Below, piece after piece: positions 1 to 38,795 of a stretch of DNA of 38,795 nt (positions are counted from its first letter, which is position 1; every line of letters begins with the position of its first letter). Position numbers and translations under genes: made by a program. Below the pieces are notes generated by a model. The model had not been told where the DNA came from. It worked only from the letters and a program-made list of their open reading frames with translations, and did not search any database. The DNA lies in contig JAKEEG010000069.1 in the NCBI GenBank assembly GCA_022616555.1, positions 1-38,795 on the forward strand, in the 5' to 3' direction. Source of the DNA: Ignavibacteriota bacterium (lineage in GTDB: Bacteria; Bacteroidota; Ignavibacteria; UBA10030).

Positions 1-1872
1 GGTAATATCAGTGATTACGTGCCGATGTATCAAACCCCGCAAACAGACCTCATGACACAATACAACATGAAGGATCTCGAAGATGCGGGTTTGTTGAAGA
101 TGGATTTTCTTGGACTGCGAACGTTGACCGTGCTCGATAATGCACTTCTGCTGATCAAAGAGAATCATGGCATCGATATCGACCTTGACCACCTTCCGGA
201 AGACGACCCCAAGACGCTGGAATTATTTTCGAAAGCTCAGACAGTGGCACTCTTTCAGTTTGAAAGCTCCGGCATGCAGGATTATCTCCGCAAGTTGAAG
301 CCGACGTCAATTCATGACCTCGTTGCGATGAACGCGCTGTATCGCCCGGGTCCGATGGATATGATTAACGACTTCATCGCGCGCAAGCACGGAGAGAAAA
401 AGATCGAATACATTCATCCGAAGCTTGAAGAGGTGCTGAAGGAAACGTACGGTATTATTGTTTATCAAGAGCAAGTGATGAAGATCGCGAGCGAGATTGC
501 AGGCTTTAGTCTAGCGAAAGCAGACTTGATGCGCCGCGCGATGGGGAAGAAGGACAAGAACTTGATGGCGGAGCAGAAGAAAGAATTTGTCTCCGGTGCA
601 GTGCAGAAAGGCATCGATAAGAAAATTGCGGCTGACATCTTTGACCTTATCGAAAAATTTGCTTCGTACGGTTTCAACAAGTCGCATAGCGTAGCGTACT
701 CTGTCCTTGCCTATCAAACGGGCTACCTCAAGGCCCATTATCCTGCCGAGTATATGGCTGCGACGCTTACGAGCGAAATTGCAGACACGGATAAAATCGT
801 TCTCCTTATTGATGATTGCCGGAAGCTAGGGATAGAAGTTTTACCGCCCGATGTGAATGAAAGCGGCGTGAGCTTTGCTGCGACTCCGAAAGGGATTCGC
901 TTCGGTTTGAGCGCGATTAAAAACGTTGGTGTGAACGCAGTGGAGCAAATAGTACGCTCACGAAGCGAGAAGGGTAAGTTTACGGATATTTTTGACTTCA
1001 GCGCTCGAGTGGATTTGCGGTTGGTGAACAAGAAAACGATTGAGAGTTTGATCCAAGCAGGGGCGTTTGACTCGCTTCACGTCAATAGAGCCCAATTATT
1101 TAATATTGTTGAGAATGCTATCAAATACGGTCAGAGCGCGCAGGAACAGCTGGAGCGCGGCCAGAATAGTTTGTTTGAAATAGGCGGCTCAAAAGTTCAG
1201 GTGAAGCCGATGCTTCCAACAGTGGAGCCGTGGAATGAATCGGATATTCTTTCGCGCGAAAAGGCTGTGCTGGGGTTCTATGTTTCGGGACATCCGTTGC
1301 TCAAATATGCCGATGAGATCAAAGCGTTTGCAACGGTTAGGTTGGGGCAGGTGGAGGATTTTAAAAATAATACTACGGTGAAAGTCTGCGGTATTGTTAC
1401 TGGTGTAAAGAAAAAGGTCGATAAAAGAGGCAATTTGATGGCGTTTGTCAGCATCGAGGATTTTACCGGAAAAGCAGAGTGCATAGTATTTTCAGACCCC
1501 TACCAGAAGTACGGCAAATTGCTTGAGCCAGATTCTATGGTAATGGTTACGGGAAAAGGTGAGACAAGCGGCGACGCACTGAAAATATTGGTGAACGAAG
1601 TGACCCCGATGGAAACGTTGCGAGAGAAGTTCACACGGAGCATAGTCCTGTACGTGAACCTCGACCAAGTGACTGAGAAAACCGTTGTCGAAATGCGAGA
1701 ACTCATGGAAAAGCATCGTGGCAGGTGTTCCTGCTATTTCAGCGTTACGGGTGGCGGGTTAGAGAAAAATTCGATATATTTTACAAGGAAGTACACGGTA
1801 GAGCCGAACGCGCAATTTATCACCGCTATGAAGCAGTTGCTTGGTCCTTCGGCTGTGCAGTTACAGAGTTAA
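1..1872 (+). CDS. dnaE: DNA polymerase III alpha subunit, C-terminal part (5' end cut by window)
   Basis: This is the replicative polymerase subunit that extends DNA in the Pol III holoenzyme. The reading frame is open from base 1, so the gene begins upstream and about 623 codons are visible. The visible part starts in the catalytic core ([18 protein letters not shown]) and continues through the fingers region ([50 protein letters not shown]). It is followed by a helix-hairpin-helix region ([18 protein letters not shown]) and an OB-fold near the C terminus ([18 protein letters not shown], then [17 protein letters not shown]). There is no PolC-type exonuclease insertion in the visible part. 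It is followed 29 bases later by thioredoxin in the same direction. The family assignment is certain; only the N-terminal PHP and palm parts cannot be judged here. Confidence 0.97.
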
Positions 1873-1901
1873 TCTATTTGCCTTATTATCAGGGAGCAAT
1901 G

Positions 1902-2225
1902 ATGAAGCCTTTTGAAGTAACAGACGCGAATTTTGAATCGGAAGTTCTTAAATCTGAACAGCCCGTGCTCGTCGATTTTTGGGCGGAGTGGTGTGGGCCG
2001 TGCCGGATGGTGGCACCAATTGTCGAAGAGCTGGCAAAAGAGTATAACGGAACGCTGAAAGTCGGGAAAATGGACGTGGACTCGAACCCGCAGGTATCCA
2101 TGCAGTACGGAATCCGCAGCATCCCGACATTGTTGGTTTTTAAAGGAGGGCGAGTAGTTGAACAAGTTGTCGGTGCGGTGCCGAAGAGGATTTTGACGGA
2201 GAAAGTATCCAAGCACCTTAACTGA
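1902..2225 (+). CDS. trxA: Thioredoxin
   Basis: A small cytosolic disulfide reductase of 107 residues, the normal size for thioredoxin 1. The redox motif WCGPC is at residues 30-34 within [12 protein letters not shown], and the cis-proline loop SIPTL follows about 40 residues later. Two ATG codons are adjacent (1899 and 1902). I chose 1902 because the purine-rich AGGGAG at 1891-1896 then sits five bases away. The frame is open further upstream inside dnaE, but that part has no thioredoxin character. The gene ends just before a strong intrinsic terminator, so it probably closes the dnaE transcript. Confidence 0.95.
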
Positions 2226-2240
2226 ATACCTCATTCTACA

Positions 2241-2280
2241 ATGCGAGAACAGGGCGGATAGACGCGTTCTCGCATTTTTG
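2241..2280 (+). terminator. Rho-independent terminator after trxA
   Basis: A perfect 10-bp stem (ATGCGAGAAC at 2241-2250 with GTTCTCGCAT at 2266-2275) encloses a 15-base loop and runs into a T-rich tract at 2275-2284. It separates dnaE-trxA from aspS. Confidence 0.85.
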
Positions 2281-2348
2281 TTTTGTACAGAAAACGTACC
2301 TGCAGGTTTTCGAATCCCGCAGGAGTAGTTAACCACAGAAAGACCACC

Positions 2349-4130
2349 TTGATACATTACAAAAAGCGAACTCATACATGCGGCGAACTTCGCGCAAACC
2401 ACATCGGCACGACGGTAACGTTGTGTGGATGGGTAGATGTGCGGCGCGACCTCGGCGGTGTGATTTTTATCGATTTACGCGACCGGTATGGCAAGACGCA
2501 AGTTGTTTTTGCGCCACAACATCATGAGCAAACGTACGAAGCGGCAAAAGCTCTACGTTCCGAGTACGTTATTTCGGTAACGGGGAAAGTGGAACGAAGA
2601 CCCACGGGAACGGAAAATCCGGATATTCCAACCGGCGAAGTTGATGTTGTGATCACAGAGTTGGCAATTCTCAATAAAGCAGAAACGCCGCCGTTTCCGA
2701 TTGAGGATAAAGTCGAAGCGAACGAAGAGACGAGGCTTAAGTACCGGTATCTCGACTTGAGACGCCCGATCCTGCAAAGGAATCTCCTGGTACGGCACCG
2801 TGCCTATCAAATCACGCGGGCGTATTATGATAAACATAACTTCATCGAAGTAGAGACGCCGGTGTTAATGAAAAGTACACCTGAAGGTGCGCGGGATTTT
2901 CTTGTGCCCAGTAGATTTCATTCCGGTAAATTCTACGCATTACCGCAATCTCCTCAGACGTACAAGCAGATCTTGATGGTGGCAGGGTACGACCGCTATT
3001 TTCAGATTGTAAAATGTTTCCGCGATGAAGACCAGCGTGCCGACCGCCAGTTGGAGTTTACACAAATTGATGTTGAGATGTCGTTTGCAGATGAACTGGA
3101 CGTACAAACAACCACAGAAGGGTTAATCGCTGAACTCTGGCAGCAAATATTACATGTGAGGGTCGAACCGCCGTTTTCGCGCATGACATATAAAGACGCG
3201 ATGGAAAAGTATGGCTCCGATAAACCGGATACGCGCTTTGGGTTGGAATTTTCTGATTGTTCAACAGCTGTGGCGAATAGTGGTTTTCGCGTATTCAGTG
3301 AGACAGTAAAGAAAGGTGGAGTCGTAGCGGGATTTAGTGTGCCCGGACTCGCTTCGTACACTCGGAATCAGTTGGATGGCTTAACAGACTATGTGAAATC
3401 GCTCGGTGCGGGCGGCTTAGTGTATATGAAAGTACAAGCTGATAGAATCGAATGCTCGGTCGAAAAATTTGTTGCTCCCGAAGAAGTCAAGGCGATGGCA
3501 AATGCCCTGAAAGCTAAACCGGGTGACTTGTGCCTGCTTGTCTCAGGACCTTGGCAGAAGGCATATACCATTCTTGGTGCGTTGCGTTTGGAGATGGCTG
3601 AACGGCAGAAGCTCATTCCGGAAGGCAAATGGAATTTTCTCTGGGTAACTGATTTCCCATTGCTAGAATACAGTGAAGAAGAGAAGCGATTTGTCGCTGT
3701 CCATCATCCGTTTACGTCGCCAAAATTAGAAGATGTTGCGTTGTTGGATTCCGACCCGGGTAAAGCACGTGCTCGCGCGTACGATTTAGTGCTCAATGGC
3801 AATGAAGTCGCAGGTGGAAGTATCAGAATTTATGACTCCACCCTGCAAAGCAAGATGTTCAGCCTGTTGGGAATCGGACCGGACGAAGCGAAATCGAAAT
3901 TTGGATTTATGCTGGATGCGTTCAAGTACGGCGCGCCGCCGCACGGCGGTATTGCGTACGGCTTCGACCGGATGATAATGCTCATGACGGGACAATCATC
4001 GATCCGCGATGTGATTGCATTTCCCAAAACGAGCAGCGGCATCTCGCTCATGGACGATTCGCCATCGAACGTTGACCAACGACAGTTAGATGAGCTACAT
4101 ATTAGGCTAAAGGGACCGAGCACGAAGTAA
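2349..4130 (+). CDS. aspS: Aspartyl-tRNA synthetase, bacterial type
   Basis: Class II aminoacyl-tRNA synthetase that charges tRNA-Asp. It has an N-terminal OB anticodon-binding domain (THTCGELRANHIGTTVTLCG), class II motif 2 (FRDEDQRADRQLEFTQID), a bacterial GAD insertion in the middle, and motif 3 near the C terminus (GIAYGFDRMIMLMTG). The frame is open upstream to 2283, but that lies in the terminator. The TTG at 2349 gives 593 residues, the usual bacterial length, and an N terminus (IHYKKRTHTCGEL) that matches the family. The anticodon-domain sequence RRDLGG has leucine where non-discriminating enzymes usually have histidine, which suggests a discriminating enzyme; this is an inference from one residue. 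The gene ends three bases before the AtuA-like gene, so the two are probably co-transcribed. Confidence 0.96.
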   Translation: MIHYKKRTHTCGELRANHIGTTVTLCGWVDVRRDLGGVIFIDLRDRYGKTQVVFAPQHHEQTYEAAKALRSEYVISVTGKVERRPTGTENPDIPTGEVDVVITELAILNKAETPPFPIEDKVEANEETRLKYRYLDLRRPILQRNLLVRHRAYQITRAYYDKHNFIEVETPVLMKSTPEGARDFLVPSRFHSGKFYALPQSPQTYKQILMVAGYDRYFQIVKCFRDEDQRADRQLEFTQIDVEMSFADELDVQTTTEGLIAELWQQILHVRVEPPFSRMTYKDAMEKYGSDKPDTRFGLEFSDCSTAVANSGFRVFSETVKKGGVVAGFSVPGLASYTRNQLDGLTDYVKSLGAGGLVYMKVQADRIECSVEKFVAPEEVKAMANALKAKPGDLCLLVSGPWQKAYTILGALRLEMAERQKLIPEGKWNFLWVTDFPLLEYSEEEKRFVAVHHPFTSPKLEDVALLDSDPGKARARAYDLVLNGNEVAGGSIRIYDSTLQSKMFSLLGIGPDEAKSKFGFMLDAFKYGAPPHGGIAYGFDRMIMLMTGQSSIRDVIAFPKTSSGISLMDDSPSNVDQRQLDELHIRLKGPSTK

Positions 4131-4133
4131 GCG

Positions 4134-5495
4134 ATGAAGGATAAAATCCGCATAGCATCGGGACAAGGCTTCTGGGGCGATTTGTTGACAGCTCCCGTCG
4201 ATCAAGTTACCAAAGGCCCTGTCGATTATATGATGATGGACTACCTTGCGGAAGTGACGATGTCCATCATGCAAAAGCAGAAACTCAAAGACCCCAAGCT
4301 TGGTTACGCGAAAGACCTTGTGGAGTTATTTGAAAAGATTCTTCCCATTTGTGTTGAGAAAAACATTAAGGTTATTACAAACGGGGGAGGGGTAAATCCT
4401 CTTGCATGTAGCGAAGCGATTTTGGAAGTCGCACGCCGGTTAGGAATTAGTAAGCTGAAGATCGGCATCGTGCTTGGCGATGACATTCTGGATAACATCG
4501 ATGAGCTGATGAAGCAGGGAATTGAGCTGAAGAATATGGAGAGTGGAGAGAGCCTTAAATCAATTCGAGCAAAACTGCAAAGCGCCAATGTGTATTTTGG
4601 CGCTTTTCCAGTTGTGGAGGCGTTAACGAAAGGTGCGCAGATAGTCATAACCGGTAGGACAACAGACACTGGACTTACGCTCGCGCCGATGATTTATGAA
4701 TTCGGCTGGAAAGAAAGTGATTGGGATAAACTCGCTGCCGGAACTGTTGCGGGGCATATTCTGGAATGTGGCGGGCAAGCTTCGGGTGGAAATTTTTCTG
4801 CAGATTGGCGGAGTGTTCCTGATATCGCACATATTGGCTTTCCGATAGCTGAGGCGTACCCTGATGGCGAGATTGTTATCACAAAGCACGATAATACTGG
4901 CGGCTTGGTGAGCCAACAGACAGTGAAAGAACAATTGTTGTACGAAATTGGAAATCCAAAGGAATACATTACGCCTGATTGCGTTGCAGATTTCACAACA
5001 ATTCAACTTGAAGACGCGGGCAAGAATCGTGTAAAAGTGTTTGGAGTGAAGGGCAGACCTGCGACGGAGTATTGCAAAGTTTCGATGTCGTACTTGGACG
5101 GGTATACTGCTATTGGAACGCTAACGTATTCATGGCCGGATGCCTTGGAGAAAGCTCAGAAAGCCGATGAGGTACTCAGGACAAGACTAAGTGATTTACA
5201 TTTGGAATTTGAAGAGGTCAGGTCGGAATTTATGGGATACAATTCCTGTCACGGTCCGCTTGTACCCAAAATGAACGAATTGAACGAAGTTGTGCTTCGT
5301 GTAGGAGTTCGCAGTCAAGATTATAAAGCCGTAGAGCGATTTGGCAAGGAGCTTGCCCCGCTTATTTTAACCGGACCGCCTGCCGTGACGGGGTTCGCGG
5401 GCGGAAGACCAAAACCGAGCGAGGTAATTTCTTATTGGCCTGCATTAATACCAAAGAAGGCTGTGAAGCCGGAAGTTGTTATCAAAGAAGTTTAA
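4134..5495 (+). CDS. AtuA/DUF1446 family acyl-CoA-type enzyme, large domain
   Basis: A 453-residue cytosolic protein of the acyclic terpene utilisation AtuA (DUF1446) family. Recognisable pieces are the N-terminal IRIASGQGFWGDLLTAPVDQ, the MMDYLAEVTMS segment, the ITNGGGVNPLACSEAI segment, ITGRTTDTGLTLAPMIYEFG and the central GHILECGGQASGGNF. In many genomes this domain is fused to a small C-terminal ferredoxin-fold domain; here that domain is the next gene, starting on the base after this stop codon. AtuA proteins occur with terpenoid or leucine-type acyl-CoA catabolism, but the exact reaction is not settled, and no other catabolic gene lies nearby. Family membership is firm; substrate is unknown. 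The gene is squeezed between aspS and prfB. Confidence 0.85.
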   Translation: MKDKIRIASGQGFWGDLLTAPVDQVTKGPVDYMMMDYLAEVTMSIMQKQKLKDPKLGYAKDLVELFEKILPICVEKNIKVITNGGGVNPLACSEAILEVARRLGISKLKIGIVLGDDILDNIDELMKQGIELKNMESGESLKSIRAKLQSANVYFGAFPVVEALTKGAQIVITGRTTDTGLTLAPMIYEFGWKESDWDKLAAGTVAGHILECGGQASGGNFSADWRSVPDIAHIGFPIAEAYPDGEIVITKHDNTGGLVSQQTVKEQLLYEIGNPKEYITPDCVADFTTIQLEDAGKNRVKVFGVKGRPATEYCKVSMSYLDGYTAIGTLTYSWPDALEKAQKADEVLRTRLSDLHLEFEEVRSEFMGYNSCHGPLVPKMNELNEVVLRVGVRSQDYKAVERFGKELAPLILTGPPAVTGFAGGRPKPSEVISYWPALIPKKAVKPEVVIKEV

Positions 5496-5828
5496 ATGAA
5501 AATCAGACTCGATAAAATATGCCATGCGCGTTCCGGCGATAAGGGTGATACGGGTAACGTTGGGCTTATCGCTCTTAAGAAAGAATACTATCCGATTATA
5601 GAAAAGCACGTAACTGCTCAACGAGTACAAAAGCATTTTGAGGGTATTGTGCTAGGCAATGTCGAGCGTTTTGAACTGCCAAACTTGTGGGCATTGAATT
5701 TTTTGCTCCATAATGCCCTCGGCGGCGGCGGAACGAAGTCGCTTAAGAACGACGCGCAAGGAAAAACACTCAGCGCCGCTTTGTTGAGAATGGAAATTGA
5801 AGTAGAAGAGAAGGAGGTTAAGCTTTAA
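5496..5828 (+). CDS. AtuA-like small (ferredoxin-fold) domain protein
   Basis: A 110-residue protein matching the domain usually found at the C terminus of AtuA/DUF1446 proteins. It shows the hallmark ARSGDKGDTGNVGLIAL near the N terminus and LPNLWALNFLLHNALGGGGT later. No cysteine cluster is present, so the ferredoxin-like label refers to the fold and not to iron-sulfur chemistry. Its ATG directly follows the TAA of the large-domain gene (TAAATG), which fits translational coupling and a two-subunit version of the fused protein. It ends three bases before the GTG of prfB. The function is inferred only by partnership with the upstream gene. Confidence 0.82.
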   Translation: MKIRLDKICHARSGDKGDTGNVGLIALKKEYYPIIEKHVTAQRVQKHFEGIVLGNVERFELPNLWALNFLLHNALGGGGTKSLKNDAQGKTLSAALLRMEIEVEEKEVKL

Positions 5829-5830
5829 TA

Positions 5831-6935
5831 GTGTTCTCAGAACTCAAAGACAAGCTAATTGAACAGAAACAGCGCCTTGCCGCGCTAAGGGGGTATCTTT
5901 GACCTTGATAAAAAGGAAGCCGAGGTCAAGGAACTTGAAGCAAAATCAGTTTCTCCCGATTTTTGGAATGATAATCTTACTGCACAAAAAGTGCTTCAGA
6001 GATTAAATTCCCAAAAAGAGTGGGTTGAGGCATGGAATAAGCTCAAAAAGTTATCCGACGATACGGAATCGTTGATTGAGCTGGCAGAGCAGGAAAACGA
6101 GCAGGGTGTGCTCGATGAAATTCAGAGAGACATCCAAACTCTTGAAACTGAAGTGGGTAATCTTGAATTCAAGAACATGCTGGGTGGAGAGGACGATGAG
6201 AAGAATGCACTTCTGACAGTCCATTCAGGTGCCGGTGGGACGGAGTCGCAAGACTGGGCGCAGATGCTTCTCCGGATGTATACTCGTTGGTCTGAGCGGC
6301 ACGGGTTTAAAGTGAATCTCGTTGATATGCTTGACGGTGATGGCGCCGGTATAAAAAGCGCTACCGTTGAGGTCATTGGCAAACATGCTTACGGTTTTTT
6401 GAAAGCTGAAAGCGGCGTTCACCGTCTTGTGCGTATTTCCCCGTTCGATGCGAACGCGCGGCGGCATACGTCGTTCGCGTCCGTGTTTGTGTACCCGGAA
6501 GTAGAAGACGATGTCGCAATCGAGATCAATCCGGCGGATTTGAAATTTGATACGTACCGTTCGGGAGGCAAGGGAGGGCAGAATGTGAATAAAGTCGAGA
6601 CGGCTGTTAGGATAACGCATATTCCAACCGGTATCGTGGTAGCTTGCCAGCAGGAGCGTTCGCAATTCCAGAACCGCGAGCGAGCGATGAAGATGCTAAA
6701 GTCACGCCTCTATCAGCAGAGGAAGGAAGAGGAGGAAGCCCGCCTTAGCGCCATTGAGAGCACCAAAAAGAAAATTGAATGGGGCAGCCAGATTCGTTCT
6801 TACGTGTTTCAACCGTATACGATGGTCAAAGATCATCGTACGGGGGTTGAGACAAGTGACGTTCATGCAGTGATGGACGGCGAAATTGACGATTTCATCA
6901 AAGGCTTCCTGTTGGAGTGGGGCACAAAAAAATAA
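5831..6935 (+). CDS. prfB: Peptide chain release factor 2, expressed by programmed +1 frameshift
   Basis: RF2 releases nascent protein at UAA and UGA codons. The gene is in two frames. Frame one runs from GTG at 5831 for 23 codons to an in-frame TGA at 5900-5902. Frame two resumes at GAC 5901 and runs to 6935, giving about 367 residues, the normal RF2 length. The junction AGGGGGTATCTTTGAC has the internal Shine-Dalgarno-like AGGGGG, the CTT slip codon and TGA followed by C, the well-known autoregulatory site at which low RF2 favours the shift. Downstream are the RF2 tripeptide SPF ([14 protein letters not shown]) and the catalytic GGQ ([13 protein letters not shown]). GGAGG at 5813-5817 lies 13 bases before the GTG. 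It is not a pseudogene. Confidence 0.95.
5888..5903 (+). promoter_or_regulatory. prfB programmed +1 frameshift site
   Basis: The bases AGG GGG TAT CTT TGA C combine an internal Shine-Dalgarno-like sequence, the slippery CTT codon and a TGA stop in a poor context. Ribosomes slip one base forward to read GAC, making RF2 synthesis depend inversely on RF2 level. Confidence 0.93.
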
Positions 6936-6965
6936 CAATTGTTCTCAGTTGTTTCTTATCTACAC

Positions 6966-8186
6966 ATGTCTTTTCCTCTCTTTATTGCCTTGAGATACCT
7001 GCGCTCGAGCCGCAATCGTGGTTTTACCTCATTTATTACCGGCATAGCGATCGTTGGCGTCATGCTTGGCGTTGCTGCGTTAATCGTTACGCTCTCAATT
7101 CTTGATGGATTTGAGAAAACGATCACGGAGAGCCTCATCAGTTTTACTTCACACATGCAAGTAGTTGCGTTTCAGGGTCATCTTCTGAAAAACCCTGAGA
7201 ATGCAATGCAGAAAATTAAATCTCGATTCCCGGAAGTTCGCGAAATAGCACCATTTGTCAGCCGTGAAGCTATGATACGCTCTGAAGTGGATAACGAAGG
7301 CGTGCTCATTAAAGGTATCGACCCTACGAATGATCTATCGCCTATTCGGCATCGTCTAGTTGCAGGGGCGTACGATCTCAGTGAACGCATCGATGGCTTG
7401 CAAGGTATTATCATCGGGAAGCGGCTTGCGGAAAAATTGGAAACCAAACAGGGTGATAAACTTCTCGTCTTCGCGTTGCAAGGAACCTCGCTCTCTCTCG
7501 GTCAAACACGTATCATACAATTCGAGGTGAGAGGAATTTACGAAACGGGCATGGCAGAGTTTGACGAGAGTTATGTGTATGTCAATATCAAAAGTGCGCA
7601 GCGGTTGTTTCAGGCAGGGCAATCGGTGAGTGGCTTTGATGTGCTTGTCACGGACCTAAGCAAGTTAGAGGAGCTGACAAGAGCTATTCCTGAGTACATG
7701 GAGTATCCGTACTTTGCTCGTTCGATGCAACAAATGCACCGCAATTTATTTACATGGGTGGAATTGCAGAAAAAACCGGTACCGATCATTCTCGGCTTAA
7801 TTGTCATCGTCGCGACCGTAAACATCATTGGGACGCTGTTAATGATGGTGATGGAGAAGACAAAAGAAATTGGGGTTCTCAGGACCCTCGGTGCAAGAAA
7901 AGCCGTCATTAACCGGATTTTTTTGCTTCAAGGTTTACTCATTGGAATTGTCGGTACTGTATTGGGCAATGCGTTCGCCTACTTACTTTGCTGGCTAGAA
8001 CTACAGTATCAATTTTTTTCTTTACCGTCAGATATTTACTATATGACGCACGCTCCAATAGAATTGAGCGTATGGAATTTCTTGCTTGTTAGTTCCATAG
8101 CGCTTGCCATGTGCCTGATTTCATCCTTCCTGCCGTCGCGCATCGCGTCTAAACTTGATCCAATGGTTACGTTACGGTTTGCCTAA
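6966..8186 (+). CDS. lolC: Lipoprotein-releasing ABC transporter permease (LolC/LolE type), first copy
   Basis: An inner-membrane permease of 406 residues that, with LolD, extracts outer-membrane lipoproteins from the inner membrane. It has the N-terminal LFIALRYLR motif and a first membrane helix (residues about 15-45). A large periplasmic MacB-like domain follows, then three C-terminal FtsX-type helices with the signature MEKTKEIGVLRTLGARK. The frame opens earlier at a TTG (6939), but ATG 6966 gives the family's usual N terminus. No clear Shine-Dalgarno precedes it. It overlaps the next permease by one base and both lie upstream of lolD, so the three form one unit. Which copy equals LolC and which LolE cannot be decided from order alone. 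Confidence 0.9.
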   Translation: MSFPLFIALRYLRSSRNRGFTSFITGIAIVGVMLGVAALIVTLSILDGFEKTITESLISFTSHMQVVAFQGHLLKNPENAMQKIKSRFPEVREIAPFVSREAMIRSEVDNEGVLIKGIDPTNDLSPIRHRLVAGAYDLSERIDGLQGIIIGKRLAEKLETKQGDKLLVFALQGTSLSLGQTRIIQFEVRGIYETGMAEFDESYVYVNIKSAQRLFQAGQSVSGFDVLVTDLSKLEELTRAIPEYMEYPYFARSMQQMHRNLFTWVELQKKPVPIILGLIVIVATVNIIGTLLMMVMEKTKEIGVLRTLGARKAVINRIFLLQGLLIGIVGTVLGNAFAYLLCWLELQYQFFSLPSDIYYMTHAPIELSVWNFLLVSSIALAMCLISSFLPSRIASKLDPMVTLRFA

Positions 8187-9412
8187 TGGGATTTGAACGT
8201 ACCATAGCGCTACGATACCTTGCATCGAAAAAACAATTCGGTTTCGTTACGATAATTTCCACAATCTCTATCGTAGGGGTATCCATTGGGGTGGCCGCGT
8301 TGGTTGTTGTGTTATCCGTTTTCAACGGCTTCAACGGACTGGTGACGTCAATTCTTATTAGTTTTGATCCCCATCTCCATGTTGAAAGCTCGGAGCGTTC
8401 AGCGCACATACGATATGACAGCCTGACAAACTATTTGGACTCGGACCCGGAAGTGAATGGTTATTCTGCTTTTATTCAAAACAAAGCAATGCTGCTGGCT
8501 CGAAATGCCACGCGTGTCGTCAATGTCAAAGGAATCGACAGCCAGAATATTGCTTCGGTTTCCGGTTTACGCGAGAGCATTGTGCTGGGCTCTTTGGATT
8601 TTCGCGGTGTAAAACAAAATGGCATGGTGTTGGGAATGGCATTATCTGACCGCCTAGGAGCGGTCGTCGGTGATACTGTTACCGTGTTAAGTCCCGTCGG
8701 CTCCGAGCTTGCCATGCTACAATTAGGGCAGCCGCTTGTTAGGCGCTTTCAAGTAGTGGGTATTTACGAATCAAACAACAAGGAATATGATGGAGATTAC
8801 GCCTATGTGGATTTGATTGCAGCTCAACAACTTTTCCAAATGGGTGAGGATGTACACGGCATTGAAATTCGCTTATCTTCCATAGATGACGCGGAAAATT
8901 ACAAAGAGAAATTAATTGAGCAATTTGGAAATACCTACCGGGTTCTTACATGGTATGACCTGCATAGGGAGTTGTATACTGTAATGAATATTGAACGATG
9001 GATCGCTTATGTCATTTTATCTCTCATCGCAGGGGTTGCATCGTTTAATCTGCTTGGTTCATTAACAATGACCGTCATTGAGAAAACCCGGGACATAGGG
9101 ATTCTTCTCTCAATGGGTGCAGAGAAAAAAAGCATACAGCGAATCTTTACATTTCAGGGGGTCTTTGTTGGTCTGTTAGGGTCAAGTATAGGCGTAACAT
9201 TAGGGTTGGTACTAGTGTACCTGCAACACGAGTACCATCTTTTCCCGCTCGATCCGACGGTTTATATTATTCCTGCGATACCGACCGAGATTCATATTCT
9301 GGACGTCGTTTTAGTCACCATGACAGCGGTTGCGCTTTGTTCTTTTGCGGCCATTTACCCCGCTCGCAGAGCGGCGGAATTAATACCAGTGGAGGCGATC
9401 CGATGGGAGTAA
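8186..9412 (+). CDS. lolE: Lipoprotein-releasing ABC transporter permease (LolC/LolE type), second copy
   Basis: A 408-residue paralogue of the preceding permease with the same architecture: ERTIALRYLASKK at the N terminus, a first helix with SIVGVSIGVAALVVVLS, a periplasmic domain, then three helices including VIEKTRDIGILLSMGAEKK. It starts on the A of the preceding stop (TAATG), indicating translational coupling, and its end overlaps the start of lolD by ten bases. Two non-identical permeases suggest a heterodimeric LolCE complex as in enterobacteria, not the LolF homodimer. This implies an organism with an outer membrane carrying lipoproteins. Confidence 0.9.
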   Translation: MGFERTIALRYLASKKQFGFVTIISTISIVGVSIGVAALVVVLSVFNGFNGLVTSILISFDPHLHVESSERSAHIRYDSLTNYLDSDPEVNGYSAFIQNKAMLLARNATRVVNVKGIDSQNIASVSGLRESIVLGSLDFRGVKQNGMVLGMALSDRLGAVVGDTVTVLSPVGSELAMLQLGQPLVRRFQVVGIYESNNKEYDGDYAYVDLIAAQQLFQMGEDVHGIEIRLSSIDDAENYKEKLIEQFGNTYRVLTWYDLHRELYTVMNIERWIAYVILSLIAGVASFNLLGSLTMTVIEKTRDIGILLSMGAEKKSIQRIFTFQGVFVGLLGSSIGVTLGLVLVYLQHEYHLFPLDPTVYIIPAIPTEIHILDVVLVTMTAVALCSFAAIYPARRAAELIPVEAIRWE

Positions 9413-10116
9413 AAAAGAAAATTATTCTTCGCGCGGAAAATCTCCACAAGGAGTTTCCGACTGGAAAGGGAGAAGCTCTCCAGGTTTTACGTGGAATCGA
9501 TATAGAAATTGGGCAGAGTGAAATCGTCGTTATTATTGGTCCGTCCGGCTCGGGGAAGAGCACTTTGTTGCACTTGTTGAGCGCGCTGGATCGCCCGACG
9601 CTTGGGAAGGTGTTTTTTGAGGAAAATGACCTAGTGGCAATGAACGAGCGCGAGACGACTAGTTTTCGTAATGCGATGATGGGGTTTGTGTTCCAGTTTC
9701 ATCACTTGCTGCCGGAGTTCACAGCAGTCGAGAATGTCGCGATGCCTGCCTTAATTCAAGGGTACAGCATGCGCGATGTACGAGAGAAAGCTATGCAATT
9801 ACTCAATGAGGTTGGTGTGAGTGAGCGGGCTGGGCACCGTCCTTCGGCGCTCTCAGGAGGTGAACAGCAGCGCGTAGCTGTTGCCCGTGCGATGATGAAT
9901 GGCCCTAAAATCATATTCGCAGACGAGCCCTCCGGCAATCTTGATGAGGAAAACGGCATAAAATTGCATACGCTCCTTGTCCAGCTTGCGCGGCAGCGAG
10001 GGTTAACCTTTGTGATCGCAACGCATAACCCGGATATGACGAAACGTGCAGACAGGGTGTTGCGTCTAAGTGAAGGAAAGCTCTCGTTGGTCAGGCATGC
10101 TGTTAAGAGCTACTGA
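9403..10116 (+). CDS. lolD: Lipoprotein-releasing ABC transporter ATP-binding protein
   Basis: The cytosolic ATPase (237 residues) that drives the LolCE permeases. It has the Walker A motif GPSGSGKS at residues 46-53, a Q-loop in FVFQFHHLLPEFT, the ABC signature LSGGEQQRVAVARAM, Walker B IIFADEP with SGNLDEENG, and the switch histidine in IATHNPDM. The LLPEFTAVENVAMP segment is typical of LolD. I chose ATG 9403, which overlaps the end of the upstream permease by ten bases; the open frame extends further upstream inside that gene without family similarity. It closes the operon. Confidence 0.95.
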   Translation: MGVKKKIILRAENLHKEFPTGKGEALQVLRGIDIEIGQSEIVVIIGPSGSGKSTLLHLLSALDRPTLGKVFFEENDLVAMNERETTSFRNAMMGFVFQFHHLLPEFTAVENVAMPALIQGYSMRDVREKAMQLLNEVGVSERAGHRPSALSGGEQQRVAVARAMMNGPKIIFADEPSGNLDEENGIKLHTLLVQLARQRGLTFVIATHNPDMTKRADRVLRLSEGKLSLVRHAVKSY

Positions 10117-10133
10117 CACTGATTTTTTTTGGC

Positions 10134-10161
10134 TTGACTTTCGTTAAATTTGGGTTAAATT
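10134..10161 (+). promoter_or_regulatory. Possible sigma70-type promoter with paired GTTAAATT repeats
   Basis: TTGACT (10134-10139) lies 16 bases upstream of TAAATT (10156-10161), an acceptable but weak -35/-10 pair. The octamer GTTAAATT occurs twice, at 10143-10150 and 10154-10161, exactly 11 bases apart, which could be an operator occupying one face of the helix. Confidence 0.4.
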
Positions 10162-10166
10162 AAGGG

Positions 10167-10246
10167 CTGACCAAGACAACAGTTCTTCCCCTGACTGTTG
10201 TTTATTGAGGTCAAGCCCGGCGTTCCCCCCAGCGCTGGGCTTTTTG
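10167..10246 (+). ncRNA. Candidate small RNA or attenuated leader between lolD and the DUF3098-like gene
   Basis: A start about six bases after the putative -10 would give a transcript of roughly 80 bases with two structures. The first has an outer stem TGACC/GGTCA (10168-10172 with 10209-10213) around an inner stem ACAACAG/CTGTTGT (10176-10182 with 10195-10201). The second is an intrinsic terminator ending in five T at 10241-10245. It could be a free-standing sRNA or an attenuated 5' leader of the gene at 10275. It matches no RNA family I recognise. Confidence 0.35.
10214..10246 (+). terminator. Rho-independent terminator or attenuator
   Basis: AGCCCGGCGTT (10214-10224) pairs with AGCGCTGGGCT (10231-10241) across a six-C loop, with two G-T wobbles, followed by TTTTTG. 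It lies 29 bases before the next start codon, so it either ends the lolCDE transcript or controls the downstream gene. Confidence 0.75.
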
Positions 10247-10274
10247 TTCCATCAAGAGTTTGAAAGGAAACGAT

Positions 10275-10577
10275 ATGGCACGTGATGTTCACAAGCCGGC
10301 GGCAAAACGGGGCTCAGGTAAAGATAGACTCCCGTTTACGAAAACGAATTATCAAATATTGGCTGTCGCACTTCTTGTCATAGCTGCAGGATATGTCGCT
10401 CTAGCTCAGGCGCCGTGGGATGGTTTTCTTCCTCTGGTTGTGGCACCCATTCTTTTGGTTACCGGCTACTGCATCCTCGTGCCATTTGGGATACTCTACC
10501 GCAGTAAAAAGGAGCGCGATGTGAATGGAGCTTCGAGCGAAAGCGATTCGACTCCGTCAAATGCCGCAGCGTCTTGA
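10275..10577 (+). CDS. Small two-helix membrane protein, DUF3098-like
   Basis: A 100-residue protein with a basic N terminus, then LPFTKTNYQILAVALLVIAA and a second hydrophobic helix at about residues 57-78 (PLVVAPILLVTGYCILVPF). A short Ser/Glu-rich cytoplasmic tail follows. The F-x-x-x-N-Y start into the first helix and the AP-x-x-L-x-x-G second helix resemble the Bacteroidetes DUF3098 family, often encoded beside ftsX or envelope genes; here an FtsX-like Lol system is just upstream. AAAGGAAA at 10263-10270 supports the ATG at 10275. No biochemical function is known to me. Confidence 0.65.
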   Translation: MARDVHKPAAKRGSGKDRLPFTKTNYQILAVALLVIAAGYVALAQAPWDGFLPLVVAPILLVTGYCILVPFGILYRSKKERDVNGASSESDSTPSNAAAS

Positions 10578-10600
10578 AAATCCGCTTCATTTTTTGTACC

Positions 10601-10629
10601 TTGAGTGATAGAGCCGATTTGTGGATAAA
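10601..10629 (+). promoter_or_regulatory. Probable promoter of tRNA-Lys
   Basis: TTGAGT (10601-10606), a 17-base spacer and GATAAA (10624-10629) lie just upstream of the tRNA at 10645. The -10 match is only partial. Confidence 0.4.
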
Positions 10630-10644
10630 AAGGATTTACTTGGC

Positions 10645-10716
10645 GAGCGTGTAGCTCAGTGGTAGAGCATCTGCCTTTTAAGCAGAGGGTCGATGGTTCG
10701 ATCCCATCCACGCTCA
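10645..10716 (+). tRNA. tRNA-Lys (anticodon TTT)
   Basis: A complete cloverleaf. The acceptor stem is GAGCGTG with CACGCTC (10709-10715) and the discriminator is A. The D arm is GCTC/GAGC and the anticodon stem TCTGC/GCAGA encloses CTTTTAA. The T arm GATGG-TTCGATC-CCATC is intact. CCA is not encoded and must be added after transcription. It decodes AAA and AAG. Confidence 0.96.
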
Positions 10717-10737
10717 CAAAGCAGTAAGAGGTACATT

Positions 10738-10817
10738 GTTATTAGTTCTTTGTTTAACAACGTTGAAGTTGTTAGAATTATTGTTCCCTCGATGACGATA
10801 AGCAAATAACTAATAAC
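10738..10817 (+). repeat. Nested inverted repeat in the spacer between the two tRNAs
   Basis: GTTATTAGTTCTTTG at 10738-10752 is mirrored by CAAATAACTAATAAC at 10803-10817 (14 of 15 positions complementary). Inside it a second hairpin, TAACAAC/GTTGTTA (10755-10761 with 10768-10774), has a six-base loop. It could be a processing structure of a two-tRNA transcript or a small palindromic repeat element; copies elsewhere cannot be tested here. Confidence 0.55.
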
Positions 10818-10823
10818 CAACCA

Positions 10824-10907
10824 GCCCGGATGGTGGAACTGGTAGACACACCGTCTTGAGGGGGCGGCGCCCGTTAGGGCATGCGAGTTCAAGTCTCGCT
10901 CCGGGCA
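10824..10907 (+). tRNA. tRNA-Leu (anticodon GAG)
   Basis: An 84-base class II tRNA. The acceptor stem is GCCCGGA with TCCGGGC (10900-10906) and the discriminator is A. The anticodon loop is TTGAGGG, closed by CCGTC/GGCGG, so the anticodon is GAG, reading CTC and CTT. A long variable arm (CGCCC-GTTA-GGGC) follows, as expected for leucine, then a T arm with GTTCAAGTC. CCA is not encoded. Confidence 0.95.
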
Positions 10908-10950
10908 CTAATGTCAGTTCTCTTTTGTTCAATTAGATGGAGGGTTAATT

Positions 10951-11718
10951 ATGAGATGGATTTTACTACTTCTGGCTGTGGTTGTTGCAACCTCGTTGAG
11001 CTTTGCGCAATCTACAGCGGGAACTGAACAAAATGTCGAAGCCGACAAACTGTACAACGAAGGGAATGCGTTGTACCGTGCAGGAAATTATGCCGGCGCA
11101 ATTGAAAAGTACAACGCGGCCTTGGTGCTTGCCAGGGATTACAAGTATTATTACCAGCTTGGCATTTCCTATAAGAATAGCCGTCAGCTTGATCTGGCAA
11201 TTTCTTCATTGTTGGAATGCGTCAAAGCGAAACCAGATTTTGCCGCTGGCCATCATGCCCTTGGCGGTACTTACCAAACGAGAGGTGAATACGATAAGGC
11301 GATTACTTCGTTTAAAGAGGCTATTAAGCTCAACCCTTCCTATGCACCGTCGAAAAAAGGCATTGAGGAAGCGTACGCTGGAAAAATCCAAGAGCTTGCT
11401 GATGCAGGAAAATACGAAGAGGCGGCGACTCTGGCGGACGAAGCGCTGGACACATACAAGGATAATGCGAAACTGTACCTGTTAGCAGCGCGCGTTTACA
11501 ACCGAATGGCACTCCCGGAGAAAGCCATCGAGGCAGCTCAGCGCGCCCTTACGTTGAAAACACGGGGAGGAAAAGGACCGGAGTTTTTTGAGATTGGAAT
11601 GGGCTATAAGCAGATGAAGGATTGGGCGAAAGCGCGCGCCGCGTTTAACGAAGCGCGTAAGGATCCCCAATATGCTCGTAATGCCCAATACGAGCTTGAC
11701 GGCATGAAGGGGCGATAA
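10951..11718 (+). CDS. Exported TPR-repeat protein
   Basis: A 255-residue protein with a signal peptide (MRWILLLLAVVVATSLSFAQ, cleavage likely after the FAQ region; no lipobox), followed by tandem tetratricopeptide repeats. Clear units begin at about residues 32 (ADKLYNEGNALYRAGNYAGA), 66, 100 (GGTYQTRGEYDKAITSFKEA), 134 and 168, with a final unit near 212. TPRs are protein-protein scaffolds, so a periplasmic or outer-membrane assembly role is plausible, but nothing in the sequence identifies a partner. GGAGGG lies eight bases upstream of the ATG. It is followed by a good terminator. Confidence 0.85.
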   Translation: MRWILLLLAVVVATSLSFAQSTAGTEQNVEADKLYNEGNALYRAGNYAGAIEKYNAALVLARDYKYYYQLGISYKNSRQLDLAISSLLECVKAKPDFAAGHHALGGTYQTRGEYDKAITSFKEAIKLNPSYAPSKKGIEEAYAGKIQELADAGKYEEAATLADEALDTYKDNAKLYLLAARVYNRMALPEKAIEAAQRALTLKTRGGKGPEFFEIGMGYKQMKDWAKARAAFNEARKDPQYARNAQYELDGMKGR

Positions 11719-11743
11719 CTGTTTCCATGTATGGTTTATCATG

Positions 11744-11769
11744 AAGGGCGAGTCTATCGCCCTTTTTTA
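11744..11769 (+). terminator. Rho-independent terminator after the TPR gene
   Basis: The 8-bp stem AAGGGCGA/TCGCCCTT (11744-11751 with 11757-11764) has a five-base loop and continues into TTTTATTTCTT. Confidence 0.85.
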
Positions 11770-11785
11770 TTTCTTCTACCGTCCT

Positions 11786-12364
11786 ATGACTAAACGCGAA
11801 AAATCCTTCATCCTGATAGCATCCTTATATGCGTTGAACCGGCGAAACGAAGTTCCAGCCATCCTTCATCGGATGAAAGTGCCCCATAGGCATCTTGTTG
11901 AGTTGTTCCTCCATTTGTCGCTTCTGCTGGGCTTTCCAGCAATGTTGGACGGGTATGAAAAATTGTCTTCCTTGAATCTTCTTCCGAGGTCTTCTCAACA
12001 CCGTCTCGCGTTTCACAACAATCGAACAAGGGGGCTTCGCGCTTTACGGAGAGTTTACGGCTCGCAGACGGATAAACTGCTCTCATCTCTTGAAGCTATG
12101 TTCCCGGGGCTATCTACAATGATTGTGGAGGATGTTTACGGTAAGGTAATTGCAAGGCGGGGATTGACTCTGAGGGAACGTGAATTGGTGAATATTGCCG
12201 TCTTAACGATTCAAGGGCTGAACCGACAGCTGCACTCACATGTGCGAGGAGCGATAAGAGTCGGAGTTTCACCGACAACTCTCCGTTCCGCACTGCGGCT
12301 GCTAGGAAAGCGATTCCGAGTAAGGACCCGCGTAGCGGAAGAACTACTCAGCCAGCTTACATAG
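11786..12364 (+). CDS. Carboxymuconolactone decarboxylase-like (AhpD-superfamily) protein without the CxxC motif
   Basis: A 192-residue, mostly helical, basic protein. The C-terminal half (RGLTLRERELVNIAVLTIQG, then LNRQLHSHVRGAIRVGVSPT) is a good match to the CMD fold. The N-terminal half (KREKSFILIASLYALNRRNE, then HRHLVELFLHLSLLLGFPAM) looks like a diverged first copy of the same helices. The protein contains no cysteine, so the CxxC peroxidase chemistry of AhpD is impossible. It may be a non-redox CMD enzyme or a binding protein. I chose ATG 11786 because the open frame further upstream lies in the terminator. Its function is unknown. Confidence 0.7.
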   Translation: MTKREKSFILIASLYALNRRNEVPAILHRMKVPHRHLVELFLHLSLLLGFPAMLDGYEKLSSLNLLPRSSQHRLAFHNNRTRGLRALRRVYGSQTDKLLSSLEAMFPGLSTMIVEDVYGKVIARRGLTLRERELVNIAVLTIQGLNRQLHSHVRGAIRVGVSPTTLRSALRLLGKRFRVRTRVAEELLSQLT

Positions 12365-12372
12365 TTGTTTGA

Positions 12373-12401
12373 TTGACTTTCAAAAACAGAACTCGTACTA
12401 T
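12373..12401 (+). promoter_or_regulatory. Sigma70-type promoter of the acylphosphatase gene
   Basis: TTGACT (12373-12378), a 17-base spacer and TACTAT (12396-12401) form a good promoter. Transcription should begin about 12408, only a few bases before the ATG at 12413, and there is no Shine-Dalgarno, which suggests a leaderless message. Confidence 0.6.
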
Positions 12402-12412
12402 TATTAATAATT

Positions 12413-12685
12413 ATGGATGTCGGAGCTCGTATTATTGTGAGGGGGCTGGTGCAGGGTGTCGGATTCCGCTATTTTGTGTTGCGCCATGCCTCTACGCTTG
12501 GATTAAGCGGATACGTACAAAATACATATAATGGAGACGTTGAGATTGAAGTTGAGGGAAGCCGATCCTTGGTAGAAGAGCTCATTAAAGAAGTAAAAGC
12601 CGGTCCGCGCTCTGCCCATGTGTCCGACGTAAAAATCGAATGGAAAAGCCCGGAACAGAGCTTTCATGGTTTTGAAATTCGTTAA
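12413..12685 (+). CDS. acyP: Acylphosphatase
   Basis: A 90-residue enzyme that hydrolyses acyl phosphates such as acetyl phosphate. The signature GLVQGVGFRYFV is at residues 11-22, with the phosphate-binding Arg19. The catalytic Asn37 lies in GYVQNTYNGDVEIEVEG. Length and layout match the small single-domain family. A good promoter lies so close that the mRNA may have almost no 5' leader. Confidence 0.95.
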   Translation: MDVGARIIVRGLVQGVGFRYFVLRHASTLGLSGYVQNTYNGDVEIEVEGSRSLVEELIKEVKAGPRSAHVSDVKIEWKSPEQSFHGFEIR

Positions 12686-12738
12686 CCCTTCAGTTGTTCC
12701 TCCCATTGTCAGCTGTACTTGTTTTTGAAAGGTGACCG

Positions 12739-13242
12739 TTGAAATTTCTACTAAGCAGTCCACGTGTGGGCTTCGGATACGATATTCATAAATTCACGCC
12801 CGGGCGAAAATTCATGCTCGGTGGAGTGCGGATTCCATATCACCAAGGATTGCTTGGCCATTCAGACGCCGACGTTCTCCTTCACGCTATCTGTGACGCC
12901 TTACTAGGAGCTGCGGGATTGGGCGATATCGGCAAGCATTTTCCCGATACGAGTAAGAAGCTTAAAAATGCTTCCAGCATTAAATTGCTTGAAAGCGTAA
13001 AGAAAATATTAGCCAAAGAGGGCTATGAAATTGTCAATGTGGATTCCACTGTTGTTTTGCAGTGGCCGAAAATCTCTCCATATTCATCTCGCATGATTAC
13101 GAAAATTGCTAGCTCGTTAAAAATAAAGAAAAACTGTGTCTCGGTAAAAGCAACGACGAATGAAGGTTTGGGGTTCCTTGGCAGGGGGGTAGCATGCGCG
13201 GCTTATGCCGTTGCCTCGATTCGGCGCATTGATCAAGAGTAA
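12739..13242 (+). CDS. ispF: 2-C-methyl-D-erythritol 2,4-cyclodiphosphate synthase
   Basis: The fifth step of the MEP pathway to isopentenyl diphosphate, forming the cyclic diphosphate with release of CMP. The 167-residue protein has the metal ligands Asp15 and His17 (GYDIHKF, isoleucine where valine is usual) and His49 (DADVLLHAICDALLG). It also has the DIGKHFPDT segment and the C-terminal TTNEGLGFLGRG. The start is TTG, supported by AAAGGTG at 12728-12734. No ispD partner is adjacent. It is followed after five bases by the DedA gene. Confidence 0.95.
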   Translation: MKFLLSSPRVGFGYDIHKFTPGRKFMLGGVRIPYHQGLLGHSDADVLLHAICDALLGAAGLGDIGKHFPDTSKKLKNASSIKLLESVKKILAKEGYEIVNVDSTVVLQWPKISPYSSRMITKIASSLKIKKNCVSVKATTNEGLGFLGRGVACAAYAVASIRRIDQE

Positions 13243-13247
13243 ACAAA

Positions 13248-13868
13248 GTGGAACAAATTGTACAAGAACTTACGTCGTTAAACCCGCTGTGGGTGTATGT
13301 TGCCGTCGCCGGTATAGCGTATATTGAGAATATTTTTCCTCCGTTCCCCAGTGATGTGATCGTTGTTGCCGCTGGTTCGCTGGTTGGCATTGGCACGATA
13401 GACTTTTCATTGGCGCTGGTACTGGCAACCGCGGGGAGCACGTTGGGTTTTGCAACAATGTATAAGTTGGGCGATTGGTTCGGGGATAAAATCCTTGAAA
13501 CGGGAAAAATCAAATTCATTCCTATTGAGAGTGTGAAAAAAGTGGAGGTATGGTTTCAGAAATACGGATACGGGTTGATTATCGCCAACAGGTTTATGGC
13601 TGGAACACGCGCAGTCGTTTCTTTTTTTGCGGGATTGTCCGAGCTCGCGTTTGCGAAAACAGTCATTCTGTCGTTTTTCAGCGCCTTGGCTTGGAACGCC
13701 ATCCTTCTGTACGCCGGGAAGGCGCTCGGACAAAATTGGCGCGAAATTGCCTCCTATCTTGAAACGTATAGTCAGATTGTTACCGCAGTGATTTCGATTG
13801 TCCTTATTGCTGTGGTCATTCGTTGGTTTCTTCGGAAGAAAACATCGACGGAACCATCCTCTCACTAA
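13248..13868 (+). CDS. DedA/VTT-family integral membrane protein
   Basis: A 206-residue multi-span inner-membrane protein of the DedA (SNARE-associated/VTT) family, members of which are linked to phospholipid or undecaprenyl-phosphate flipping. It shows the re-entrant loop acid and prolines (YIENIFPPFPSDVIVVAAG), the glycine-rich GSTLGFATMYKLGDWFG, and the NRFMAGTRAVVSFFAG motif with its key arginine. The start is GTG at 13248, five bases after ispF, with no obvious ribosome binding site. Its position just before a PAP2 phosphatase suggests a shared role in lipid-carrier recycling. Confidence 0.88.
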   Translation: MEQIVQELTSLNPLWVYVAVAGIAYIENIFPPFPSDVIVVAAGSLVGIGTIDFSLALVLATAGSTLGFATMYKLGDWFGDKILETGKIKFIPIESVKKVEVWFQKYGYGLIIANRFMAGTRAVVSFFAGLSELAFAKTVILSFFSALAWNAILLYAGKALGQNWREIASYLETYSQIVTAVISIVLIAVVIRWFLRKKTSTEPSSH

Positions 13869-13883
13869 CCACGAGTATACTGC

Positions 13884-14486
13884 TTGGCAGATTTTCTTTA
13901 TTCAATCGACCGCGCTCTTTTTTACTTCATCAATCACACACTGCAAAATCCGTTGTTCGATTTGGTGATGCCGGTGCTTACCGACTTGAATAAACAGCCG
14001 GTCGCTATTGTTATTTTCGCGTTGCTTTGGCTCTTACTCCTTGCGAAGGGAGGAAGAGCGGGAAGAATAGCAGCCTTGCTGCTCATCCCGACAATATATT
14101 TTAGTGACCAATTGAACAGTACATTTCTCAAGCATATATTCGACCGACTTCGTCCTTGCCATGCGTTGGAGGATGTTCATATTCTCGTTCCGTGCGGCAG
14201 CGGATTTTCTTTCCCCTCATCTCATGCAGTCAATAACTTTGCGGCTGCTATTGTGTTGGCGTTCTATATCCCAAAGGGAAAATGGTGGTTTTACTCGTTT
14301 GCTGCGGCGATGGCATTTTCGCGACCGTATGTTGGAGCACACTATCCATCAGATATTCTCGTTGGTTCTGTTGTGGGGGTCGGATGTGGTGCACTGATCA
14401 TTTTTCTGTATTCTCAAATCGAAGCGTGGTGGAAGCACCGTAATGCTCCTATTGAGGAAGCGTCGAAGGATGAGGCTGAAACATGA
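13884..14486 (+). CDS. PAP2-family membrane phosphatase
   Basis: A 200-residue integral membrane phosphatase of the PAP2 type. The three catalytic motifs are all present: KHIFDRLRP, the central FPSSHAVNNF and SRPYVGAHYPSDILVG. Membrane helices flank them. Such proteins dephosphorylate undecaprenyl diphosphate or phosphatidic-acid-type lipids; which applies here is not clear, though proximity to DedA and lnt favours envelope lipid metabolism. The start is probably TTG at 13884 (LADFLYSIDRALFYF). No other start gives a full first helix, and there is no good Shine-Dalgarno. The stop overlaps the next ATG (ATGA). Confidence 0.88.
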   Translation: MADFLYSIDRALFYFINHTLQNPLFDLVMPVLTDLNKQPVAIVIFALLWLLLLAKGGRAGRIAALLLIPTIYFSDQLNSTFLKHIFDRLRPCHALEDVHILVPCGSGFSFPSSHAVNNFAAAIVLAFYIPKGKWWFYSFAAAMAFSRPYVGAHYPSDILVGSVVGVGCGALIIFLYSQIEAWWKHRNAPIEEASKDEAET

Positions 14487-16135
14487 ACATCACCCGCCGC
14501 TCGCGGATTAGTCTCGCAGTTCTCTCAGGGACTTTGTTGGGACTGGCGTTCCCGCCTTCGCCGCTGTACTCTGCCGCGTACGTCGCGCTGGTTCCGTTTC
14601 TTTTCCTTATGGAACGGTTGGAAAACTATAAACAGGTGGTATGGTATTCGTACCTCATGACGTTTGTGTTTCACTTGTTTTCGCTGTACTGGATTGGCGG
14701 CTTTACCCACGGACGCGATCCGTACTTAATGGCATCTGGTGCAGCTGTGATAATTTTGCATCCGCTGTTCTACTGGATTATTTTTATCCCATATTTTTTT
14801 ATACGGAAGCATGGTGGTGTACTTATTGGGTTGTTTTCATTCCCCTTTTTGTGGATTTCTTTCGATTATTTACATTCACTTTCAGAAGTATCATTTCCCT
14901 GGGTATCGCTCGGAAACAGTCAGGCATACGACTTGTACCGTATTCAGATAGCGGAGTACACGTCTCTCCACGGTCCCGCGTTTGTCGTCTTACTGTTTAA
15001 TGTTCTGGCGTTTATACTGTTAATTCAATTGGCGTCGAAATCCTGGAAGTTTTCTTCTCGAGAATCGGTGTTAACCTTTTTCGTGTTGTTGCTTGTGTAT
15101 TTGCTTCCGTTGTTTTATGGCAGAATGGTTGTAAGCAATCGTGAGATCCCTTCAAATGAAGAAAGAATTAACGTTGGGATTGTCCAACCCGATATCGATC
15201 CCTGGAAAAAATGGGGGGAGGGTGTTACCTCGCGATGGGAATATTATCAATCGCAGGTCAAATTACTACAAGAGAAAAGCGCTGAGCTTATAAATAACGA
15301 TGCGGAATTAATCGTATGGCCTGAGACAGCCATTCCGTTTGAGATTCTTTCGCCTCGGTATCAGTCCAATCGCTCTGAACTTTTGCAGTATATTGATACT
15401 CTCGGCGTTGCTATTTTTACTGGATTGCCGGCAGCGGAGGTATTTGATTCGACAAATGCTCCAGTAACAGCAATAAGGGTCCGCAACAGCAGCGTCTTCG
15501 TTGATTATTACAACTCTGCAACTTTGCTTGCGCCAGACAGTGTAGGACCAGTGTATAAAAAAGTCGTACTCGTGCCATTCGCAGAACGTGTACCCTACGC
15601 GGAACGCCTTTCGTTTCTTATCGAGCCGCTCAAATGGAGTGTTGGCATTAGTGGTTGGGGAAAAGGAGAAGAGCAGATTGTTTATTTAGCTACGACAAAG
15701 TCAGGGACTCAACTGAAGTTTTCAGGTATGATTTGTTATGAATCGGTTTATCCTGATTATGTGCGTGGATTTGTTGATCGGGGAGCACAGTTCCTCGTTG
15801 TTATAACGAATGATAGTTGGTGGGGGAATACATCGGGAGTGTACCAACACATTGCGTACGCATCGTTTCGAGCAATTGAAAACCGCCGATGGGTTGTTCA
15901 GTGTGCGAACGGCGGCATCTCGGCATTTGTCGATGACCTCGGAAAAATCCACCTCTCCACGGAAATGTACACTCCTGCCGCTGTTGTTAGTAGCGTTATG
16001 CCGTTAAAGGAAATGACGTTTTATGCGAAGCATGGAGATGTGTTCGCTCAAGTTTGTTTGTATTGCTCCTTACTATTGCTTATCATAGCTCTGTGGAAAA
16101 AAATGACTCCAAGAACTGAAGTGAGCACAGAATGA
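14483..16135 (+). CDS. lnt: Apolipoprotein N-acyltransferase
   Basis: The inner-membrane enzyme that adds the third acyl chain to lipoproteins before Lol-dependent export. The N-terminal half is a set of membrane helices (residues about 10-210). A periplasmic nitrilase-type domain follows, with the catalytic triad Glu281 (WPETAIPF), Lys360 ([14 protein letters not shown]) and Cys418 ([11 protein letters not shown]). A last helix precedes the C terminus. At 550 residues it is a normal length. It overlaps both neighbours by four bases. Its product is a substrate for the lolCDE system in the same window. Confidence 0.94.
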
Positions 16136-17175
16136 GCTCAAATAACTATATCGACCTGCGCAGCGATACTGTCACTCGCCCTACACCCGCTATGCGAAAA
16201 GCAATGGCGGATGCGGTTGTTGGAGACGATGTGTATGGCGAAGACCCGACTATAAATCGATTGCAAGAGAAAGTTGCTAAGCTTTTAGGCAAAGATACAG
16301 CCCTGTTCGTTCCTTCGGGTGCGATGGGAAACCAAATCGCGATCAAAACGCACACACAGCCGGGAGATGAAATTATCGCCGAGAGTGGTGCTCATGTTTT
16401 TAATTATGAGACTGCCGCCCCCTCGTTTATTTCACAGGTGCAAGTTCAGACAATTCCCGGCAAACGAGGTGTTTTACGTGTCGAAGACCTTGTGCCTGCT
16501 GTTCGTTCCAGCGCGTATTACATGCCCCGCACATCGTTGGTATGTTTGGAGAATACACACAATAAAGCCGGTGGAACGATTTATCCGCTGGACGAAATCA
16601 AAAAAATTCGTGCGTTTACGCACGAGCGAAAACTCGCGCTTCATTTGGATGGGGCAAGATTGTGGAATGCTTCAGTGGCGACCGGTGTCAGCCCAAAAGA
16701 ATACTCGAAGTATTTTGACTCAGTCGCTGTTTGTTTTTCGAAAGGCTTGGGTGCGCCTGTCGGCTCAGCATTGGCTGGGACGAAGGAGTTCATTGAACGA
16801 GCGCGAAAGTACCGAAAAATTCTCGGTGGTGGGATGAGGCAAGCGGGTGTTATCGCGGCCGGGGCACTCTATGCGCTTGAACATCATATCGACCGACTGA
16901 AGGAAGACCACGAGAAAGCCAAAGTTTTTGCCGAAACACTATCTTCCGTCAATGGGTTGGAAATTGATCAGGAAGCCGTGCAAACAAACATTATCATAAT
17001 AAATGTCGGTAAGACCGGCAGATCACCGGCACAAATTTTAGAAGCATTACGGAAAAAGAAAGTTTTGCTCGTTGAAATGAGCTACACCGCCATCAGGGCG
17101 GTAATGCATATGGATGTAACGTTCTCCCAAGTGAAAGAAGCTGCTGGAATTATCAAAGCATTGTTTAAGGCTTAG
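16132..17175 (+). CDS. ltaE: Low-specificity L-threonine aldolase
   Basis: A PLP-dependent enzyme splitting threonine (or allo-threonine) to glycine and acetaldehyde. The 347-residue protein has the typical N terminus [19 protein letters not shown] and the [10 protein letters not shown] segment. [11 protein letters not shown] carries the PLP-binding aspartate, and the Schiff-base lysine is Lys204 in [12 protein letters not shown]. Its ATG overlaps the lnt stop (ATGA), so it is translationally coupled to lnt, although no functional link is evident. Confidence 0.93.
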
Positions 17176-17179
17176 GCAA

Positions 17180-17644
17180 ATGGATAAATTGCTTTTTAAA
17201 CATAGGGCTCAAGTGCGTGTGAGGAATTACGAGGTAGACTGGCAGGGTATTGTGCATAACGCAAATTATCTTTTATACTGTGAAGTAGGCCGCATAGAAT
17301 ATTTCAAGCACATTGGGCTTGCGGTTGATATGCAGTCAATTACCGGCTCATCAAAAATTGTCCTGGTGAGGAATGAGATAGATTATAAATTGCCCGCCCG
17401 TTTTGATGACCTCCTCAACATCTTTACGCGAGTTTCGTTTATCAAGAATACAAGTTTTGGTGTTGAAGGAATCTTGGAGCGGGAGGGGACAGGCGAAATA
17501 ATTGCGGAAAACATCGCCTATCATGTTTGGCTTGACCCTTCAACTGATCGGCCTGTCAGTGTGCCGGAGCATTTTCGTGGAATAGTCCGAAAATTTGAGG
17601 GCGCCAATTGCGAAATCCTTCAGCTAAAAGTTTTTAACACGTAA
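17180..17644 (+). CDS. Hot-dog acyl-CoA thioesterase, 4-hydroxybenzoyl-CoA thioesterase/YbgC type
   Basis: A 154-residue single hot-dog domain. The active-site segment VRNYEVDWQGIVHNANYLLY has the catalytic aspartate (Asp20) in the D-x-x-G-I-V-x-N pattern of this thioesterase class, followed by EVGRIEYFKHIGL. The conserved VVRNEIDYKLPARFDD-like strand is also present. The substrate is uncertain; YbgC-type enzymes act on short or branched acyl-CoA or acyl-ACP. It starts four bases after the aldolase stop. Confidence 0.85.
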   Translation: MDKLLFKHRAQVRVRNYEVDWQGIVHNANYLLYCEVGRIEYFKHIGLAVDMQSITGSSKIVLVRNEIDYKLPARFDDLLNIFTRVSFIKNTSFGVEGILEREGTGEIIAENIAYHVWLDPSTDRPVSVPEHFRGIVRKFEGANCEILQLKVFNT

Positions 17645-17663
17645 CGTTGGAAAATACTTCGTC

Positions 17664-19166
17664 ATGACGTCCTTTGAAGAATTTAAGAAGCTGAGTTCGG
17701 GTGGAAATGTCATTCCCATCTTTGAGACTGTGCTCGCAGATACGGAAACACCCGTTTCGGTGTATTTAAAGATTCAAGGTGAAAGCGCCTACTCATTTCT
17801 ATTGGAAAGCGTCGAAGGCGGAGAAAAGCTCGGCCGGTATTCATTTATCGGCTTTAACCCTTTTATGAATGTTACAATTCGTGAGAAACGTTTCTCCATT
17901 GAAACATTTCACGATGATGTAAAAATACTTCCCTCGCTTGTTGATCCGGATGACCACCCGCTTGAAGCCCTCAAAAAACTTTTCGCTCACATTAAGACCG
18001 TCAAAGTGCCTGGGTTGCCTCGTTTTTCCTGTGGAGCGGTTGGCTACTTTGGATATGAAACAGTGCGACTGGTGGAAGATATTCCCGTTCCAGCCAAAGA
18101 TGAGCTTGAAATACCGGACTCGATATTGATGTTTTTTGATGTTGTCCTCGTTTTCGATAACGTTAAGCATGAATTGTTTTTGATCTCAAATGCTTATCTT
18201 TCTAAGCCAAATCTCACCGATGCTGAGCTGAAGAAAGAATACGATAAAGCTGCCGGAGAAATCGAAAAGCTTAAATCTCTGCTTCAGAATGATATGCCGA
18301 CAGCTCTTGCAAACGCCGAGTCGAACGGCAAGCTTGAATATATAGTCAGCAAAGAAAACTTTTGTAAAAGCGTTGAGCGTTCAAAGCAATATATTGTCGA
18401 AGGTGATATTTTTCAGGTGGTGTTGTCTCAACGCTTAAAACAAAAAGCCCGTGTCCGTCCCATCGATGTGTATCGGTCGTTGAGGCTTATTAATCCTTCG
18501 CCATATATGTATTTTTTGAGCCTTAAGGATTTTTTCGTCATTGGTTCTTCACCGGAAATGCTTGTGCGAGTTGAGAACGGTATTGTGGAAACACGCCCGA
18601 TTGCCGGCACGCGTCGTCGAGGAAATTCAACTGAGGAGGATGAGCGATTAGTGCAGGAGTTACTGGATGATGAGAAGGAAAAAGCAGAACATCTTATGTT
18701 GGTGGATTTAGGTCGGAACGATTTGGGACGTATCAGCGAGTATGCTACTGTTGAAGTAAAGCAATTTATGGCGACAGAAAAATACTCGCACGTAATTCAT
18801 ATTGTCTCAAGTGTCCAGGGAAAATTACGCGATGGATTGACGCCTCTCGATGCGCTATTCTCCTGTTTTCCTGCCGGCACTCTTACCGGCGCACCCAAGA
18901 TTCGGGCAATGCAGATTATTTCCGAGCTTGAACCAGTAAAGCGCGGAGTCTATGGAGGTGCGATTGCGTATCTCGATTTTTCCGGCAACATGGATTCTTG
19001 CATCGCGATTCGCACTATTGTCGCAAAAGAAGACACATTATTTTTCCAGGCTGGAGCAGGTATTGTGTATGATTCAAAACCAGAACGCGAATTTGAGGAG
19101 ACGATAGAAAAGCTTGGGGCAAATTTGCAGGCCGTTGAGCGATTGAAAGAAATTGTCAGACAGTGA
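17664..19166 (+). CDS. trpE: Anthranilate synthase component I
   Basis: The 500-residue chorismate-binding subunit that makes anthranilate for tryptophan. The N-terminal LLESVEGGEKLGRYSFIGF carries the feedback-site LLES motif, so inhibition by tryptophan is likely. The C-terminal catalytic domain has VVLSQRLK, RPIAGTRRRG, LVDLGRNDLGRIS, FPAGTLTGAPKIRAM and GGAIAYLDFSGNMDSCIAIRT, all typical of TrpE. The start at ATG 17664 has a weak GGAAAA upstream. trpG follows after three bases, but no other trp genes are in the window. Its chorismate supply connects it to aroA about 10 kb away. Confidence 0.95.
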   Translation: MTSFEEFKKLSSGGNVIPIFETVLADTETPVSVYLKIQGESAYSFLLESVEGGEKLGRYSFIGFNPFMNVTIREKRFSIETFHDDVKILPSLVDPDDHPLEALKKLFAHIKTVKVPGLPRFSCGAVGYFGYETVRLVEDIPVPAKDELEIPDSILMFFDVVLVFDNVKHELFLISNAYLSKPNLTDAELKKEYDKAAGEIEKLKSLLQNDMPTALANAESNGKLEYIVSKENFCKSVERSKQYIVEGDIFQVVLSQRLKQKARVRPIDVYRSLRLINPSPYMYFLSLKDFFVIGSSPEMLVRVENGIVETRPIAGTRRRGNSTEEDERLVQELLDDEKEKAEHLMLVDLGRNDLGRISEYATVEVKQFMATEKYSHVIHIVSSVQGKLRDGLTPLDALFSCFPAGTLTGAPKIRAMQIISELEPVKRGVYGGAIAYLDFSGNMDSCIAIRTIVAKEDTLFFQAGAGIVYDSKPEREFEETIEKLGANLQAVERLKEIVRQ

Positions 19167-19169
19167 AAA

Positions 19170-19736
19170 ATGATTCTTGTCATCGATAATTACGATTCCT
19201 TCACCTATAACCTTGTTCAATACTTGGGCGAGCTGGGTGTAAAGCAAACTATTGTACGCAACGACCGAATCACAGTCGATGAAGTAAAGAGCATGAAGCC
19301 CGAAGCCATTGTGATTTCTCCCGGTCCCTGTACCCCGAAAGAGGCAGGCATCTCTGTGGACGTCATTCGTGAACTGCATAAAGACATTCCTATCCTCGGT
19401 GTGTGTTTGGGCCACCAGGCTATTGGCGAGGCGTTTGGAGGAAGGGTCGTAAAGGCTAAGAGTGTGATGCACGGTAAAGTGTCGATGGTGCAGCACAATG
19501 GTTCCGGTATTTTTAAAAATGTTGCTTCTCCGTTTCAGGGTACGCGTTATCACTCGCTGATCGTGGATCGAGAATCGCTCCCTCCAATGCTCGAAGTAAC
19601 TGCATGGACTGACGACGGAACGATTATGGGCATGCAACATAAACAGGACCCTGTTGTCGGCGTGCAATTTCACCCGGAATCCATCGCCACGCAACACGGA
19701 AAAAAACTACTCAAAAACTTTCTTTCTATGCAATAA
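19170..19736 (+). CDS. trpG: Anthranilate synthase component II (glutamine amidotransferase)
   Basis: A 188-residue class I glutamine amidotransferase that feeds ammonia to TrpE. The triad is visible as Cys79 ([15 protein letters not shown]), His168 and Glu170 ([13 protein letters not shown]). The oxyanion segment [12 protein letters not shown] is also present. It follows trpE by three bases. It may also serve as PabA in folate synthesis, since many bacteria share this subunit, but nothing here proves it. Confidence 0.94.
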
Positions 19737-19762
19737 ACTGCGAAAATCGCAGCATTATTCGC

Positions 19763-19791
19763 TTGCATCTTTTGTGGGGATTTGCTATATT
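19763..19791 (+). promoter_or_regulatory. Sigma70-type promoter of the rimP-pnp cluster
   Basis: TTGCAT (19763-19768), a 17-base spacer and TATATT (19786-19791) are close to consensus. A start at about 19798 would place the hairpin at 19808 within the first 40 transcribed bases. Confidence 0.65.
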
Positions 19792-19807
19792 TATAGCGCC
19801 TCAGTTG

Positions 19808-19838
19808 AATAGCCCGCCTTAACGGGCTATTTTTTTTG
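19808..19838 (+). terminator. Attenuator-like terminator hairpin upstream of rimP
   Basis: A 9-bp stem (AATAGCCCG with CGGGCTATT) with the loop CCTTAA is followed by a run of eight T. It could end trpEG transcription, but its place between a good promoter and rimP also fits a premature terminator for the nusA operon. NusA is known to autoregulate in other bacteria, and leader hairpins upstream of rimP have been described elsewhere. Confidence 0.8.
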
Positions 19839-19850
19839 AGAAGAAATTGA

Positions 19851-20306
19851 ATGATTGAGATCAAGCAGAAAATAGAGGAGATCATCGTGCCCTTGCTTGC
19901 CCCACACGATGCCTTCTTGGTCGATGTTCAGGTAAGGAATGAACGGGGCGCGAAGCTAGTTCAAATTTTCGTCGATACCGATGCCGGAATTCGCATTGAT
20001 CAATGTGCTGCCATCAGTCGGGATGTCGCACGCGAATTTGAATCGCATCATCTGCTCGAAGGAAAATTTCATCTAGAGGTCTCTTCACCTGGTATTGACA
20101 AGCCTTTGAAACTCCTGCGCCAATACCAAAAAAATACGGGTAGGCGGTTTAAGGTAAAGTTTGCCGGAGACCCCGACCCAAAGTTTTTGTCAGCAACTCT
20201 GGTCTCTGTGATAGGCGAGCAGTTAACGTTTCAGCCCGATAAGGGTGAGGCCGTAACGCTCCCATTCTCACAAATGATTGAATCGAAAGAAGAGCTACCG
20301 TGGTAG
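19851..20306 (+). CDS. rimP: Ribosome maturation factor RimP
   Basis: A 151-residue factor for 30S subunit assembly. The N-terminal domain carries DAFLVDVQVRNERGAKLVQI and VDTDAGIRIDQCAAISRDVA, followed by the characteristic LEVSSPGIDKPLK. A C-terminal SH3-like barrel ends the protein. It is the first gene of the conserved rimP-nusA-infB-rbfA-truB cluster and precedes nusA by 28 bases. Confidence 0.94.
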   Translation: MIEIKQKIEEIIVPLLAPHDAFLVDVQVRNERGAKLVQIFVDTDAGIRIDQCAAISRDVAREFESHHLLEGKFHLEVSSPGIDKPLKLLRQYQKNTGRRFKVKFAGDPDPKFLSATLVSVIGEQLTFQPDKGEAVTLPFSQMIESKEELPW

Positions 20307-20334
20307 CGCAACATGTTTTGTTTGGAGGATTGAG

Positions 20335-21735
20335 ATGAATCACGAAATAGTTGAATCATTTGCCCAAATGGTTCGCGAACGAGGACTCGATAAAGACATC
20401 CTCGTCGGAATTGTCGAGGATATCTTCGGGATGATGGTCCGGAAAAAATACGGTCCGCACGCGAAGTTCGACGTCGTCGTCAATATGGAAAAGGGCGATA
20501 TTGAAATCTACCTCGAAAAGGAAGTTGTCGACGAGGTCACCGACCCGGTTGTACAAATCGACCGAAAAGAAGCTTCACGCAAGAACGGCGAGGAAATGGA
20601 AGTCGGCGAAGAATATGTTGAGATCGTCCCCCTGGTCAGTTTCGGCAGGCGTTTAGTCATCAGTGCCAAACAAAACCTTAACCAGCGGATTAAAGAAATT
20701 GAACGTGAATCGGTCTTCAACGAGTATAGCAGCTCGATGGGTGAAATCGTTGTTGGTGAGATTTATCAGATACGCCGCGGTAAAGGCGAGATCCTTGTCA
20801 TTCACAACAAGAACGAGTTAATTCTCCCGCGCAACGAGCAAATTTACAAAGAGCGCTATAAAAAAGGTGATACCATCCGCGCTGTGGTCAAGGAGGTCAA
20901 AAAGGTCAGTGGGAATCCGGTCGTTATTATCTCGCGCACAGATCCGCAATTCTTGATGCGATTATTTGAGATAGAAATCCCGGAAATCTACGACGGCATT
21001 ATTGAAATTAAACGAATCGCTCGCGAGCCAGGTGACCGCGCTAAGGTGGCTGTCATTTCCCACGATGACCGTATCGACGCGGTAGGGGCTTGCGTTGGCA
21101 TGAAAGGCGTTCGTATTCACGCAATCGTGCGCGAACTCAATAACGAAAACATCGACGTTATCAATTACTCCGAGGATCCAGTTACGTTTATAACGAAGGC
21201 GCTTGCTCCCGCGAAGCTGAAAGATCTTCAGATCGATGTTGAGCAGAAAAAAGCGAATGTTACTGTTGTTGCAGACCAGGTGTCGCTCGCTATCGGGAAA
21301 AACGGGCAGAATGTTCGGCTTGCATCGAAGCTTACGGGTTATGACATCCAGCTGATCAAAGAAGGCGGTGAGGAAGAGTACGATATGGATCTCTCTGAGT
21401 TCCGCGAGGAGCTCGGAGATGTGCTATTCCATAAATTTTTCGATGATGGGTACGAAACTGCTCGCGACATCATTGATGCTCCTCGTGAAGAGGTGATTGC
21501 CGCTATTGGCATCGAACCGGAGAAGTTTGACGAAGTTCTTGCTATGGTCAAAGAAGGCCTTGAAGAAGCAGAAGTGGAAGACGAGGAGCTTGCCGGCTCA
21601 AAATCCCCAAAAGCAGAGCCCGCTGAAAAAGCCCAAGAGAGCGCGGCATCGAAGCCGGCGTCGGAAAACTCGAACGGGACGCAGGAAGCACCCAGCGAGC
21701 CAGCGCCAAGCGAATCGAGCGAAAAAACAGACTAA
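20335..21735 (+). CDS. nusA: Transcription termination/antitermination factor NusA
   Basis: A 466-residue RNA polymerase-associated factor. The domains in order are the N-terminal RNAP-binding domain (residues 1 to about 125) and an S1 domain (GEIVVGEIYQIRRGKGEILV, about 135-200). Next come KH1 (GDRAKVAVISHDDRIDAVGA, about 230-290) and KH2 with AIGKNGQNVRLASKLTGYDI near residue 320. A single helix-hairpin-helix region (about 350-415) and a disordered Glu/Ala/Ser/Pro-rich tail end the protein. I chose ATG 20335, preceded by TTGGAGGATTGAG, over an upstream in-frame TTG at 20278 inside rimP. The acidic tail stands in for the second acidic repeat found in enterobacteria. Confidence 0.95.
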   Translation: MNHEIVESFAQMVRERGLDKDILVGIVEDIFGMMVRKKYGPHAKFDVVVNMEKGDIEIYLEKEVVDEVTDPVVQIDRKEASRKNGEEMEVGEEYVEIVPLVSFGRRLVISAKQNLNQRIKEIERESVFNEYSSSMGEIVVGEIYQIRRGKGEILVIHNKNELILPRNEQIYKERYKKGDTIRAVVKEVKKVSGNPVVIISRTDPQFLMRLFEIEIPEIYDGIIEIKRIAREPGDRAKVAVISHDDRIDAVGACVGMKGVRIHAIVRELNNENIDVINYSEDPVTFITKALAPAKLKDLQIDVEQKKANVTVVADQVSLAIGKNGQNVRLASKLTGYDIQLIKEGGEEEYDMDLSEFREELGDVLFHKFFDDGYETARDIIDAPREEVIAAIGIEPEKFDEVLAMVKEGLEEAEVEDEELAGSKSPKAEPAEKAQESAASKPASENSNGTQEAPSEPAPSESSEKTD

Positions 21736-21774
21736 TGAGTGATGGAAGATCGGCTTTTATAAAGAAAGTAAGGC

Positions 21775-24393
21775 ATGGCTGAGCAAGCAACAAAAAAAAT
21801 AAAAATCTACAAACTCGCGACAGAGCTGAACCTCTCCAGCGAAACGATCATCGACTTTCTGAAGAAGAAGGGATTCGACGTCAAGAGTCATATGTCTGTC
21901 GTTACGGATGATATGATGAAGGCGATTATGTCCCATTTCAAAAAGGAGAAGGACGTTGCGGAACGTCATCAGCGTAAGGTCCAGGAATTCCGGACGTCCC
22001 GCAAAAAGGAGCCTGCAGAAAAAGTCGAGAAAAAGGAAGCTGTCGAAGAGGAACCCTCTCCAAAGGTCATTGAAGTACCCGTTGCTGCAGAAGTACAGCA
22101 AGAAGAGATACAGGAGACTGAAGTTGAACCGGCTAGCGCCTCTCCTACCGTCGAGGTGACCGTACCGCAGGCTCGGGAAGAACGCGTTGAGAAACCCGCT
22201 GTTGAAGACAAAAAGGAAGAAAAAAAGAAGGCTCCTTCGCAAGACAGGCAGTCACGCTCGCCTCTTGAACAAGCTGCAACGCGAACCCGTGGCTTAACGA
22301 TCAAAGGCAAGATTCAGCTCGGTGCGACCGATCGAAAAGGCGATTCTGCAGAGACTGACGAGAAGAAGAAAAAGAAAAAGAAGAAAAAGATCCGCGAAGA
22401 GGTCAAAAAAGGCAAGGAGCCGTTCCCTGTTGCAGAGGAAGACACTCCGAAAGCCAAAGGAAAGAAGAAAAAACGGTCCCGCTATAACGAGGTTGATAGC
22501 GGTGAGGTCGAAAAGGCGATACGCGAAACCCTCGCAGATATGGATGATTCGAGTGTCAGCGCGCGCGCGGCCTTCCGCAAGCGCAAAAAACGCGAGCGCG
22601 AGGAGGAGGAGCAGCGCATCCAGGAAGAGCTGGAGCGTCAGAAGACGCGCATTCGCGTAACGGAGTTTGTTACTGTCGGCGAGTTGGCCAACCTTATGCG
22701 CGTAACGGTTGCAGAGGTTATCCAGAAAATCATGGGCTTGGGCGTTATGGCCTCAATCAATCAGCGTTTGGATAAAGATACAATCTCACTGGTCGCGGAT
22801 GAATTCGGTTTCCAGGTCGATTTTGAAGAGGAGTTTGCACCAGAGGCTCTTGTCGATCAAACTGACGGCGAAGAGACCTTGCGTTCCCGCCCCGCTGTTG
22901 TCACGATTATGGGGCACGTTGACCACGGAAAGACATCGTTATTGGATTATATTCGCACTGCCAATGTTGTTGCAGGCGAGGCTGGTGGAATTACCCAGCA
23001 CATCGGCGCGTACGAGGTTACACTGGATAACGGAAAACAAATCACATTTCTCGATACACCCGGCCACGAGGCGTTCACGGCAATGCGCGCCCGCGGAGCG
23101 CAGGTAACGGATATTGTTGTGCTTGTTGTTGCCGCTGATGATAACGTCATGCCGCAAACTGTCGAAGCGATCAGCCATGCGCAAGCCGCAGGCGTACCAA
23201 TCATCGTCGCAATCAATAAAACCGATAAGCCAGAAGCAAACGCCGACCGAATCCGGCAGCAGTTGTCTGAAAAAGGCGTATTGCTCGAAGAATGGGGGGG
23301 CAAGTACCAATCCGTAGAAATCTCCGCGCGTACGGGAAAGAATGTAGAACTTCTCCTCGAAAAGATTTTGCTTGAATCAGAGGTATTAAACCTCAGAGCT
23401 AACCCTGACCGGCATGCGCGTGGAGTTGTGATTGAGGCGCAGCTAGACAAAGGTAAGGGTATTGTGGCTACGGTTTTGGTGCAGAAGGGCGTATTGCGTA
23501 TCGGCGATTCGTTTGTGTGCGGAATCTGGAGTGGGCGTGTGCGCGCAATGTTTGACGAGCGCGAGAATAGAGTTGAAGCGGCAAAGCCTTCACAACCTGT
23601 GCAGATTATAGGATTTGACGGCATACCACAAGCCGGCGATGTGTTCGTCGTGCTGCCAACCGAGCGGGAAGCTCGTGAGATCAGTTTAAAACGCCAGCAA
23701 TTGAAACGCGAACAAGACTTCCGCCAGCGTCACACGGTTACACTGGACGACCTCTCGAAGCAAATACAAGAAGGTCAAGTGCAAGACCTGCCTATAGTCG
23801 TGAAGGGAGACGTGGACGGTTCGGTAGAAGCTCTCTCGGATTCTCTTATGAAGCTCTCGACCTCCGAAGTAAAAGTTCATGTGATTCTCAAAGGCGTAGG
23901 CGGCATTTCCGAAGGCGACGTCTTACTGGCAGCCGCGTCACGCGCAGTGATCATCGGGTTCCATGTACGTCCGAACTTGAATGCGCGCCGGCTCGCCGAA
24001 AAAGAGGAAGTGGAAATACGCTTGTACGGTATTATTTATGATGCCATCAACGATGTGCGCAATGCGCTTGAAGGCATGCTCGCGCCGACGATTTCTGAAG
24101 AAGTAACGGCTACGGTAGAAGTCCGCGACACGTTTAAGATCCCGAAAGTCGGCATGATTGCCGGGTGCTACGTCAAAGATGGGACTATTGTGCGGAACAA
24201 CAAAATTCGTCTGGTGCGTGACGGCGTCGTTGCATTCGAGGGGACGATTTCGTCATTAAAGAGATTCAAAGACGATGTGCGAGAAGTTGCCGAGGGCTTC
24301 GAGTGTGGTATCGCACTCGAGGGGTATAACGATCTTAAAGTGGGCGACATCATCGAAGCGTTTAAATTAGTCGAGACAAAGCGCAAGCTGTAA
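21775..24393 (+). CDS. infB: Translation initiation factor IF-2
   Basis: An 872-residue GTPase that places initiator tRNA on the ribosome. A first IF2-N module is at residues 1-55 (KKIKIYKLATELNLSSETII). A long, highly charged linker (about 60-290) includes a run of nine lysines. A second IF2-N module lies at about 295-355 (VTVGELANLMRVTVAEVIQK). The GTPase domain has G1 GHVDHGKTS from residue 380, G3 DTPGHEAFT and G4 NKTDKPEA, followed by domains II-IV. The linker is typical of large IF-2 forms but compositionally extreme. AAGTAAGG just before the ATG is the ribosome binding site. Confidence 0.96.
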   Translation: MAEQATKKIKIYKLATELNLSSETIIDFLKKKGFDVKSHMSVVTDDMMKAIMSHFKKEKDVAERHQRKVQEFRTSRKKEPAEKVEKKEAVEEEPSPKVIEVPVAAEVQQEEIQETEVEPASASPTVEVTVPQAREERVEKPAVEDKKEEKKKAPSQDRQSRSPLEQAATRTRGLTIKGKIQLGATDRKGDSAETDEKKKKKKKKKIREEVKKGKEPFPVAEEDTPKAKGKKKKRSRYNEVDSGEVEKAIRETLADMDDSSVSARAAFRKRKKREREEEEQRIQEELERQKTRIRVTEFVTVGELANLMRVTVAEVIQKIMGLGVMASINQRLDKDTISLVADEFGFQVDFEEEFAPEALVDQTDGEETLRSRPAVVTIMGHVDHGKTSLLDYIRTANVVAGEAGGITQHIGAYEVTLDNGKQITFLDTPGHEAFTAMRARGAQVTDIVVLVVAADDNVMPQTVEAISHAQAAGVPIIVAINKTDKPEANADRIRQQLSEKGVLLEEWGGKYQSVEISARTGKNVELLLEKILLESEVLNLRANPDRHARGVVIEAQLDKGKGIVATVLVQKGVLRIGDSFVCGIWSGRVRAMFDERENRVEAAKPSQPVQIIGFDGIPQAGDVFVVLPTEREAREISLKRQQLKREQDFRQRHTVTLDDLSKQIQEGQVQDLPIVVKGDVDGSVEALSDSLMKLSTSEVKVHVILKGVGGISEGDVLLAAASRAVIIGFHVRPNLNARRLAEKEEVEIRLYGIIYDAINDVRNALEGMLAPTISEEVTATVEVRDTFKIPKVGMIAGCYVKDGTIVRNNKIRLVRDGVVAFEGTISSLKRFKDDVREVAEGFECGIALEGYNDLKVGDIIEAFKLVETKRKL

Positions 24394-24404
24394 CAGGTAT
24401 TTCT

Positions 24405-24764
24405 ATGTCGGTTCGGACGGAAAAAGTTGCCTCGCTGATCAAGCAGGAATTGGGGGTTATTTTTCAGCGTAACTTCAGCATGGAGGAGTACGGGTTTATC
24501 ACTGTGACGGAAGTTCGCGTCAGCCCCGATTTGAAAATTGCGAAGGTCTATGTTAGTGTTTTCGGCGATGCTGAGCGTAAACAACGCAGCATGGACCTTT
24601 TGGAACAAGAAAAGAATTTTGTGCGTGCGGAACTCGGACATGGGATTCGGCTTAAGTTTACCCCGTCGCTCATTTTTTATCTCGATGAATCTCTTGACCG
24701 GGCGATGAACATCAACCGGATTTTGGATAAGATTCATAAAGACGAAGCAGAAGGCAAGGAGTGA
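24405..24764 (+). CDS. rbfA: 30S ribosome-binding factor A
   Basis: A 119-residue KH-fold assembly factor that binds 16S rRNA during late 30S maturation. It has the family start RTEKVASLIKQELGVIFQRN, then FITVTEVRVSPDLKIAKVYV and LGHGIRLKFTPSLIFYLDES near the C terminus. It sits 11 bases after infB and three bases before truB, its usual place. Confidence 0.94.
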   Translation: MSVRTEKVASLIKQELGVIFQRNFSMEEYGFITVTEVRVSPDLKIAKVYVSVFGDAERKQRSMDLLEQEKNFVRAELGHGIRLKFTPSLIFYLDESLDRAMNINRILDKIHKDEAEGKE

Positions 24765-24767
24765 AGG

Positions 24768-25499
24768 ATGATGAGCAAGAACACGTTGGGCATGGAAACT
24801 GAAGGCGAAATTCTGCTCATCGATAAGCCGCTGGAGTGGACGTCGTTCGATGTTGTGAAACGCATACGGTGGTCGTTTAACATCACAAAAGCAGGGCACG
24901 CGGGGACGCTTGACCCTCGTGCGACAGGCTTGCTTATTGTCTGCACTGGAAAGAAGACGAAGGAGATCGATCGGTTCGTCGGCTTGGAGAAAGAATACAT
25001 AGGGACCTTCGAGCTAGGTGTGCGTACCCCCAGTTTCGATTCAGAGACCGAAGTTGTCGAACGCCATGCGTACGGCAATATCACAGTGGAACAGCTCCAA
25101 GATGCAGTAAGAAGCTTCCTCGGCAAGAGTTTTCAGACACCGCCCATGTACTCGGCGGTCAAGCATCGAGGTAAACCGCTCTATAAATATGCGCGGAGGG
25201 GAAAGTCAGTTGAGCGCGAAGCTAAAGAAATCGAAGTTATGGAATTCGAAATTTCCGGCTTCACGTTTCCAATAGTTGATTTCCGTGTCGTTTGCTCAAA
25301 AGGCACCTACGTTCGGTCGCTCGTTGATGACCTCGGGCAGAAGCTCGGTTGCGGGGCGACATTGCGCTCACTGCGCAGGACGCGTATAGGCAGTTATGAT
25401 GTTCGGGATGCTATGACAGTGGAACAATTGGAAAACACTCGTTCGACAAGAACAGAGGGCAATTTGACCGTAGTGCATGAAAGTCGTCTCCAAGCTTAG
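24768..25499 (+). CDS. truB: tRNA pseudouridine-55 synthase
   Basis: A 243-residue enzyme that converts U55 in the T loop of tRNAs to pseudouridine. It has the N-terminal GEILLIDKPLEWTSFDVVKR, the catalytic aspartate in GHAGTLDPRATGLLIVCTG, PPMYSAVKHRGKPLYKYAR and the CSKGTYVRSLVDDLG motif. Two tandem ATG codons mark the start; either is possible. Its 3' end overlaps ribF by 23 bases in another frame. Confidence 0.94.
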   Translation: MMSKNTLGMETEGEILLIDKPLEWTSFDVVKRIRWSFNITKAGHAGTLDPRATGLLIVCTGKKTKEIDRFVGLEKEYIGTFELGVRTPSFDSETEVVERHAYGNITVEQLQDAVRSFLGKSFQTPPMYSAVKHRGKPLYKYARRGKSVEREAKEIEVMEFEISGFTFPIVDFRVVCSKGTYVRSLVDDLGQKLGCGATLRSLRRTRIGSYDVRDAMTVEQLENTRSTRTEGNLTVVHESRLQA

Positions 25500-26421
25500 T
25501 GAAATAGGGTTCGATAAGAATTCCGTTGTCACCGTGGGTACATTTGATGGTGTCCACGTGGGCCACAGGGAAATTATTTCCGAAGCAGTGGGACGAGCAA
25601 AGGCACTTGAGGGACGAAGCGTCATCATTACTTTTGAGCCGCATCCCCGGGAAGTAGTAGGCTCACAATCGATTCAACTCTTAACGACGATTGATGAGCG
25701 AAAACGATTACTCGGTAACTTGAAGCCGGATGTTCTTTTTGTTGTGACATTTACGTACGAGTTTTCACGGCAAAGCTTTCGCGATTTCTATCTCAAGTAT
25801 TTGGTCAATGGAATAGGCGTCAGCGAAATCGTCGAAGGGTACGACCACCACTTCGGCAGGGATAGAGAGGGTAGCATCGAAGCGCTAATTACGCTTGGGA
25901 AAGAATTCGGGTTTTCTGTTGTTGCAGTGAAGCCCGTTTCGCTCGGCGGAGAGTTAGTCAGCAGTACACGGATTCGTCGGTTTCTTCAGGAAGGTAATGT
26001 CGAGCAAGCGGGAGAGTTTCTCGGCAAGTTGTACTCAATTGACGGGAAGGTTGTCCGCGGGGATGGGCGCGGTAAGCAGCTCGGCTTCCCGACGGCGAAC
26101 ATAGCTTTGTCGTCACCAAAGAAGCTCATTCCCAAGAATGGCGTGTATTTTGTTGCTGTGCATTTAGGGACTCAAACCCGCGCCGGCATGGCGAATATCG
26201 GTTTCCGCCCGACGTTTGGCACAAACGGCGGGCAAACGGTGGAAGTGCATTTGTTGGAGTTTCAACAAGACCTCTACGGAGATGAAGTTGAAGTCCGTTT
26301 TTTAAAACGACTTCGCGATGAACAAAAATTTTCAGGCCCTGAGGGATTGATCGAGCAATTGCGGCTCGACCGCGAGGCAAGTCTGAAGTTACAAAAAGAA
26401 TTTTCAACAACTTTTTCTTAA
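25477..26421 (+). CDS. ribF: Bifunctional riboflavin kinase/FMN adenylyltransferase
   Basis: A 314-residue enzyme making FMN and then FAD. The N-terminal nucleotidyltransferase domain has TVGTFDGVHVGHREII (its HVGH is the nucleotide-binding motif) and STRIRRFLQEG. The C-terminal flavokinase domain has VRGDGRGKQLGFPTANI, ANIGFRPTFG and the LLEFQQDLYGDEVEVRFLKR segment. The start overlaps the end of truB by 23 bases, which suggests coupled translation. Confidence 0.95.
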   Translation: MKVVSKLSEIGFDKNSVVTVGTFDGVHVGHREIISEAVGRAKALEGRSVIITFEPHPREVVGSQSIQLLTTIDERKRLLGNLKPDVLFVVTFTYEFSRQSFRDFYLKYLVNGIGVSEIVEGYDHHFGRDREGSIEALITLGKEFGFSVVAVKPVSLGGELVSSTRIRRFLQEGNVEQAGEFLGKLYSIDGKVVRGDGRGKQLGFPTANIALSSPKKLIPKNGVYFVAVHLGTQTRAGMANIGFRPTFGTNGGQTVEVHLLEFQQDLYGDEVEVRFLKRLRDEQKFSGPEGLIEQLRLDREASLKLQKEFSTTFS

Positions 26422-26442
26422 AGAACATTTTCAAGGAGCACC

Positions 26443-26712
26443 ATGTCGTTAACCAAAGAAGCAAAATCAGAGCTCATTAAAAAATATGGCAAGAGCGCTA
26501 CCGACACAGGAACAGCGGAAGTGCAAATCGCCATTCTCACAGCGCACATCAACAGCTTATCGCCGCACCTTGAAGGCCATAAAAAGGACCATCACGGAAG
26601 GCTTGGGCTGTTGAAGCTCGTGGGCAAGCGCCGCCGTTTACTCGAATATTTGCAGCGGAAAGATATCAGCCGCTACAGAAAAATTATCCATGAGCTCGAT
26701 ATCAGGAAGTAA
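26443..26712 (+). CDS. rpsO: 30S ribosomal protein S15
   Basis: An 89-residue primary 16S rRNA-binding protein, the standard length. It has [40 protein letters not shown] and the C-terminal [26 protein letters not shown] at 26432-26437 serves as the ribosome binding site. It precedes pnp, as in most bacteria, with a terminator-like hairpin between. Confidence 0.97.
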
Positions 26713-26755
26713 GCTCACGGCGACGCGCCAATTGCGGCGCAGAGCTGTTTTTTTT
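26712..26755 (+). terminator. Hairpin terminator between rpsO and pnp
   Basis: The outer stem AGCTC/GAGCT (26712-26716 with 26742-26746) and inner stem GCGCC/GGCGC (26725-26729 with 26736-26740) are followed by a run of eight or nine T. The same arrangement in other bacteria gives partial termination and an RNA processing point controlling pnp. Confidence 0.7.
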
Positions 26756-26784
26756 AGACAAGCTGTTAGACAGAAAGAGGTGTT

Positions 26785-28962
26785 ATGATTATTAAAGAAG
26801 TGAACCTCGGCGGAAAATCGTTTTCCTTCGAGACAGGCCGCATGGCAAAACAAGCGGACGGTGCTGTGATGGTTCGCTACGGCGATACAATGGTGCTTGC
26901 TACTGTAGTGAGTGCCCGCGAACCGAAGGAAGACCAGGATTTCTTCCCGCTGCAGGTTGAATATCGTGAAAAGACCGCGGCGGCAGGAAAAATTCCAGGC
27001 GGGTTTTTCAAGCGGGAAGGCAGGCCAACGGAGAAAGAGATTCTCTCCTCGCGTCTTATTGATAGGCCTATTCGCCCGATGTTTCCCAAAGAATATATGA
27101 ACGAGACTCAAGTGCTGGTGACAGTCTACTCGTCCGATGCCCAGCACGACGGTGATGTTCTCGGTGCGTGTGCTGCCTCGGCAGCATTGATGATTTCCGA
27201 TATTCCGTTCGACGGACCAATTGCAGAGGTTCGCGTTGGCCGGATTGATGGACAGTTTGTTATCAATCCGACATTTGCCGACCTCGCGCGTAGCGATATG
27301 GATGTGATCGTAGCCGGTACCTCCGACTCCATCGTGATGGTAGAGGGAGAGGCGCATGAGATTTCCGAAGCGGACATGATTGCCGCGCTGGAGTTTGGGC
27401 ACGCAGCAATCAAAACGCTATGCACAGTCCAGGAAGAGCTCGCGAAAGCGATCAACAAGTCGAAACGACCTATCATGAAGCCGGAAATACCCGAAGGCTT
27501 GGAAGCAGACGTCCAGAACCTTGCCGCAGACAAGCTGAAGGATCTTAGCCGTACGGTGCTGACAAAGGAACAGCGCTCAGAGGCCACAAACAAGGTCTAT
27601 GAAGAGGTCCACGAAGCGCTTGCCGAGAAATATCCTGAAAAAGAACTCGCCATAAATGAATTGATGCACGAGTTGGAAAGTACGGCAATGCGTGCAACCA
27701 TCCTCAATGAGAAGAAACGATTAGATGGACGCGGGTTGGCGAACATCCGCCCGATTACAATCGAAGTGGGTGTTTTGCCGCGCACGCACGGCTCAGCGCT
27801 CTTTACACGCGGGGAAACCCAAAGTTTGACCACTGCTACACTCGGTACGAAACTTGATGAGCAAATGATCGATGGCCTGTTGCCCGAAACCACAAAGCGG
27901 TTCATGCTGCACTACAACTTTCCGCCATTCAGCGTGGGCGAGGTGAAACGCATGATGTCGCCGGGGCGCAGAGAAATCGGACATGGCAATCTCGCCGAGC
28001 GCTCACTCAAAAATCTTGTGCCCAGTGAAAAAGAATTTCCGTACACCATCCGTATTGTGTCGGATATTCTTGAGTCCAACGGCTCATCATCGATGGCAAC
28101 GGTATGTGCCGGTAGCTTATCGTTGTTCGATGCTGGTGTTCCTTTGCCTCGACCTGTTGCAGGAATCGCGATGGGACTTGTGAAGGAAGGCGACAAAGTA
28201 GCTATTCTGAGTGACATCCTCGGCAACGAAGACCACCTGGGCGACATGGATTTTAAAGTCGCAGGTACTGACCGCGGGATTACTGCATTCCAGATGGATA
28301 TCAAGATCAAAGGTATCTCGTTTGCCATCATGCAACAGGCTCTCGCTCAGGCAAAGGAAGGCCGCCTGCACATACTTGGAGAAATGAACAAAGCCATTTC
28401 CCAGCCGCGCGCAGACCTTTCTCGCTATGCTCCTCGTCTGCAGACGGTGAAGATACCGGTTGATATGATCGGCGCGCTCATCGGTCCGGGCGGTAAGAAT
28501 ATCCGCCAGCTTGTTGCCGATAGCGGAGCGGAGATTAACGTTGATGACGATGGTACGGTTACTGTTGCGGCGGTGGAACAGGATTCAGCAGATAAAGCGC
28601 TGAACTACATTCGCAAATTAGCCGAGGTACCTGAGGTCGGCAAGGTGTACACGGCGACCGTGAAAAAAATCATGGAGTTCGGCGCGTTCGTGGAAATCCT
28701 TCCTGGCAAAGAAGGCTTGGTGCATATTTCTCAGCTTGATGTCAATCGCGTTGGCAAAGTGGAAGACCTTGTGAAGTTGGGCGATACCATCGAAGTGAAG
28801 CTGATGAAGATCGATGAAGAAGGCAGGTTGAATCTGAGCCGCAAGGCGTTGCTGCCCGGCGGAGAAAATGCGATGGAAGAGATGAACCGGCCGCGGCCGA
28901 AGCGCGACCACGGAGATCGTGGTGGACACCGGCGTGAGGGTCATTCTCGTCAGCGACGGTAA
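26785..28962 (+). CDS. pnp: Polyribonucleotide nucleotidyltransferase (PNPase)
   Basis: A 725-residue phosphorolytic 3'-5' exoribonuclease. Two RNase PH domains are present: the first with SFETGRMAKQADGAVMVRYG, the second with LDGRGLANIRPI, ALFTRGETQSLTTATLGT and SNGSSSMATVCAGSLSLFDA. They are joined by a helical domain. A KH domain (PVDMIGALIGPGGKNIRQLV, near residue 555) and an S1 domain (about 618-690) follow, then a basic, glycine-rich tail. A GAAAGAGGTG sequence precedes the ATG. Confidence 0.97.
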   Translation: MIIKEVNLGGKSFSFETGRMAKQADGAVMVRYGDTMVLATVVSAREPKEDQDFFPLQVEYREKTAAAGKIPGGFFKREGRPTEKEILSSRLIDRPIRPMFPKEYMNETQVLVTVYSSDAQHDGDVLGACAASAALMISDIPFDGPIAEVRVGRIDGQFVINPTFADLARSDMDVIVAGTSDSIVMVEGEAHEISEADMIAALEFGHAAIKTLCTVQEELAKAINKSKRPIMKPEIPEGLEADVQNLAADKLKDLSRTVLTKEQRSEATNKVYEEVHEALAEKYPEKELAINELMHELESTAMRATILNEKKRLDGRGLANIRPITIEVGVLPRTHGSALFTRGETQSLTTATLGTKLDEQMIDGLLPETTKRFMLHYNFPPFSVGEVKRMMSPGRREIGHGNLAERSLKNLVPSEKEFPYTIRIVSDILESNGSSSMATVCAGSLSLFDAGVPLPRPVAGIAMGLVKEGDKVAILSDILGNEDHLGDMDFKVAGTDRGITAFQMDIKIKGISFAIMQQALAQAKEGRLHILGEMNKAISQPRADLSRYAPRLQTVKIPVDMIGALIGPGGKNIRQLVADSGAEINVDDDGTVTVAAVEQDSADKALNYIRKLAEVPEVGKVYTATVKKIMEFGAFVEILPGKEGLVHISQLDVNRVGKVEDLVKLGDTIEVKLMKIDEEGRLNLSRKALLPGGENAMEEMNRPRPKRDHGDRGGHRREGHSRQRR

Positions 28963-28984
28963 TTGATTCACGAGCATAACGAGG

Positions 28985-29021
28985 AATCCTCACACTATCT
29001 CGAGCGTGTGGGGATTTTTTA
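28985..29021 (+). terminator. Rho-independent terminator after pnp
   Basis: AATCCTCACAC (28985-28995) pairs with GTGTGGGGATT (29006-29016), one G-T wobble, around a ten-base loop, and continues into T residues. It ends the rimP-pnp cluster only 13 bases before aroA. Confidence 0.85.
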
Positions 29022-29033
29022 TTAGGGGAATAC

Positions 29034-30311
29034 ATGACGCAAACGGTTATACATTCGAAAGGTTTGCGAGGAACGGTATCGGTTCCGGGAGATAAATCCA
29101 TCTCTCATCGTGCTTTGCTGTTTGCTGCGCTTGCAGAGGGGGATTGTGAAATAACCGGTCTTTCCAATGCGGCTGACCCGAAGAGCACGATGGAATGTTT
29201 GCGTGCAATAGGGGTTGACATAGTTGAGCGGGATGGCAGTGTCACGGTCCGCGGTAAAGGTTTGCGCGGTTTGAGCGCGCCAAGTAGTGTGCTCGATGCA
29301 GGTAATTCCGGTACCACAATACGATTGCTTGCGGGTATCCTTTCGGGTCAACGATTCGCGTCGGAAATAACTGGTGATGCGTCGCTCCGAAGCCGACCGA
29401 TGAAGCGCATTATTGAGCCGCTGTCAAAGATGGGCGCAAACATTCGAGGGACGCAAACATTCCACGCACCGTTAACGATCCAAGCTGTTTCAAAGCTCCG
29501 ATCGATTTCCTATGAGATGCCAGTTGCAAGCGCGCAGGTGAAATCAGCAATTCTCCTTGCAGGTCTCTATGCGGAAGGCAAGACTATTGTCGTCGAAAAA
29601 TTGCCGAGTCGCGACCATACGGAGCGTATGCTTGGTTTGGACGTATCTAATAATTCAGGCGAACGGATAGTCGCGGTAGAGGGCGGAATGAAAATAGTTC
29701 CTCGCGCATTTGTTGTACCGGGAGATATTTCCGCGGCTGCATTCTTTATTGCCGCGGGATTGCTCGTTCCTACTACGGAAGTCGTTATCAAAAACGTTGG
29801 GCTCAACCCTACACGCACCGCGGTTTTGGATATCTTCAAGCAAATGGGAGGGAAGGTTGAGATCACTAACAAGCGGATAGTAGCGGGTGAACCGCTGGGT
29901 GATGTTGCAGTGCGATCATCTGATTTACACACTGGCTTCGAACTACGAGGGGAGAGGGTAGCCGCGCTTATAGATGAGATACCCATTCTTGCTGTTACCG
30001 CTGCTTTTTCGAAGGGTGTCTTCGCTGTGCGAGAGGCAAAAGATCTGCGGGCAAAGGAATCCGATCGAATTAAAACGATTGTGACAAATCTCCGTGCAAT
30101 GGAGCTTGAGGTAGAAGAGTACGAGGATGGGTTTGCATTTGTCGGACGTGAAAACCTTCGCGGAGCAAGCGTAGAGAGTTATCATGACCACCGTATCGCC
30201 ATGGCGTTTGCTATCGCAGGGTTACGAGCTACAGGCGAGACCAAAATTCAAAATGCCGAGTGCGCAGATATTTCGTTCCCGGGGTTTTGGGATGAGCTGA
30301 AGAAGTTATAA
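29034..30311 (+). CDS. aroA: 3-Phosphoshikimate 1-carboxyvinyltransferase (EPSP synthase), class II-type
   Basis: The sixth shikimate-pathway step, joining shikimate 3-phosphate with phosphoenolpyruvate. The 425-residue protein shows PGDKSISHRALLFAALAEGD, LDAGNSGTTIRLLAG, SLRSRPMKRIIEPL, RAKESDRI and YHDHRIAMAFAIAGL. Four short motifs associated with class II enzymes (GDKS, SAQVK, RDHTE, NPTR) are all present, which predicts low sensitivity to glyphosate; this is a family inference, not a measured property. Its TAA lies in a palindrome shared with the stop of the convergent bshC. No other aro genes are nearby. Confidence 0.95.
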   Translation: MTQTVIHSKGLRGTVSVPGDKSISHRALLFAALAEGDCEITGLSNAADPKSTMECLRAIGVDIVERDGSVTVRGKGLRGLSAPSSVLDAGNSGTTIRLLAGILSGQRFASEITGDASLRSRPMKRIIEPLSKMGANIRGTQTFHAPLTIQAVSKLRSISYEMPVASAQVKSAILLAGLYAEGKTIVVEKLPSRDHTERMLGLDVSNNSGERIVAVEGGMKIVPRAFVVPGDISAAAFFIAAGLLVPTTEVVIKNVGLNPTRTAVLDIFKQMGGKVEITNKRIVAGEPLGDVAVRSSDLHTGFELRGERVAALIDEIPILAVTAAFSKGVFAVREAKDLRAKESDRIKTIVTNLRAMELEVEEYEDGFAFVGRENLRGASVESYHDHRIAMAFAIAGLRATGETKIQNAECADISFPGFWDELKKL

Positions 30312-31946
30312 CGATATCACCTGGTGCTTAAACTTCTCGATCGACATCTCGCCGTAGAGCCACTTCACAAATTCCAACCCGTATTTATTTAAGAAATACA
30401 CGCCGTTAAGTGTTCGCTCCTGAAAATTTCCCCCTGGGTATACGAATAGCGCCGCCTTATCAACCTGTCGTAAGGATACTTCGTGACGGCGTTTTTGTGC
30501 TGCAATCGACTTTTCCTTCAGTCCGTCAAGTGCTCCTCTCATCTTAGACTTGGCGTTATCTAACGCGCCAAGGAGAGTCGGGTCGATCGTTTGGATTCCT
30601 TCTTTCATACTTCCCAACGAATTTTCAATCGCTTGAAACGTATTCGCGAATAGCTCATCGACTTTGACGTCTGAAATTTCATCCGCAATCCTCTGTTTGA
30701 TAAGCTCCGTATCGCGGAGAACATCGGTTAGCTCTATATGAAACCGCGTTAGAACTTTCTCGACTTTTTCTTCTACGATGGTAATGCTTGCACGGGGATA
30801 AATTATAGGTTCGGGAATTCCAAATTCCTGATATAAAGGTTTGAGTTGAGCGAAATAGGCAATTTCTGATGGCCCGGCGACGTACGCTGCGGTGGGAAGT
30901 AATGTGTCTTGACACAGCGGGCGCAACACCACATTGGGACTTAGCAAGTGCGGCGAATTGGATAGCACATCTTGTAAATATTCCTTCGGCAATGTTTTAC
31001 GCGTACCCTTGAGAGCATAGCCATTTTCTTTCGGCTCTAGTAGGTAACGCCCACCTTCATGAAATAAGAATGAATTCAGGGTCTTCGGTTTGATTTGCGC
31101 GTGATAAGTCTTTTCCAACTCTGCACTTTGGTCGATTACTAGCTTACAAAGTTTAGGCGTTTCCTCTAAGTCCTTTTTGAAAACGGGGATGAGTAGCTTC
31201 TTGACTTCCGGGTCGTTTGGGTCTAAGAAGATTAGCCCTGAATCATCTAGTAGGTCGTTCATGAGATGAACGAATGCTTTGTTGAACGTCATCCCTTTCT
31301 GGTAGGCAGTCTTGAAAAGCTGAAGCACCTTCGGCTTGAATTCCGTCTGCATCAGCGAACCATCGAGAGAAGAAAAAAACTGCTCGATGTTCTCGTCGAA
31401 TTCCAATGTGCCCACCGCGCCGAGATTTTTTCCGGGGTCCTTGCCTTTCAATTGGTAATCCAGCTTAACGAGGTCATTCGATGTGTTAATAAACTGGATC
31501 GAGTTGACTTCCTCGTAGTCGTGGTCTTCGCCCTCAAGCCAGAAGACCGGAACAAAATGATAATCCGGAAATTTCGCTCCAAGTTTTTCGACAAGCTTCA
31601 GAACGGTCAGAGTTTTGTAAATCGTGTAGAGCGGACCGGTGAAGAGTCCGACTTGCTGTCCGGTCACGATTGCGACGGTGTTGTCGTTCAGCAGCAAGTC
31701 GATGTTTGCGAGTGTGCGTACGCCGCAGTGGAAATTCCTATTCTGAGTGCTCAGAATTTGTACGATTGCAGAGCGGTCAATTGTACGTGCTGAGACACGC
31801 TCCAGACAACGCTTCCAATCGGCATCATCTCTGTAGTTGCCGTTGTAGTATTGTTGTACTGTTGAGTAATCCCGGATGTAATCGAGAAAAAGAGAAGAGA
31901 AAGCAGAGTTATCGGACGGAAGTTCTGTGTAATCGAGCCAGGTCAT
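30306..31946 (-). CDS. bshC: Putative bacillithiol biosynthesis cysteine-adding enzyme BshC
   Basis: A 546-residue cytosolic protein that adds cysteine to glucosaminyl-malate to complete bacillithiol, a low-molecular-weight thiol of Bacillota and many Bacteroidota. It shows the strongly conserved VTGQQVGLFTGPLYTIYKTL, the FVPVFWLEGEDHDYEEVN segment, the central HEGGRYLLEP, PLCQDTLLPTAAYVAGPSEI (the usual position of a conserved CQD) and a predicted coiled coil before the C terminus. ATG 31946 (MTWLDYTELP) is preferred; the open frame runs 31 codons further without family similarity. It is the only minus-strand gene in the window. The other bsh genes are not here. Confidence 0.9.
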   Translation of the reverse strand: MTWLDYTELPSDNSAFSSLFLDYIRDYSTVQQYYNGNYRDDADWKRCLERVSARTIDRSAIVQILSTQNRNFHCGVRTLANIDLLLNDNTVAIVTGQQVGLFTGPLYTIYKTLTVLKLVEKLGAKFPDYHFVPVFWLEGEDHDYEEVNSIQFINTSNDLVKLDYQLKGKDPGKNLGAVGTLEFDENIEQFFSSLDGSLMQTEFKPKVLQLFKTAYQKGMTFNKAFVHLMNDLLDDSGLIFLDPNDPEVKKLLIPVFKKDLEETPKLCKLVIDQSAELEKTYHAQIKPKTLNSFLFHEGGRYLLEPKENGYALKGTRKTLPKEYLQDVLSNSPHLLSPNVVLRPLCQDTLLPTAAYVAGPSEIAYFAQLKPLYQEFGIPEPIIYPRASITIVEEKVEKVLTRFHIELTDVLRDTELIKQRIADEISDVKVDELFANTFQAIENSLGSMKEGIQTIDPTLLGALDNAKSKMRGALDGLKEKSIAAQKRRHEVSLRQVDKAALFVYPGGNFQERTLNGVYFLNKYGLEFVKWLYGEMSIEKFKHQVISL

Positions 31947-31958
31947 GAAGTACAAGAT

Positions 31959-31988
31959 AGTGTATGAAATTTCAACATGCTGTGCCAA
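31959..31988 (-). promoter_or_regulatory. Possible promoter of bshC
   Basis: On the minus strand TTGGCA (31988-31983), an 18-base spacer and TACACT (31964-31959) form a plausible promoter. A start near 31952 would leave only about six bases before the ATG, and no Shine-Dalgarno is visible. Confidence 0.35.
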
Positions 31989-32185
31989 TATACGATTTTG
32001 GGTTTGGACGTGCAAGAACAAGTACTGCAATTTTAGCAATCTATCGGGAAACCATCGAAACGCCTACGTTGTTTTTATGAGAAGGGATCAACACGAGTTC
32101 AGCTCACAGGTACGACCACACAAGCTGCATTAAACGTGGTCGTCGAAAAAAGTTCCCTTTTCTTAATGATTCCCTGCATTTTTTC

Positions 32186-32214
32186 TTGACAAACGTAAGA
32201 ACCTTTCTTATATT
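32186..32214 (+). promoter_or_regulatory. Strong sigma70-type promoter of the respiratory operon
   Basis: TTGACA (32186-32191), a spacer of exactly 17 bases and TATATT (32209-32214) give a near-consensus promoter. Transcription should start near 32221, leaving a leader of about 48 bases before the ferredoxin ATG; it includes AGAGGGAG at 32231-32238. Confidence 0.8.
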
Positions 32215-32268
32215 CGTTACTGTTAAGTAGAGAGGGAGTAGAATTTCCGAAGACTTTACAAGTATTGA

Positions 32269-32592
32269 ATGACTCAAGCCCCAACGCCTCGACCCGCAAC
32301 TCCGGCAGCTGCTCAGGCGGCGCCAAAGAAGAAAAAGAAATCTCCTCTGGTAGCCATCGTTCATCCGGAAGGGTGCACTGGGTGCGAGGTCTGCATTGAA
32401 TTTTGTCCTGTCGATTGTTTGTACAAGGTCCCCGGTCCTGAACATCCTGAAGAGCACGGTTACATCAGCGTGAACGGCGTAGTTGTTGTCGATGAGGAGG
32501 TTTGTATCGGGTGCAAACTGTGCGCTAAGTACTGCCCGTGGGAGACCATCGATATGGTAAAACGAGCTGAGGAAATCGGAGCGGCAGCATAA
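32269..32592 (+). CDS. 2x[4Fe-4S] ferredoxin heading the bc-type complex operon
   Basis: A 107-residue soluble ferredoxin with two complete cluster motifs: CTGCEVCIEFCP (cysteines 36, 39, 42, 46) and CIGCKLCAKYCP (79, 82, 85, 89). An extra cysteine is at 50. Residues 1-24 form an unusual Ala/Pro-rich tail ending in five lysines, absent from ordinary bacterial ferredoxins. No signal peptide is seen, so it should be cytosolic. It is the first gene after the strong promoter and precedes the Rieske gene by 56 bases. A role as electron donor or acceptor of the membrane complex, or as a peripheral subunit, is inferred from position only. Confidence 0.88.
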   Translation: MTQAPTPRPATPAAAQAAPKKKKKSPLVAIVHPEGCTGCEVCIEFCPVDCLYKVPGPEHPEEHGYISVNGVVVVDEEVCIGCKLCAKYCPWETIDMVKRAEEIGAAA

Positions 32593-32648
32593 ATATTTGT
32601 TAATGTTGTACAAGTTGTTCTTGTGCTCTGGAACGGAAGGAAGACGCA

Positions 32649-33290
32649 ATGTCCGATCAGGTTTCACAGGAAGTAAACAACCAACCTGCAGCAGAAGCCG
32701 TAGCGCAACAGGCTCCCAAGCCTGCGTCGCCGCAGATTTCTCCGTCGCCGTTGCCGCGCAAACCTAAACAAGACCGTCCGCCCGAGGGCGACCCTGGCAT
32801 TTGGCGCTTAAGCCGACGCAATCTTCTGACGCTTGCAGGTTGGATGGGTTTTTTCGGCTTCATCATCGCTTCGACGATCGGCTCGCTGCGTTATATGTTC
32901 CCGCGTGTGTTGTTTGAGCCCCCCATGAAATTTAAAGCTGGCTCACCAAGTGAGTTCACCATCGGCGAAGTCAGCGAACGATTCAAAGATGAAAAGCGTG
33001 TGTGGATTGTACGCGAGCGCGAGGGGTTCTATGCGCTGATTTCCATTTGTACACACCTCGGCTGCACGCCGCGTTGGCTCCCCTCCGATAATAAATTCAA
33101 ATGCCCCTGCCACGGCAGCGGCTTTTACAAAACGGGAATGAACTTCGAAGGTCCCGCTCCGCGCCCGCTCGAGCGCGCGTACGTCGGCATTGCAGACGAT
33201 GGGCAACTGGAAATCGACAGAAGCATTAAATTTCTATATGAAAAAAATGAGTGGACCAAGCCGGGTGCTTTTTTGAAGTATACAGGGTAA
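32649..33290 (+). CDS. Rieske [2Fe-2S] iron-sulfur subunit of a bc-type complex
   Basis: A 213-residue membrane-anchored Rieske protein. After a Pro/Ala-rich N-terminal stretch of about 45 residues comes a twin-arginine sequence (LSRRNLLTLAGWMGFFGFII) leading into one membrane helix, suggesting Tat export. The cluster motifs are CTHLGC (Cys134, His136, with Cys139) and CPCHGSGF (Cys152, His155, with Cys154), the last pair of cysteines forming the usual disulfide. It takes the first electron from quinol at the Qo site. It lies 12 bases before cytochrome b. Confidence 0.93.
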   Translation: MSDQVSQEVNNQPAAEAVAQQAPKPASPQISPSPLPRKPKQDRPPEGDPGIWRLSRRNLLTLAGWMGFFGFIIASTIGSLRYMFPRVLFEPPMKFKAGSPSEFTIGEVSERFKDEKRVWIVREREGFYALISICTHLGCTPRWLPSDNKFKCPCHGSGFYKTGMNFEGPAPRPLERAYVGIADDGQLEIDRSIKFLYEKNEWTKPGAFLKYTG

Positions 33291-33302
33291 TGGAGATTGC
33301 CA

Positions 33303-34070
33303 ATGTTTGACCAGCTCAAGAAAACAGAAGTCTATAAATCGATATTCAGGCATTCGTATCAGGACACGCAGCGCAACCGTGCTCTGCAGATTGTCGATAA
33401 CGTCTTCCTGCATCTGCATCCTGTCCGAGTGCCACGCCATGCAACAAACCTGAGTTACACGTGGGGGATGGGAGGAATAACGTTTTTGCTATTCCTTATC
33501 CTTACGATTACCGGCGTGATCCTGATGTTCTACTATCGTCCGACAGCGCAGTATGCGTACGAGGATATGAAGTATCTGATGAACGACGTTCCGTTCGGTC
33601 CATTGATTCGCAACATGCACCGGTGGGCAGCTCATGCGATGGTGCTGACCGTCATGCTGCACATGTTCCGCGTGTTTCTCACAGGCTCGTACAAACCTCC
33701 GCGGCAATTTAACTGGGTCGTGGGTGTACTTCTTCTTGTGCTCACACTGCTGTTGAGTTTCTCTGGCTACTTGCTGCCGTGGGATCAGCTTTCCATTTGG
33801 GCTGTTACCGTCGGCACAAACATGGCGCGCGCGACTCCCTTGCTTGGACACGAGGGCCCACTTGGTCCGGAACTTGGGATGAGAATCGATAACGACGTCC
33901 GCTTCGTGTTGCTCGGCGGTACAGAGGTCGGTCCCCCGACGCTGCTTCGGTTTTATGTCGGTCATTGTATTTTCCTGCCGCTCATCGCGGTGATATTTAT
34001 GGCGGTACATTTCTGGCGCGTACGCAAAGACGGCGGCATCTCGGGTCCCGAAGCCGCAAAAAAGATATAA
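33303..34070 (+). CDS. Cytochrome b6-like subunit (N-terminal half of cytochrome b)
   Basis: A 255-residue integral membrane protein with four helices carrying two b haems. The ligands are His106/His120 (MHRWAAHA and [10 protein letters not shown], spacing 14) and His221/His236 (VGHCIF and [16 protein letters not shown], spacing 15). The 14/15 spacing is as in b6f complexes. The position of the cysteine that binds the extra c-type haem in b6f proteins is glycine here (GMGGIT), so that haem should be absent. ATG 33303 is preferred to TTG 33297 because GGAGA lies six bases away. The partner half is the next gene. Confidence 0.92.
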
Positions 34071-34079
34071 GGCGATCGC

Positions 34080-34982
34080 ATGGGTCAATTTCTAGAAATT
34101 CTTTCGAAGCCCGACAACATTCCAATCGTGTTGTTGTTGCTCTCCGTTATTTATTTTACCTGGCTCTACTGGGTGAAGGCGAAGAGGAACGACATGGCAA
34201 CCGTACCAGTCGAGGCGACGCAAGACGATAAGGTTCAGGTCTGGCCCTATCTGGTGCGCATTGAATTTTTGATGACAATCGCCATCATGGCGGTGATGGT
34301 CGTCTGGTCGATAGCACTCGATGCTCCATTGGAGGAGCCGGCGAACCGCGCACTGACGCCGAATCCGTCAAAAGCTCCATGGTACTTTCTTGGCTTGCAG
34401 GAGTTGCTCGTGTATTTTGACCCGTGGATTGCAGGCGTCGTATTGCCGACACTCATCATCGTCGGGTTGATGGCGATTCCGTATGTCGACATCAACGAAA
34501 AAGGGAACGGGTACTATACCTACAAAGAGCGCAAGTTTGCCGTCCTGACGTTTGGGTTCGGCTTCCTTATTATGTGGGTGGCGTTGATTGTGCTTGGAAC
34601 ATTCTTGCGCGGCCCGGGATGGAACTTCTTTTGGCCCGGAGAAGTGTGGGACCCGCACTATGTTGCCGTGTTGACGAACGTCGACTTGTCCGAGTATTTT
34701 GGCATTACCACGCGTATGCCTGATAATTCGCTCAACCCACTCGCGTTTATTTTTGGTGCTGTGTGTGTCGGCGGATTTTACTCCCTTGGTGTACTGTACT
34801 GGATCAAAAACCGCAACACTGATCTGATGCAGAAATTAGGACTCGTGCGATACAGCGTCGTCTCGTTCTTGTTTCTTTCGATGGTTGGGGTTGTGATAAA
34901 AGTTATTTTACGTTTGCTCCCGACGGCGTTTGGGTTGAACCCTGTAAAATACGTTTGGGTCACGCCCTGGTTTAACGTGTAA
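34080..34982 (+). CDS. Cytochrome b subunit IV-like protein (C-terminal half of cytochrome b)
   Basis: A 300-residue membrane protein forming the second half of cytochrome b, including part of the quinol-oxidation site. The Qo motif is APWY at residues 99-102 (KAPWYFLGLQELLVYF) instead of PEWY, so the proton-accepting glutamate is replaced by proline. It is longer than b6f subunit IV (about 160 residues) and has additional C-terminal helices (about 218-245 and 258-285), as in some extended bc complexes. A short N-terminal helix precedes the conserved region. It starts nine bases after the b6-like gene. Assignment is firm; the effect of the motif change on catalysis is not known from sequence. 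Confidence 0.88.
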   Translation: MGQFLEILSKPDNIPIVLLLLSVIYFTWLYWVKAKRNDMATVPVEATQDDKVQVWPYLVRIEFLMTIAIMAVMVVWSIALDAPLEEPANRALTPNPSKAPWYFLGLQELLVYFDPWIAGVVLPTLIIVGLMAIPYVDINEKGNGYYTYKERKFAVLTFGFGFLIMWVALIVLGTFLRGPGWNFFWPGEVWDPHYVAVLTNVDLSEYFGITTRMPDNSLNPLAFIFGAVCVGGFYSLGVLYWIKNRNTDLMQKLGLVRYSVVSFLFLSMVGVVIKVILRLLPTAFGLNPVKYVWVTPWFNV

Positions 34983-35008
34983 CGATTTCTTTTCGCACTA
35001 TAATTTCC

Positions 35009-37654
35009 ATGCCCGAAGAAAAACCCAATATACCAGTAGAGCAAAAAGATTACAGCAAGCTCTATCTCATTTTTAGCGCCATCCTGTTTCTCGGCACCGC
35101 GTGGGCTGTGTGGGACGAGGTGAAGGTACGCCGTCCGTGGAAGGACTATCAAGAAGGCTACCAACAGCTTCTTGTCGAGCATTTGGACTCGCTTCGTGCT
35201 GCAGCTGAAAGTGAATTGGACAGCGCGACAGTCGTTGATTTGAACGCTCAACGGGATAAGGCAGTTGCCGACCTGCAGTCAGAGGAATACCAGGAAGCTG
35301 TTTCTCAAAAAAACGTATTGCTAAAAGACCTTGATCTCGCTACTCGCGAATGGCGCTTTGCGCGCAGCCGCTCCGATGCAGCTTACTACTCTTATCAAAA
35401 GGCAATGCTCGAAGGGGGCGACGCTGCTTCGGCGAAAGCGGAAGTTCAAAAACACGAAGACGATATCGCTGATTACGCGAAGGAGATTGAGAGCCTCAAT
35501 GCCAAGATTGCGGAGCTTGATGTTACCATCAACAAGTATAACGATCAAGTAGAGAAGCTGAACGCTGAAATCACGGGGATGTTTGCGACGATCAATGCAC
35601 ATACATTGAAATTGGAGCGCACGCGTGAGATGCCGATTGCCATTCGTCAGGTGATGCTGAACGATTACGAGTTTACGCCATTCCAGGAAATCAAAGCGCG
35701 CATTGACCGTTGCCAGACTTGCCATGCAGGCTGGGCTGAGCCGTTGATGGCGGACGCGCCTCAGCCGTACACTCAGCACCCGTTGCCTGAATTGCTCTCG
35801 AAACACAATCCTGAATCGTTTGGTTGTACGCCATGTCATCGCGGACAGGGTCCAGCGCTTACCGCCGGCTTCGCTCACGGTGACGACGACCACTATTGGG
35901 AGACTCCGATCTTGCGCGGCATCGATGTCTATGCGACATGCAATTCCTGCCACGTGAACGAGACGGTGCTGAAGTACGCAGCACCGTTTACCAAGGCAAA
36001 GCAGATTATCCTCGATTCTGGTTGTAACGGTTGTCATAACATCAAAGGTTTTGAGGAAGCGCCAAAGATCGGCCCGCCGTTGAACTCCCTTCCAAAGAAA
36101 GTCCAAGCTGACTGGCTTTTCCGGTGGGTGCGCAATCCAAAGGATTACAACGAGCATACGCGCATGCCGAACTTCAAGCTTTCCAACGAGGAAGCTGAAG
36201 CTATCACGGCGTTCTTGATGGATGTTGGAAAGGATGCGGAGTTCCAGTTTACTCGTTCTCGTGGTTCGTATGCAGGCGGAAGCAGTGCGCGTGGCAAGCT
36301 GTTGTTTGAATCGGTGGGTTGCCAAGCCTGCCATACTGTTGGAGATGAGCAGACGGTCCGCACGAATCGTGCGTTGACCTTTGACATTGCGCCTGAGTTG
36401 ACGCGCGTCGGGAGCAAGGTTTCGGCAGATTGGATGTTTGACTGGATTAAGAATCCGCGTCACTATAATCCCGAAACGCGCATGCCGAGCTTGCGGCTGA
36501 CCGACGACGAGGCTCGGAACATCGTGGCCTATCTCAACACATTGAAAGATACGCGCACGTTTGAACGCACTGCGCTTGACCTCAACAATCCGGACAAGAT
36601 CAAATTTGGCGATAAGCTTGTGCGCGACTACGGATGCTTCGGCTGTCATGCCATCAAAGGCACTGAGAACGAAGGCAAAGTGAGTGTTGATCTTTCCGAC
36701 TTTGGACGCAAGAAGTACGAACAGATGGATTTTGGCAACACACATGAGTTGTCGCACGACGACACAACAGAGTACCAAGAGAATTCCGACGGCACCGTTT
36801 CTGTGAAACACTCATGGGCAGGTTGGGTGTACGGCAAGTTGAAGAATCCGCGGTTGTATGAAACAGAGCGCATCCCGCAACGGATGCCGGTGTTCACGTT
36901 CAACGACGAAGAGATTCGGCTCATCCGCATGTTCCTGACAAGCATGACGAAGGATGTGCCGGTTGCAAACTACCAGCACAATTTCAACAAGAGGCAGCAA
37001 GAAATCGAAGCCGGCAGGCGTTTGACACAATACTATAATTGCATTCAGTGCCATGAAATGGAAGGGCGCGGTGGGTATATCCTGACCAAGTATGAAGAAG
37101 AAGCCATGGGTCCGCCGAAGATTTTCGAGAGCCAGGGCGCGAAAGTGCAAGAGCCGTGGCTGCACGAGTTCTTGCAGGGCCCGACGACCATCAGGCCATG
37201 GCTGGATATCCGTATGCCGACGTTCAACCTGACGGACGCGGAGATTTCGACGATAACGAAGTATTTCCTTGGCACATCCAAGCAGGAGCTGATGATCCGC
37301 GATTACGCGGCGACGCCAATCGATAGCAAGTATCTTGCGCCGGGCAGGCAGTTGTTTGACGCGTACCAGTGCGCGAAGTGTCATCCCGCGGGACGAGTAT
37401 CGAGCGATGAAGTATCCGCATCCGACCTCGCTCCGAACCTGACCATGGCGGCAAGTCGGTTGAAGCCCGAATGGATTTTGAGCTGGCTGCACGACCCGCA
37501 GGCATTGCAGCCGGGCACGCGTATGCCGGCATATTTCTATGAGGGCAAGGGACCCGATGAGTCTGTGTTCGACGGAGTTGAGACTGAGCAAATTAAAGCG
37601 CTGAGGGCGCATGTGTGGAGTCTCGGACGCCAGCGAAGCACTGCGAGTAAGTAG
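35009..37654 (+). CDS. Membrane-anchored coiled-coil octahaem c-type cytochrome
   Basis: An 881-residue protein with one N-terminal membrane helix (about 18-37), a long periplasmic coiled coil (about 50-215) and eight CxxCH haem sites at residues 235, 273, 311, 339, 438, 543, 678 and 788. The last five are each followed by an RMP motif whose methionine (386, 492, 626, 736, 839) is a likely sixth ligand, so they form five class I-like monohaem domains in tandem. The first three form a tight cluster. It follows subunit IV by 26 bases and is presumably the electron-output subunit of the complex. I know no standard bc cytochrome c with this combination; the role is inferred. Confidence 0.85.
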   Translation: MPEEKPNIPVEQKDYSKLYLIFSAILFLGTAWAVWDEVKVRRPWKDYQEGYQQLLVEHLDSLRAAAESELDSATVVDLNAQRDKAVADLQSEEYQEAVSQKNVLLKDLDLATREWRFARSRSDAAYYSYQKAMLEGGDAASAKAEVQKHEDDIADYAKEIESLNAKIAELDVTINKYNDQVEKLNAEITGMFATINAHTLKLERTREMPIAIRQVMLNDYEFTPFQEIKARIDRCQTCHAGWAEPLMADAPQPYTQHPLPELLSKHNPESFGCTPCHRGQGPALTAGFAHGDDDHYWETPILRGIDVYATCNSCHVNETVLKYAAPFTKAKQIILDSGCNGCHNIKGFEEAPKIGPPLNSLPKKVQADWLFRWVRNPKDYNEHTRMPNFKLSNEEAEAITAFLMDVGKDAEFQFTRSRGSYAGGSSARGKLLFESVGCQACHTVGDEQTVRTNRALTFDIAPELTRVGSKVSADWMFDWIKNPRHYNPETRMPSLRLTDDEARNIVAYLNTLKDTRTFERTALDLNNPDKIKFGDKLVRDYGCFGCHAIKGTENEGKVSVDLSDFGRKKYEQMDFGNTHELSHDDTTEYQENSDGTVSVKHSWAGWVYGKLKNPRLYETERIPQRMPVFTFNDEEIRLIRMFLTSMTKDVPVANYQHNFNKRQQEIEAGRRLTQYYNCIQCHEMEGRGGYILTKYEEEAMGPPKIFESQGAKVQEPWLHEFLQGPTTIRPWLDIRMPTFNLTDAEISTITKYFLGTSKQELMIRDYAATPIDSKYLAPGRQLFDAYQCAKCHPAGRVSSDEVSASDLAPNLTMAASRLKPEWILSWLHDPQALQPGTRMPAYFYEGKGPDESVFDGVETEQIKALRAHVWSLGRQRSTASK

Positions 37655-37672
37655 CGTTTCAAAATAAAGGTC

Positions 37673-37740
37673 TGTCATGCCCGCAGTTTTTAAGTGGCAT
37701 CGACTTTCTGGATTCCCGATAAAGGCATTCGGGAATGACA
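37673..37740. repeat. REP/MITE-like palindromic element
   Basis: TGTCATGCCC at 37673-37682 and GGGAATGACA at 37731-37740 form imperfect inverted ends. An inner ATTCCCGA/TCGGGAAT pair (about 37712-37736) folds as a hairpin. The TGTCATtCCCGc style resembles short extragenic palindromes scattered in many genomes. It interrupts the spacing between the octahaem and cupredoxin genes. Whether it is repeated elsewhere cannot be seen in this window. Confidence 0.6.
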
Positions 37741-37788
37741 TAGTAGTGTAGTTCCTCGATCGATCATTTTCAAATAAAGGAGTGCATG

Positions 37789-38478
37789 ATGAAGAGAATT
37801 CTATGTTCCATTGCGATGCTGGGGATTTCCTTTTGTGCATTGGCAGGGGATGTGACCGGCAAAGTTTCGTTTGACGGCAAAGCTCCCGCAGCTGCACGGC
37901 TCAGGATGGATGCCGACAAAATCTGTGCCCGCGCACATAAAGCTCCCGTAATGGGTGAGGACGTTGTTGTGAATAAGAATGGTACCTTGAAGAACGTGCT
38001 GATTTATGTCAAAGATGGCCTCGGCGGCAAAAAGTTCGACGCTCCGAAAGACAAGGTTGTCTTCGACCAAGAAGGCTGTGTGTACGATCCTCACGTACTT
38101 GGCATCATGGTCGGGCAGACGCTTGAAGTCCTGAACAGCGACCCAACGCTTCACAACGTACATTCGCTTTCGAAAGCCAACACACAATTTAACCAGGCGA
38201 TGCCGATGAAGGGCATGAAGCTGACGAAGACGTTTGACAAGGTCGAGACGTTCAAAGTGAAATGCGAAGTGCACCCGTGGATGGGCGCGTACATCGGCGT
38301 GTTCAATCACCCATACTACGCGGTAACGGACGATAACGGCAACTTCACGATCAAAGGGCTGTCGGCGGGAACGTACACGCTCGAAGCGTGGCACGAGAAA
38401 TACGGCACGCAGACGATGAAGGTCACCGTCGACGCATCCGGCAAAGCGACTGCCGATTTCAAGTATTCTGGAAAGTAA
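37789..38478 (+). CDS. Secreted amicyanin-like cupredoxin with a carboxypeptidase-regulatory-like domain
   Basis: A 229-residue periplasmic protein with a signal peptide (MKRILCSIAMLGISFCALAG). A blue-copper domain follows with likely ligands His122 (TLHNVHS), Cys159, His162 and Met165 in CEVHPWM. The short Cys-x2-His-x2-Met loop equals that of amicyanin (CTPHPFM). The C-terminal part (YYAVTDDNGNFTIKGLSAGT) is a carboxypeptidase regulatory-like beta-sandwich. Its place between the octahaem cytochrome and cytochrome oxidase suggests an electron shuttle between them. Start at 37789 is favoured by AAAGGAG at 37776-37782; ATG 37786 is an alternative. Confidence 0.85.
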   Translation: MKRILCSIAMLGISFCALAGDVTGKVSFDGKAPAAARLRMDADKICARAHKAPVMGEDVVVNKNGTLKNVLIYVKDGLGGKKFDAPKDKVVFDQEGCVYDPHVLGIMVGQTLEVLNSDPTLHNVHSLSKANTQFNQAMPMKGMKLTKTFDKVETFKVKCEVHPWMGAYIGVFNHPYYAVTDDNGNFTIKGLSAGTYTLEAWHEKYGTQTMKVTVDASGKATADFKYSGK

Positions 38479-38506
38479 GGTCATTATTTATTGAAAGGAG
38501 TCACCC

Positions 38507-38795
38507 TTGAGTCATGTAGCCGCTGCTGAGCATGGCATTCATGCTGCCGGACATCAAGAAGAGGAGCTAAGTTTTTGGCGGAAGTATGTATTCTCCCAGG
38601 ACCACAAGGTCATTGGGTTGCAATACATGTTTACCGCGCTGGTGTTTCTCTTCATCGGCTTTTCATTGATGATGCTGATGCGCTGGCAGTTGGCCTATCC
38701 CGGAAAGCCTCTCCCTGTGACGCCGTTCGTCGGGTTCCCGGCGCTGATCGGCGTCGTACTGTTGCTGCTCAGCGGCTTCAAGCGATACCTCGTGA
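38507..38795 (+). CDS. coxA: Cytochrome c oxidase subunit I, N-terminal part (3' end cut by window)
   Basis: About 96 codons of a haem-copper oxidase catalytic subunit are visible. After a His/Ala/Glu-rich N terminus comes the family pattern YVFSQDHKVIGLQYMFTALV, the first membrane helix, and MMLMRWQLAYPGKPLP, then the second helix as the window ends. The start is TTG at 38507, supported by AAAGGAG six bases upstream. The haem and CuB ligands lie beyond the window, so the subtype cannot be decided. Gene order places it after the bc-type complex and cupredoxin as terminal electron acceptor. Confidence 0.88.
   Translation, partial: MSHVAAAEHGIHAAGHQEEELSFWRKYVFSQDHKVIGLQYMFTALVFLFIGFSLMMLMRWQLAYPGKPLPVTPFVGFPALIGVVLLLLSGFKRYLV

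Follow-up and report, generated by a model that had tools for sequence, protein, structure and literature searches.

The 881-residue octahaem cytochrome c encoded at positions 35009..37654 of the window (the whole 38,795-nucleotide stretch of Ignavibacteriota DNA analysed here; all features given here with start..end coordinates lie on its + strand) is probably the high-potential, electron-collecting c-subunit of a b6f-like menaquinol oxidase, in which a long coiled coil would act as a clasping hairpin and from which electrons would pass to an aa3-type oxidase. The assignment of the gene draws on its open reading frame, its motifs, Pfam matches and an alignment of orthologues.

The earlier note on this DNA had proposed a protein with a three-haem cluster and five duplicated monohaem domains, and the motif positions it gave are exact in the ORF: CxxCH occurs at residues 235, 273, 311, 339, 438, 543, 678 and 788, and RMP at residues 385, 491, 625, 735 and 838. 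All 16 cysteines of the protein fall inside CxxCH motifs; shuffled proteins of the same composition contain a mean of 0.01 such motifs (maximum one). The eight motifs are invariant in 21 orthologous sequences, as are Met386, Met492, Met626, Met736 and Met839 and the non-motif histidines His257, His266 and His290. The first two of these histidines are invariant across all relatives compared, whereas only the short octahaem group (described below) lacks His290. Since three invariant histidines and five invariant methionines supply exactly the number of distal ligands required, we infer that the subunit carries three bis-His haems, with His257, His266 and His290 as candidate ligands within the three-haem cluster (35681..35968; CxxCH 235, 273 and 311), and five His/Met class I haems. 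The ligand count would be hard to account for by any other haem assignment.

The five His/Met haems lie in consecutive monohaem domains: D4 (35984..36238; CxxCH 339, Met386), D5 (36278..36556; CxxCH 438, Met492), D6 (36590..36958; CxxCH 543, Met626), which contains a loop insertion, D7 (36998..37279; CxxCH 678, Met736) and D8 (37328..37630; CxxCH 788, Met839). All five were delimited by conservation and self-alignment, with the addition of Pfam matches for D4, D5 and D7 and of comparison with relatives for D8. PF00034 matches four stretches of the protein (E 1.6e-34). When aligned with each other the units score well above shuffles (D4/D5 z ~38, D5/D8 ~27, most other pairs 7–19), D6/D8 only barely so (2), and a profile-profile comparison of D4 with D5 gives E 8.6e-33; the same self-alignment finds no similarity between the three-haem cluster and the five C-terminal units (z 0.8–3.9). 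The equal repeat spacing anticipated for such domains holds from each Met to the next CxxCH (52, 51, 52 and 52 residues), but not from CxxCH to CxxCH (99, 105, 135 and 110), the distance between CxxCH and Met ranging from 47 to 83 via loop insertions. In a single-domain tree most units fall together with their positional counterparts from the other lineages, the tree covering Ignavibacteriales, Chlorobia and short octahaem proteins (with moderate support for several groups, D7 and D8 dividing by lineage), which makes the duplications mostly older than the split of these groups. The five class I domains appear, then, to be the product of old tandem duplication.

An octahaem protein might instead be a catalytic reductase, of the nitrite, hydroxylamine or tetrathionate type. 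Beyond the number of haems, this reading can call on the relatives in which Met839 is replaced by Glu (as EPN or EPV), namely Chlorobia, the short octahaem group and one further locus (together L035–L037, L053, L093–L097 and L099); the substitution could leave the eighth haem with an open or unusual site. In the window protein, however, every one of the eight haems has an invariant distal candidate, and for five of them that candidate is Met, at odds with the multi-bis-His core of octahaem reductases. The haem domains match Pfam Cytochrom_C and CBB3 families, with no octahaem reductase family among the Pfam and NCBIfam matches. We consider a reductase highly improbable and an electron-collecting c-subunit, with haems that likely conduct electrons, the better description. 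Searching solved structures with the octahaem protein returned only weak single-domain matches, and AF2 modelling of the full-length protein from five input sequences gave a mean pLDDT of 38 and a pTM of 0.28 (pLDDT ~30 in the haem domains).

The octahaem gene is the last of a four-gene operon whose conserved first gene encodes a Rieske [2Fe-2S] subunit (32649..33290; 213 residues, one N-terminal membrane helix; PF00355, E 5e-10). Its motifs, CTHLGC and CPCHGSGF, follow the CTHxGC and CPCHGS patterns seen in the window and relatives alike. Between these genes stand two separate ORFs: (i) a four-helix cytochrome b6-type subunit of 257 residues with two His pairs, 14 and 15 residues apart (33297..34070; PF00033, E 7e-46), 83–94% identical among orthologues, and (ii) a 300-residue subunit IV with extra C-terminal membrane helices (34080..34982; PF00032, E 3e-5). 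Alignments agree with the Pfam assignment of all three partners. Every orthologous locus in which the upstream genes are visible has the same order, Rieske–b6–subunit IV–octahaem. Judging from its nearest named relatives, the window comes from an Ignavibacteriales genome; the genome-collection scan yielded Ignavibacteria only. The octahaem c-subunit has no cytochrome f match in Pfam or NCBIfam, which sets the complex apart from cytochrome b6f complexes in the strict sense. In place of the PEWY motif of the Qo site, the window and all aligned relatives read APWY. The Qo motif varies among menaquinone complexes, so APWY is compatible with the wider Rieske/cytochrome b class. The octahaem protein is thus not a wire standing on its own: it belongs, as c-subunit, to a complex of Rieske protein, b6 and subunit IV whose genes neighbour those of an aa3 oxidase.

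Several further observations concern the surrounding DNA and the quality of the assemblies. Positions 2283–32039 of the window hold housekeeping genes, among them a class II tRNA synthetase, a peptide release factor, FtsX-type permeases, apolipoprotein N-acyltransferase, an anthranilate synthase component, NusA, IF-2, PNPase, EPSP synthase and BshC (bacillithiol). The octahaem gene is spread over three frames in one relative (G016, a genome 69% complete) and the Rieske gene over two ORFs in another (G060); both are probably sequencing or assembly errors. On contig C31 of the window's own genome, positions 43000–57327 and 68000–82327 are identical but run in opposite orientation, with the midpoint at half the contig's length (125326); this suggests a perfectly palindromic contig, which probably arose in assembly.

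The octahaem subunit is probably held in the membrane by an N-terminal anchor helix (35060..35116; hydropathy peak at residues 18–36), which is followed by an invariant RRPWK. Across the 21 orthologous sequences, E11, Y15, Y19, W32, D36, E37, R41, R42, P43, W44 and K45 do not vary. A cleaved signal peptide at this N-terminus was considered and is ruled out by the many invariant residues in and after the helix, which agrees with the retained membrane helix of the earlier note.

Between the anchor and the haems lies a coiled-coil module (residues 45–207; 35141..35629), with AF2-predicted helices at residues 41–69, 72–88, 92–135 and 139–207. The coiled coil had been predicted beforehand, and it stands: residues ~41–207 are modelled as helical, with pLDDT 85–97 over residues ~55–200, and helix 139–207 has a hydrophobic period of 3.5 residues (equalled in strength by three of 500 shuffles). 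In residues 92–134 the period peaks at 3.45, short of significance. Its length is 163 residues in all but one of the 21 orthologous sequences, the exception having 164. From the anchor Trp to the first haem there are 191–195 residues in Ignavibacteria and two same-class relatives and 185 in Chlorobia, as against 39 in coil-free short octahaem proteins and 41–47 in coil-free pentahaem proteins. Because the anchor motif and three-haem cluster are common to all of these relatives, with and without the coil, the coil is an insertion, nearly constant in length and apparently gained once. The cytochrome b tree places all coil-bearing complexes in a single clade (SH-aLRT 97) with the short octahaem group as its neighbour, to be read with caution as the inner branches joining the groups are long.

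Helices 92–135 and 139–207 form an antiparallel hairpin in the predicted model. Structural alignment superposes it on prefoldin beta (95 residues, 1.9 Å), the designed hairpin TMHC2_E (93 residues, 1.7 Å) and the seryl-tRNA synthetase arm (85 residues, 1.3 Å). The PDB entries that the coil matched (type III translocator, Tc toxins, PspA, prefoldin; Z ~10) are generic coiled coils, from which we read no function.

The shape of the hairpin bears directly on an earlier proposal, in which the coil, stretched out as a spacer, carries the haem domains across the periplasm as part of a wire to the cell surface or outer membrane. The segment is indeed long, helical and charged, and the first helix, of ~55 residues (15–69), is predicted to reach well past the membrane. 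Yet homologues with the same anchor and haem cluster do without the coil, which is moreover predicted to fold back on itself: in an antiparallel hairpin the ends come back together, and in a chain whose ends are otherwise ~40 residues apart the haems would therefore not be lifted off the membrane. Nor was any outer-membrane porin or surface cytochrome recognised in the clusters, where the neighbours are the oxidase and its assembly genes. A spacer is, in our estimation, improbable. Most likely, judging from a single evolutionary event and from analogy, the hairpin clasps the complex on the side of the Rieske protein and subunit IV. In alignments of the coil-bearing clade, subunit IV is also lengthened by additional helices at its C-terminus and the Rieske protein by a longer C-terminal tail, which fits a hairpin touching these subunits. 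A published model of a Kuenenia complex shows a multihaem subunit whose long helices wind around the Rieske protein, together with a five-helix subunit IV (PMC12954380).

Downstream of the octahaem gene, the window encodes a secreted cupredoxin-like protein with a carboxypeptidase-regulatory-like domain (37786..38478; Pfam) and the type 1 copper pattern CEVHPWM, followed by the start of haem-copper oxidase subunit I (38507..38795), cut by the contig end. The last 101 bases of the window are identical to the end of contig C18 of the same genome, where the oxidase continues with the rest of subunit I, subunits III and IV, subunit II with the CuA motif CAQLCGLGHYRM, and the assembly genes CtaA and CtaB. 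The cupredoxin neighbours the octahaem gene in 18 orthologous clusters, with C..H..M kept in all. The arrangement cupredoxin–CoxA–CoxC–...–CoxB directly follows the octahaem gene in 18 of 23 judgeable Ignavibacteriales genomes (a count that leaves out one genome whose contig ends too early). In the other five (four from one family, one from another) there is no oxidase next door, and none adjoins any Chlorobia octahaem locus seen. These oxidase-free loci count against our main reading in its simplest form, and the oxidase is therefore not the sole possible acceptor.

We propose the following path. Quinol, probably menaquinol, would be oxidised at the Qo site as in other members of the family, with the Rieske cluster receiving one electron and the low-potential b haems the other. 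The Rieske cluster would reduce the octahaem subunit, which replaces cytochrome f or c1. Electrons would then travel through the three-haem bis-His cluster near the membrane and on through the five His/Met haems, if the invariant residues are indeed their ligands, and the operon suggests that they would leave for CuA of the adjoining aa3-type oxidase, either directly or via the intervening cupredoxin. The helical hairpin between anchor and haems would meanwhile clasp the complex on its Rieske and subunit IV side. One difficulty is that bis-His haems are usually of low potential, so that the first step from the Rieske cluster could be uphill.

Eight haems far exceed what a path from Rieske to CuA needs, and their number is unchanged in clusters without a nearby oxidase. 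Both points would suit a role for the five His/Met domains mainly as an electron reservoir (a capacitor) that buffers quinol oxidation against oxygen supply. A directed path is a better match for the operon shared with the oxidase in most Ignavibacteriales, and for a weak match of D8 to 2yev_B, a caa3 oxidase subunit II that carries a fused cytochrome c domain. A mainly capacitive function is accordingly unlikely in our judgement, though storage and directed transfer are compatible with each other.

The genome of the window also encodes a separate alternative complex III and a second oxidase: on contig C9 (positions 4231–17800 of locus L103), a five-haem protein and a molybdopterin-type ActB belonging to alternative complex III lie beside a second haem-copper oxidase. 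The octahaem complex would be one of two quinol-oxidising routes in this genome, alternative complex III and its oxidase forming a parallel route from quinol to oxygen. Outside these clusters no small class I cytochrome c was found in the genome by PF00034 or PF13442; the remaining matches to these families are two copies of a three-haem protein and one two-haem protein.

Outside Ignavibacteria, complexes with a coil-bearing octahaem subunit are present in 33 of 86 Chlorobiaceae genomes, and one Chloroherpetonaceae-like genome has such a complex too, with the same module set and operon partners. The members tested carry the FMO protein of green sulfur bacteria, from which we assigned these family names in part. 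A fused cytochrome b of ~390–440 residues is also present in five of five coil-bearing green sulfur genomes examined, making the octahaem complex a second complex in these genomes; three Chlorobiaceae genomes checked that lack the octahaem complex have the fused cytochrome b only. Green sulfur octahaem loci (L093–L097 and L100) adjoin genes for a monohaem cytochrome c and a cupredoxin.

In actinobacterial III–IV supercomplexes, QcrC, the multihaem c-subunit of complex III, passes electrons to CuA without a soluble cytochrome c. QcrC has two haems and a different architecture from the octahaem subunit, to which its family, NF050122, is a weak match, and it is gene order that hints at a supercomplex here. 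We offer tentatively, and with less conviction than the electron path above, the stronger possibility of an obligate III–IV supercomplex, in which a hairpin-clamped eight-haem chain takes the place of cytochrome f as well as of soluble cytochrome c and plugs directly into CuA; green sulfur bacteria would have co-opted the same clamped complex as an additional Rieske/cytochrome b complex.

The closest coil-free complexes are those of Ignavibacteriales with a short octahaem (~650 residues) or pentahaem (~400 residues) c-subunit. They share with the window a homologous anchor, the three-haem cluster, tandem monohaem domains and Rieske/cytochrome b partners, but lack the coil, have a shorter or fused subunit IV and include a gene for an NAD(P)H oxidoreductase in the cluster; as noted, the short octahaem group has Glu in place of Met839 and has lost His290. 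The oxidoreductase (Pyr_redox_2, Fer4_20, Fer4) is present in 16 of 17 coil-free loci in Ignavibacteriales and, within the DNA examined, in none of 31 coil-bearing loci; none lies between the Rieske gene and the oxidase in the window. Among relatives, hairpin and NAD(P)H module are mutually exclusive. Complexes of the coil-free kind (L035–L049, L053 and L054) resemble the proposed bifurcating complexes of Kuenenia, outside anammox bacteria. That such close relatives carry the oxidoreductase, with its Fer4 domains, is what would recommend a complex that drives NAD(P)+ reduction by bifurcation, as proposed for Kuenenia; given its absence from the coil-bearing loci and the window, there is very little chance that this is the function here, and we retain a menaquinol oxidase that feeds an oxidase.

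Octahaem b6f-like operons have been reported before. In 2013 a Rieske operon with a split cytochrome b and, next to it, an atypical octahaem cytochrome was described in Nitrospina gracilis, Kuenenia and Methylomirabilis (PMC3578206), and its gene set—Rieske, b6, subunit IV and no adjoining c-subunit other than an octahaem c—is that of the window, the likeness being one of gene content and description. Those operons belong to nitrite oxidisers, anammox bacteria and NC10; the part of the source available to us does not describe a coil, a haem order or a link to an oxidase. The Kuenenia complexes Kustd1480–1485 and Kuste4569–4574, in which a hexa- or octahaem c replaces cytochrome f (PMC12954380), similarly have a b6-like cytochrome b, an extended subunit IV and a multihaem c-subunit. 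They differ in carrying NAD(P) oxidoreductase modules, where the window and its coil-bearing relatives are adjoined by an aa3 oxidase or by nothing recognisable. Related b-type, membrane and c-type subunits occur in selenite/tellurite reduction operons, with all three matches under the curated cut-offs (ExtP 285.7 bits, cut-off 290; ExtQ 59.8, cut-off 150; ExtS 70.7, cut-off 100) and ExtS a shorter lipoprotein. A study of respiration in Melioribacter roseus describes alternative complex III only and mentions no Rieske protein (PMC5492636). Our literature search, which had most subscription journals outside it, found neither the coil, nor the oxidase-linked form, nor the second complex of green sulfur bacteria. 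We take as new the hairpin, the joint operon with an oxidase, the second complex found in 33 of 86 green sulfur genomes, and the observation that hairpin and NAD(P)H module exclude each other.

Accounts of respiration in Ignavibacteria usually feature alternative complex III, to which the b6f-like octahaem complex would add a second route, mostly with an aa3 oxidase of its own. Members of the family differ in having five or eight haems, in the presence of the hairpin, and in carrying an NAD(P)H module or an oxidase, a natural series along which the use of electron bifurcation can be compared. Finally, the family brings to light a second Rieske/cytochrome b complex, one that is open to a knock-out test, in over a third of the genomes of green sulfur bacteria.
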